Shown here: piece after piece, positions 1 through 64,000 of the stretch
How the letters are laid out: the number at the start of each line of letters is the position of its first letter
Position numbering within the stretch: position 1 is the stretch's first letter
Source of the DNA: Haliclystus octoradiatus
Lineage: Eukaryota > Cnidaria > Staurozoa > Stauromedusae > Haliclystidae
Assembly: GCA_916610825.1 (NCBI GenBank)
Contig: OU744453.1
Span: 13,219,751 to 13,283,750, forward strand
Direction of reading: 5' to 3'
Length of the DNA stretch: 64,000 nucleotides
Position numbers and translations under genes: made by a program
Notes under the pieces: model-generated
Databases searched by the model: none
What the model saw: only the letters and a program-made list of their open reading frames with translations
Told to the model about the DNA's origin: nothing

Positions 1-978
1 ATGAGATGAAGTCTGTTAAAAATTGTTAAAAATTATCATGAAAGTTTTTTGTTTTGTCAAACGAGCATGCAGAGAAAGAGCATGGAATCCGAGGAAAAAT
101 CAAAAACCGGAAAAAGCTGCTATATATATATGCTTGGAAAAATTTGAATGAGATCCGACGTTCATCTTATTTTAGAAAATAATTTACGAATATTTGTTAT
201 TACATTTAGTAAATAATTTGTTTCACATTTACTAAACTCGAAACTTGACCTGGGAGACACACGGAAAACAAAAGCCGCTCGACTCGCAGGCTCGTGATTT
301 TTATGACCATTTAGCGCTTCGCACGTATCGCCCCACGGAACATTCCTCGTTTAGTAAATATGAATACAACCATGGCAAGTATTTTGTAACCCTTTAATCA
401 AAAGTGTCGTAGCAATGGGAGTTATCAATCATTACTCTGAGCAAAAAGAGATATCAAATTAATCAAATCTGCAGGCATTCGACAGGTGATACCTTTTACA
501 TTAGGCCTCACTATAGTAAATCCCCACAAATAATTGAGCTAAAACTTACTAATAGTTTTTATATTATTATATTATATTAGATTTTACAGTATTCTCAACA
601 TATCAGTGAGATATGCATAGTTTCTCAACTTTTTCATTAGTCAACTTAAATCAGCTTGTGCGCCGGCTCATCTCTCCAAGAGGAGTAGAAAACAGTAATA
701 AAACACACAATAGGGCTGTACGCAGGTTAGGTTTCTGTTAGAGTTTGGTAGCTAGGCTCCAGACTCCTTCCGATCTGTATATACAATGTGTAATATAATG
801 TATAGTTCATTTGTCAGTGTATCTCGTCCATTGATTGTTGAATAAATATATCAACCGAACCTACATGCATTATTATGTTGTCGTTATCTAAACATAACAG
901 TTTCTCTAGATTCTTTTGACTTTTTTATTATTATTTTTCGTGCATAAGGGCCTGAATGGGACCGATTGACAAGGGTGC
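1..978. other. No gene recognised
   Basis: AT-rich sequence without a convincing exon on either strand. Around 717-865 there is a TGTA...TACA-bounded segment with an AATAAA near its end that resembles a small LTR, but no target duplication or partner was found. Confidence 0.4.
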
Positions 979-986
979 TTACTTAA

Positions 987-1331
987 CCCGGTAGGGGTAA
1001 CTCCAGTTCTTCAGGGATGGGGTGGGGGTGCCACTTTGGAAAAGGCAAAGTACCCAAACAGTTCCAAAAAATTCTGTTGATGCTGCTCAAAACTAAATTA
1101 AAAAAATTTGAAAATACTAACTAAAAAGTTCCAACAGGTTGATTGATTTTAGGTAAATTCACAAAAATGCTGCAAAATTTTTTCAAAAATCTTGAAAAAG
1201 TCAAAATAGGATACCCAAAAGTTCCAACATTTGAAATCTCATACCTAAAAAGCTTTTTCTCAGCTGTAATATTGACCCAAAAAAGTGGCATGTCCCCGTA
1301 TAGCCGTCATATAGGAGTTACCCCCCGTGTG
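987..1331. mobile_element. MITE with G/C-rich ends, 8-bp target duplication
   Basis: The element starts CCCGGTAGGGGTAACTCC and ends GGAGTTACCCCCCGTGTG, so the ends are imperfect inverted repeats built on GGGGTAACTCC. It is flanked on both sides by TTACTTAA (979-986 and 1332-1339), an 8-bp duplication. The interior carries the family words 'gtgccactttggaaaa', 'gtacccaaa' and 'cgtccccgtatagccgtcat', found again in about ten copies through the window. No transposase is encoded; an 8-bp duplication is typical of hAT-type mobilisation. Confidence 0.75.
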
Positions 1332-1845
1332 TTACTTAAATTACTGGTCAAAGTTAGGTCAAAGTTGAACCGTATTTAGTTGGGGGGAAGGAGGGGTTTC
1401 CAGCCTGAGAAAAATTTTGTCGGTAAGTTCTTCTCTTAATACACTCCTTTCAAAAATCAAAATGAGGTTATGGGCCCTGTCACAACTGTGACTCGGGCAA
1501 GTGCTTATAAACTGTTTGCTCCTTGGGTGATTTCTTTGATCGAGGCATAATGTAAAAGGATTCATTGAATGAATCAATAATAACTTCAATGTATTTTTAT
1601 TATAGTACGTACTTCTCGGCAATAGAGACTAGTCCCGAGGCTAGTAGATTTAGCAAGATTAATGTTCCATTTATATTACATGGATATGAGGTTGATTATA
1701 ATTGAGGCTGACATCATATTGGTTCAGTAAACTCACATAATAATTACTGTCATGTAGAATTATTAGTACTTATACAAAAGCGTAAGCTTAAGTCATAGGG
1801 TTACATGAAGTTTAGTGTTCTACTTCTCATCCTAGATTTACCCAG

Positions 1846-1998
1846 GTGCCACGAATAACAAAAGCCATACGAAAGCCGACTGACAACAACAGTGCAGTGG
1901 ACCGAGCATATGGTCTAGATGCTGGAAGTCACACGAGTTTAAATATCAACGAGAAAACTACAAATAATAGTTCCGTTATGAATCTATTAATATTATAA
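1846..1998 (+). CDS. Candidate terminal exon, unknown gene
   Basis: A pyrimidine-rich acceptor (tttacccag) precedes a 50-codon open frame (VPRITKAIRKPTDNNSAVDR...) ending in TAA, with an AATAAA about 50 bp downstream. The peptide is polar and unlike any family I recognise. No upstream exon could be paired with it inside the window, so it may be chance. Confidence 0.2.
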   Translation: MPRITKAIRKPTDNNSAVDRAYGLDAGSHTSLNINEKTTNNSSVMNLLIL

Positions 1999-2186
1999 AT
2001 GAAAATACAACTTTCTACCTGAAACATTTATACCAGCTCATGGCAATAAATGAAGAATCTCAGAAGAGAGAAATCCTAACCATGGTCTAACCCACCGCTG
2101 CCATTTCTCAAATTCACGATTGAAAATTTAAAAATAAATGAACTAGGCCTAAGAAAATGTTGAATGTAATTGCATTAATTAATTAC

Positions 2187-2279
2187 CTGTGGTATTGGAA
2201 ATGATCTTAATCGCTTATCTTTTATACCAAAATACTTCAATTGCAAACTTTCTTTCAAACTGTCAAGTTTTTCTCCCAT
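2187..2279 (-). CDS. Candidate first coding exon, unknown gene
   Basis: Thirty-one codons start at an ATG at 2279 (MGEKLDSLKESLQLKYFGIK...) and end PIPQ at a good donor, CAG|gtaatt. The frame remains open upstream to a GTG at 2366. The peptide is amphipathic and rich in Lys, Leu and Glu, a gene-like composition, but I recognise no family. A perfect CRE lies about 115 bp upstream of the ATG. The rest of the gene would lie leftward and was not found. It would be transcribed away from TMEM243. Confidence 0.3.
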
Positions 2280-2393
2280 ATTAAAGTTAAAAACCAGCGA
2301 CAAAAATTTATTTTCTTGGTTGCACAATGCAAATTTAGTCTTAAAAACATCTGATTGATTGAACACGAAAAAACATTAGAATTCCAATGGCAC

Positions 2394-2401
2394 TGACGTC
2401 A
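2394..2401. promoter_or_regulatory. CRE site TGACGTCA
   Basis: A perfect palindromic cAMP-response element upstream of the candidate minus-strand exon, with a TTACGTCA half-match near 2440. CRE is a known CREB/ATF site; promoter function here is inferred. Confidence 0.4.
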
Positions 2402-3450
2402 TGGTTTATTGAAAGCATGACAATGCCGCTATTGTTCAGTTTACGTCAATGAAAATAACAGCTCTACAAATTAACTGCAAATTACATTGTTTCAAATTAA
2501 TTTTAATCATTTTAGTAATGTTTTATCTTTAGCAAATACTGTAATGTAAATATCAAGTTGAGTGTAATTGCATTGAATCGAGATAGCTGAGGGTCAATCC
2601 GTAGCCTGCAGAATACAATGCTCTTTTATAAAGACACATTTTTGTAATTCTGTTATTATTATAATAATATCTGTAAATAAGAAGTTGGGTGTCTTTTATA
2701 TGTCCTATATCAATATTGGTTCTCCTGCAGTGCAGTGTACAAGGTATCGGAACTTACAATAGTTGAAATATGCAGTTCTTTTTCAGGGGAGGCCATCCCC
2801 ACTTTATTGATAAAACATGCACTTTCTGTGAGGTATTCTATTATTATAAGACATGTTACGTGTTATCTTGTGTTGTTATCCTCTGGAATATCCCCCAAGA
2901 ATTGTGATCCTTTAATCCTCTTTTTTTAACCCTTCCTTTCGAAATAGCTGATTTCAGATTGGAATATAGCCTCGCATTTTGCGATCCGAGCCTCGCTTCT
3001 TGAAAACCACTTCAAACATTTGGTGAGATTTCGAGTCACAAGCTGAGGATTAGATTTTACAAAGTATAACTTGTGACAGTGTAAACCGCAATATCTCAGA
3101 ATAACGTTATACTTACCTCTGTAAAGTTGACTAGACAGCAACATTGGGTAGTTGATATTGATGTTCGGATTGTTTCAAGATACATGGTGATTCAATAGAT
3201 AGTGTAGACGCTGCTGTCGGGCTACCATTTTGGACAGTCCAACTGAACCATTTCGACACTATTGGTCACAAATACGCTAATTGGATAGGAGGTATTTGAT
3301 TTTACATCTCCATGTGATTCAACAATCACGCAAATGGTTCTCATTTAGCTATTGACGCATTATCTAACAGTGAAAGTTTTATTTTAGTTTCCTTCAATGT
3401 GAAACCAACATTTTGTTTTGAATTTGGGCTTGGTCGTTTGGTTTTTGGAG

Positions 3451-6400
3451 ATGTATCAAAGTGCTGCTACTTCCAGCTCTAAAATGGATTCTTATGGCAT
3501 GGATAGGCCGCTGTTTGGTGAATCAACACCAAAGGTAATGACCAAAACCAAACAAGTATTCTGCATTTATGGGTTGGTGTTGATTGCCATGTAGCCTATA
3601 TATAGGCCAACTCATGCCAATGCAGGCTTATTATGTTATATTGTTTATCCAAGAGGGTGAATGCACTAGGCCTATATATGAGAGATTCACGACGCTAGAT
3701 ACCACACTAAATCGTGTTCCTAAACTTATAAAAAAGCGAACAAACTCGGATTCGATTTTGAGTTTCAGAGTTTTGACTTTTGGTATACGTCAAAATCAGA
3801 ATTAGTAGGCATATAATAGCATCAGTTATAGGATAAGAAAATAACTAATAAGTTATTATCCCAAATTATTATTCACCAAAGTAAAAATGTTTTGAATTGT
3901 TATTAGCCTACATAAATATTCTCTGAAACCTTCAGAACACCAAATATATATCACGACATTAAAATATTGAAAATGCTGGGCCACGTCGCTGAAAAGTTTC
4001 GATGAATCAAACACAGAATAGAATTATGAATGCATAGATATGTTGAATATTGTTTCTGTCTTATATTTATTCCAAACAGTCGATCCAATCAGGTGCTATG
4101 AATTCTTTTACAAACTATTTAAGATTTAATTTGGATCGATTGACACGTCCATGTTTATTATCTATCTACGCATGCACAAAGGACACACGGAACACCGCTG
4201 AAAAGTTTTGATAAATCAAACACAGAATAGAATTATGAATGCATAGAGATGTTGAATATCGTTTCTGTCTTATATTTATTCCAAACAGTCGATCCAATCA
4301 GGTGCTATGAATTCTTTTACAAACTATTTAAGATTTAATTTGGATCGATCGACACGTCCATGTTTATTATCTATCTACGCATGCGCAAAGGACACACGGA
4401 GCATTATCTTCTGAGAACGACTTTCCGGCAGCCGGAACAATATCCACCCCGAAGGTGTAGATTATGCAACTCATGAAATGTAAGTGCATGCTTTGAGTTG
4501 AAAGATCCCATCATAAAAACAGAATTAGATTTGAACCTTTAACTAATAGTTTCAAAGATTAAATTATCAACATATGACCTGTTACCTTGAAGTCATTCCA
4601 ATGTCGGTAGATGGCAGATAGACTCCTTGACCCTTTCTGTCGAACATGCCAGATTGGAGAGTTTGACATGGAATTTTACTTTTGTGGCAAGTGCTGGGAG
4701 TATCATTTTTTGACTGGACTTTATTTTGCAAAATGTAGCTCTAGATTTGTGAAGTGTTGTCCTGCTAAGCCAGACTGCAGAGAAGCGGCAACTGCATTCC
4801 CAAGATTATGGGGATTAACTCAGTGGCAGAGCAACTAAACTTCAAATCTGATCATATGTGATCGACTGTGGTTCAAATCTCCCGAAGGCCAACTCAGCCT
4901 TGACTTTATCTAAAAATATCAAATAAGTACCATTTAAGGATGGCGAATGGGCTTGTCCAGAAGGATTTGCATTGTGAGTAGCTACGGTGCATCATTGCGC
5001 ATTGACAATTGAGACCTATCTTCCATAAGATCTGTTGAAATTAGGGATGAGACGATTACCAAATTTACCGATGTTCGAAGCCGATTAGTTCTCAGCAGAT
5101 TAGTCATAGTAATCGACCGATTAATCGAATGTTTCGATTATTTCTCACTCAAACAAACCATTACAAAATATTGGCTGTATGACAACACGCGGACCGTAGA
5201 TATTTTCAACCGTGCTCACGTGTTTTATTCATCAACGCTAATGTGTTGACCTTTTTCACGTTATAACAATAGAAGGTGTCAAATGGCATGACGAATTATT
5301 CAAATGTTTTGAATTACAAAACAATGTAAACAAACAGTAGCGACTATTTCGGAACTTTCGTTTCAAATTTCATTGTCAAATAATAATCGATTCAACGATT
5401 AAAAATTAATTTATTTGCCGATGCCGATTATTTTTCGATTACTAAAAATAGCGCCGATGATCGGCAAAATCGATTATTTTCAGAACAATCGTCTCATCCC
5501 TAGTTGAAATTGATCTGCAGTGTCACAGCTGAGATCCATAAAGAGCATCAAAGATCATTGCTCTCAGTGAAAAGAGCCACTCGTCTGGAAATAGGGGGAG
5601 CGGTGCGGGTGCCTTGGATAGGGCGATATTGTCTCAATTTTTACTATTCTTTACAATAAGCGTCTTTGGAGTTACTTGCCGATTTCATATTTCTTATTGT
5701 TAATGCCAGTCCCTAAGGAAAAACGCGGGATAATTCTATTGAATTAACTCTGTTTATCCCACCTCAGAACAATGAAACTTTTAAACTCCAAGGAGGCTTA
5801 TTGGAGTCAGATGTAGTTTTACTCAAAAACTTTTGTTTGATTTGTTTTACCTAGGATAAATATATCAACTATATCCTTGGTCTTGTGGCTTCGTTAACAG
5901 TCTTGGTAAGCTACTAATATGATTCTTAACATGCTAGTATGATATAAGTTCCTAGACATCTCTTAAATGGACTCTTATTCTGAATCAAAATCTCTATAAA
6001 TGTTACTAACACTAACTTTTAGCATAAGAAATCATATCTTCATCTTCTCATTTTTCAGCTTTAGATTGCAACATTTTACTTGTTTGTTTATTTAATTTAT
6101 TTTCATCAGTGGGTGTGTTTATGATTGTTTCTCTGGGCAAAAACAGACATCTCACTAGAGATAAAGAATATACAAAGGCACATTGGGTAGGTAGGCAGGG
6201 TCTGACAAAAGTAGCAGACAAAAGTAGGAATCCTTGAATCTTGGATTCCAAAAGGTTGGATCAAAGTCAGAAGCAAATTATATTTTGAAGGATTTATTGG
6301 TCAAACATCAACATCAAAAATCGGAAGTAAATGTTAGAATGCCTCAAGGAAGGCTGAACCTTTTGTCGGACGGGCCTGTAGTTAGGGCAACGTCATATAC

Positions 6401-8197
6401 ATTGAAATTATTATCGAATTGATCCAGAGGGATGTTTAATTGTTTATATAATGATATTGATGTGTTGCATAACGCTGCTCGGACTTCACAATTAAAGCTC
6501 ATCTGCCAACATTGATATCAATGTCATTAATGGGCCTACTGTTCATCATCACTGTGAACAAAAAGCACTGAAACAAGTGGAAAGCGCCAAATTAGTTTAT
6601 GAATGAACCGTCTGAAGAGCAGCTTACGCGTAATTCAAAGTAACGGACTAAGCTCTTAATCTTTGATTCAACCCTTCGTATATCGCTCTGCATTTAGCAT
6701 TGAGCACTTTTATTGATGTTTTACTTTATACATGTTTAATTATAAGTAGTTGTATATAGTTGCTCTGGTGCCTATTGTAAGAGTACTTCATGATTTGATT
6801 TAATTTCTGTTTCTTCTTTAGGCAACAGTTATCAGTGCCTTTGCACGACCGTTCCCACCTAATGGACTCCATGTCTTCTTGGCATTAGTAATTATCTTGA
6901 ATTGTATATCAAATATTCTTTTGGTTAGTATATTATTTTGCAGTCGTTTTATCTAAACCAATCAGCACACTTACATTTTAGTGGTATTTAATTTTCAAGG
7001 ACAGGAGATGATTTGGGTCATGCAATTGCTTTCCTTCTGTTTTGAGACAGACCCTTGACTAATGAATTAATATATATTTCTTTAGAATAAACAATATTTT
7101 TTAGAAATTAAGTGAAATGTCCAACTGGCGCTATTGTTGTAGTGTTGATCAGCTGCAGTTGAATCCTGGGGGGTCACTTCATATGGTTGGTATATTATTG
7201 AGTAGAATGTTTTGGGTAACTGTCTACATTTTGCCCTGAATAAAATATTTGACGTATCAATTTGAGGATTAACATTTTTTCTGGGGGGGGGGGGTTGGAA
7301 TTGAAATTGGCACACCCTGTACCTGAAACTCCTGAGTTACCCCCTGGAGGTGTATCATCTGTTCTGTAAGTATGTATCTGTATAATGTGGAAAATCTGAT
7401 GTTATCCTGTTTCACTGCGACAATCATGTCTGAACATAGCACAAGCAAGAAGAGACACATAATGGAGGGTGATACCTATGTGCTTAATATATTCAGCACA
7501 GCTCTTACACATTCTGGGTTGTATACACTTCTCTAGAAGGGTGTTGTTGTCCACTAAATTGTAGTTAATTTTCATATATGTTGTTATCAATGCAAAATTT
7601 TGATGATAGATTTAATTTAATGCAAATTTCAAAGCTATTAGATATCCAGTAATTGATTATTTTCATATCCTAATCAATTCCCATATATACAGCCAAATCT
7701 ATATACCATTGTTGTTTTGATTATTATTTTCTTACTTCATATGATAGATTGGGCTGTTGCCAAGAAATTGCCCCATGTGCTGCTCCAGCAATTCCTTGAC
7801 TAGGAGGTTTTTCCCAGAAGAAAACATTTCAAAAACACATACTAAAAGTATCAAGATTGTTCACAACAATCAAAATTTTCTACCCAAACCCAGCAACACA
7901 GGGGCTTTATATTCCCGACAGGGAGTCCTTAGCCCTCTTTTTTCTCTGGTACTGCCCCTGAATTGCTTACTGTGTCTATGCCTTGAAAAACATATTATTG
8001 ATAAACTCAGTATGTTGTACCCTGGGTAAGCATCTAATTGTATCAGGGTTTGTAATTTTATTTGATTTTTTGTTGTGTAGATCTATTGGTACAGAGAAGG
8101 GGATCTTGACCCTAAATTTCGCAATCTCATTTATTACAATACACTTGTTACAATATTATTATGTGTAGCTGCATTTTTAATTATTTTCAAAAAATAA
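3451..8197 (+). CDS. TMEM243: TMEM243-like four-pass membrane protein
   Basis: Four coding exons, 3451-3534, 5855-5905, 6822-6923 and 8081-8197, all joined in phase 0 by GT-AG introns, give 117 aa; human TMEM243 has 118. The N-terminus carries the PLFGE motif. Hydrophobic segments cover roughly residues 32-52, 61-80 and 97-114 (the first may split with the junction), so three to four membrane passes are expected. The diagnostic block IYWYREGDLDPKFRNLIYY sits at the start of exon 4, as in the vertebrate protein. The function of the family is unknown. An in-frame ATG at 3484 would shorten the N-terminus by 11 residues; I kept the upstream ATG. Intron 1 holds a tandem duplication and a SINE with a nested hAT-type MITE. 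The AATAAA at 8193 overlaps the stop codon. Confidence 0.9.
3987..4404 (+). repeat. Two-copy 209-bp tandem repeat
   Basis: Two nearly identical 209-bp units follow each other directly, each beginning cgctgaaaagttt and ending in 'acacgga'. They lie in TMEM243 intron 1. The few differences suggest a fairly recent duplication. Confidence 0.85.
4808..5640 (+). mobile_element. tRNA-derived SINE, interrupted copy
   Basis: The head resembles a tRNA: A box ATTAACTCAGTGGCAGAGC, B box GGTTCAAATCT. It is followed by the SINE body shared with copies near 14.5, 23.4, 25.9 and 31.7 kb ('tcagccttgactttatct', 'gatctgcagtgtc'). The body is split at 5042-5502 by a nested element that duplicated 8 bp of it. 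It lies in TMEM243 intron 1. Confidence 0.75.
5042..5502. mobile_element. hAT-type MITE nested in SINE
   Basis: Perfect 16-bp terminal inverted repeats, TAGGGATGAGACGATT and its complement, are flanked by the 8-bp duplication GTTGAAAT (5034-5041 and 5503-5510). The interior repeats 'cgattatt' words and contains no open frame of note. Removing the element and one duplication restores a continuous SINE, confirming the borders. Confidence 0.85.
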
Positions 8198-8875
8198 AAA
8201 AACAATCGTATATTAAAATTGTAAAAAATTTATATTGATATTATTATTATTTCTTCATTGACATAATTGTTTACTTGTTAAACAATTCTTTATCTTTCTG
8301 TTGAAGCAGAACTTAATTATTCATTATTCTTAATATTGATTATAGATATAATTATACATAGGATAAAATATTTTGTATTCATATACGTACCGCAATTTCA
8401 TACATTTTTCTGTAGTTAGTTGAAACATTTTTAATTATTCCATGACATGACCAATTCAATATGATTGTGGCTTTTGTTAGTTGTTCATATTTTTCAATTT
8501 AATTTTCATCTCGAAACTCTTTTCTTTCTCATACGCTCTTACATCTAATGATGCTATAGTGTTTATGCACTAGTCAATTGATAACCTGACCCCCCACCCC
8601 CGAGGCATAGCCAGAATGAGCTGGGCGTGAGCCGTAGTAAAATGATTTGTAAAAAATGCTATAAATTATAAATTCATTACAACCGTGAAGATTTGCATTT
8701 TTCTAAGCATGGTTGCACTTGTATACTTTCAAAAACAGCAAAGAAAAATTCGTAAACATTCGGGAGGAGATGGTTGCAGAACGGTCAGTAGATACGAAAG
8801 AGGATGGGTGATATCCAAAAGCCTAGAGCTGCGTACAGAGGAAAGGGAGTGTCAAACATTAGAACATTTAATGAG
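8198..8875. other. Intergenic, no gene seen
   Basis: AT-rich 3' flank of TMEM243. No exon, RNA gene or clear repeat was recognised. Confidence 0.5.
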
Positions 8876-9052
8876 TACCCGTGGGGTGGGGGTACTTCGA
8901 TAGTTTTTTTTTGACTGGGTGTGCCATTTTCAGAAATTGAGGAAAACCGTAAAAAATCTTTAAATTGACACTGTAAAGTTCACGAGAATTTGGAGAAAGG
9001 CACCCCTTGAAATTGGCACGTCCCCGTAAAGCCTATGTCCCCCAGGAGTGAG
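8876..9052. repeat. Shortened copy of the GGGGTAACTCC MITE family
   Basis: It begins 'acccgtggggtgggggtact', carries 'ggcacgtccccgtaaagcc' and ends in a C-run. Terminal repeats have decayed and no duplication was found. Confidence 0.5.
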
Positions 9053-10015
9053 CACGTACTTTATGGATGGCCCCTAACTGTATTTGCCATTTTCTGAATA
9101 AAAGCATGAAAAAAGTACTGTATATACATGGTGTATAACGTTGAACGGGTTGATAATGCTATTATTTACGATAACATTTTTGAGGTTATCTTCTCGTAAT
9201 CCTGTTATCATTCTTGCACAAAAATAATACGTATGATAGAATCAGTTTTGGATTTTAAACGTTTCAGAGTAAGAAAAATATGCAGATGCTCACTGGAACC
9301 CAGTGTCGCTGCAATCGAACTTATCCGCGTTGCATTTACCACGATTCCTATTTTGCATCAGTCACAATTAAAATTGACAATTTAAGGAATTGACAGTTGA
9401 AGTGAATTGACAATTAGAAATTTTAAAAATCGGGTAATATCCCTGGAATCAGAAGATTCTAGCTTGTTCTTAAAGGCTCGACCCTAAATTGCTTGGCTAT
9501 TCGGAAGATTGGAATTACACAGAACTGAGACTTGAACTCCTGAAACATCTAGAACATTGTAGAACATATGAGAACCTACATGATTATCCGTATCATACGA
9601 ATCGTATGACTCAAAATGACCTGAAACATCTAAAACATTCTAGATGTTCCAGGAAGGTCCCTACATACTCATGGACATGGAATTATTGATATACGAGACT
9701 AGAAGAAGTAGAAGCAGAAAATCAGTTAAAGCAAGATTGAAGAAGCTTGAATAAATATAAAAATTTGAAGAACTCTTTTATAGATTTTCCAAGTTTTTGG
9801 AACTCTTTGGGTAGCATTTATAGGTTGAGTAGATGTTGTTATGTAACAAATGTTTCAAATCATAAACAAATCAAAATATTGACCCAACGCTCAGTGATTG
9901 ATACATGATACACTACACAGAGGGGTAGGGAATATACTTCCATATACTATTAGGCACCCTATATTCATTAACATAAAACCACTTTCTCCAATAATGAAGA
10001 ACTCAATCATCTTCG
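9053..10015. other. Intergenic, no gene seen
   Basis: Only short degenerate repeats are visible, such as recurring 'acatctagaacat' words at 9540-9660. The 66-codon frame over these words is not gene-like. Confidence 0.4.
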
Positions 10016-10318
10016 AATCCCGGAGGGGAGTAACTCCAGCTCTCCAGGGACGGGGGCGGGTGCCACTTTGGAAAAAGGTGAAGTACCCAAAAAGTTCCAA
10101 AAATTCTGTTGATGCTACTCAATTCAAAAAATTCAAAGATGCTACCAAAAAAGTTCCAGTAGGTTGATGGATTTCAAGAATACACAAAAATGATGTTTTC
10201 AAAAATTCTTGAAAAAGTCAAAAATAGTCAAAAAGTTATTTATCAGCTGAAATTTGGACCCCCCAAAAAGTGGCACGTCCCCGCATAGCCGTCATAGTGG
10301 AGTTACCCCCCCCCCGAG
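10016..10318. mobile_element. GGGGTAACTCC-family MITE copy
   Basis: It runs from 'aatcccggaggggagtaact' to 'ggagttaccccccccccgag', in the same orientation as the copy at 0.99 kb, and shares its interior words. The flanks do not show a perfect duplication. Confidence 0.65.
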
Positions 10319-11070
10319 TTCCGATCTGAGTTTGATTTCTTCTTCCTGAATACACAACGCAAAATGATGTCCAGCAAATTACATTCTGTTGCACTAATAA
10401 CCACGCGGTACAACCAGGTGTACCTAGGGTGTACCTATTACCTAACAAGTAGCTAGATAATCAATTGCTGCCACCAAAAATCCAGGAGTCGTGAAGGATT
10501 GAATAAACTTGTAAAATTCATCAACATCGGAGAAGATTTTTGACGGATAGTTCCATTGCTAGAAACATAAAGTAATTAATTCACATGAAATCTTCGTTAT
10601 AAAGTGAATAAATATAGCTTCGCTGCTTCATAGCATTCATAATTTCAAGTATATAGGATACAATCTGTGGGAAAGGAGATGAAATTCACGCATCAACGTT
10701 ATTATTAGCTGACTTGATGACATACAGGTCAATGATTGTAATTTCGAGAATCACAAGTATTTCAAGATTAGATTTCCAGCTCAGTAAAGAATCTCAAACA
10801 TAAGCAATCCGTGCCAATGAGAGGCGCTCAATGAAAAGTGCTGAACAGGTTATCAAATACAACTATATTTTCAAGTATATCTTCATGTAACCTCATTTTC
10901 ATTTGACTTTAAGCAAAAATTGTTATTGTGAAAGGAAAGTCAGAGAGCAAACTTTCGCTATGCAATATCTGAGTTTTGGCTAGTGGATTTCTGGACACAT
11001 TGTATACGGCAGATGATTATTCCATGATTTTGAATTACACATTATTGTTTCAGACTACGTCATCTGGAAG

Positions 11071-14000
11071 ATGTCTCTGGCGAAGGCAATTATCGAAGCG
11101 GTGAAAGACAACGATGTTGATTTAGTGGAAAATCTTTTGAACGAGCATGCACCAGTCAACTGTTTTGACGAAGTAAGTAAGAACATAAGTTAAGCATACA
11201 TGCTTAGTAATTTCGTTGCGCGATATTGACGTTTTAGAGTTTTCTGCTTTGTAGAATTTCCTAGGAGATCAAATCCCCCCGCATTTGAGCGATAATTAAT
11301 GCATGCATTAAGTCAAGGCTGTTGCTCTATTGACGGACTATAGTGTATAGCACATTTAATTCATTGCATATACTTATTTAGAGAGGTTACGATAATTAAA
11401 TACTTTCTGTAATCTATCCACATTTTTGATTTGAAAGTTAACAGCCCACAACACCCGTTCATAGACATCCAACATCCATGTATTTACGATAAGAGTCTGC
11501 TCTATGCCCTCGACAGTTTAAATATTATCATAACACTGTGTTACAGATTGTGTAATATTTTCTTCGAAATATATGTATGATTATTCGAATTACTAGCATC
11601 ATATAATGTAGAGTTGACATAATTTTTGTTTCAAAAGGAGCTTGTTTTCCAAATAATTGATTCAAATCAGATACACATAAAAATTTTCTATTGCTCTTAA
11701 TTAATATCCTCTGCAGTTAGTATACTTGTTCATTGCACGTTTATGCGTGTAATATAGCTAGATTACAAATATATACACAAGCCATTATGTATGAATTGAG
11801 TTCGTTTGTAGAATTTACACAAGAGAAATTAATTGCTGCAAGCATATACTTGCTTGATTCAAGTCAGTTCAATTCGTTTGAAGACAATAAATTTTTGTTT
11901 TCACCAAAAATGGCTTGCTTTAAGCACATATCTTGTACATGTCCAGTTTTTTAAGCAATTTTGGCTTATTGCAAGATACCTTCAATTTTTTCCTCTAAAC
12001 TGCGGTGAAGCATTTTAATTTCAAAACTGCAGGCATAATTCATGCGTTCGGTTATGCTCATAAATAGATGCGAGTAACGTGAAAGAGTCCACCTGTATAC
12101 CACATGAATTACACAATAGAAAAATACCTGTCTCTTATGCTTTGATGCTGAAATATACAACTGAGAATAACTTTCATAAGCAGAGCATTCAATAACATTA
12201 ACCACAAATCATCTCCATAATTCTTAGTTTTGCATATGTATAGCATCCGAGAAGGTAACTTCCATTGAGCTTCGACGGAGTTGTTCAAATAGAACTTTGG
12301 AAAAATGACCATAAAAATGTTTCAGATCATGAAAGAAATAACTCCAAATAATTTTCTAAAAATGCTATTTTACCCTAGAAAGTATGAAAAAAAACTTAAT
12401 GAATAAACATAACATTGGCATTAGGTTAAAATGTACTAATACCTCAAATTTTTTTTCTGGTAAAGCATATTCTAAAATTTGTTCTAACATTCAACGTCCC
12501 CGTAAACAAAAAATATGGAAGTTACCCCGCGGGGTGCAGCATTGATTGGAGAATAATTATTGCCATAAAATAGTGCTCTGGAAATTCTAGCTGCCTGTAT
12601 GGAGCCCATATTTACCTGTATGGATAATTCCTGTATGGAGCCCATATTTACAGAAAGATATTTCAATATTAGATCGTGTTCAGCGTCTATTTACAAAATC
12701 AATATTCAAGTATCAAAACTTTGATTCTCAAGAATCGTAAGAGAGATTAATATCTTTACAACTTAAAAGTTTAGAACTCCGTAGGATAGAAAATGACCTA
12801 ATACTAATAGAAACATAGAATTTTGAATGGACTTGTCGATATTGATGCGTCATCCCATTTAAAAGTATATCACCAAAGTATCCAATTTGTAGACATTCAA
12901 AAACTCTATATCCAATACTGCGTCCATCCTTTGAAGCTGTCAAATATTTTTTACATAAATAGAGTACTTCCTTGGACAAATTATCTGCTGGAGCCGTGAA
13001 TAGTTAATCTATCATTTCCTTTAAAAATCAATTGCATATATCCAATTTACAGAGATATTGTAAATGTTCGTATTAACTAAAGCTATATCTATAACGATTA
13101 ATATGCAAAATATTATGTTATATGAAAATGAATGTTCCATATCCATGTGTTAACCAGTAACAATATTTTAATGACAAATATACATATATACATATCACAT
13201 ACGTACATCAATACTTACCCAGCCTGTTTGTAACAGAGTAGCGTTCTATTTATGAAATAAAATCAAACATTTCTTATATCATCTATATCTATTGTGTAAT
13301 ACGTAAGTGAATGTTCCATATCCCTGTATTAACCAATCACAATATTTTAATGACAAATATACATACATATCAACTTTAGAAAAAGCTATTTAGGACCATT
13401 TAGAAAACTTCCACAGCTTCTGATTGAAAGCAAATTTCCTTATAAGTGCTTTATCTTTATTTTATCCTGTAGATACTTCCTTTCTTTTGTTTAAGTTGTT
13501 ATTAATATCTCGTATATATCTATGCCGTACTGTAGCCTAATATGTGCTTTGAAAAGAATTTTGTGTAAGGGTTAAAGGATAAATGATGATGATGATGATG
13601 ATGATAGTTAATGAATCTGTATTAGATTATTTTTTAAAAAACCTACCTTTGGATTATCCCCGGGGGGGGGGTAACTCCACTAGGACGGCTATACCGGGAC
13701 GTGCCACTTTTTCGGGTCCATATTCCAGCTGAGAAAAAACTTTTTGGGTATGAGATTTCAAATTTTAGAGCTTTTGGATATCCTATTTTTTACTTCTTCA
13801 AGAATTTTTGAAAACATTTGCATCATTTTTGTGTCTTTACCTAAAATCAATCAACCTGCTAGAACGTGACTTTTTGGGTAGCATCAACAGAATTTTTGGA
13901 ACTTTTTGGGTACTTCACCTTTTTCCAAAGTGGCACCTCTCCGTCCCTGAAGAGCTGGAGTTACCCCCCGGGGGATTATCATTATAGTATCACTGATTAT

Positions 14001-17000
14001 TGATGTAGCCTGGAACAGAGAGCCCACTTTGTAATGTATTCCTCATTAATAATAACAATAGGAGAGTTGGGATTGCTTTAAAAATATTGGCTGATGGAGT
14101 CTGTTCTTGACTGTCTGAGATAATGTGGATAGCAGTATCTTGCATGGTAGTAAGCCACCAGCAGAGAGGGGATGAATGACGGGTTCATACGGCCGTAGAT
14201 AACAGAGCCTCTATGAAGGTAGATCAGCTCTGCTAATAGTTATTGTCACCACTGAGAGGAACATTATTGCACAACAGACAGTGAATTACATTGCAAGGTA
14301 TATCAGATTATGATTTTAATTCTTCTTTACTCGCTATTCTATAAAACGTGCCATTAGGCAACTCAGTACTTTTTTTAAAACACTGTTTTAGAAAACTGTA
14401 GTAGAATATGAAGATAAATAAATAAAGTGATGATGATGATGATGATGGTCAACTCAGCATTGACTTTATCTAAAGAAATGCCATTTAAGGATGGCGGAGG
14501 GAACGACCCGGAGGTAACAGCATGATGAGTAGCTACGACGCATTGTTGCGCATTGACAATCGAGTCCTATCTGCCATGAAATTTGTTGAAATTGATCTGC
14601 AGTGTCGCTGCTGAGATCAACAAAGAGCATTTAGCATCATTGCTATCATCGCGAAAAGAGGAACTCCTCTAGAAATAGAGGAATGAATAGGATGGCTTCG
14701 TTAGGGGGCGATTCTTTCCCAGTTACGTACCTTAATACGCTCTATATTCTTATACGGCACAATTTCAATATCCTATGTTACTTTATTATAGGATGGATAC
14801 TCGCCACTGCATTGGGCAGCAATTTATGATAGACCTGAAGCAGCGCATGCGCTCTTAACAAATGGAATTGAAACTTGCGACATTGAGGCAGAGGATAGTG
14901 TAAGTAAAGATCTGTTTGCTGTCACCAAAAGCTATTGTGATCTAGTGTGAAATCTCGCCAGGACCATTTGTTTTCTTGAAATATTTGAAAATGTAGTCGA
15001 AGCAAAGCTGTCAAATTTGTCCATATACAGTTACATATATAAGCATTGTGTAGGCCATGAAAAAGCTTGAGAACATCCAAATTCACAATATTAAAATTTG
15101 AATATGCCATGGAAATGTCATGAAAACGCCATGAACTTTCACGCTTTTTCTTGTTTTGATGTGGGAAGCGGGCAGTAATTATTGATTAGTAGAAAGAATT
15201 AAATCAGCTCTGAGAGGGTAATACGATTGTATAGAAATTGACTTGCATTTAAGCACAGGAAATCATCATGATTGTTATCGTTTATACACTGTTTATACTT
15301 AGGATGGTTACACTCCATTGCATCTAGCCATTAAACATGACCACGCCAACATGACACAGCTACTGATCACATATGGTGCAAGAACAAATGCCAAAACAAA
15401 GGTGATTATTGTGCATTTGGATTTACTTCTATATATGCAATGCTGATACCGTCATACTGTAGTATAGGATGAGTTTTTTCGTATATTTACCGGGGTTTGG
15501 GCTTCCATACCATTGGCTGTGATCACCAAGGGTTGACTTTTCCAGATTCTTGTGAAATTTGTACGGTGTCAATTTACAGATTTTCAAAAATTTTAGAACA
15601 TTTCCTCTGTTTTGCTCTTTTGAGCATGAAATTTTAGGGTCTTTATTATTCTCATTTGCAGTTGAAATTTAAGGTTTAAAAATTACCGAAATATCCTCAC
15701 CCCGGGTAAATTTTCAATGGTCGTTGCCATCTTCTCTTCAGAGCAATTTTTAACATTAATGGAACTCAACTTTTCTCGAATTGAGAAATTGGAACTAAAA
15801 ACCAGCCATGTGAGCCATACAGGGTAGGCGGAGCAAGCCGCAAATGATTTTACGAACAGCATATTGACGACCTTCGCTCCAGAAACCTGAGTCTCTGTGA
15901 TACCCTGCCGCAGCAACAAATTCTATCCAATGAAGTAAACTCGTCGACAGGAAATCAATATGTATATGGAACTGCCCGTGGATTTTAGAAAGCTATGTTA
16001 TTTCAATTTTATATATATTTTTTATCTCTAATTTTGAAAAATTTGTAAGCTTTTCGATGTTTAAACTAACAATTCAATTTAGATTATTCTAAACTCTAAG
16101 TAACAATTTTATTTTCATTTTTATGAATATGATTTGCAATGTTTATAAAGCTTATTTTCAAACGATGTTGCAAACGAACGTGAAATAAAAAAATACTATA
16201 TATAAATGCCATATTGAATATTGACCTAATCCTTAGTAATTTGGTTTCAGGCTGGTAGGACAGCGTCATCATTAGCAGCTCTACATGGCAGTGATGATGT
16301 CATACGAGTATTAAAATCGACAACCAAGGTATCACTTCATCTTTAATGTTTCGGTGGAATCCCATCTCAATTTGGCATTTTTAGTTGATTTTTCTATTCT
16401 TCTTCAGCGTTCAGAAAGAAGGACTTCTGAAATACCAAAAAGCTGGAAACTTGGACGCTTGTTAGGAAGCGGAGCCTACGGACGGGTAATAAATAAGTTT
16501 CTTTATGACTGTAAAGACAGCCTGATATATGAAGGTACCGCATTAAGGAATGAGTCACTTTTTCTCGCTTTGAATGATAGGTTTACCTAGGTCATGACGA
16601 AGAAAATGACTCAGAATTTGCTGTTAAAATGGTTGAAACAAATGGACGACTTTCATCGGTCGGAAGGGTAAGAAAACCACTAATTATGTTGATTATGCGT
16701 GAGCGTGAATCAATAATTATGACTATATACCTATGTGAATGTCAATTATTACTGATATTGAATGTTATGACTGCAGGATTTAAACAGCCTTTTCCGTTAC
16801 TCGTAGTGTCTCGCGTTTATTTTAAGATCATCAGACGGTTTCATGATAGCAGAATAAACACGTAAAATTCCGAGCAACAAATAAGGCCTCATCTTTGTTT
16901 CAATTCTACATTATGCTCTGTTTTAACAAATATTGAGCACTCTCACATACATGTGTTTGCCTCATATTATATTCTATTTAAAAAATCGAAATAGAAACCG

Positions 17001-20000
17001 TAAATATTTTAAAATATGAAATATCTTCAATACTTAAACATATTTATTGCTATTATAGGAGCTCTCAGCTTTAGATGCTGAAATAAAGGTTTTGAAGAGC
17101 CTTCGTCACAAGAGAATTGTACATTATTATGGCATGGCAAAGGATGTTAGATGCATGCAAATCTTTATGGAATACATGCCAGGGGTAAGGCATAATATTA
17201 AAAAGTATACAGTTTGGGTACTATTGTAATAATACCCAAACGGTCTCGATGATCAAATCACCATTGTTTCGTTATCGTTAAACTCCTTCTCCACAACTCA
17301 CTTTTCAAACTTCTAATTCACTTCTTAGGTATCTGCAGGTCTTCAGCTAGACAAAGTTTTAATTTTTACTGCTTGAAATGCGATAAACTGTTCATAAAAT
17401 GCGATTGAAAAAGTAGTTTCGTTCGAATTTCTGTGAAAATAAATCGAGCTGCCTATGTTTTCTTTCTTTTGTTTGAAAACATTTCTATTGTATTGTAGAA
17501 TCCTTCCATTACGCCCAAGTGAACATGTCTGCTTTGTCAAGGGCTACTTCGCATTCTTAAATCTAAGTGTTTTCTCTTTACTGTTTGTACCCTTTCGATT
17601 CTACGGGTACTAACTCTTTTAGAACGGCTTAAGGCAGTTAATGGGGCATTAGGCCCTGTTTACAAGGAGGGCGAGTTACTCGGGTAGGCGAGTTACTCGG
17701 GTTGGCGAGTTACCTGGGTCTATTATTTATGCGCGTTCTGTTTACAAGCAAAATGAGAAAGTTGTCTCGCCCACCCGAGTAACTCGCCTACCCGAGTTAC
17801 TCGCCTTGGCAGACCGGGTAACTCGCCTACCCGAGACAACTTTTTGTCACTTTTTGACTTGTAAACGGAAATAGGCGAGTAACTCGGGTAGGCGGGTTAA
17901 AATTATAAATGGTAGCTTTAATTTTCTATTGTTTCGAACGTTTCCGCTGTAGACATCTTTTTTTCTCTAATCGATTCATTTCAGCGCGCATGCTTAGATT
18001 GGCTTCAAATTATTTAACTCGGGTAGGCGGGTTACTCAGGTGACCCTTGTTAACACACAACACATTTTAACTCGGTAAGGCGAGTAACTCGCCTACCCGT
18101 GTAACTCGTCCTCCTTGTAAACAGGGCCTTAGTGTATAGGGTGTCGGACATCGGTCCTTCCATAGATTATAGAATACAGGGATTGGCAACTCTATTGTTC
18201 TCGACCGCGCGGTCAGATCATGTCGAATTTGGCGCGAAACGGAGTCACGTGATCTTGAGCCGATACAAGATTATAACGATGCGGTCAAAACCTTGTAATC
18301 TTCCTAACTTGCATACTATAATATCCTACGTTGCTCAATATTTGTTTGAAGTTTTATGTTTTGACAATGTTAAATAGAGCTTACTTTAAATGTCCATGAC
18401 AATTTAATTACGTTTAAACAAAATAGCGAGTAGATATGGCCAATTAAATTCACTATGTTTTGCGATGTATTTCACCAAAATATTGCTTTGATCACTTTTG
18501 CAATTTGCAAATTAATGTTTGTAACTTTGAAAAAGAAAATGTATGTGATTGTCGTGATTGAATTAATCTACAAATACATTTATAACTAACAAATCAAAAT
18601 CAAGCTTAAATGTTCACTAGAAAATAATTGCGCTTCCTCTAAATGACAGGAATACAGTTTACAGCTCGGCGGCCTATATATGTCTACGACATACAAGTAG
18701 CACAAAATACACTCAACAATTTTCATCACATAACAAATAATCTGTATAGTGTATGTATCACAGCAGAAGGAATGAATACAGAACAAAAATTTAGCAAGCG
18801 ATACACAGAATGAACAAGACATGGTGCAAATATCGATAACTGGTTTGGTAATTTAAAACACTTTTAAAAACATTCAGTGTCGATGAATTACATTTATATT
18901 ACGTTATGTTACGCTCACATTTACAATGAAATTTATACAATATCAAATTATGGATGTTCACCTTATTATTCAAATTAATGTTGACTTGCTGTTACTTTAA
19001 TGTTTAAATTTTCTTTTAATTTGTTCCTTAGTGATTTCTTTTTCAATTCCAGTTTCGCTTTTAAGTTACAAGCAGTAAGCCCATGCCGTTCATGTACGAA
19101 AATTATCTCACTTCATATAATAAATTATAATAATATCTTGTAGACAAATGAAAAATAAAATCATCAGTATTGATTGGTATCTTCTAAACTAGAGTGTTGT
19201 GCTGCTACATCCCAGGTAGATTAAACTTTTGGGATTTGCAAAACATTCAAGCGTGTTTGCTTCAAGAGTCCATCTGATCTCCTTATGGATAAATTACGAA
19301 ATTCTTTTTCACAGTTCCACAACAATAATAAATAGACTTTCCGAAGGTGCTCATCCACGCAATGAATTTCAGATAGATGTTTTTATTACTGCCGAGCAGA
19401 TTTGTAGGCAGTAGATCAAAATTGTTGAATATATTTGACACATCTCCAGAAATATCCGAAGAAATATTTACTCATTCGTAGTAACTTTTGAGAAGAGTAG
19501 AGTCATTTGGTCGTGAATAAATTAAGTTGATAAACCTTCATCTTCATCGATTCGATGGATAATTTTATATCAGTGTGTTTTGATCGTGTGTGAAGGGTTA
19601 CGGACACCGTTAAACCACCTTTAGTTTTCCAAATCCTTTAGCAATATTAGCATTAACGTAAACTTCTCTGTAGGCGCGCTTTTCTAAACTTTCACCGATA
19701 GAGTTCGCCATTTTCTTCATCGCCTTTCACGTTTAAAAAATTCGAGGTACTGAAAATCATTGCTATTTAATTGACCATCCATTGCAAAATAATGAAATAA
19801 TCAAGTGTACTTTTACTAGCCAGTTTGAAGATATGAACGATGATGATAAAATGAGTAGAACAGTCGACCGCGTTGTTGTATAATGACACTTGTGAAAATT
19901 TGTCACAAAATTCTGTATCGGCTCAAGAACACGTGTTTCCGGTAAATCTCCAACAAAAACATATTTCGTGCCCAGACCTTAGTTGCCAATCCCTGTATTC

Positions 20001-23000
20001 TATAATCTATGGTCCATCGGAAAACGTTCACCAAAATTTGCCATTTCTATAAGTTTCTTTCTTTCTTTCCTTTTTTTACTCACATTGAGAAAATGTTGCT
20101 TACCTTGAGATTAGTCAGGTAAATCTCCAAGAAAAATTAGTGAAATTTTATTTATAATAGGAGGGATTTGTTTATTTGGATATTGAGCACCATCTTTAGT
20201 TGATACTCATTAGTTTTGGCACAACAAAACAAACCCCGCAGTGTTTACGAAAACATCGCAATATCAACAAGACAACAACTATTGTTCTAGTTTATCGTAA
20301 CAATAATACCGTTATACAGTACATAAATCCACCGTTCTCTTTTTGCTTGATTAATAGTATTCTTTCTATATCGATGCGAATAAAGCTTCTGCATTTGTTG
20401 TTCTTTTGCAAAACAGCAGTGAACAGTGGTGATGTTCTAGTTTTATCTGCTTGAATTATCCAACAATTAAGCTCATAGACTGAGTTGTCTACCGAGGGAG
20501 GGGACTATTTCGATACTTTTTGTAAGGGTGCCATTTCGAAAATCTCACTAGCACCCCATAATTGAACGTTTCGCAGGAGACCATGCCCCAAAATTGCCAA
20601 AAATGTATTATTTTTTGGAATTTTGCATTAAAAATGCCATTTTGACGCCTCACAGGAGGGTCTGGGCACCTCGCAGTGTAAAGTTTTCCTGTTTCACAGC
20701 AGGATTCCAAAATTGAAAACTTGATACCCCAAAATTGCCAAAAATGGTTCCCCCCCAAAATGGCATATATCCATATAGCGCCAATATTGAACTACCGCGG
20801 GTTGCATATCGTCGACTTGGATCTGTTGTAGTTCATAGTCAATGAATTCTGCCGAGTAGAGTATATGTTAAAAGGCTATACATGTTGATGCTCATCCCTT
20901 CCACGTTTTCTTATTTGAATTATTATTGATGATTAATAGTTCCTACACATTATCTATTGCAGAAATCTTTATACCCGTCAATATCATCAATTATTGATCA
21001 ATATCATCTGGTATTTATTTTAAGGGTTCAATGTTTGATCTTGTCATGAAAAAAGGTGGTCTCCCAGAAATGGAAATGATATTTTACGCTCGACAAATGC
21101 TTGAAGGTATCTCGTATCTTCATGAAAACATGGTGGTGCATAGAGATATTAAAGGTGAGTGTGGAATTATCATCTGAAGCTTATGAGATGTCAAGTAAAT
21201 ACAAATCAAAACGAAATTTGGAAATCATAACGTTTTCTGAAATTGTAGGTGCAAATATATTGCTAAGCAATGATTTAAAGGACCTCAAATTAACAGATTT
21301 TGGTTTATCAAAACGATTACAGGTAACTGCGCACTCTACTACATACTCTTTTATTAACCTAAATATTTTACCTTTAATTATGCTTCTTCACATTATATTC
21401 CAATACAGCATGTTTTTATTTATTGCTGTCATATGATGATGGTTATTAATATGTTTTTGTCAGGTCGGTAGAGAACACTTTATATACAATTACAATCATA
21501 TATAGATAATGCTTCAACCGGGCATCTAAAATTCAGCTCCGATTAGAATATGATAAAATGCTTGCCATTTCCACATACGGAGGAGTGCTCCATTTTGATG
21601 ATCAAGTACAAAATATAGTGAATAAACTTATTGAAAAATATATCAATATCTTTGAATTAAAACCTTTTTAAATCGAATAGTGAATTAACGTTTTCCATGA
21701 AGAAATACATGAAGTGAATGCCAAATGATTAGCTGCGTGAGAATGATTGTTATACATCATGAATAACATAAATAAAACGATCTACTGAATTTTCGATTCT
21801 CAATGTCCAATGTAGTTTCAAAATAGCCGCAAATAGAAAAGTTATTTATCGATAAGGAGAAAATAATACTAATTGAGCAAAAATAATCCGGTGGTTTGAT
21901 GAAAAATTGTTTATGGTTCTGATGAGACTCAACTCAAGTTAATGCTCAACGATTTATAATCAGTTAGGCCATAGTGATGAACTATATGTATTACATTTAG
22001 AGACAGTTACATGGATTTAATGCAACTGATGTGACCCAGATTAATTGTTCATCCAATACTTTCTTGATTTCTAGAGATGCAGCACTATGTCTGGTCTAAA
22101 ATCTGTCCTGGGTTCACCGTACTGGATGGCACCGGAAGTAGTGAAAGCATCACAGTTCAAGGGTGAAGGCTATGGACGAAAAGCTGACATATGGTTAGTT
22201 GAATGATACCTCCCTGGAGGATTAATACCTCAAAATAGCACATCCCAGTACATCGGGAAAAAGTGCATCGAAATTTCTTTACTGGGGTGTGCCATTTTGA
22301 GAATCTTGCCAGCATTCCAAATATCCAGGTTTTCTGGAAATGTTACACCAAACTTGCCATAACTAATTTGTTGAATATAGTTTGCATTTAAAATGCCAAT
22401 TCGGGACCTCCCAACAGGAAGTATAGCAGCTGCATTCCGGAAATTTTGCAGCAGGTAGCCGATATTGAAAGTTTGATACTTAAAATTATTCCCAGCCTGA
22501 TGCCAAAATCGTACCCATAAAAATGTTTATCATTACGTGCATAGGTTACTTTAGTAAATATCCCACTTTATCATCTCTGTTGAATTGTAACCTCAGGTAG
22601 ACTCTAACAGCATATCATCCATTTATGGAAATATATTATTGAATGGACTTACCTATTGCTAAAATTTGTAGGAGCTTCGGTTGTACGATTTATGAAATGT
22701 TAACATCAAAGCCACCGTGGTATGAAATGGAGCCGATGTCTGTTATGTATAACATTGGTTCTGGTCTTAGGCCACCTGATATACCCCAGACAACATCGGA
22801 TTCATTAACAGACTTTCTTCATCAGACTATGAGACGGTAAGTAATTTCTCTATTTGATTAACTGTATGAAGATTGCAATTAAACGCGTGAAACTCCGAGT
22901 AACGAATAAAGGCCCGAATAAAGGCTTTGTCCGTCTTTGTCTCTTATTAACTGTATTCCATAATTTCCATTTTCATTAAACACTTCAATCTGAGTATTGC

Positions 23001-24035
23001 CAGACTAGAATGCTCAGTCAATGAATACGACTATCATATTTCTACAATCATAGGGCAGGTCAGTTAACCCCCCTCGGTAATGAGCATATTATGCATCTGC
23101 CACCCCATTGATTATCTTCATGTATTTACATAAAAGATAATTTTCAAAGCAATTGTTTATAGATAGGTCATTATTTTATGCCAATCGTATCTCCATGTTA
23201 AATATTTGAGCTTTGTCAACTCCATATAGGCCTCATTTATCATTTATAACCTGTTGCCACTTGAGACAAAAGGCAATCGAAGAGCATAATTATAGTTAAA
23301 AGAGTAAATGTAAGTAATGTAGACGGTGTCGCCCTACCGAAGGCACCCGTACCACTCCCTTATTTCTAGATGAGTGGCATTTTTCGCTGAGAGCAATGAT
23401 TTTAAACGCTCTTTTTTGATCTCAGCCACGACACTGCAGATCAATTTCAACAGATTTCATGGCAGCAATTCCCTGTGGACCATTCCATCCGCCATCTGCA
23501 GATGGTACTCATTTGATGTTTCAGATAAAGTCAAGGCTGAGTTGACCTTAGGGGGATTTGAACCACAGTCGATCAGATATGATCCGATCTGAAGTTCGGT
23601 TGCTCTGCCATCTAAGGTAATCCTCCCCATAGTTAAAAGAGCAATCGAAAAATAATCGCTCAATAAACTTTTAGTACTTTCGCATGTCATCTATGTGATA
23701 TATTTACTACATTCTTTTTTAACTTGTAAAACGCATTCCCATTTTGTTTATTTGAATTATATAAAAACTACATTACTGTTACATTTCTCTTTTATAGTGA
23801 TCCAAAATCTCGCCCATCAGCAGATGAATTGTTCCATCATCCATTTTTGACTAACTGTAATAAAGAAGATACACAGACAAACAATGAAATTGACAACAAC
23901 AATGAAGTTAATGTCATTAAAACTATTCCTCTTCTACAAACATTATGTGATACCGTTAGCATAAAGACAGCGTTAAATATAACATTAGCTGTGTCTATAG
24001 CGTTCATAATATTCACAATTTCTTCAAAAGAATAA
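11071..24035 (+). CDS. Ankyrin-repeat MAP3K-like kinase with C-terminal membrane anchor
   Basis: Twelve exons: 11071-11172, 14792-14899, 15303-15401, 16251-16328, 16408-16485, 16581-16667, 17059-17184, 21025-21154, 21249-21322, 22075-22193, 22672-22836, 23798-24035. All junctions are GT-AG, phases match throughout, and the product is 467 aa. Residues about 1-129 form roughly four ankyrin repeats ([20 protein letters not shown]), close to one per exon. Residues about 142-405 are a complete Ser/Thr kinase: glycine loop LGSGAYGR (148-155), AVK lysine 171, helix-C Glu192, HRDIKGAN with Asp267, DFG 286-288 and MAPE 312-315. The sequence is closest to STE11/MEKK2-3 kinases ([18 protein letters not shown]), so activity as a MAP3K is likely. 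The C-terminal tail is polar, then hydrophobic at about 447-463, then SSKE, suggesting a tail anchor. An acceptor at 11051-11053 implies an upstream untranslated exon. Confidence 0.9.
12485..12536. repeat. Fragment of the GGGGTAACTCC MITE family
   Basis: Only one end survives ('caacgtccccgtaaac' to 'gaagttaccccgcgggg'), in kinase intron 1. Confidence 0.45.
12655..13608 (+). mobile_element. 3' fragment of a non-LTR (LINE) retroelement
   Basis: Near the start, a degenerate frame reads [11 protein letters not shown] followed by [16 protein letters not shown] and, further on, SAGAVNS, the pattern of the last part of a LINE reverse transcriptase ORF (VQRRFT...L.SLE.RR). Stop codons interrupt it. 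The segment ends in a (GAT)n tail at 13584-13606, a common LINE 3' end. The stretch 13120-13375 also contains a duplicated ~75-bp word. It lies in kinase intron 1. The clade is not resolved (CR1/jockey-like is a guess). Confidence 0.6.
13659..13972. mobile_element. GGGGTAACTCC-family MITE, 8-bp duplication
   Basis: The best-preserved copy: a C3-G10 run followed by TAACTCC at one end, GGAGTTACCCCCCGG at the other, flanked by GGATTATC (13651-13658 and 13973-13980). It is oriented opposite to the 0.99 and 10.0 kb copies and lies in kinase intron 1. Confidence 0.8.
14447..14725 (+). mobile_element. 5'-truncated tRNA-derived SINE
   Basis: Body only: 'tcaactcagcattgacttta', 'gttgcgcattgacaat' and 'gatctgcagtgtcgctgctg' match the other copies. 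The tRNA-like head is missing; the break follows a (GAT)n run. Confidence 0.7.
17652..18128. mobile_element. PIF/Harbinger-type MITE with TTA duplication
   Basis: Terminal inverted repeats GGCCCTGTTTACAAGGAGG and complement are flanked by TTA on both sides (17649-17651, 18129-18131). The subterminal regions are packed with the words 'cgagttactcgggtaggcg' in both orientations, a possible array of transposase-binding sites. It is in kinase intron 7. A truncated relative lies at 41872-41951. Confidence 0.8.
18160..20012. mobile_element. 1.85-kb element with perfect 32-bp terminal inverted repeats
   Basis: The first 32 bases (starting CCATAGATTATAGAATACAG) recur as an exact reverse complement at 19981-20012. 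The interior is AT-rich and has no open frame that looks like a transposase, so it is probably non-autonomous or decayed. The flanks share only TCC, and the duplication length cannot be fixed. It lies in kinase intron 7, directly beside the Harbinger-type MITE. Confidence 0.7.
20497..20810. repeat. Divergent GGGGTAACTCC-family MITE
   Basis: It shows 'gggaggggactatttcgata' at one end, 'atggcatatatccatatagc' near the other and the recurring 'ccaaaattgccaaaaatg' words inside. Ends are decayed; it lies in kinase intron 7. Confidence 0.5.
22205..22530. repeat. Possible old member of the same MITE family
   Basis: The words 'gtgccattttgagaatcttg' and 'gggacctcccaacaggaag' resemble the 20.5 kb copy. 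Terminal repeats are not recognisable. It lies in kinase intron 10. Confidence 0.35.
23305..23628 (-). mobile_element. tRNA-derived SINE, full length, 13-bp duplication
   Basis: The minus-strand copy is bounded by ATAGTTAAAAGAG on both sides (23292-23304 and 23629-23641), the duplication expected of LINE-driven insertion. It has the tRNA-like head (B box GGTTCAAATCC) and a short tail with TTAC units. It lies in kinase intron 11, antisense to the gene. Confidence 0.9.
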
Positions 24036-24400
24036 CATATACAGCTCTAAAGATTCATGTAAATCGTGTTGTGTACGTTACATACTTATTTATAGGTTTC
24101 TATGAAATGCCTATATACACGACTATAGATAATTTATGATAATAATTTAGGTAGTTATGATGAACTGTCCGAATATTAGCATTATCGAACAATGAATTAC
24201 ATTGAATTGTACTTTTCATTAACTCGTTTCAATTATGGAGAACACGAAATGCCCGAGGGAGAAAAGAATGGGATGAGAAATTGTTTTCTTGAAAAAGTAA
24301 GATGGAATGCTTAATACATAGGAGCGTATACTATTGGAAATGAGAATTTCTCTTGCTCTTCCGATCCTGCCGCTAACACTGAAAAAATGGAGAATACCTA

Positions 24401-24892
24401 CAGGGCCGTCCCGAAAATGTTTTTGAGGGGGGGTATCCAGCAATAAATTTGCCGACTTCATCGAAGTCTGACCTGGATATGTAACCGTAAATGGGAAGCA
24501 GGTTTAAGGTTTGGTATACGGAGTTGAATCTTTGCCATTTGTGGTTAAATTGTACATTGACCTATAGTCATCATCGGAATACTTGGTGAGCGTAGCAAGG
24601 AAAAATCTTCTGGCCATGTTTTAAGAGATCCCAACGGGCTCAACATTTCTCTCGTCTGTCCTGATGCAACACCAAAAGTTGAAGATAGTTGTCTCTAAGT
24701 ATTCAATATTCATGTGGACATAGATAAATGGACCAGAATTAAAAGAACCCTCTTATTTCTACTCTTAGAAAGCGAACATCACCATGCTCCGTTGTCATTT
24801 CTTTTCTCTTCTGTCTACTGGAGACATTTCGAGGCAGATTTGCCGACTGACCATGTCACGCTCCCAATTCCCCCATACTAGGGACGGCCCTG
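24401..24892. mobile_element. hAT-type MITE, 492 bp, perfect 8-bp duplication
   Basis: Ends CAGGGCCGTCCC / GGGACGGCCCTG form a 12-bp perfect inverted repeat, flanked by AATACCTA on both sides (24393-24400, 24893-24900). It lies 365 bp downstream of the kinase stop codon. A related fragment is at 42745-42840 in the opposite orientation. Confidence 0.88.
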
Positions 24893-24900
24893 AATACCTA

Positions 24901-25749
24901 TTACGACAACAGTATTGGTTCAAAATTGAGCTATAGGGGTTGCCTGTATTCGCTAAGCGCAATCAAGCAACCAATATATCAACACACGACTAGAGGTTTT
25001 CGTGCAGCATAAAAACTCCCAGTACAAATCTCTTTTCTGATTATTGCACATTATAGCCCCCGTTCTATCCACATTTTAGATTTCGTTAAAATTCTAATCA
25101 GTATTTTGAAAATAGGATAGTAATTTATTAAAATTTAGACAGTGCTTCGCGTGTTAAATTGCTGACCATTGCTGTTCTTGTAAAAGGTGTACTGTTGAAT
25201 TATTTAATTGGTTCAATACCTCCACCTCACATTAAAAATTCGGTGTTGAGTTTTTTTGATCAGGATCATTCATACAAGTGACCAATGTGGCAGTTATGCT
25301 CTTAAAGATAGTATGTGTGATATGTACAAATAATCAATGGAAGTATGGAGCTGCAATATTCACGTTCTTACCTGAAAAGTCTTTGTTCTATTAGAAATTT
25401 TGTTTATCTGTTGTGCACATTATTTTTTTTGAAGCTGCACAATATTAAAAATAATATTTCAACTCATATAAATTGATTAGTGGATTAATTTAAAGAGTCT
25501 AGAAGCAATGCTTTATTCTGCACTCATTGTGGTGACCACACAAACTTATCGTATCTTTAGATAAATCAGAATTCTTTGCGTCGATTTATCATTACAAATA
25601 GCTTAAATTATAAATAACAAGTTAACTTTTATATAATAAGTAAAAAAATTGTGGTAAATTCTGACAAATACTAAATGCAAATCGTTCAGAAATGAAATGA
25701 ATTGCTTGATTGTTGTACCCATGCAGAACTATCGATATAAAAGCGTTCC
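24901..25749. other. Intergenic, no gene seen
   Basis: AT-rich, no exon or repeat family recognised. Confidence 0.5.
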
Positions 25750-25760
25750 ATGTTGCGCAT

Positions 25761-26136
25761 AAAGGAGGATTAGCTCAGATGGCAGAGCAACCGAACTTCA
25801 GATCTGATCATATCTGATCGACTGTGGTTCAAATCCCCCTAAGGTCAACTCAGCCTTGACTTTATCTGAAACATCAAATGAGCTCCATCTGAGGATGGCG
25901 GATGGAATGGTCCAGTGGGAATTGCATTGTGAGTAGCTGCGGCGCATCGTTGCGCATTGACAATCAAGACCTATCTGCCATGAAATCTGTTGAAATTGAT
26001 CTACAGTGTCGCGGCTGAGATCAACAAAGAGCGTTTAAAATCATTGCTCTCAGCGGAAAAAGCCACTCATCTAGAAATGGATGGGTGGTACGGGTGCCTT
26101 CGGTAGGGAGACACCGTGTACATTACTTACTTACTT
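25761..26136 (+). mobile_element. tRNA-derived SINE, full-length reference copy
   Basis: Flanked by ATGTTGCGCAT (25750-25760, 26137-26147). From 5': a tRNA-like head with A box TTAGCTCAGATGGCAGAGC and B box GGTTCAAATCC, a unique body of about 270 bp, and a tail of TTAC repeats. It is the best copy for building the family consensus. Confidence 0.92.
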
Positions 26137-26199
26137 ATGTTGCGCATCTCCGTTAATTTGTGAAGGAATAAAGATTGAATATACATCAACTGGATTTTA

Positions 26200-28130
26200 T
26201 ATTGCATTTTTCCCTTTTTTTTGGTTATTATAAAATCTCAAACAGCTATAAACATTTCCCATGGTTTACACATCTGTAATCTGCCAAGCAGTGATGTAAG
26301 TTCTTGATGAAAATGGCAAGATCAATGTTACTGGTGACTACAATTTTGAAAATGTGATGGGTATGGCAGGTAATGGTGGTATTAATATGGAATTTATAAG
26401 AAGCTTCTTTGTAAAACCTTTCAAAGTGAATGATAACGGCAATAGAATACTAGGAAGATCATTGCAACGTTTCGAATAATCAATGTAATTCATTTTCAAG
26501 CTAAAAAGAAAGTTTATAAATTTTTTCATGAGAATTTTTACATAAATTTTTATTACGGAATTGTGAAAGAAAATCGAATGTCGATTGTTTTTCAATGACA
26601 ACTTGAATATTACTTCTATTGATGATAAAGGAAATGTCAACTAGAAATGCAGTGAAACGTGTAATCAAAATCAATGATCCATACCTGAAAGGCAGCTGCT
26701 TGCGTCATGCTCTAGCATTTTGAAAATGGGTGTTGATACCTAATGAATATCGTTGGCTAAATGTGGCAATTCTACGCTATGCTTGAAGTTAACTTTGACG
26801 TTGTTGTCTGTATAACTCAAAACTTCGACAGATTACCTTGTGTATATAAAACTGCAGTTGGCGTACTGTCGTTGAATTAAAGTCTCAAAAGGGGACCAAC
26901 GTAGATAAATAAATTTTAGGCCTCTAAACAATTTTAGTCAAGCTTTGGATTTATGTCAGGTCTTGTTGTTTTGTGCCACTGAGCTGGCCTGGATTCCGTT
27001 TCATCTTCAGCTTCGAAAGTGATCACTATGTTTTGTTGCTTGGCTTTTGAAAGCACCATATCAGTGACAGATGTCTTGGCTCACTTTGTGGATATGATTA
27101 TTAGAATATGCGAAGGAGCATCATACAACGAAGGATATAAACTTGAATTTAGAATAATCAATAGATTCACATCTGCTGTACTGCGTACCTTTACGAAGAA
27201 AAGAAAAAACAATGTAAGTACTGTTGTTGGAATAGGAATTTCAGAGAAGAATGTATGCAAAACCCCTAGCACTTTGAAATTACCGAACATGTGGTTTCCA
27301 AGCCAAACGTTGTATTTCGCAATTGAAGAAAAATATTAATGTGATACTTGGTTGTGAGGTTTTAAGATTAGCTGTGAGATGTGTAGATTAAAAGGAATGT
27401 TATATATATCTGAATGGGCTTTAGCTGGCAATGATCCCTGAGGCGACTTTAAAATCAACGAGGCATAACTTTGCAATGCTGTTTTTGGCACAGAATTGAT
27501 AAAATTATTGTTGACATCGATGATGAATAAATAATGAATGTGCTCTCCTCCTAAATTGCGGGCTCTATTTGCAGCTGAGGATGTCAACGTGCATGTTATG
27601 CCTTGAGTTACAGCATGTAGCAATGTTAGCAACGTGTTTTCCAGCACCAAGCGGAAGAACAAAAACATGTCCTCGTTTGATGTTGAATGTGAGATTGTTT
27701 TGAAATTGATTGATCAAAATAAAAATCAGAAATCAAAAGGAATAAAACGAATGGAATTGTGGACGATTATTATTTGATAAGAAAAGTGTTATTATTTACT
27801 CACGTCGGTGTAGATTGTTCTTGCTCATGCTTATTGTTAGATTGATATATTGGCAGGCAAATGTGCCAGGAGTGGCGAATGGCACCATATATATGGCTTG
27901 GGCGTGATAATTCTTCCTAGGCACGTTTTTTCAACTTCTTGTATGTTCTGCTGCAGGATGTCATGTAACTGCTGAATGTCAACAACTGGTGGTGGTAATG
28001 GCACCTTTTTCTTGTGTCTTTGTTGAGGATGGTGTTAATGTGATTATTTATAGTGGAAGCCATCACGACTTGTTATTGCAGTAGATTGTTCTTGTAGTGA
28101 TGCGATATTCTAGCAGTGGATACCCTGTAT
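26200..28130. other. Degenerate region, possibly old coding sequence
   Basis: Several 100-codon frames exist on both strands (for example 27019-27339 plus and 27336-27668 minus), but none has splice signals or a recognisable motif. At 26300-26480 a plus frame reads FVKPFKVNDNGNRILGRSLQ before stops, which looks like decayed protein. I cannot assign a family; a dead mobile element is plausible. Confidence 0.3.
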
Positions 28131-28136
28131 TGGCCG

Positions 28137-28450
28137 GGGCGTAACTCCCATACTGCTGCTATACGGGGACGTGCCATTTGATTGGGTCCACATTCCAGCT
28201 GAGAAATATACTTTTTGGGTAGGAAATTTTAGAATATTAAACGTTTTGGGACCCATTTCGATTTTCTAGAGAATTCGGAAAAAAACATAATTTGAAGGCT
28301 GAAAGCTGAAAACTGGATTTGAATATTCCCCCACAAAGATGGAACATCCAAGCATAGAGCCTATATGGAAGTAACCTCTCTGGACTTTTCGGGTACGCCA
28401 CATTTTTCCCAAGTGGCACCCCCATCAATGTGGCACTTGGAGTTATTGGC
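28137..28450. repeat. GGGGTAACTCC-family MITE copy
   Basis: It begins 'gccggggcgtaactcccata', contains 'ggggacgtgccatttga' and ends 'gtggcacttggagttattgg'. Same orientation as the 13.7 kb copy; no clean duplication. Confidence 0.6.
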
Positions 28451-29199
28451 ATGTAATCGAGTAGCCTAATCTTATCATTCTGAATACTAACCTTGATGGA
28501 ATACTAAGAAAGTTTTGATTTACAAGAGCTGAATATGAGTTATCGTTAAACTTCAAGTAGAAGAAAATAGACTTGACTCCATTATTATAAATATACATTA
28601 AAGTGTTTAATTTTTTACTTATTTAACTATTTCTGTACTGCCCGCGACATATGTACATTTCAATTATGAAATAATGCAGATAATCTATTATCTAGAAATG
28701 ATGCCAGGATTTGTGTCATAATAGTCTACCAAAGTGGAGCATGTTTGCTATGGAAATCATGAAATCTTGACGTTATTTCAAAAATAAAACTTTTGTTCCA
28801 GATTTAAATTAAATTTGGAGATTTCTCAAATTAAACATTCTGATATAACAGCGAGCAGGTTAAGCGAACACAAATTGAGATCTGTAGGTAAATGTTTTGT
28901 TTTGAGGGAGTCGTGGAGTTTTTATGAAATGGTAAATTAAAATTGAATTGCTATAAGATAACTCCAAATGATGCAAATATTTGAAGCAATTTCTCGAACG
29001 AACCCTATAATAATTAAACAGGTTTTGCTTACTTATAGAAAATAATAAACAGCCCTTCATTATTTTCCAGAAAGGGAAAATCAAATAAAATTAGAACAGA
29101 ACAATTGTGATCCTTGCAATTTGATTGGCTAAGGGCAATTACTCCAAATCACAATAACAATGCGATGGGAAAAAACACAGTCTTCAAATTTTTCCAAAA
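28451..29199. other. Intergenic, no gene seen
   Basis: AT-rich; nothing recognised. Confidence 0.45.
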
Positions 29200-30087
29200 A
29201 TGGCTTATCAACAAACATTTTATTTTGGTTTGAGTCTGAATAAACGTTTTGCTGGGATAGCAGATGAAGATTTTGATGAATTATTAAAATCTGTTGAGGC
29301 TAAAAGTACGAAGAGAGCAACAGAATATTCAATGAAAATATACCGAGGTAAACTACATTTTCATATAATATTATTATTTCAATTGATCGATAAATTGTTG
29401 ATAATCATTACTTATTTATTTTATTCATACTTCTGTTTCACAGATTGGGCGTCTGTCAGAAATGTGATGACTCCATTGGAGGACATGTCTATAGAAATTA
29501 TGGATAAAACCCTTGCCGTATTTTATACGCAGGCAAAGAATAAAAACAGAGAAGAGTACAGTAGATCGACAATAATGGGTCTACGATATGGGATTGGACG
29601 ATACTTGAATAATCCATCCATAAAGAGATTTTTGAAATTCACCAGCGATTCAAAATTTGCCAACTCTAATATAGTTTTTCAGGCTAAATTTATGTCTTTG
29701 GAATTACAACGGAAGGAAAATGTGAAACACAAGGAACCAATCCAAGCAGCCGATCTTACCAAACTACGAACTTCTGGTTTATTATCCTTGCACAATCCAG
29801 TGTCTCTGCAGAGAAATGTGTAGTTCGATTCGTTACTCTTTTGGTGTCGCAGAGGTCGATAAGGACAAATTAAATTGACCAAAAACAGTTTTGTTTTTGC
29901 TGTTGACGACGACAGACGCCAGTATGTCACCATGTCTCACGCATAAAGCAAAAACAATCACCAAGGAGGCATCAACGTCATTGAATCATTTGAGGAATTA
30001 GGCAGGATGTACAATGGGAGTGTAGTGACTGCGACTGCAATTAATGGAGGAGCAATCCCCTACCTGCGCACATTGAGTCATTGGTAA
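29200..30087 (+). pseudogene. Tyrosine-recombinase-like (DUF3504/Crypton-type) pseudogene
   Basis: An open frame from ATG 29200 is interrupted by a 96-bp intron (29348-29443, GAG|gtaaac...cacag), which splices in frame. The protein has the pattern RFAGIADEDFDELL...STKRAT, then STIMGLRYGIGRYL, matching from memory the N-terminal part of DUF3504 proteins related to Crypton tyrosine recombinases. Homology continues past the first stop in the same frame (CRRGR, then DDDRRQYVTMSHA), broken by TAG at 29821, TAA at 29860 and TAA at 29944. With three in-frame stops and no frameshift, it is a fairly young dead copy. The recombinase catalytic residues would lie in the missing or broken part. Confidence 0.55.
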
Positions 30088-30226
30088 ATAAAACTCATAG
30101 TAAAGCAGAAAACGAGATTTATTGAAAAATCATAGTAAAATCAACATTATAAATACAAATTGACATATTAAGACTTTGAATCATCAATATAAAATGTCAC
30201 TGTCATTGCATGCTCAATAGCTTGGA

Positions 30227-32046
30227 TCATTTTTTGCCAGATGATCGACGGCGTCTGCGTCTACGTCGACGTCTGCGTCTGGTCCAAATTCTGCGCCTAG
30301 TTACATCAATACCATCAAACGCCACTTCATCTACAACAAAAATAGATAACCATCGCTCATTCTTCTGAAATTATATATTACACTATTCAATCATAGATCA
30401 AATTACGGTAAATACCATTATGAAATAAAATATTTGATGGGAACTATCATTAGCTCTAGATAAATTCTCTCATAGATGGTCCATTGTTAAATATATTACT
30501 AAAAAGTCTTTAATATTCGGAAGCTATCAACCTTCTGATTCAATAATAAAAATGATGCTAACAGTCAGCACAATTGTGCCCATAATTAGGTTAGATTGGA
30601 TTATTGTTTTATTAGATTGGATTTATTGCCGGGCATGCCTCGTATCTATCTTTTAAGGCTACAGAAATGTTAATGCATTATGTCATGAATTATAATTTTA
30701 TACAATTATCTTTGCTTTTCATGGCGTGCCATATGAGCAGAGAATCTTCTAGGCAAAAGACGCACAATCATATCATGTGAGTGATGTGACCTTCAATATT
30801 AATACTTGTAATTAATGTTGCTTGATTGACATGTGCCTTCTATTTAATGACATAATGCATAGAAATGGCAGGTATGGTGTTTAGAAGCTGCCACATGCAT
30901 ACCAAAATGTATTATGTTATATATGAATGAATAATATTTCACTCGTGTTTTACCGTTGATATAATACGCTACTGTTTAATTAAGAATAATCTCTGGAAAA
31001 CTTATATCATTACATGAAAAATCAATGTCGACCGATTTTGATATTATTTAAGAAGTGCTTACGATTAGGCTCAGCTAGGTCATTCCATTCCTCATCAACG
31101 AGTTCGTCACCTTCATCCTCCTTTTCTTGGCGTACACCTTGAAAAAGATATAACATTATAAACAATATTAGTATACCATCTGATTTAAACATCCTTACAA
31201 ACAATTAGAATGGAGTCCAATCTGAATTAAACCATCATATAGGCTATAACAACACGAGCCGGTGTAATATGTAAATGAAGGTTTGAAAAAATAAACTATG
31301 TTATCAGAATCCGATTATTTCGTATGTTTTCCACGAATCATCATTTTAGTGTCACACTATCTTAGTAAGACTAGAGCTTAGTTACAATAATTATGGGATC
31401 TGGTACTGGTTATTTCGTAAAACAGATAATAAAATTAATCAGTTAATTAATCAGATGAACCACAGTCACATCATTACAATTTTTTTCTATCTCAATACAT
31501 ATAATATTCATTGAGTTGAGATTACCTTCGCAGGGGAGATTTCATCAATATTCTATTATTATCCTAGGCAGATACAACTGATTTTATTATAGTTGATACT
31601 ATACTAGTAGTAGAGGATTAGCTCAAATGGCATGGCAACCGAAACTTTAGATCGGATCATATCTGATCGACTATGGTAATCCCCTGAAGGTTAATTCAGC
31701 CTCGGTTTTATCTAAAACTTGAAATGAGTACCATCCAAGGATGGCGGATGGAATGGTCCAGAAGGAATTCCATTGTGAATAGCTGCGGCGCATCGTTGTG
31801 CATTGGCATCGAGACCTATCTGTCATGATTTCTGTAGAATTTGATCTGCAGTGTCACGGCTGAGATCAACAAAGAGTGTTCAAAATCATTTCTATCAGTG
31901 AAAAGAGTTGCATTGCTCCCAGGACAATGTATATATCTTACAGACAAAGTGAAGTTTAATCATCCTAGAAGTTAATCAAATTTTGCATTACTTGCTAGGG
32001 CTACAGCAATCCCCAATAGAATCACCATCAGCAAATACAGCTTCAT
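30227..32046 (-). CDS. Cationic peptide precursor A (poly-Arg, GKK end)
   Basis: Three coding exons on the minus strand, 31992-32046, 31063-31137 and 30227-30330, all phase 1, give 77 aa. Exon 1 encodes exactly an 18-residue signal peptide (MKLYLLMVILLGIAVALA). Exon 2 is acidic (EKEDEGDELVDEEW...). Exon 3 is basic: TRRRIWT, twelve consecutive Arg, SSGKK, stop. GKK at the end could direct removal of the lysines and C-terminal amidation. An acceptor abuts the ATG, so an untranslated first exon ending at 32628 (GAG|gtgagt) is predicted, as in gene D. AATAAA lies at 30118-30123 on the coding strand. Layout and charge pattern suggest a host-defence-type peptide; a DNA-binding or neuropeptide role is not excluded. 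I know no family match. Confidence 0.8.
31612..31915 (+). mobile_element. 3'-truncated tRNA-derived SINE
   Basis: The head GGATTAGCTCAAATGGCATG and body words match the 25.8 kb copy; the tail and duplication are missing. It sits in intron 1 of gene A, antisense to it. Confidence 0.7.
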
Positions 32047-32621
32047 CTAAAAAACATTCACCAATAAACATTTGATTAATTAAATATAATACTATTAAAT
32101 AATTTGTTAGGTGTGCGTTTTGTTTATTATATCTTTTATATCTAGTTATGAAATACCCTGAGGTTCGTCGATGACATACATGTACCCAACCCTTGCCATC
32201 CCACTTGTCATCCACAAACTTTATTGCTGATAATCTTGTGCCCTGTGCGATTTCTGAATGTATTTAATGCGGTTTGTAATTTACAATTATAGGTAACATG
32301 TGTAGCAACATTCCATTGAAGTTCAATTTCATTACTTTATAATCAAGTATTTAAATTACATTACCACAGAGCTTACGAGTAAAATTAATCTAGAATATGC
32401 TAATAAAGTACCGATCTTTGAATCTACAGCTCATAGCTTCATCAAATGGGATTGCTTAGGCAGAGAGTAGAGACTAGTGCCAAGTAATTGGACCTAACTA
32501 GTTGAATATATGTCTAGGAAGAACAAGAATTGGCATGAAAAAAAGATGACAATGATGTAGACTTGACGTAACATACTTTTTATTCCTTAAAGTTATAAGA
32601 AATAAGTAAAGAGAATACTAA

Positions 32622-32770
32622 ACTCACCTCGGATATCGCTCCTGCAAATCTCGGTTGAAATATATCTATCCGAGTGAATGGATGTAGAGTTTATTGGAAG
32701 CTATAGATCCAAATCCAATCAAGCGTCAACAGGAAGATTTTTATTTCAAAAGGCTGTATGAGCTTATATA
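32622..32770 (-). promoter_or_regulatory. Putative TATA box and untranslated exon of gene A
   Basis: Reading the minus strand, TATATAAG at 32763-32770 is followed about 135 bases later by the donor GAG|gtgagtt at 32628. An untranslated exon of roughly 100 nt would join to the acceptor directly before the gene A start codon. Inferred from signals only. Confidence 0.4.
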
Positions 32771-33176
32771 ATAGCCTATAGACATTGCACTGTATGGCGC
32801 TGACTCTAAGCATATTAACCACATGCATTCTTTAAGGTATTCAATACTAATAAATTCAATGCTGATTGTGTGAAGAATTCCGGAACATTACACATCATTC
32901 GAATACTCTCTTTTGTGGTTTGATCATAGGCTATATAATTTTGAAATTTCAACTGAATTCGGCGTTAAAATCGAAAAATCAAGTTTTCTGTAAAAGATCG
33001 CAGCCGCCGCCATGCAGAAGCAAAGCCGCGTACACGTGAAAGTGCACAGCTGGCAAATCTTCAAGCCAAAGCAATAGACAACAAATTTTGATGCAGATGA
33101 AAGATGAATTAAACTATAGTTTCTTCTTTTGTGATTATTTATGTGTGGTGTAATTAAGATGTTAGATTAGTCAGTA

Positions 33177-34125
33177 AATGAAAGTTTGAAAGTTGAATTG
33201 CATTCTCAATTTTATTGTTCTAGTGGGTAAGAAAATCATAAAGTTCGAAATTTGAGTTCAAAAAAACATTGGGAAATGGGCATTCAATGCCCCTCCCGAT
33301 TAATACACAAAGTCATTGGGGGAAAACGCTCAACAATTTCAAAAAAATATAATTAAATATCAGGAAGGTACTTTTGAATAATGTCTATGTTTATGTCTAT
33401 GAAGGTAACAATCTCGAAAGTATTACTGTGGCATTAAAAAGTCTAAAGGATGAGAATCTATTCTGGAAATTTGTGTTTCAAAGTGATGCATTTGAATGTA
33501 TGTCTTCCACTGTGATTTTGACAGATTATAGAAGTGTGTGGTTTTCTATAAAACTAAAAATAGATGCTAAATGGAAAGGTGTTGACAGATTTAGTTTTTC
33601 TTGAACTTTAGATCATTGGTATGCTCATATTTTCCAACAAAAATGTACAAAAAACCACTGTCCATATTAGTTTTTTGATTACAAACGGTTTCCAACAATT
33701 ATTGGACAAATCATAGAAGTTTAAATGAACATCTGTCAACACTTCCACAGAACAGGAAACCACACACTTCTATAATCTGTCAAAATCACAGTGGAAGCCA
33801 TACAGTTCAAATGCATCACTTTGAAACACAAATTTTCAGTATAGGTTCTCATCCAATAGACTTTTAAATGCCACAGTAATAATTTTGAGATTGTTACCTT
33901 CATAGACATGGAAGATTATTCAAAAATACTTTCCTGATATTTAATTATATGTTTTTGAAATTTTTGAGCGTTTTCCCCATTGACTTTGTGTATTAATTTG
34001 GAGGGGCATTGAGAGCCCATTTCCCAAACGTATTTTGAACTCAAAATTTTCAGTTATGATTTTTTCCCCATAAGAACAGTAAAATCAAGAATGCAGTTCA
34101 ACTTTCAATCTTTCATTTTTTTCAG
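33177..34125. repeat. Inverted repeat, ~425-bp arms
   Basis: The left arm (from 'aatgaaagtttgaaagttga') returns as an imperfect reverse complement ending near 34125, around a ~100-bp centre. Arms share 'acacttctataatctg' and 'ggaaagtacttttga'-like words. The 76-codon frame in the left arm is inside this repeat. It lies between the divergent genes A and B. Confidence 0.7.
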
Positions 34126-34692
34126 TCCAATGTACATCATCCCTGTGTGCTAGCGTCAAATTTGACAAAATACATACATACATACACACATACGTATACA
34201 TATTGACCATTTTTAAATTAAATTTCAAGATGGGGCTGCTAACTGGGAACTTGATGTCTGTCTCACCAAGTTGGGACAAATAAGTATAATTATTATCATT
34301 TATGGGACCAACGGACCAACTATGATCAAACTATGGGATTTCGAATAATGTAAACTTTATACAGTACTTCATTTATTTTTGTTTTGTAAATTTGTTTACG
34401 TTATTGTCATCATCATTTCTATTCATAAACCTGATAAGCTACAAGCTTTTATGCTTTTATTCACATGACAGACTCGCATACCTTTAATTAGTTTTTGTTG
34501 CTCAAATAACCGCCTCATTTATAATTGTGTAATCATTTATATAACGTAATGATCAATTATAATTAAATCATGTGCTATCGAACTTTTTATCAAATTTGAT
34601 GATGCCGCTGAGAATTTAGGGGGAGCTTTTAATCTTTCGGGCCGCCATCAGTACAATGCTTATAAACTCAGCTTATGAGCCGTGTTCAACTG

Positions 34693-34809
34693 TAGCCTGC
34701 TCGCAGACTCACTGTCAAAATGTAAATTTGGTAAACACTGTTTACTGTTGGTAAAATTTGCTACTGTTTACCAAGATTACATTTTGACAGTGAGTCTGCG
34801 AGCAGGCTA
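34693..34809. mobile_element. 117-bp hairpin MITE
   Basis: Ends TAGCCTGCTCGCAGACTCAC and complement pair over ~45 bp. The flanks GTTCAACTG and GTTCAATTG (34684-34692, 34810-34818) are a 9-bp duplication with one mismatch. The paralogous copy 2 lacks it. Confidence 0.75.
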
Positions 34810-36196
34810 GTTCAATTGATGATTGATTGATTTATGTCCCTGGGGGGAGGGGGTTATTGAAAAATATTGCCCTGATACCGCAGGGTGTTGAAACTTGAAT
34901 GGCTTTTTCACTGGCTGTTTTGCAAACCCCGACGTGCATGCTGGCTGTTCGAAATAAAATGTTGAAAATAACTAAATAAAATTCCATTTAATTGAACTTG
35001 AATAATTTCATTAATATAGATTGAGCTCTTTCTAAATTCAAATGTTTTAGTAATCGATGATAATTGATGATTATATCAGTGCTAGTAATTAGCAATCTGC
35101 ACACGCGGAATTATTTCCAAAATCATAAATACAGAATGATTGGCAAGCTCAACGCTCATTTTTTGATGAGTTTCGATGACGTATCGAAGTTACACAGTGG
35201 ACTGCTTGGTCGCAGTTGTCAGTTTTAACAACCACATCTTATTCTAGCGCCCCGACGCTTTGATGCAGCGAAGAGGGTAATGCCGCATACAAAACCCTAG
35301 GCAGCATTTCTTGCATTGTGAGCCTGTATTCCTACATTATTATGCGGTAAACTGTTCTGCAAATAATCAGGTTCATAAAAATCTGAATGTCGGTACAGCA
35401 TGAAGATTGCAAACAATTGAACGACAGCTCCTAGGGCTTATCTATTTACCCCTATCTATTCACGAGTATACGCTATCATCAACAATGAGCATACCGAATA
35501 GGCAAACCCTATACCTATATATCATACATGTGCACAGTGCATAATAAGGTAAACCATAAACGGATACAAATAATATAAAATAGTCTAAATTGCATATCAT
35601 TACTGACTAGTTTTTCACACTCCTATAGTAAAGATTATTAGTATAGTTATCTTATATATTGGTTATAGTTAATAACCAATTTAAATATTTTGTATCGCAT
35701 AATTTCTGTATGTATTTGTAAATTATGTAATTGCGATAATATGTAAGTGGAAGTTTACTCCCTTTATTTGCCAGTCAGAATTTTCTACTAATAAATCAAC
35801 AACAACAATCAACAAACTAATAATTCAAAATTTAATTTTGAAAATATTACAAAATTAAATGCTACAGTAATTGATACTATTTCATATTTCACATGGATAA
35901 AATAAACATGCTTCATTAAAATCCAGGCTAAATATATATTCGTATTTCATACATGTACATCCCTAAAAGGGGGCTAAAAGGGGGCATCTGGAATTAATTC
36001 AATTGATCTACATAATTCAATAAATCCTGTGTAATTAACCCTTATATATTCAAATGAAAAGGCATTTGTTTGACAATAGCAACATAGAAATTCCAAGCTG
36101 TGCTAAGTTCTTCCTGTGTAGCAGCTATAAAGTTCATTCTGCAGTAATCAATGTTCACAACTTCATGGTTTTGGAAGCAAGGAAAATCAATCAGAC

Positions 36197-38768
36197 ATGA
36201 AGTTGATAATTCTGTTTACGTTGTTTGGGCTCTTTTGCGTTGCCTTCTCAAGTAAGTTTCAAATTTGAGCCACTCTTATATTGATATTTGAGGAATTACT
36301 ATAAATGAAATGAATTATATTGCTCCTGAAATATATTTCGGATGTTTAATTAATTTCGAGAGATGTAGATATATAGGTCTCATCTCAAATTAGTTCAATA
36401 TTTATTGAGTCTATTAATTGCCTTGTTTATGGGCGTTTTGCGTTGCCTTCTCAAATAAGTTTTAGCTTTGAACCACTCTTGTTTTTATATTAAATGAATG
36501 ATTTTAAATAAAATAAATTATATTGCTCCTGAAATGTATTTCGGGTGTTTAATTAATTTCAAGAGATGTAGATATAGGTCCCATCTCAAATTAGTTCAAT
36601 ATTTATTGAGTCTATTAATTGCATTGTTTATGGGCGTTTTGCGTTGCCTTCTCAAATAAGTTTTAGCTTTGAACCACTCTTGTTTTTATATTAAATGAAT
36701 GATTTTAGATAAAATAAATTATATTGCACCTGGGATATGTTTTGGGTGCTTAATTAAAGATTTAGGTCTCGTCTCGAGATTATTTAAATATTTATTGAGC
36801 CTGTTTTTGATGGTGTTGTATTTTTATTTTTGTAGCTGAAGAGAAGGATGAAATTGAATTAGAAGATGTAGAAGAAGACCCAGGTTAGTGAAATTATTTG
36901 TAATTTTTAAATATCTTATTTATTTTTAGTTAAGAAGTTCACGTTCAATTTTATTTCTTTTGCCTAGCCTAGCCTGCTACCGTACTACGTACGCCTATAT
37001 ATTCCTAAACCTTCAATTTTGTTCTGAGTTCCATTATAAAAGTTATTTCGTTCGGGTAGTGTCTATTATGTATTTCCATTGATTTATGCCATTTAATTCA
37101 TTTTTGTACAAAATAAACTGCGCATCAATATGTAGGATAGACCATGCTGTTGTATTTTATCCTGATTTTATCTTGAATTATCATACTATCTGAATTGTAG
37201 TTATCCAATAGTGTATGAGGCATGTGCTGCTCTCGAATCCATATATACTCTGAATTTTATTTGTCTGTCTCTATCTTGGTGGTCTCAAAACCATAATATA
37301 TTCCGTTTGGAGAAAGTTTAATATCAATATATATTAAAACGAAGGCATGTCCGTTACAAAATCTAAGGAATTTAATACTACAGTATATGATTGTATAATC
37401 GGATTGTAACGGACTTTAATCTTTAGGAGTTGACTCTCTTGCAGTACTTTAACGCCGGGAAATTAACACCAGCTTTACATGGACGGAAAAGTATCTATGG
37501 TGCTTGCAGACGTCTGTATGGTGCCACTTCAGAAAACAATGAAGTACCCAAAAATGCTGGAAGTGCTACTCAAAAAGTTTAAATTGCCGGTAAAAAGTTC
37601 CAAAAACATAAAAACTGTTTTTGAAATTCGAGATTTTTTTCAAAATTCGTTAGAAAGTCTAAACAGAAGACCCAAGAAGCACCAAATCTGACATTTCCTA
37701 GATAATAAATGTATATATATACATTTATAATATAGACCTCAAAATAAGTCACATGCCCCCTAAAGCCGTCATAGGGGATTTACCCACTGGAACACGTAAT
37801 TTACTAGAACTTGGTAATATTAGGCATCAAAATGTTTATGTTCATTATTGCTTCATTTTTTTTAGCAGCGGAAGAGGATGATGAGCATGATCGAGGTAAA
37901 ATTACTATAATATCTGCTATTTATTTACCTTTACAACTTTTTGATATGTTTTCTTTCTACTAAAATACCAAATGACCTCAAACGAATGTACATGTGCTAT
38001 GCTAGGTCAATCTATTGATGTCTAACAATTACTTTCTGCGGTACTGTTTTGATTTTCCAAGGAAAAACCTGGGGATAAAATCTGCATCAATCGGCATATG
38101 TTTTTAAGTGAAATTAATGTTGTTTACCTCCCCTGAACCGTCCCTTGAGCACTAGATTTCGAAACTTTTCATTGTTTCTGTGATTGACAACTTCTTTATG
38201 GGTCTGTGCTGGCTATAAACAATTCTGTTACGATACACTTGTAAATTAATCGTGGTACCACAAACAATGAAAGTGTAGGGAAACTTCTACACCCCTACGA
38301 AATTACTTACAAATTTGACATTTTCTTAGTACGAGATCTCGTACATATTTTCTGTCAATGTTATTGCTTTATTATGTCTGAACGCATCAAAATAGCAATC
38401 ACGTTTGTTAATTTTGTGTGTTTCTTGTATGTTTCAACTAGAAAAAATATGTTATGCTGGTTCTTAATAATAAAATTACGTGCATACATTCTTCTGTTTA
38501 GCCATTAAATAATTACTCTTTTTTATTTGTAGAGGACCCACTGCTTGGATTTGGACGTCGTCGTCGTCGTCGTCGACGCTCTAGTAGACGCCGCCGTCGC
38601 CGCCGCTTTTTAGGTATGGGAGACACACCTACTGAAGTTGATGGAGATGAACTTGCTGACGAAGGAAACGTTGAAGATCAACATGATCCAAGTCCCTTTA
38701 TTGGTGGAATTTTTCATCTGCGTGGCATAGGCGGTGGACGCAGACGAAGATCCTTCGGAAAAAAATAA
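36197..38768 (+). CDS. Cationic peptide precursor B (two basic modules, GKK end)
   Basis: Exons 36197-36251, 36836-36883, 37866-37895 and 38533-38768, all introns phase 1, give 122 aa. Exon 1 is an 18-residue signal peptide (MKLIILFTLFGLFCVAFS). Exons 2 and 3 are acidic (TEEKDEIELEDVEEDP; AAEEDDEHDR). Exon 4 encodes FG, eight Arg, SS, seven Arg, FLG; then an acidic spacer (PTEVDGDELADEGN...); then FIGGIFHLRGIGGGRRRRSF and GKK. The precursor therefore holds two basic segments, each preceded by acidic sequence. The Arg run is coded by CGT/CGA/CGC repeats. The exon 3 acceptor is TAG-CAG, a tandem site that can add or drop one Ala. A TATATAT near 36044 may be the promoter core. Close paralogue of gene C. 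Function inferred as host defence; unproven. Confidence 0.85.
36228..36720 (+). repeat. Tandem ~202-bp units containing dead copies of the signal exon end
   Basis: The end of exon 1 ('tttgcgttgccttctcaa') and following intron recur at 36440 and 36641. In both copies the donor AAGTAAGT has become AAATAAGT, so only the first is a functional splice site. Gene C intron 1 has a single such repeat (48278). Confidence 0.85.
37452..37792. mobile_element. GGGGTAACTCC-family MITE in gene B intron 2
   Basis: Core words 'aagtacccaaaaatgctgga' and 'gccccctaaagccgtcatag' place it in the family; ends are worn. The same insertion is in gene C intron 2 (48885-49172), so it predates the duplication. Confidence 0.65.
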
Positions 38769-39068
38769 TTTCTCAATTTGGAAATTATCTAGAAAGCAGT
38801 TGATCTATTCCAGTTGAAGTTCAATTTTTGTATCCAATTTAATGTTTTAATAGATTGTGAATTTCCATTCAAATTGTTGTGGATACTTTGTATGCATGCT
38901 GTTTTCTCGGTTTTGAGTGTTGCTCAGAAGTATTTCTTGACTTGACATAGCCTCATTCCGTCCATGCCCTCGTTTCCATTCTGCGCTATACAATGAGGGT
39001 TAATTGATCAACAGTTTAGTAAAATTATATTTAAAATTATTAATGTTGTTTATAGAATTGACAATATA

Positions 39069-39300
39069 GAGGGCCATTTACACTGCAGCAAAACAGGCAC
39101 GGTACTCTTCCATTAACACCTGAGGTGTTAGCAAGAATGCGACCCCTGCTGGGTTTTTTCAGGGAGTTTACACTAGCCTCATTCCATCACGGCCATCATT
39201 ACCGCGCGGCGCTCCAGTGAGGGCCTAATAAAATGTAAGGTCAAAAAGTGTGCCAGAAACCAAAAAATCTGGTGTGCCCAATCACAGCGCACCTAGCTTG
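39069..39300. repeat. Two adjoining transposon end fragments
   Basis: 39069-39165 matches the end of the element at 54316 ('ggccatttacactgcagc', 'aggcacggtactc'). From 39173 ('tagcctcattccatcacgg') the sequence matches the left end of the element at 57451. The rest of both is missing. Confidence 0.65.
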
Positions 39301-40718
39301 ATGCCATGTACAAATGTAAATTTGCCACAGATATAAATAGATAGTTAGTTTTTTCTTAAGTTGTAATTAAATTTCATGTATTGTCCTTTTTTAAATATGT
39401 AATAAAATATCAATGTAAATATAATTTACTACCTTAAACAAATTTCCCGTTTATTGATTAATTGTGTATAATAAAAATGGATATATTAAAAAAAACAGAC
39501 AATAGACAACAAAATGGGATGAAAATGGATGATGAAGAAGATTATACTTTCTTAATATTGTGATTATTTATGTTTAATTAAGATGTTCGGTTAGTCAGAT
39601 TAATTTTAGTGTTTTCAGTTGCAATTCTCTGCTCAAACTCTTTTGTAAATTACATCCCAAAACATCCCACAAACACCCCGTTCTATCAAATATTATCTAT
39701 TGAAAGTAACAGCTACAGCTACAATGAAAATCGTAGTGAAATAAATCTCAAACCTTTTGAAATCTCCTGCCATCCCCCGTCTATAATTTCTCAATTTATT
39801 CAACAAAAGTTCAAGGCAACAAATTACCGAATCAAAAACCTATTCAAAAAGTCAACTGAAATGAAGCCAGAGGATTTGTAGCAATCCGCATCAATTTAGT
39901 AATATATTTCCGATAATTCATTTTTTTCCACACTCGGAACGACAGTCGGGTTGACATAAAGATTCGTATCTCGTTTCGATCGGAATCGAAAGTTTTTAAT
40001 TTCCAAGTCAGCTACGCCCACACCCTCAGACCACCTTTTCTGCTCGAAAATGGGGTATAACCGTATACTGTATTCAACACTAAATATCCCCGCGTATACG
40101 CGCGTAAATTGAAATTTTCACCATTCTTCATGATTTAGCTTGAAGCTAAAACTACCCGAATCTGGTTTGAAATTTGTTCGTGTAATATGCACTTCAAGAG
40201 AACTAGAATGCAAATAATGCGATTAACGATTGGGTTTAATTCTTTTCACAACTGAAATTATCTTACAATGATTCCGATTGGCTGTACTACATTATCACGT
40301 TGAAACAAAACTGATTTCATTATAGACAATTAGAATTACAAATTATTAACCCTTACAATTAATTTGCTAGCTTGTAATTAAAACTGATAAGAAACGTAGT
40401 AACATGTAAATGATGCAAACAAGGTGATGATTGATCTGGTAGCTCTGGCTAAAATGGGTTGCATAAGTCGACAGTTCTTGTTTGAGTTATACACATGCAA
40501 ATTGGTCAGGTTATCCATGAGATAGATTTTTCGAAACACTTAAAATTATAAACAGAATTGACAAGTCTCTTAGCAGAAAGTTTGAGATTTATAATTTTCA
40601 AGTTACATGTCAGCAAGTGATAGTACAAAATGTTACACTTTTTCATTTTTTAAGAATTAGCAGTAATCATAAATAGATATTATCAAAAAATGTGAAAATA
40701 GAATGCTCTTTATCTCTT
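39301..40718. other. Intergenic between convergent genes B and D
   Basis: AATAAA at 39401 may serve gene B. The 90-codon frame at 39609-39881 has no signal or motif. The words around 40120 ('caccattcttcatgattta') recur near 52450 in the centre of the large foldback element. No gene recognised. Confidence 0.4.
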
Positions 40719-43700
40719 TCAGCCTCGACCACCAGAGCGAGAACGAGAACGAGCTTCTACACCTACGCCCCGGCGGCGAAGGAGATGACTACGACGACGA
40801 ACCATAGGATTTCTTCGACGCTGATGTATACGAGCTTCACTTGCATCAGCTGAAAAAGCAACAATAGAGAATTAAACGAATTATGTATAGTGGTCTAGAA
40901 TTATGTATAGTGGTCTAACGTTGTAGTTATTCTTTCATCTAACGTCTATTGATCATTTCCTATAAATCTATTCATATGTAGAATTTATAGACGTAAATGT
41001 GGGATTCATTTCAAAATTGAAGCAGTAATCCTTTGTCGGGGGGAGGGGGGGTGGATAATTACAGTTTCATATTGGGGTACCACTTTGAAAAACACCAAAG
41101 TACCCAAAAACTTCACAAAAATCACGTCAGTTTTTAATTTTTGCTGATAGGAGACAATAAAATATGGCAATTAGGACTATAAATCGTAATTACACTTATA
41201 TGATTGAATATATATATAAATGCATTAATCTTCATTCTTGCTTAGTCATTTCACGACATATTAATGTTTGTCAGTGGATAGTACTTTGAACAAATCCGCA
41301 TCATAAAAAATTAATTTTCAGCTTATAGATCCATTTTGATACGTCTGCCTCTCCCAATTGGACAATTCCAAATCATAGTTATATTCCGAACGTGCATTTT
41401 TAATAATTTACATTTAATTTTGTGGAACATCATTATAGTTATTGAAATTACTTTTAGAAATTTGATGGTTATGTGTATTTGCCATTTTTTTTTTAGAAAA
41501 TGACAAAACAACAGACTATTATAAAGTAATGTCTTCATGGGAACGTTTGAAATACGGAATACGGAAGGAAATCTACGGACAATTTTAAAACTATATATAG
41601 AGATCTGAAGTTGTATTTTGCATTTCCATAACCCATGTTGTATGGATATATATCATTTTAAGTAATAGATTTTTAGATTCAGTGAATATCGTATTAACAT
41701 CCTGCAAATGTTTTTTGCTAGTGTTTTTTTGTTGCGACATACGTTTTCTAAGATTGCTAAGTTGTAAGTGTTTTTTTTTTAATACGAAGTATAATGTAAA
41801 CAGTGTTTGCACAGAGCTGTCAATATTTCGACCAAGAATAGCTACTGTTTTACAACAATCAGAGTACGTAGGTCCTGTTTACAAGGAAGGCAAGTTACCC
41901 GGGTTGGCGAGTTACTTGCCTTACCGAGTTAAATGTGTTGTGTGTTTACAAGTAAACTTTAGTGATTTAGTTATCAGACATGGTTCTGATCTAAGAGTTT
42001 ATAGGATGTAGCTTTATTCACTTAAGAGTTAATGTGTTTATACCTATTCCTAAAGAAGATATCCGCCCTCAACCATTTCTAGGAAATAGCCTCCCATGCG
42101 GTAGGCTCTAGCGTTGTTTCGTTTTCATATATAGATTTAATCAGATCAAATATAGGATTTGGTACTGTAGGCATACTATTTGGCGTTTAAAGCATTCATA
42201 AAACCAAATGTGGGAATAAGAATGACCACATTTGACGTATTATTAGTAATGCAACTCACCAAAGTCTTCAAAATTGAAACCAGTGGGAGCTAAAGATAAA
42301 AAAGAAACATTTAATGATCTATAGAGGCTTCATTGAACAGAAAAGTCAAAACAGTCAGATACCTTTACGATTGATAGATGGAGCTTTATTTTAACAGTTG
42401 AAGCTTTACCCTAAACATTATTGACGTCACCTCTCAAGCATTTCGCTTTCTAAGAGTAAAGGTAAGGGAGTTTTTTTTTAATTCTTGTCCAATTATTCAT
42501 GTCCATATATGTAACAATTATCTTCAACTGTTGGTAATTGATCAGGACAGTTGGGAGAAATTTCAGGCCTAATGGAATCTCCTAAAAACATGGCACAAAA
42601 ATTTTCCTCGGCGCTACGCTCGCGAAATATTGCAATGATCACTTTACGTGGATGTACAATTTAAACACGCATGGCAAAACTTTCTGCGGCTGATTCATTT
42701 ACGGACGGATACTACTCATCAACTTTCTTTCAATTTACTGTTAACATATTTTGATCGGACTCCGATGAAGTCGCCAAATCTATTGCTCGATACCCCCCTC
42801 CCTCAAAGAAAATTTCTCGGGATTGCCTTGAGTATAGCATTCTTGTTTGAGGGACGCAAGATTACATGATTAATCATTTAACAAATTACAAACAACTTAT
42901 GCTATGCTCTTATATATAAATTCATTATAGAAACTTAATGTTCATGTGCTATAGCCGAATTAGATAATAGTATTCAATAGTAATTGCACTGCAACTCAGA
43001 TATAGATGAATGAAGAAAAAATAAATTAGGGATATCAGAAATAAAACTTGAAATTAAGATAAAGTACAAACATTGCAGTTATTGATGGAGCATCGGCTAT
43101 AATAATGATCAGATAATTAAATAGGACCGATGTCAATTGACCGATGGATTATCTTCAAAACGCATATCAAACATCGATTGTATTACAGATATAATTACTA
43201 TACTCACGTTTCTCCAAGGCCATACTCTCCAATTCATCTTCATCAAATTCATCTTCACTTTCCTCATCAGGGTCGAATCCTATAGACGTTTAATGGTAAA
43301 GGTTTTATAGATAGTAATTTACGTTTTGTCAATTGTTACACATGTCATTGTTATCAAGATGATATAATGAGAACTAAGAAAGTGCAACTCAAATTTGCGT
43401 TTTCAAGAGTTTTAAAAAGTTCATAACATTGATTTTACATTTTATCTTACGTTTACGAAAATAATCCAACTAAACTGTAATTAACATCTTCAAATATTAT
43501 TCAAATCTAAAAACTACTTCTAATTCGGCCGATATCAGTATACGGTATACCATCCTCAATGATATGATTTTGTTGACCTCATTTACGACATTTTCAAAAG
43601 AAAGTATCATTATTGTCCCCACTATTGCGTGATTAGAATTACTCAAATGAGGGGTTTTCAGCATTTCGGATGCCGCATACTGGGAAGTTGGGAAAACATT

Positions 43701-43953
43701 TTTTTTTCAATATTTTTTCATAGTAAGGATTTTCGTGAATGATATTTTTGACATGTCTCTGTTGCATAAGGATGCCCCCCGAGTCTATATTACTTTTCTT
43801 TGCGAATAAAACTTCACATCTGGACTTAATAAGAACATAATGATATTTTAGATGACCGATTTCGTCTATCAATAAACAATACTTCGACTTACTTGCAGAC
43901 TCGGAGACAACAGCAATTGCTAGGAAAGTGAATATCAGCCAAGTTAAATTCAT
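40719..43953 (-). CDS. Cationic peptide precursor D
   Basis: Minus-strand exons 43893-43953, 43208-43279, 42260-42289 and 40719-40849, all phase 1, give 97 aa. Exon 1 is a ~20-residue signal peptide (MNLTWLIFTFLAIAVVSESA). Exon 2 is very acidic (DPDEESEDEFDEDELES). Exon 3 is short (PPTGFNFEDF). Exon 4 is basic (RIHQRRRNPMVRRRSHLLRR, then a GVGV turn and RSRSRSGGRG). It ends in Gly rather than GKK; a terminal Gly could itself be an amide donor. An acceptor touches the ATG and a donor at 44122 (AACT|gtaagt) marks a likely untranslated first exon, the same arrangement as gene A. I infer that A and D are paralogues. The ATG-proximal exon also reads as part of a longer unspliced frame, which is not real. 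Confidence 0.8.
41036..41122. repeat. Truncated GGGGTAACTCC-family MITE
   Basis: Words 'gggggagggggggtggat' and 'aaagtacccaaaaacttc' only; it lies in gene D intron 3. Confidence 0.5.
41872..41951. repeat. Truncated Harbinger-type MITE
   Basis: 'ggtcctgtttacaaggaagg' and 'gttacccgggttggcgagtt' match the end of the 17652 element. The other end is absent. Confidence 0.65.
42745..42840. repeat. Fragment related to the hAT-type MITE at 24401
   Basis: 'gactccgatgaagtcgccaa' and 'tacccccctccctcaaa' match 24420-24475 in reverse orientation. It lies in gene D intron 2. Confidence 0.6.
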
Positions 43954-45811
43954 CTGAAATTTGAAATAAATTTCTTATGTTAACAACCTTGAAAATACAG
44001 AATGTGTGAAAAAATCAATAAAAATAAAGAAATATATTAAAGAAATGTAATTAACAAGAATATAGCTTGAATTGTTCAAATCAAAGTTCAAATTATTGAT
44101 GCTAACATCTAAATAACTTACAGTTGGAAATGTGTTATGCACGACCAAGAAGTTTTATCACCACCAGATAGAATCTAATTTTATTTTATTATCAAAAGAC
44201 GAAAAGCATGCTTGACATGACAGGAACAATTTGGTACATGACAACGTAGCAGTAATGTCCTCAATGAATGCCGTCATAATGCATTTATTTGTTAAGATTT
44301 CCAAAGCCGTTTTCTCGAATAGGTGTTGATATTCAAATTGTTGGCAATGAGCGAGTATACTATAAATTGTTTGTTCGTTTGCTTGTTTAATGCATGTCTC
44401 TTATCAAAGTTAAAAGATCTATTCTAGTAATTTTGCCGGGAATTTTGCTTTTATTAATTATTCTATTAATTAACTATTCAACGGCACATATAAGTGGATG
44501 TACATCCATGTGTGCTCGCGTCATATTTGACAAAATACATACATACATATTGACCATTTAAAAAAAATTAAATTTCAAGATGACTGACTGATGGGCTGAC
44601 TGGGGATTTGATGTCTGGCTCCCCCCAGTTGGGACAAATTAGTATAATTATTATCAATTAATTATTGAACCAACTGACCAATTATGATCAAATTATTGGA
44701 ATTCGAATTTATATATAAATTCTTTACTGTAGAGCAGTTACTTCGGTTTTGAAAATTTGTTTATGTTTTTATTTTCATCATCTTTATTTCTATTCAGAAA
44801 TCTGACAAGCTACAAGCTTTTATTCAACATGACGGACTCTCATACCTTTAATTTAGATTAGTTTTAGTTGCACAAGTAACCGTCACATTTATAATTGCGT
44901 GATCATTAATATAACGTAATGATCAAATCATGGGCTATCGAACACTATATCAAATTTGATGATGTTGAGAATTCAGGGGGCTAGAATCTTTCGGGCCCCC
45001 ACCAGTACAATGCTTATAAACTCTTTAATTCACCAAACGCTGCTATTGTTCTCCCTACATGGAATGTGAGATCACAGCTTGAAACAGACGGGAAGGCTTC
45101 GATATTTGCGGTCAAACCCTTCTTACTTAAAAAGCATATAAAATCGAACAGGAATATAATTTACACTATCAACTTGATATGATGCTACGGTAAAAAAACT
45201 AGGAATCTAAATTTATTAAAATTTTTCCAAAATCAACCGAAATGACTAATGACTTTTGTAACTAACTAATGACTTTGGCATTGGTTGTTTTGCAAACCCC
45301 GGGGGTGCATGCTGGCAGTTCAAAATAAAATGTTGAAAATTAACCGTAAATAAAATTCCATTTAATTGAACTTGAATAATTACTTTAATATAGATTGAGC
45401 TCTTTCTAAATTCAAATGTTTTAGTAATCGATGATAATTGATGATTATATCAGTGCTAGTAATTAGCAATCTGCATATGTGGAATCATGCCCAAAATAAA
45501 TACAGACTGAGAATGAATGACAAGCTCAACGCTCGTTTTTGATGAGTTTCGATGACGTATCGAAATTACATAGAGGACGGCTTGGTCGCAGTTGTCAGTT
45601 TTAACAACCACATCTTATTCTAACGCCCCGACGCTTCGATGCAGCGAAGAAGGCAATGCCGTATACAAAATGCTAGGCAGCATTTCTTCTTTCTTGCATT
45701 GTGAGCCTATATTCCTACATTATTATGCGGTAAATTGTCCTGCAAATATCAGGTCCACAAATATCTGACTGTCGGCACAGCATGAAGATTGCAAGCAATT
45801 GAACGAGTGCT

Positions 45812-47498
45812 CTATGGTGGCCCATCGTTGCCATAGCGTTTTTTTTGGAAAAAAATTTACGCCATGGCCCATTGTTGCCATAGTAAAAAAAATTTTTACC
45901 ACGTGGCCCATCGTTGCCATAGTATAATATTTTTAAATGATGGCCCATCGTTGCCATAGCAAAAAAATTTTTACCACGTGGTCCATCGTTGCCATAGTAT
46001 AATATTTTTATATGATGGCCCATCGTTGCCATAGTATAATATTTTCACTATTTTCATAAAATTTTATTTTCCGAAATCTTATTTTATAGCCATTGGATAT
46101 AGCAATATTTATATATATATTACAATATAGCCAATAATAATATATTCTACAATGTTGCAAACAACTCGAAAAATGACAAAACTACTACTACTACTACTAA
46201 CTCGAAAAATGAGTCAGAAACAGCATATAAAAGGCCAGAATTCTAGCCCAGAATGAATATTTACTTTATTATTGATTCATTAGCGATCGACTTCGGACGT
46301 TTTTATTCTTCGTACAAGTTGCTACTTGACACACTGTTAAACAGTAGGGTATAGCTCCAACAACTGCTTGCCAATATATCAATATTTTCCACAAATAATA
46401 ACTGTTTCAAGCAGTATGCATTACAGCATTAGCAAAAATTTACAAACTTTCATAACAAATCAAGTAATGAAATTAGCCTTATTGAAGATTAATCAAAGAT
46501 ATCAAAGTACCGTCTCGTTACTCCAGAGTTAACCCTTAAAGTTTTTGCTATGCCAGCGCTCAACGTAGCTAGCTACAACAATTTTTCTTTAACAATTTAA
46601 CTTATTATCTTAAAATTGATATATTGACAAGTGACAACCTTTCGAGCCTGGAGTTCCACCCTACTGTTTTAACAGTCTGTCATAGCTAGACCTAGACCTG
46701 TTGAACAGACATAAGTATATGTGAATTATTATTTCCTGTGAAACAATATAATTGATTAATTGTAACTAGACTATTGAAATATTTAGGTTGGACATATCCA
46801 AATCCAAACGTGAATTTGCGAATGTAAGATAATGATGATTGATGACGATGATTTCAGAACTCTCCTGAGAATTATAATTACATATTATTCTTTGACTCCC
46901 GATAATTAGTGATCGTAAGTGTATGCATCATTTACATTGTATACTGCATAGCCAAATAAACCATATCATTTACTATACTTCTGTTTAACTTGTACTACAC
47001 ATTCCCATGTTTTTTAGTTATATTGTATACCATATTACATTAAAGATATGAAATAGTGCTCAATCTCAATGTCAGCATTTGACAGAGCTAAATATAACAG
47101 AAGGAATCAAAGACAAAACATGCACAACATGGCACAGCGTTTTAAATAAAAAAATAACTTAACAATAAACATTTAATTTATGAAAAAGTAAAACAATTTA
47201 CTATGGCAACGATGGGCCATCATTCAAAAATATTATACTATGGCAACAATGGGCCACGTGGTAAAAATATTTTTGCGATGGCAACGATGGGCCATCATTT
47301 AAAAATATTATACTATAGCAGCTATGGGCCACGTGGTAAATTTTTTTTGCTACGGCAACGATGGGCCATCATTTAAAAATATTATACTATGGCAACGATG
47401 GGCCACGTGGTAAAATTTATTTTACTATGGCAACAATGGGCCATGGTGTAAAAAATTTTTACAAAAAAAAACGCTATGGCAACGATGGGCCACCATAG
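45812..47498. mobile_element. Foldback element with tandem GGCAACGATGGGCCA units
   Basis: Both ends (CTATGGTGGCCC / complement) lead into arms of ~250-300 bp made of tandem ~47-bp units with the word 'atggcccatcgttgccatag'. Copy 1 of the duplication has the uninterrupted sequence (35424, 'acgacagctcctaggg'), proving insertion. The flanks show TGCT to GTGCTC as duplication, 4-6 bp depending on where the end is placed. No transposase is present, and the open frames across the units are artefacts. Confidence 0.85.
46328..46681. mobile_element. Nested element with ~32-bp inverted ends
   Basis: 'gacacactgttaaacagtag' and, at the other end, the complement of 'gacagactgttaaaacagta' form imperfect inverted repeats inside the foldback element. 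No coding content seen. Confidence 0.55.
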
Positions 47499-48036
47499 TG
47501 CTCCTAGGGTTTACCTATTACACCCATCTATTCACGAGTATATATGCTATTATCAATGAGTATACCGACTAGACAAACGCTACACCTATAGATCAAACTA
47601 ATAATTCAAAATTTAATACAAATATTACAAAATTAAATGCTACAGTAATTGATACTGTTTCATATTTCACATGGATAAAATATATATGCTTCATTAGATC
47701 CCAGGCTAAATATTTACTCGTATTTCATACATGTACATCCCTAAAAGGGGGCTAAAAGGGGGCATCTGGAGGCGTTGATGTTTTCTTGCATACATCCGTA
47801 AAATAAAAATGTTCCTGTTTTTTTTCTAACAAAGTGTGACACCAGCAGCGCAAATACAACTTCTTCCTTCATGACGGAATACACATACACTTGCTAAAAC
47901 CCAATTCAATACATGAATCAAAAACTAGACATTTCAAGCTGTGTTAACTTCTTCCTGTGTAGTAGCTATAAAACTCATTCCCCACGAACAATATTCACAA
48001 TTTCCTTGTTGTGGAGATTGATAACTAAAATCAGAA

Positions 48037-50145
48037 ATGAAGTTGATTGTGCTGTTTGCGTTGTTTGGGCTCTTTTGCGTTGCCTACTCAAGTAAGTTTT
48101 AACTTTGAGCCACTCTTATATCTATATTTGATGAATTATTATAAATGAAATGAATTATATTGCTCCTGAAATATATTTTGGGTGTTTAATTAATTTCGAG
48201 AGATGTAGATATAGGTCTCATCTCAAATTAGTTCAATAGTTATTGAGTCTATTAATTGCATTGTTTATGGGCGTTTTGCGTTGCCTACTCAAATAAGTTT
48301 TAGCTTTGAACCACTCTTGTTTTTCTATTTAATGAATAACTTTTAAATAAAATAATTATATTGCTCCTGAAATATATTTTGGGCGTTTAATTATAGATTT
48401 AGGTCTTGTCTCGAGATTCTTTAAATATTTATTGAGCCTGTTTTGATGATGCTGTCTTTAATTTTTGTAGCTGAAGAGAAGGATGGAATTGAATTTGAAG
48501 ATTTAGAAGAAGACCCAGGTTAGTGAAGTTATTGGTCATTTTTAAATCTATTATTTATTATAAGTGAGTAAAGGCTCGCGTGCAATTTTATTTGTTTTGC
48601 CTTGCTTACTAGTACACCTATATATTCCTATACAACTTATTCAATTTTGATCTGATTGGTCTTATTTATTCCGTTCGGGTAGTGTCTATTGTGTATCTCC
48701 ATTAAATTCTATTTGTCTCAATCTCTTTGATCTCAAAACCATCATTCGGTTTGGAGTAAGTTTTAATATCAATATATATATTAAAACGTAGGCATGCCCG
48801 TTACAAAATATAAGGAATTTAATACTGTATGACTGTATATTCGGATTGTAACAGACTTTAATTTTGAGGAGTTGACTCTCTGGCAATACTTTGACACCAG
48901 CTTTGCATGGACGGAGGTATCTTGGTACCTGCAGACGTCTGTGTGGTACCACTTTGCAACAGTGAAGTACCCAAACACGCTGGATGTGCTACCCAAAATG
49001 TTTAAATTGCAAATAAAAAGTTCCAATAACATCAAAAGTTTTTTCGAAATTCATTAGAAAGTCAAAAATGAAGACCCAAGAAGCACCTAAATCTGACATT
49101 TCCTATATAATATATGTATATGTGTATTTTTTTAATAAGACCCCCCCCCAAAAAAAAAGTCATAACCTGCTGGTTTAACACGTAGTTTACCAGTACTTAG
49201 TAATAGTAGGCATCAAAGTGCTAATGTTCATTGTTGCTTTATTTTTTTTCAGCAGAAGAGAATGATGAGCTTGATCAAGGTAAAATTACTATAATATCAA
49301 TTATTTAATTACCTTGACAGCTTTTTGATATTTTTCTACTAAAGTACCGAATGACCTCGAACGAATGTACATGTGCTATGCTAGGTCGATCTATTTATGT
49401 CTAACAAATAATTTCTGCGGTACTGTTTTGATTTTCCAAGGAAAAACCGGGGATAAAATCTGCATAATCGGCATATGTTTTCAAGTGAAATTAATGTTGT
49501 TTACCTCCCTTGAACCGTCCCTTGAGCACTAGATTTCGAAACTTTTCATTGTTTGTGTGATTGACAACTTCTTTATGGGTCTGTGCTGGCTATAAACAAT
49601 TCTGTTACGATACACTTGTAAATTAATCGTGGTACCACAAACAATGAAAATGTAGGCAAACTTCTACACCCCTACGAAATTATTTACAAAATTGACATTT
49701 TCTTAGTACGAGATCTCGTACATATTTTCTGTCAATGTTATTGCTTTATTATGTCTGATTGCATCAAAATAGCAATCACTTTTGTTCATTTTGTGTGTTT
49801 CTTGTATGTTTCAACTAGAAAAAATATGTTCTACTGGTTCTTAATAATAAAATTGCGTGCATACATTCTTCTGTTTAGCCATTAAATAATCACTCTTTTT
49901 TATTTGTAGAGGACCCACTGTTTGGATTTGGACGTCGTCGTCGTCGTCGACGACGACGACGCTCTGGTAGACGCCGCCGTAGCCGCTTTTTAGGTTTGGG
50001 AGACGCACCTACTGAAGTTGATGGAGATGAACTTGCTGACGAAGGAAATGTTGAAGATCAAGAAGATCCAAGTCCCCTTTTTGGTAGATTTCGTCGTCGC
50101 ATCCGCTTCAGACGCAGATTCCGCGTATTCCGCGGAAAAAAATAA
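48037..50145 (+). CDS. Cationic peptide precursor C (two basic modules, GKK end)
   Basis: Exons 48037-48091, 48471-48518, 49253-49279 and 49910-50145, phase 1 throughout, give 121 aa. The gene is collinear with gene B exon by exon (55, 48, 27 versus 30, and 236 nt). The signal peptide is MKLIVLFALFGLFCVAYS. Exons 2 and 3 are acidic (TEEKDGIEFEDLEEDP; AEENDELDQ). Exon 4 has FG, ten Arg, SG, RRRRSR, FLG; the conserved acidic spacer; then LFGRFRRRIRFRRRFRVFR and GKK. The last basic module alternates Arg with bulky hydrophobics, unlike the Gly-rich module of gene B. The exon 3 acceptor is CAG-CAG. The large foldback begins 189 bp after the stop, so the 3' end formation may differ from gene B. Confidence 0.87.
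48885..49172. mobile_element. GGGGTAACTCC-family MITE in gene C intron 2
   Basis: Orthologous to the gene B insertion at 37452: same position, same internal words ('aagtacccaaacacgctgga'), one end degraded to a C/A run. Confidence 0.6.
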
Positions 50146-50333
50146 TTTCAAGCAGTTAGAAAATTAATCTATTCCAGCTGAAATTTTTGTGTCCATTTTC
50201 ATATTGTTTTAATAGATTGTGAATTCCATTCAAATTGTTGTCGATAGTTTGTATGCATACTGTTTTTGTCGGTTCTGAGTGTTGCTCAAAAGTGTTTCTT
50301 GGCTCAACGACGTAGACTCCTTCCGTCCAGGAC

Positions 50334-53300
50334 GCGATTTGACAAACAGATAGAAGTTGTGACCACCTGCGCGCGCATGTGCCGTAACATATCCAGAGCA
50401 GTCAATTTGCTCTAATTGTGCGGCCAAAGCCTAACACGTTAGTAATCTGTGCAAAATGGCGATCAGAAGCAGACGTAAAACGAAGGAAACCTATGACTTA
50501 TATTTAGATTACACTTTATATTTCTTAATGAAAATTGAACACTTGATTACACTTCACAATAAAAAATTTACGATTAAATGGATTCAGAAATCTTAATTCC
50601 TGAATGTCATGGCCTATTATTTGATTATTCTATGGTTCTAGACACACTGTAGTCGAGAATCTATATCGCTAAATAGGTAAGCACATAATAAACTATGACT
50701 TATCTAAGTTTGAAACTGTTGAAAGTATTTGATAAGTCTCAAAGCCATTTTTACTTTTTGAATTATAAGGTCTCTCGAATCAAAGCAAGGTAATGCCGAT
50801 GACTACATATCACTCAACATGTATCACATGCATAGACATGTATCGACGTAAATTGATAAAATTCCATGAAAAAGTATCAAGTTTAATATGTTTAGATATA
50901 TAACCATCCAAGTGGCCAAAGGTTTTTTTGGTGGAGGGGGTGTCAAAATGTAGGTCTTTCACTTACTTCAACTTGTAGGTCTCTCCAAATAAATTGAGAC
51001 ATACAGATGACTAGATATCGTTAGGTAGTACTCTTAGACATGTATCAAAATCAATTCAAAATATTTCTTGAAAATCGACTGAGTTTATATTTAGATACAG
51101 CCACTTAAGTTGACCAAGGGGGCATTTGGGTTTATTCAAAAAGCTAGGTTTACACTTTCTCCCACTTCTATGTAGGTTTCTCAACATAAAACAAGGGATG
51201 CCGATGATAAGATATCATTAGAGATTACTCCTAGACATGTATTGAAGTAAATTCAAAATAATTCTCAAAAATGGATGGAGTTTATATTTAAATATAGCCA
51301 CTTAAGTTGACAAATAACATATCACCATTTGATGCAATGATATTCTAGCTAATTATAGTTTCGCTTTCTTATCTGGCCGACATTCTTCAAGTCTTATAAT
51401 AGCTGACAATGTATCAATGTGAAATTTCCTAGGAGCGGAAAGGGAAGCCCCCTTTACAACCCTTCAACGATTTCATAGATATCTTTTGTTTAACCACGTT
51501 GTTAAATATAGCCACTTAAGGGGGCATTTGAGTATTTCAAAAAGCTGGGCTCACACTTTCTCCAGCTTTTAGGTCCATCAAATTAAAACACGGGGTGCCA
51601 ATGATTAGATATCATTAGAGATTACTCCTTGACACGTATCGAAGTAAATTAAAAACGTTTCTTGACAAAATATCTAGTTTATATTTAGATTGAGCCATTT
51701 AAGTTGACAAAGGGTGCATTTTGGGTTTTTCAAAAAGCTGGGTTTTTCACTTTTTCCAACTTCTAGGTCTCTGAAAGTAAATTGAGCAGGCAGATGACTA
51801 GATATCACTAGATGGGACTCTTCGACATGTATCGAAGTAAATTCAGAACATTTCTTCAATAAACATCTAGTTTATATTTTGATAGAGCCATTTAAGTTGA
51901 CAATGATGGGCATTTGGGGTTTTTCATAAGCCGCATTTTCATTTTCTCCAACTTCTAGGTCCCTTTAATGAAAACGAGGGATGCCGATGACTAGACCAGA
52001 TATTACTTGTAAACGACACCCAGCGTCTGTGGTGTTTAATTTGTGTTACAGTTTGTATATTTGTTCAAATATAAGAACATTGAGGAACAAATGAAATTGT
52101 TAGAACATTGAAACAACATAACACTAAACACATGAATATCTTTGCTATTAAAATTAACTATTTCAAATTAATAATTCCGTCGTCGTAGAACACCCAAACA
52201 CCTGACAAACAACTGTCACAAATTGAGGTGATGTGTACGTAAAACAGCGGGTGCACAGTCCAACTGCATGCTGCCAAGGATGACTGCCACATTTTTGAGA
52301 GATAAAGTAAATCCAACAACTAAATTTCCTTGTATTTCATGTATTTCTTAATAAATTATATTTATTTCAAGCATGAAAAATGATTGAAAATAGGGCAGAT
52401 TCAACATTGAATATCTCCGCTTATATAGTTTCACACTAAGAAATCATTGTCACCATTCTTCATCATTTAGCTTCAGCTACTTGAATCTGTGTTAAAAATT
52501 TGTTGTGTCATGTGCTCTTTAAACTAGGTTACCTATATAGGCAAAATATCTAAATTATCTAATTGCTCAGCATTCTAAAAATAGTGTTAGGTTATGATTG
52601 AATATAGTGTTCTCAAAACAATCCCGAAGTAACATTACGTTATAAGTTAAAGATATGACATGCTATCATCTATTACATTCAAATAACGACACCATAATCA
52701 AACTTAGGCATAATTCAGAATACCTATTCATGTAGCTACGTCATCCAAGTTCAACATTTGTAATCAAACAATCATGTAATAATATAAAAAGAGGCCAATA
52801 AATTAGGAATTCCATTAATTAATTAACTAAATAAAAAGCACAAATTTCATGAAAAAATATTAATTTAAGATATAAAATATATAGCCTCAAATTGATGTAT
52901 CTAAATATAAGCCTACACTAATAATAACATAAAAGTGATTGTGTAGACATTGCTGTTTTAATATTGTTTGATGCCATAAAAGCAGAGCTGTTTAATAATA
53001 AATAAATGCAAAAATGAGACATTCATATTTGCTACTAATAGTTTCGCCTTGAGCGATCATCATGCAATTTAATCTATAGATATGATATGAATGTCTGATT
53101 TTTGTGTTTATTTATTATTAGATATGAACTAGATATTCTTTCAAGAAATTGTTTTGAATACTTGTCTAAGAGAAATCTCTATTGATATCTAGTCATCAGC
53201 ATCCCTTATTTTATTACGAGGGACCTAGAAATTGGAAAAAGTGTAAATCCGGCTTTTTGAAAGACACAAATGCCCCCTTTGATAACTAAAATGGCTCAAT

Positions 53301-55384
53301 CGGAATATAAACTTGATATTTTGTCAAGAAATGTTTTGAACCTACTTCAATATTTGTCAAAGAGTAATCTCTAATTATACTTAATCATCAGCACCCCTTG
53401 TTTCACTTTGAGGGACCTAGAAGTTGGAGAAGGTGTGAGCCCAGCTTTTTGAAAAACACCAAATGTCCCCTTTGTCAACTTGAGCGGCTATATCTAAATA
53501 TAAACTGGATCCTTTTTCGAGAAATATTTTGAATTTACTTCGATACATGTTTAAGAGTAGTATCTAGTGATATCTAGTCATCTGCATGTCTCAATTTATT
53601 TGGAGAGACCTACAAGTTTAAGTGAAAGACCAACATTTTGACCCCCTCCCCCCAAAAAAATTTGTCAACCTGGATGGTTATATATCTAAACATAATAAAC
53701 TTGATACTTTTTCATGAAATTTTATCAATTTACGTCGATACATGTCTATGCATGTGATACATGTTGAGTGATATGTAGTCATCGGCATATCTTGCTTTGA
53801 TTTGAGAGACCTTATAATTCAAAAAGAAAAAGTGGCTTTGAGACTTTGTCAACAAAGCGGAAAGAGTATAGTATACTTCGTATTTTGCAAACTAAATAAC
53901 TTTGGTATCAAAGAGTCAAGCAATTATAGTCAAACTTAGAATCATAGTAGTTTATGAATTATTTTAAATGTGCAACCAGTTTGAGATAAATTAGTGTGCG
54001 CTTTTAGAAGAACCAGACAGTTTTTATTGCCAACGTGGGCCTGTCAAAGGTTTTCTAGACTTTGTTGAACTCGACTGTCGTGTTTTTGCAAAATCAATAT
54101 CGAGCTGCTCTTTGTTGAAGCATTATCAAATACTGTCAACAGTTTCAAACTTAGATAAGTCATAGTTTATTATGTGCTTACCTATTTAGCGATATAGATT
54201 CTCGACTACAGTGTGTCTAGAACCATAGAATAATCAAATAATAGGCCATGACATTCAGAAATTAAGATTTCTGAATCCATTTAATCATAAATTTTTTATT
54301 GTGAAGTGTAATCAAAGGGCCATTTACACTGCAGCAAAATAGGCACGGTACTCGTCAATTAACACATCAAAGGTGTGAAGGTGTCAAGTGTTATTGAGCA
54401 CGGGCCAAGCAAAAACACTGTCTAAACGGCTTTTTCAGACATTGAAAAGCGGCACCGTGCCTACTATTTTGATCGGGCCGAGATCATTTCTCGGGGTAGT
54501 CTCGGCCCGCTCAAAAAGTGGGCACCGTGCCGTTTTTCAGTAATTATGACGTCATCGTAGAAGTTGCGTCTCTTTACAGTGGAATTCTGAGGTTTTCTAA
54601 TAAAATCAGTAACAGACTAAAGATTACCAAAGCTAGATAAGCACATTAAGCATATTTTGTTACGTATTTCTTTTGAAAATTAATGAAGTTTCTGTAGTAT
54701 AAGGTTTAATTATGCAAATTGTAACTGCGAGTGCGGAGCGTAAATTTAGATGTGTCTTTTGTCACAGAAATACTGATCTGGCGTGGTAGCATGTTCAGGA
54801 GGTGAAAGACTAACCCAAATGTATTTGAATTTTGCTCAATGGAGATAGGAATGTAACAAAAATTTAAATATTGTAATTGATGAAAAACATAGTGATTTTC
54901 AGTTCAACGGAATCCTTACAAGTTATTTAACATAATTGAATCTCAATTTATCGAATTTCACCTGTAAAACCATTAAATATTGAGAAACCTATAATTCAGT
55001 TTGTAAGTTTTCAATCTCGGCCCGCGTAAAAATAGGCACGGGCGATCTTGAAAACAGTTTTTAATAAGCTGTGTAAACCCTGAAAAAAAACAGCACGGGC
55101 TGCATTCTTGTTAACACCTCGGGTGTTAATTGACGAGTACCGTGCCTTTTTTGCTGCAGTGTAAATGGCCCTCAAGTGTTCAATTTTCATTAAGAAATAT
55201 AAAGTGTAATCTAAATATAAGTCATACGTTTCCTTCGTTTTACGTCTGCTTCTGATCGCCATTTTGTGCAGATAACTTACGTGTTAGGCTTTGGCCGCAC
55301 AATTAGAGCAAATTGACCGCTTTGGATATGTTACGGCACATGCGCGCGCAGGTGGTCACAACTTCTATCTGTTTGTCAAATCGC
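50334..55384. mobile_element. Large foldback element with ~1.7-2.2 kb arms
   Basis: The left terminus GCGATTTGACAAACAG returns as its complement at the right end. The arms match closely for hundreds of bases ('ggcgatcagaagcagacgta', 'gtaagcacataataaactat'). Inward, both arms run into tandem ~195-bp units marked by 'taggtctctc' and 'gactagatatca': about seven on the left, four on the right. The right arm also has an extra ~270 bp (53850-54120) and a nested 857-bp element. A ~1.1-kb unique centre (52.0-53.1 kb) has no gene. The interrupted sequence is continuous at 38.96 kb in the paralogous copy. Confidence 0.8.
54316..55172. mobile_element. 857-bp inverted-repeat element nested in right arm
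   Basis: Ends AGGGCCATTTACACTGCAGC and complement pair over ~50 bp and are flanked by CAA on both sides. The left arm of the foldback (50540-50560) shows the empty site 'acacttgattac', so a 3-bp duplication is directly demonstrated. Internal words 'ggcaccgtgcc' and 'ctcggcccg' recur in both orientations. No transposase frame; a 3-bp duplication suits PIF/Harbinger or CACTA types. Confidence 0.85.
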
Positions 55385-55517
55385 AGGAAGGACCTCATTT
55401 CCATTCGGCGCTATAAAATGAGGGTTAACTGATCAAAAATTTATTGAAATTAATGTTGTTTATAGAATTGACAATAGATTTCAGAACCTTTTATTGTTTC
55501 TGTGGTTGGTAACTTAA

Positions 55518-56459
55518 AGGGTCAAAACAGACCGGGAAACCTTGCGCGCGCACACTTTGAATAGTGCACGTAAAATTCAAACACTCATTTCCAAACATGG
55601 CTTTGCCTCGTCTAGAATGCGTTTGTCGTAAAATATTTTTGAACCATTCTTGAACAAGAGCTTTACTTACTAGCGTATTCTTTATTTCTAATCTTCGATA
55701 ATTTTAATAACACGAATGCCAAGTTTCCTGAAGAACCAGAACATGGTGGTAAAAGGGAAGGAGCAGGTAGAAGGCTACCGATAACTAAAGAGCTTTCACT
55801 TATACATCAGGATATCTGTTCATATGCTGTGGCGATAAACCATAACAAATTTTTACCTAAATTTCGTGATTTGCAAAGACTGGTATAAGGACTTTTGTCT
55901 AAAGGAACACCTGAGTGAAGATTTGACAATGTTTTCCTGTTTACAAACCAATCAATGCGAGATCCCTTCAAAGAACAAAAAGCGAAGCTCCATTTTCACA
56001 ACCTCAAATCAACAGCTTATTTTGTATTTCTATTTTCAAATTTCAATCACACTTGATATTTATGGAACTTCGATCGAGATGAAATAAACATCATATGTAG
56101 TTTCTGGACCCATGAAATTATATGAATTTCTACAGCAAAATTAATTAAAATAGTATTTTATTATTGATCAGTTTTGCCATTCCTTCGTGTATTTCTCTCT
56201 GTGTTTTGAGTATGTTTTGATAAAAATTTCAGACTGTTCCGCATGGTTTGATGTTATAATTACCATAGTTTTCATTATCCTTATTCAATTCGCATTTTCG
56301 CTCCTGTTTTCATATTGTTTTTCAGAAATATCCATACAAAATTAAAAGATTGCTACGGCTCAAATGAAATTATGAGGAATGCTATGACATTGATAAAAAG
56401 GCTGCGACACTCCATTTTGAAAAAATTGAATGCAAAGTCTGCCGGTCTGGTTTGACCCT
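55518..56459. mobile_element. TTAA-site element 1
   Basis: Ends AGGGTCAAAACAGACCGG and CCGGTCTGGTTTGACCCT are flanked by TTAA on both sides. No transposase frame was recognised. TTAA duplications are known for piggyBac and Kolobok types; the AGGG start suits Kolobok better. It abuts element 2, sharing a TTAA. Confidence 0.75.
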
Positions 56460-56463
56460 TTAA

Positions 56464-56661
56464 AGGGGCAAAATTGACCGGCGACCGCTGCGAGCTCAAG
56501 TTGAATTTATGCTTAGCGTAATTCAACCGTCTCGCTTTGAAACTATTGTTATACGCACGTCTAATTTGTAATAAATTCATGTCAACAATGAACATTGTGT
56601 TGTAAACAATAAACATGCACGTGATCCTAAGTGCGTAGCGCCTGCCGGTCATTTTGCTCCT
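56464..56661. mobile_element. TTAA-site element 2, 198 bp
   Basis: Ends AGGGGCAAAATTGACCGG and CCGGTCATTTTGCTCCT, TTAA on both sides. It is a different sequence family from element 1 apart from the first bases. Confidence 0.78.
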
Positions 56662-56853
56662 TTAAGGGTCTGTGCTGCTGTAAGCAGTTTACTGTATAGC
56701 AGATAGTCATGCCTTGTTAGTTTTTTACGATAACTTGTCTATCAAAGGGGCAAAATTGGCTGACGGCCGCTGTGAGCTCAAGTTGAAACAATGTTTCGCG
56801 TAATTGTAATTTAATAGCGTAATCGTCGATCAGCGTTAAAAAACAGGACTTGA

Positions 56854-57078
56854 GTCGTTACCTGCGACATTTGCCTGGGTCACAGCCGTAGACATTTAAT
56901 GATCTTTTTTCTATTGTTTCGACCGGATATCATTTGTCTTGCCTGACTGATTTCAAAGTTGGAGTGAGTTCAACTTTGAAATGACGCAGGCAAGACTAAT
57001 GATTTCCGGTCGAAACAATAGAAAAAAGATCATTAAATGTCTACGGCTGTGACCCAGGCAAATGTCGAAGGCAACGAC
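56854..57078. repeat. Near-perfect ~225-bp hairpin palindrome
   Basis: From 'gtcgttacctgcgacatttg' to 'caaatgtcgaaggcaacgac' the two halves pair almost fully around a short centre near 'gttggagtgagttcaac'. A transcript would fold into a ~100-bp stem. Confidence 0.85.
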
Positions 57079-57138
57079 ATTATTACACATTATTACACAT
57101 TATTTTAAAAACATTATTACACCGTGCATTTCGTTTCA

Positions 57139-58643
57139 GCTCGTCAGAGAAGTATTTTAAGTGTGAATGTAATAATATCAAACGTATTTTTATCGATCTT
57201 AAGTATCCAGTTTCCCTTTTAAATTTTTGTCTTAGTCATTTCAATTTTAATTATTTTAATAGTATGGACGATGTTAACATTTTAAAGAAAGAACCTGACG
57301 CTATAATTGAGTTGCCTTTTAAAGATCAGGGCGCAAGTAATATAGTGAGAAGAGATATAAAATCTTTGTGTAATAAAATAAATGTTACAATTTTATCTGT
57401 TTTTACCAGTCGAAAACTCAAAAACGACTTGAGGCATTGTGAAGCCAAACTAGCTTCATTCCATAACGGCCCTCATTTCCCCGCGGCGCTCCAGTGAGGG
57501 CCTAATAAAATTTAACGTTAAAAATTGTGGCAGAAACCAAAAATATTGTGTGCCCAATCACAGCGCACCTTGGTGTCATATGAGTTACAGCCAGGTGTTG
57601 GTTGGTCGGCCCATCGAAGAACAATACCACGAGGTGTGAACAGAAATTGAAATTTGCTGAATTCAGCTACATGTATTTTGAATTTCAACATTTTGTAAAC
57701 AAACGCTGGAAGAAAATTAAAAACGTCAAGTTTACGGTATTAATTTGGATCAAATTGGAGAAACATAATTATAAATAATAGATTACATCTGTATGAACAT
57801 TATGAAGGCCTTTTGTGCGCGTAGATTACAAAAAAAAGGAGAAAACATCATGCTTTGACAGAGCGATCGCCATCGTTGGAAAATTGTAAGCACTTCCGTC
57901 ATTTTGAATCATGATTTAAATAATCAAAATCAAAGAAATATTCAAAATTAAAGATCAATTCCCCAACATACAGCATTAATCTGATTCAAAATTCCATTTC
58001 TTCGTAAATATATAATTAAAAATTGACAATATGACAGAATAAGCGATCGAAATATAAACTTTGAAAATGATTCAAGCAAGTTTGTTTACATTTTTAGTGT
58101 TTTATTCACCAACCAGCGCTCGATAAAACCTCACGTGATACAAAGATGCGCTGTGATTGGGTACACCATATTTTTGGTTTCTGGCACACTATTTAACCTT
58201 AAATTTTATTAGGCCCTCACTGGAGCGCCGCGTGGAAATGAGGGCCATGATGGAACGAGGCTAAAGCCAAACCTGAACTTCTTTCGAAACATTGTGTAAT
58301 CTATCATTTCAAGTGTGGCTTGTGTAGATCAAGCCATGTAGGATACACTAAGCGTCACCTTCACCAAAGAATAGAAGAGCACAACAGAAAAAGTTCAGCA
58401 ACTGGGAAACATAGACAACAACACAATCAAATAATAGACGATGTAATCGATGATTTTAAAGTTTTAAAACATTGCAGCTCCAAATGGGATTGCCTCGTTT
58501 ACGAAATGCTTTTCATTAGGGACTTACAACCAAACCTGAATAGTCAATCAGATTCAATACGATCTAAATTAGTTCAAGTCAATTTCTTATTCTATGATGT
58601 TATCAAACAGAAAAATGCTGTTTTTTGTTTTACAATTAGGTAA
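57139..58643 (+). pseudogene. Penelope-like retroelement, GIY-YIG C-terminal fragment
   Basis: The left part reads in frame through KYFKCECNNIKRIF, then LPFKDQGASNIVRRDIKSLC and VFTSRKLKND. The right part reads CVIYHFKCGLC, HVGYTKRHLHQRIEEH, then CLVYEMLFIRDLQPNLN. This is the reverse-transcriptase tail and GIY-YIG endonuclease of the common Penelope-like type. A MITE at 57451-58263 splits it; insert plus duplicated site total 822 bp, so the frames agree on both sides. The N-terminal RT core is missing. Confidence 0.75.
57451..58263. mobile_element. MULE-type MITE, 813 bp, 9-bp duplication
   Basis: Long inverted ends of ~130-150 bp start TAGCTTCATTCCATAACGGC / GGCCATGATGGAACGAGGCTA-like and include 'ggcgctccagtgagggccta' and 'gtgcccaatcacagcgcacc'. 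AAGCCAAAC occurs on both sides (57442-57450, 58264-58272). Long ends with a 9-bp duplication suit Mutator-like elements. Confidence 0.85.
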
Positions 58644-59221
58644 CCTAGGAAGTTCAAGTCATAAATTAGAAATAAATTAATTATTTACAGTATAAAAGTT
58701 AACTTAATGAAATAAAATTGCTTTAAGAAGAAGCTACTCATCAAATCACAATGAACATGGTGTTATAAACAATAAATATGCACATGATCCTAAGTGCGTA
58801 GCGCCTGCCGGTCATTTTTGCTCCTTTATAAACGTGGTAACGTAAACCATGAAAGTGAAGAAAAGCTTCTACACTCCTACGAAATTATTTACAAAACTGA
58901 CATTTTCTTGATACGAACTCTGTACGTATTTTCTGTCAATGCTATTTTTTTGATTATTATGTCTGAGGCATGGGTTATACCAAGTGTATATCCAGTCTTA
59001 ATGTATATGAAGTCTTGATGTTATTAGTTTGTAGTGATCAATCTTGATCGTTATTATTGTACTACCAAAATTATTTTCATTTTATATCATTTTAATATTA
59101 AATAGTTAGAACACTTGCCATAATCGCAAGAGTCTTGTGCTACCAGCATATATTATATATTTAAAATAATGTGAATAAATTAAATGATTCGTCTTGATAC
59201 AAAAGACGCCATGAAACTGTG

Positions 59222-59689
59222 TCTGCTGATTGGCGTGGCTTGGTAACTTCAAACGCACCCCCCATCATATGCAAATGAGCAAACTCTGTCCACAGTCTAG
59301 CTGCGAACCAAATCTAATACAGAATTATCACAGAGCCGTGAGCTCAGCCGTACCATCTAATATATCTAGATATGATAATTAGAACATTATATATAGCTTG
59401 TACTGTATCAATCCTTTATCTAGCATGTACCTAGATACATATTCAGGTCTATGCCATTGTATTTAATCCTAATTTTATCTTGAACCATCCTACTAACTGA
59501 ATTAACAAAAGAAACATGACTTTTTTGCCTCGTAATCGGCGTGTCTTTGATCTATGCTTTGATCACATGCACCCCCATAATTTGCAAATGAGTTCGCTTG
59601 AACTACACACGTGATTAAATATTTTGCTCAGTTCTGTATCCTGATTGGAGCGGTTTTGCAACATCAAACGCACCCAATCATATGCAAAT
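59222..59689. repeat. Three modules with CCAAT, CGCACCC and octamer words
   Basis: 'gattgg' or equivalent, 'aacgcaccc' or 'tgcaccccc', and ATGCAAAT (59269, 59682) or TTGCAAAT (59582) recur in the same order three times. No promoter-linked gene is seen. Confidence 0.5.
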
Positions 59690-60150
59690 TAGATTGATCC
59701 GAATCATGTCAAAATAATCTGAACCAGGAAAGAAACTGCAATCTAAACTAATCTGTTCTTTACCACTGCATTCAAATCGATGTCATCACGGCGGAATTTC
59801 AACTAACATTGGAGCAGGCTATTTTGGAACTAATTTTCGATGAGAATGAACAGAACTTGAAAGTTATTTGAAAGCATGCTTGCACCCCATGGAATTGTTT
59901 CCTGCATCCGCCCCTGGGTTATACGAGCGAGTCGAACTAAATAGATCTCTATTACTTCATTCACTAATACAGAATTATCACAGAGACGTGAGCTCAGCCG
60001 TACTATCTAATATATCTAGATATGATATTTAGTACATTATATATAGCTTGCACTGTATCAATCATTTATCTAGCATGTACCTGTATAAATAGTCAGGCCT
60101 ATGCAGTTGTATTTTATCCTAATGTTATCTTGAACCATCCTACTAACTGA
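59310..60150 (+). repeat. Direct repeat, two ~185-bp copies about 650 bp apart
   Basis: 'aatacagaattatcacagag' through 'atctagcatgtacct' appears at 59318-59438 and 59968-60083, each followed by the B-intron-2-like segment. Confidence 0.8.
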
Positions 60151-60230
60151 ATTGTTGTTATCCAATCGTGTATGAGGTATGTGTTGTTCTCGAATCTCTA
60201 TATATAGCCTACTGAATTTCCTTTGTTGTG

Positions 60231-61256
60231 AACGGTTGTGAACAAATCAATTTAGGAGGGAACAATCATCAGGCTAGCCGTTGATATGAACTAAATTATA
60301 ACATCTTCAATACTCATGTTATACAAACAAGATAATAAATAACAGTAACACCAAAATCTTGTTACGCAAATACGTTTAAAGACCATAAAATGACCAGCAG
60401 CCTTTGCATATTTTTGTCTTTGAAATCAGGACCCAGATTTCAATCACTCGTTTTCATGATACACGGCCCGCCTCTGTGTCTCCTTTGCACACACACGCGA
60501 TTTTGCAAAACATTTCGTAAAACGAACATGGAAGCAATCTGCTAAGTTATTTATCAACGAACTGGTTTGGAAAATTACAAGAGCAATAGAGGTGGACGTC
60601 GTGAAGGCATTCGACGCTTGAATAAATGTGTCCCACAAAAATCAATTCACTTGCTACTAGCGTCATACGAATTGAGGAAGGATGACAAAGTTGAAAGCTA
60701 CAACTGAACTCGACTGATTCAAATTTCATGTTGGTGTTTACTTGATACAAGAATATTATGGATTGAAAGAACAGGAAGAGATTTGTTAGCATTCAAAATC
60801 GAAATTTATCGCCGAAACAAAATGAAATTATAACACCAGGTGAATTCGATTTTTAATACGGATACTTTGATCATTGACTCAAAATTATATGTGTAAACAC
60901 GTTACACGTAGGCTTCGTCTAAAAATAGTTAGTTACATACCTATGTATGTTTTATATTGCATTGTTTTTCTGCAATATTTATGCACGTAAATTGTAAAAT
61001 TTAGAATCATATGAATTTATTTAGTGTTGATTTGAAAGTACATTTTATCCAAGTTGTTTTGATTTGCGTCAAACTTCTCAGACAGATAATCGGACTGTGT
61101 GACTCCCAGTCCGCTATTTATTTTTGAGCCATATACATTTGTTGGATATCTATAGCCATAAACTTTGCGTTTCGACAAGTAAGAATTGAGATTTATCCAA
61201 AACTGAAATTGATAAACCAGACTATTTTCTGTCTTGTCTTTCCGTAGCAACAGCCA
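60231..61256. other. No gene recognised
   Basis: Open frames on the minus strand (60444-60792, 61017-61343) lack signals, splice context or known motifs. Confidence 0.4.
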
Positions 61257-61312
61257 CGAGGACAATCCTCTGACGTGAGCGCTGACGTCACTCTCCAGAG
61301 GATTAGCCTCGT
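61257..61312. promoter_or_regulatory. CRE-containing palindrome
   Basis: CGAGG..AATCCTCTG pairs with CAGAGGATT..CCTCG around TGACGTGAGCGCTGACGTCA, itself a near-palindrome holding a perfect CRE at 61283-61290. Could be a regulatory site or the remains of a transposon hairpin. Confidence 0.45.
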
Positions 61313-61659
61313 TTCTTGTAATCAAAACAACAAAACAAAGCAAAGGCTGCTGGTCATTCGAAACTCTTTAAGCTAAGAGCTAATTTCTATCAAATAACTC
61401 AAAGGCAAGGGATTTTGAGCTCAAACCGCATGTTGACAAGACGATGGCTAGGTGAGAACTGACTTAAATAAGTTTAACACAGAGCTCCACCACAAAACAG
61501 ACAGGAAGAGTTCCGCATAATACAAAGCACAAATTATAACTATTGAAATACTAGACGATACGATGAATGTAATCAATCACAATGAAACATTACAAACACA
61601 ATAGAAACAAATGAACAAAGACAATGATTGTGACTAAACATATTCAGCCTCATTCAGTC

Positions 61660-61865
61660 ACTGCCCTCATTTCCGCTGTGGACCTAATAAAACTGAAGGC
61701 TGAAAACTGTGCCATGAACAAAAAACATATGGTGTGCCCAATTACAGCGCACCTTGCTGTCACGTGAAGTTGTATCGAGCGCTGGTTGCTGAATAAAGCG
61801 TTAAAAATGTAAACAAACTTGCTTGAATCCTTTTCAAAGTTTATATTTTGATCGTTCATTCTAGT
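61660..61865. repeat. End fragment of the MULE-type MITE family
   Basis: 'cctaataaaactgaaggctg', 'gtgtgcccaattacagcgca' and 'tgaataaagcgttaaaaatg' match the ends of the 57451 element. The other end is missing. Confidence 0.65.
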
Positions 61866-62014
61866 AAAGTACGGCGATTAATTTTGGGTCGATCCAAAAT
61901 ATTCAAAACTAATATTGAATTCAAATTCTAAACTACTGACAAGTAAACAACAACAATATTGATAGCATCAAAATCGAAGTACGGCTGATCATATGACGAG
62001 TTTAAAAGTGTTAA

Positions 62015-62084
62015 CAACGTGCTAGAAACAACGTGCTAGAAACAACGTGCTAGAAACAACGTGCTAGAAACAAAGTGCTAGAGA
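62015..62084 (+). repeat. 14-bp tandem repeat, five units
   Basis: Unit caacgtgctagaaa, the last copy slightly changed. Confidence 0.9.
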
Positions 62085-62114
62085 CGGGATGCGCTGTGCT
62101 GCTGGGAAAAGCCT

Positions 62115-62690
62115 TAAAAAATAGCTCCGCTACGCTCGGACTCATGGTGAATAATATAATAATCAAAATAAACCAATTGAAATCAAATTCAATAGAATAT
62201 CAAATCAATCAAATCATCATGCAAAGAAAAATCAAATCAAATCAAATTCAAAAAAGTAAATCAATCCAATCGAATGATATAAAAATCAGATCAAATAAAA
62301 AAATCAACTTCAATCAAATAAAATGAAATAAATTATAACAATATCCAAATAATATAATAATATAAAGAAAAATATATCCAAATAATAAATCAAATAAAAA
62401 ATTAAAAAATAGCTCGGCTACGCTCGGACTCATGGTGAATAATATAATAATTAAAATAAACGAATTGAAATCGAATTCAATAGAATATCAAATCAATCAA
62501 ATCATCATGCAAAGAAAAATCAAATCAAATCAAATTCAAAAAAGTAAATCAATCCAATCGAATGATATAAAAATCAGATCAAATAAAAAAATCAACTTCA
62601 ATCAAATAAAATAAATTATAACAATATCCAAATAATATAATAATATAAAGAAAAATATATCCAAATAATAAATCAAAGAAAAAAAGAAAA
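62115..62690 (+). repeat. 288-bp tandem duplication of AAATC-rich sequence
   Basis: Two units starting 'aaaaaatagctccgctacgc' and 'aaaaaatagctcggctacgc' are almost identical. Inside are many AAATC/AATCA words. The open frames in both are by-products. Confidence 0.9.
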
Positions 62691-62704
62691 AAGAAAGAAA
62701 TGTT

Positions 62705-62812
62705 ATGCAGACCAATGGGATTGAACCCAAGACCCCGCACAACTAATGCAAATGCTTCACAACTAGACCATACCAACATAATAACAAATGAAGTGATTTT
62801 CACTACTTATAA
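62705..62812 (-). mobile_element. tRNA-like sequence, probable SINE head or tRNA pseudogene
   Basis: On the minus strand an A-box-like TGGTCTAGTTGTGAAGC is followed ~25 bases later by the B-box-like GGGTTCAATCC. The T-arm is one base short and the acceptor arms do not pair, so it is not a working tRNA. The head differs from the main SINE family. Confidence 0.45.
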
Positions 62813-63477
62813 TACAAGCGTGAGTTGTAAATGACGTGCGAAATTGTCTCTTCTAAAGGTTATGTCGCAGCAGAATTAAAACATTTTAATAAACCAAATA
62901 AAACCATGACGACTGGCTAAGCAGTTTGATGTAATAAATAACTTCAGAAAACAATACAAACAATAAATATATAATACTGTCTTGTCTAAGCCCCCAACCA
63001 AATGATGAATTGTCGGTTCAAAAGTTCGCATGGTCAAAACACAACAATAATTATCTTCGAAGTTTCACCTCAAATAGTGATGTTACAGAACGATTAAAAT
63101 CTTTCATTAACCATTTCAAATGACGAGAAGAAGAACACAATCATGTGTTCTACAAATGAAGAGATAATCACGATGTAAACTAATCCAGGAGTATTAGAAA
63201 ATTTTCATTTAAAAATGCAATTGTAATCTCGCTAAGCTGTGAGTCGGCCATCATGGCGGGCAATGGAAAAAATTTTTTTTGTCAAAAAAATTTGGCTAAA
63301 AATTTGGAATAATCACACAGCATGCCAATTGTATTTTTAACAATAAAATGGTGTTTCTTGCGCAATCGTTTTTTGTTCGTCCTTTGTTAGCACGCAAAGC
63401 AGTGTGTTGAACGTTATTTCAAAAGAGCAATAGATTTAGTCAAAAATGAAATGAAATGAAATGAAAACGTTTCCACC
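62813..63477. other. No gene recognised
   Basis: AT-rich; a short (AAATG) prelude at 63445-63465. Confidence 0.5.
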
Positions 63478-64000
63478 ATGAAATGAAATGAAATGAAATG
63501 AAATGAAATGAAATGAAATGAAATGAAATGAAATGAAATGAAATGAAATGAAATGAAATGAAATGAAATGAAATGAAATGAAATGAAATGAAATGAAATG
63601 AAATGAAATGAAATGAAATGAAATGAAATGAAATGAAATGAAATGAAATGAAATGAAATGAAATGAAATGAAATGAAATGAAATGAAATGAAATGAAATG
63701 AAATGAAATGAAATGAAATGAAATGAAATGAAATGAAATGAAATGAAATGAAATGAAATGAAATGAAATGAAATGAAATGAAATGAAATGAAATGAAATG
63801 AAATGAAATGAAATGAAATGAAATGAAATGAAATGAAATGAAATGAAATGAAATGAAATGAAATGAAATGAAATGAAATGAAATGAAATGAAATGAAATG
63901 AAATGAAATGAAATGAAATGAAATGAAATGAAATGAAATGAAATGAAATGAAATGAAATGAAATGAAATGAAATGAAATGAAATGAAATGAAATGAAATG
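63478..64000 (+). repeat. (AAATG)n microsatellite array
   Basis: About 104 perfect pentamer copies continue to the window edge without a visible mismatch; the true length is unknown. Confidence 0.97.

Follow-up and report, generated by a model that had tools for sequence, protein, structure and literature searches.

Predicted secreted arginine-rich peptide precursor genes in the stalked jellyfish Haliclystus octoradiatus, and their resemblance to Hydra arminin

Gene models of the chromosome 8 locus

The 64-kb stretch of DNA analysed here (the window) matches chromosome 8 of the staurozoan cnidarian Haliclystus octoradiatus and contains, at positions 30227-50145, four complete gene models arranged as two head-to-head pairs (A on the minus strand with B on the plus strand, and D on the minus strand with C on the plus strand). 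Each consists of a signal-peptide exon, one or more acidic exons (net charge -2 to -12) and an arginine-rich last exon (net charge +11 to +15); all coding introns are GT-AG introns in phase 1, and the predicted proteins are 77 (A), 121 (B), 121 (C) and 97 (D) amino acids long. An earlier note had described these four spliced genes, their pairing and their exon plan, and all of them are present where it placed them. All four genes have unbroken reading frames and retain their splice sites, start codons and stop codons; their features are as follows (positions in the window):

30227..30330, minus strand: last exon of A, arginine-rich tail ending SSGKK, with AG acceptor and stop codon; AATAAA at 30123
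31063..31137, minus strand: acidic exon of A (gene model), net charge -9
31992..32046, minus strand: signal-peptide exon of A, found by the signal-exon scan; the acceptor AG directly abuts the ATG
32628..32740 (upper end approximate), minus strand: untranslated 5' exon of A, predicted only, from TATA at 32770 and the consensus donor GAG/GTGAGT
34138..38964, plus strand: segment carrying B, duplicated as 44503-50329, which carries C
36197..36251, plus strand: signal-peptide exon of B, found by the signal-exon scan; TATA at 36126
36836..36883, plus strand: acidic exon 2 of B (gene model), net charge -9
37869..37895, plus strand: acidic exon 3 of B, net charge -6; NAGNAG acceptor with alternative start at 37866
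38533..38768, plus strand: last exon of B (gene model), arginine block, acidic spacer and second block ending GKK at the stop
40719..40849, minus strand: last exon of D (gene model), arginine-rich tail ending SGGRG at the stop
42260..42289, minus strand: short exon 3 of D (gene model), net charge -2
43208..43279, minus strand: acidic exon of D (gene model), net charge -12
43893..43953, minus strand: signal-peptide exon of D, found by the signal-exon scan; the acceptor AG directly abuts the ATG
44503..50329, plus strand: segment carrying C, split at 45813-47497 by an inserted element of 1685 bases
48037..48091, plus strand: signal-peptide exon of C, found by the signal-exon scan; TATA at 47967
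48471..48518, plus strand: acidic exon 2 of C (gene model), net charge -8
49253..49279, plus strand: acidic exon 3 of C (gene model), net charge -6
49910..50145, plus strand: last exon of C, arginine block beginning EDPLFGFGRRRR, acidic spacer and second block beginning EDPSPLFGRFRRR and ending FRGKK at the stop

A scan of the 64 kb for an ATG followed by a hydrophobic stretch and a phase-1 donor returned exactly the four signal exons of A-D. Stretches with at least nine arginines per 20 residues are confined within the window to the same four loci (in the same exons, on both strands), and Markov shuffles (n = 20) yielded a mean of 0.0 such stretches, or 0.15 with at least eight arginines. The longest arginine runs are of 12 residues in A and 10 in C. 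Tandem Repeats Finder detected no array at the arginine-rich exons, and the arginine codons of the last exons are mixed (five types in A); thus, these exons are not microsatellites. Rfam and tRNA searches returned no matches.

Genes B and C are duplicates, as had been proposed, with 85-94% identity in exons and 81-95% identity in introns; all four exon lengths are equal between them and both have kept their TATA boxes. The duplicate is young and its introns are about as similar as its exons, so that the intact frames of this pair are weak evidence of function. Divergence is higher in exon 4 (28 of 227 sites) than in intron 3 (29 of 630; Fisher p 1.5e-4), and the exon differences fall mostly inside the arginine blocks. 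Positive selection is unsupported, the arginine blocks having diverged alike at both site types (dS 0.41-0.44, dN 0.20-0.36).

Genes A and D have in common, as noted earlier, an acceptor that touches the ATG. A candidate 5' donor for D was located at 44121, near which a search for a good TATA box found none. Comparison of A with D detected no nucleotide duplication at E 1e-3, and each of them, used as a genome-wide query, matched only its own exons, in three places.

Related loci in the genome

Four further gene models were built outside the window: E on chromosome 1, F and G on chromosome 7, and H on chromosome 9. E and H have the exon plan of A-D with phase-1 introns; F and G also have phase-1 introns, but encode the signal and acidic parts in a single exon. 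The last-exon DNA pattern for D-[A/P]-x-P-W-x-x-[R/S]3 has 33 matches in the genome, against 0 for the reversed control, and 29 of them are on chromosomes 7 and 9, mostly clustered and in both orientations. The suggestion that the family expanded as divergent pairs gains a third head-to-head pair in F and G, but given this distribution of the pattern matches it accounts for the expansion only in part.

An in-frame arginine run was present in all 17 of the 33 pattern loci that were read (14 complete, 3 partial), reduced to just five arginines in L069 and L088. In all, 45 loci with such a last exon were counted (29 read and 16 represented by the pattern only). Among 20 short stretches examined, L070 (no recognisable plan) and L072 (an unrelated repeat precursor) were excluded from the family, whereas L071 was included both in the 45 loci and in the 26 complete last exons considered below despite having no amidation end; L073-L081 have first or second exons only in the stretches examined. 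Residues 1-19 of H gave 14 matches including H itself, 13 at 89-95% identity and one at 84%: the signal exon is conserved across paralogues, whereas the tails vary strongly.

Fit to a profile of 14 tails was assessed against shuffles of each gene's own last exon, of which the number scoring as high (out of 4000) was 0 for C and E, 35 for A, 349 for G, 547 for B, 1124 for F and 1876 for D. Among the genes of the window, C fits the family profile well and A weakly, B, not significant on its own score, belongs as the duplicate of C, and D, which fails the test, belongs by architecture alone; outside the window F and G fail it too. A profile of the four window genes matched the family profile only over the signal peptide and acidic start (31 columns, 97%). 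Two other censuses were uninformative: a polyarginine DNA pattern, swamped by simple repeats (8052 and 6770 matches; controls 7570 and 8366), and a promoter pattern, which recovered B, C and E exactly and three loci with 2 mismatches, no better than its control (2 and 6).

Charge balance and peptide ends

Without the signal peptide, the net charge of each precursor is close to zero (A +5, B -4, C +1, D -2), as is that of arminin 1a (-1). Of the 26 complete last exons, several of which are near-identical paralogues, 22 have an amidation-type end (14 GKK, 4 GK and 4 G) and 4 have none. The GKK end is that of A, B, C and H, and the bare terminal glycine that of D, E, F and G. Cysteine is absent from 25 of the 29 tails read (exceptions: F, L069, L093 and L095). 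Two basic blocks split by an acidic spacer are found in B, C and E. The genome has 25 exon matches to PF01082, the copper monooxygenase domain of amidating and other enzymes. The long arginine runs contain many potential dibasic cleavage sites, so that the mature peptide is not readable from the gene. Antimicrobial peptides are usually more amphipathic than long polyarginine tracts.

Resemblance to arminin

No family above cut-off was found by Pfam for A-D or H, and a protein database search with C found 0 of 431 candidates at E 0.001. Protein and literature searches yielded no described family beyond a resemblance to arminin of Hydra. Arminins 1a and 1c (88 amino acids) share with A-H a single short precursor composed of signal peptide, acidic pro-piece and basic C-terminal peptide. 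The C-terminal peptide of arminin contains arginine and tryptophan and ends in GKK, as do the tails of A, B, C and H. The junction N-D-A-K-P-W of arminin has counterparts S-D-P-K-P-W and S-D-A-R-P-W in Haliclystus pattern loci outside the window; unlike arminin, A-D have no K-P-W junction (the second block of C reads D-P-S-P-L-F-G). Arginine runs dominate the Haliclystus tails, arminin 1a has a hydrophobic second half that these tails lack, and the two basic blocks of B, C and E have no parallel in arminin. Clustering of paralogues is common to the Haliclystus family and, as reported in the relevant part of PMC10945409, to arminins.

BLASTP of H gave no alignment with arminin 1a, and aligned with arminin 1c in the signal-peptide stretch alone (E 4.0). 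Against HMMs of 9 and then 14 Haliclystus tails, 3 and then 1 of 10000 shuffles of the mature part scored as high as arminins 1a and 1c (9 and 10 of 10000 without composition correction); when KPW and GKK were kept in place, 1211 and 1379 of 10000 did so (1915 and 2119 without composition correction). The shuffle tests support a likeness to arminin, but one that resides in a short motif. In hhalign the Haliclystus tails gave 92% with two arminins and 88% with one, versus 77% and 62% with two unrelated arginine-rich controls. A query of H, three tails and an arminin row matched only arminins 1a and 1c among 8000 candidates scored, by construction.

Arminins have been published as confined to Hydra, in the relevant section of PMC10945409. 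Because the window is staurozoan, either this restriction or the arminin membership of the Haliclystus family must be wrong. Homology is a real though doubtful possibility: arminin would then be an old medusozoan family that kept the junction D-x-K-P-W and the amidation end while its tails turned over, expanded to several tens of genes in stalked jellyfishes, and gave rise to the two-peptide offshoot B/C/E. Such kinship would contradict the published confinement and make the origin of arminin testable.

Proposed function

The products of A-D probably belong to a large Haliclystus family of host-defence peptides that are secreted, single-chain, cationic and amidated and work like arminin of Hydra; expression, processing and activity we infer from the DNA alone. 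The proposal that these genes represent a defence-peptide family which is new, or has been poorly described, is supported in part, with 45 loci counted; where no described family had been recognised, arminin is the closest, and the defence function is still inferential. The acidic pro-piece would keep the peptide harmless within the secretory granule. Cleavage of the pro-piece may take place at acidic residues, with trimming halted at the next X-P (D-[A/P]-[K/R/N/S]-P), a carboxypeptidase removing KK, and peptidylglycine monooxygenase converting the terminal glycine to an amide; the precursors of B, C and E would yield two peptides each. The freed peptide may bind nucleic acid or the anionic membranes of microbes, and kill or shape bacteria. 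Acidic spacers, X-P starts, G/GK/GKK ends and an N-terminal rule are known for processing of cnidarian neuropeptides, as described in part of PMC6909153.

Those same spacers, starts and ends (PMC6909153, in the part concerned) would suit neuropeptide-like signalling precursors, a quite unlikely identity for genes that encode one or two large arginine-rich blocks rather than many short copies, with paralogue tails strongly different, unlike conserved receptor ligands, and with 45 loci, judged too many for a signalling peptide. It is conceivable, though improbable, that the window copies are true members but partly decayed or silent, with the active genes in the chromosome 7 and chromosome 9 clusters: no good core promoter lies close to the first exon proposed for D, D did not pass the profile test, the amidation glycine is missing from some members of the clusters, and many antimicrobial-peptide paralogues of Hydra are without detectable expression, according to the pertinent part of PMC10945409. 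The preservation of reading frame, splice sites, start codon and stop codon in each of A-D argues against decay, as do the TATA boxes and four exon lengths kept in B and C.

Stalked jellyfishes are venomous cnidarians, and venom families are typically clusters of variable secreted peptides. This general knowledge, and very long arginine runs that suit polyanion binding, would fit secreted amidated peptides with another role (nematocyst cytolytic or polycationic content, stalk adhesion, binding of nucleic acid or mucus), which is unlikely given that the precursor plan, near-neutral charge and amidation end are those of antimicrobial arminin precursors, and that most tails lack cysteine. That CGT/CGC simple repeats have been read as polyarginine with chance exons around them is very improbable: the arginine exons do read as basic on both strands and CGT repeats are present elsewhere in the genome, but the lack of a tandem array, the five arginine codon types of A, the 0 stretches of at least nine arginines per 20 residues in 20 shuffles, the presence of the complete exon plan on other chromosomes as well, and the motif census control of 0 all oppose it. 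A host-defence function is the preferred reading.

Comparison with known systems

With an alignment of A-D as query, the sole match among 8000 candidates scored (those with the most words in common with the query, as in all alignment-query protein searches) was a nemuri-like protein of the oyster Ostrea edulis (E 1.7), grouped here as a comparison system with nemuri of insects. It likewise has a signal peptide, an acidic stretch and an arginine-rich block, but no amidation end, and its profile match consists of 12 arginine columns. Kinship was rejected as an effect of composition: its score against the 9-tail profile was -19.0 bits with composition correction, and only the uncorrected score (19.7) exceeded that of arminin 1a (16.6). 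The cnidarian antimicrobial peptides damicornin and aurelin are also made as secreted precursors, in which a pro-piece accompanies a basic mature peptide; by description, they are set apart from the Haliclystus tails in being cysteine-stabilised and having no arginine runs. The arminin-like AMP1-4 of Trichoplax (Placozoa) have a signal peptide, an acidic N-terminal part, a basic C-terminal part and a C-terminal glycine, but are about 150-250 amino acids long, and the likeness is architectural, by the description in part of PMC12013895 alone.

One screen has given three predicted antibacterial peptides from Staurozoa. Hydra vulgaris AEP has 28 periculin and nine arminin paralogues, as counted in the relevant part of PMC10945409, compared with about 45 loci in Haliclystus, whose tails constitute a natural series of arginine/tryptophan peptides ready for activity tests.

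Gene models in the window

The four precursor genes proposed in an earlier note, which lie on chromosome 8 (contig C10) of the stalked jellyfish Haliclystus octoradiatus (Cnidaria), were rebuilt from sequence with the structures described there, and their starts confirm the proposed head-to-head pairing (A and B 4.15 kb apart, D and C 4.08 kb apart).

Exons of the four window genes, rebuilt from sequence
32046-31992, 31137-31063, 30330-30227, minus strand: gene A
36197-36251, 36836-36883, 37869-37895, 38533-38768, plus strand: gene B
43953-43893, 43279-43208, 42289-42260, 40849-40719, minus strand: gene D
48037-48091, 48471-48518, 49253-49279, 49910-50145, plus strand: gene C

The coding introns are GT-AG and in phase 1 throughout, and the proteins comprise 77 (A), 121 (B), 97 (D) and 121 (C) residues, ending in GKK in A, B and C and in a bare Gly in D. 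Within the 64 kb, stretches of at least 9 Arg per 20 residues are confined to the A-D loci (both strands, same exons), and 20 Markov shuffles contained 0 such stretches (lowering the threshold to 8 gave 0.15 per shuffle). An independent scan, which required an ATG, hydrophobic residues after it and a donor in phase 1, returned exactly the four first exons of A-D across the window. Arg codons are mixed in the Arg-rich exons, at which Tandem Repeats Finder reported no array. TATA boxes are located at 36126 (B), 47967 (C) and 32770 (A), and the AATAAA of gene A is at 30123. The earlier prediction of an untranslated first exon is plausible for A, with its TATA box, and less plausible for D.

Other features of the window include scattered exons resembling a MAP3K-type protein kinase (about 16300-24050, plus strand, open frames judged by eye; one with Pkinase E 4.7e-4, below the cut-off), an ORF weakly like the QRICH1 domain just past the 3' end of gene A (29200-29823, E 0.074), an ORF with a GIY-YIG-like stretch (58320-58643, E 2.6e-4, slightly below the Pfam cut-off) that is perhaps a retroelement remnant, and a satellite of unit AAATG (63444-64000, 97% matches, about 111 copies) reaching the window end.

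Duplication of genes B and C

B and C were thought to be duplicates, and 34138-38964 and 44503-50329 indeed form a segmental duplicate. Their introns are about as similar as their exons, so that intact frames in so young a copy count for little on their own. Exon 4 is less conserved than intron 3 (199/227 aligned, with 18 gap columns, versus 601/630 identical; Fisher p 1.5e-4), and in that exon the Arg blocks are far more variable than the acidic spacer. The basic blocks change fast; since dN between B and C is not above dS by a useful margin, fast change is claimed for them and positive selection is not. A and D, the corresponding upstream neighbours of B and C, have no nucleotide similarity at E 1e-3.

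Intron 1 of both B and C (36233-36757, 48256-48312) contains extra partial copies of exon 1 with the signal-peptide end and an altered donor, those of gene B forming a tandem repeat of 201 bases. The duplicate that carries gene C has a 1685-base insertion (45813-47497), an element whose terminal inverted repeats are perfect over 34 bases and are accompanied by inverted 75-base subterminal arrays, and the empty site is kept in the B copy near 35430. A similar end occurs at about 2098 of a stretch outside the window (L005), near an intronless gene for a 412-aa tyrosinase (L005 1-1581, G000:C7:1291480, minus strand; PF00264, E 1.1e-28). The N-terminus of this tyrosinase is a B/C-type signal peptide (43/55 bases match exon 1 of B, 46/55 that of C), and 14/17 bases upstream of its ATG are identical to B; it looks as if the enzyme gene either captured this signal exon or served as its source.

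The family across the genome

The genome searched was Haliclystus octoradiatus jrHalOcto1.1 (261.86 Mb, 33 contigs, as stated in PMC9975415), in which contigs C1, C4, C6, C7, C8, C10 and C11 are chromosomes 1, 3, 5, 6, 7, 8 and 9, respectively, judged by their sizes. Protein C as a query led to new loci; proteins A and D matched only their own exons. Four more complete models were obtained: chromosome 1 carries E, chromosome 9 carries H, and chromosome 7 carries F and G as a head-to-head pair. In F and G, one exon holds the signal and acidic parts; similar first exons (65-84% identical) occur at four more positions (G000:C8:20028347, 20078954, 20086265 and C7:20326256). The acceptor touching the ATG that had been noticed in A and D was found there again and also in F, G and H, and a 22-base promoter pattern is matched with 0 mismatches in B, C and E.

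At E <=10, F as a query gave 8 exon matches (6 at 20.03-20.09 Mb of C8) and H gave 46 (34 on C11), and most of the tails read there, or Arg-rich C-terminal parts, have D-P-x-P-W and then Arg runs. Scanned at the DNA level for D-[A/P]-[K/R/N/S]-P-W-x-x-[R/S]3, the genome gave 33 matches (C8 14, C11 15, C4 2, C2 1, C10 1); the pattern reversed, as a control, gave 0. Seventeen of the 33 were read (14 complete, 3 partial), and all 17 run in frame into an Arg run, with only five Arg in L069 and L088. Together with 12 read loci that have no pattern match (A-G, L062, L066, L067, L071, L085), this gives 45 loci (29 of them read, 16 known solely from the pattern), a number of last exons and no proof of 45 working genes. 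The 26 fully read last exons, which include several near-identical paralogues and hence are not independent, end in GKK (14), GK (4), G (4) or no Gly (4).

A different secreted precursor (L072, G000:C6:22131712-22132169), whose start is acidic and which has five or more PEFARRRRHGS copies in a tandem unit, is a multi-copy peptide gene. In the mitochondrial DNA (18316 bases), COX1 is on the opposite strand to COX2 and ATP6 (ATP6 by eye), which is the medusozoan mitochondrial order.

The window genes fit this family to differing degrees. Each last exon was scored with a 14-tail profile and compared with 4000 shuffled versions of itself: C and E exceeded all of them, and the shuffles that did better numbered 35 for A, 349 for G, 547 for B, 1124 for F and 1876 for D. 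B is a family member as the duplicate of C, and the membership of D, F and G rests on architecture. When the window four were compared with the family by profile, the match (97%) spanned only 31 columns, covering the signal and acidic start. Of the two blocks of gene C, the family-like one is the second, EDPSPLFGRFRRR...GKK, and the first block, EDPLFGFGRRRR, begins in the same way; we infer that B, C and E are two-peptide precursors.

Proposed processing and possible relation to arminin

Net charges of the precursors are near neutral (-4 to +5 for the window genes, -1 for Hydra arminin 1a), as masking of the basic by the acidic part would predict. According to PMC6909153, cnidarian neuropeptides are processed N-terminally at residues such as E, D, S, N, G or A, with P or X-P as the stop, and ends of the GR/GK type lead to amidation. 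D-P-K-P-W and D-A-R-P-W agree with the N-terminal rule, as does the D-A/K-P-W cut of arminin. The copper monooxygenase domain PF01082, which covers amidating enzymes but other enzymes too, has 25 exon matches in the genome, 22 of them above the cut-off. By analogy, the peptides may kill microbes.

Among the open-licence papers listed for staurozoan antimicrobial peptides, for arminin-like, and for arminin together with staurozoan names, none has a title or an opening of its abstract that concerns the family, and arminin itself has zero occurrences among those listed for the last search. PMC11820242 counts three predicted antibacterial peptides in Staurozoa.

Arminin was named as a candidate because of the GKK end, before any family motif had been seen. 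For arminin 1a and 1c alike, the score against a profile of 9 tails was reached by 3 of 10000 shuffled mature parts and that against a profile of 14 tails by 1 of 10000; shuffling more of the precursor gave 0/10000, and leaving out the composition correction gave 9 and 10 of 10000. When K-P-W and GKK were held fixed, 1211 and 1379 of 10000 shuffles equalled the score (1915 and 2119 without correction), which locates the signal in the junction and the end. An Arg-rich control, the nemuri-like protein of Ostrea edulis, scored -19.0 bits with correction and 19.7 without, above the 16.6 of arminin 1a; thus Arg content alone can score strongly. Judged by the shuffles with nothing held fixed, the arminin likeness of the Haliclystus tails appears to be one of residue order, not of composition alone. 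With hhalign, the two arminins together reached 92% and arminin 1a by itself 88%, across about 60 collinear columns; the nemuri-like control reached 77% (12 columns), and a Haliclystus precursor of an unrelated kind 62% (33 columns). BLASTP of H found no match to arminin 1a and one to arminin 1c at E 4.0.

The Haliclystus family likely works like arminin and may itself be an arminin. Arminins are stated in PMC10945409 to be confined to Hydra, and a 2025 paper calls placozoan precursors arminin-like, the likeness there being one of architecture (PMC12013895).
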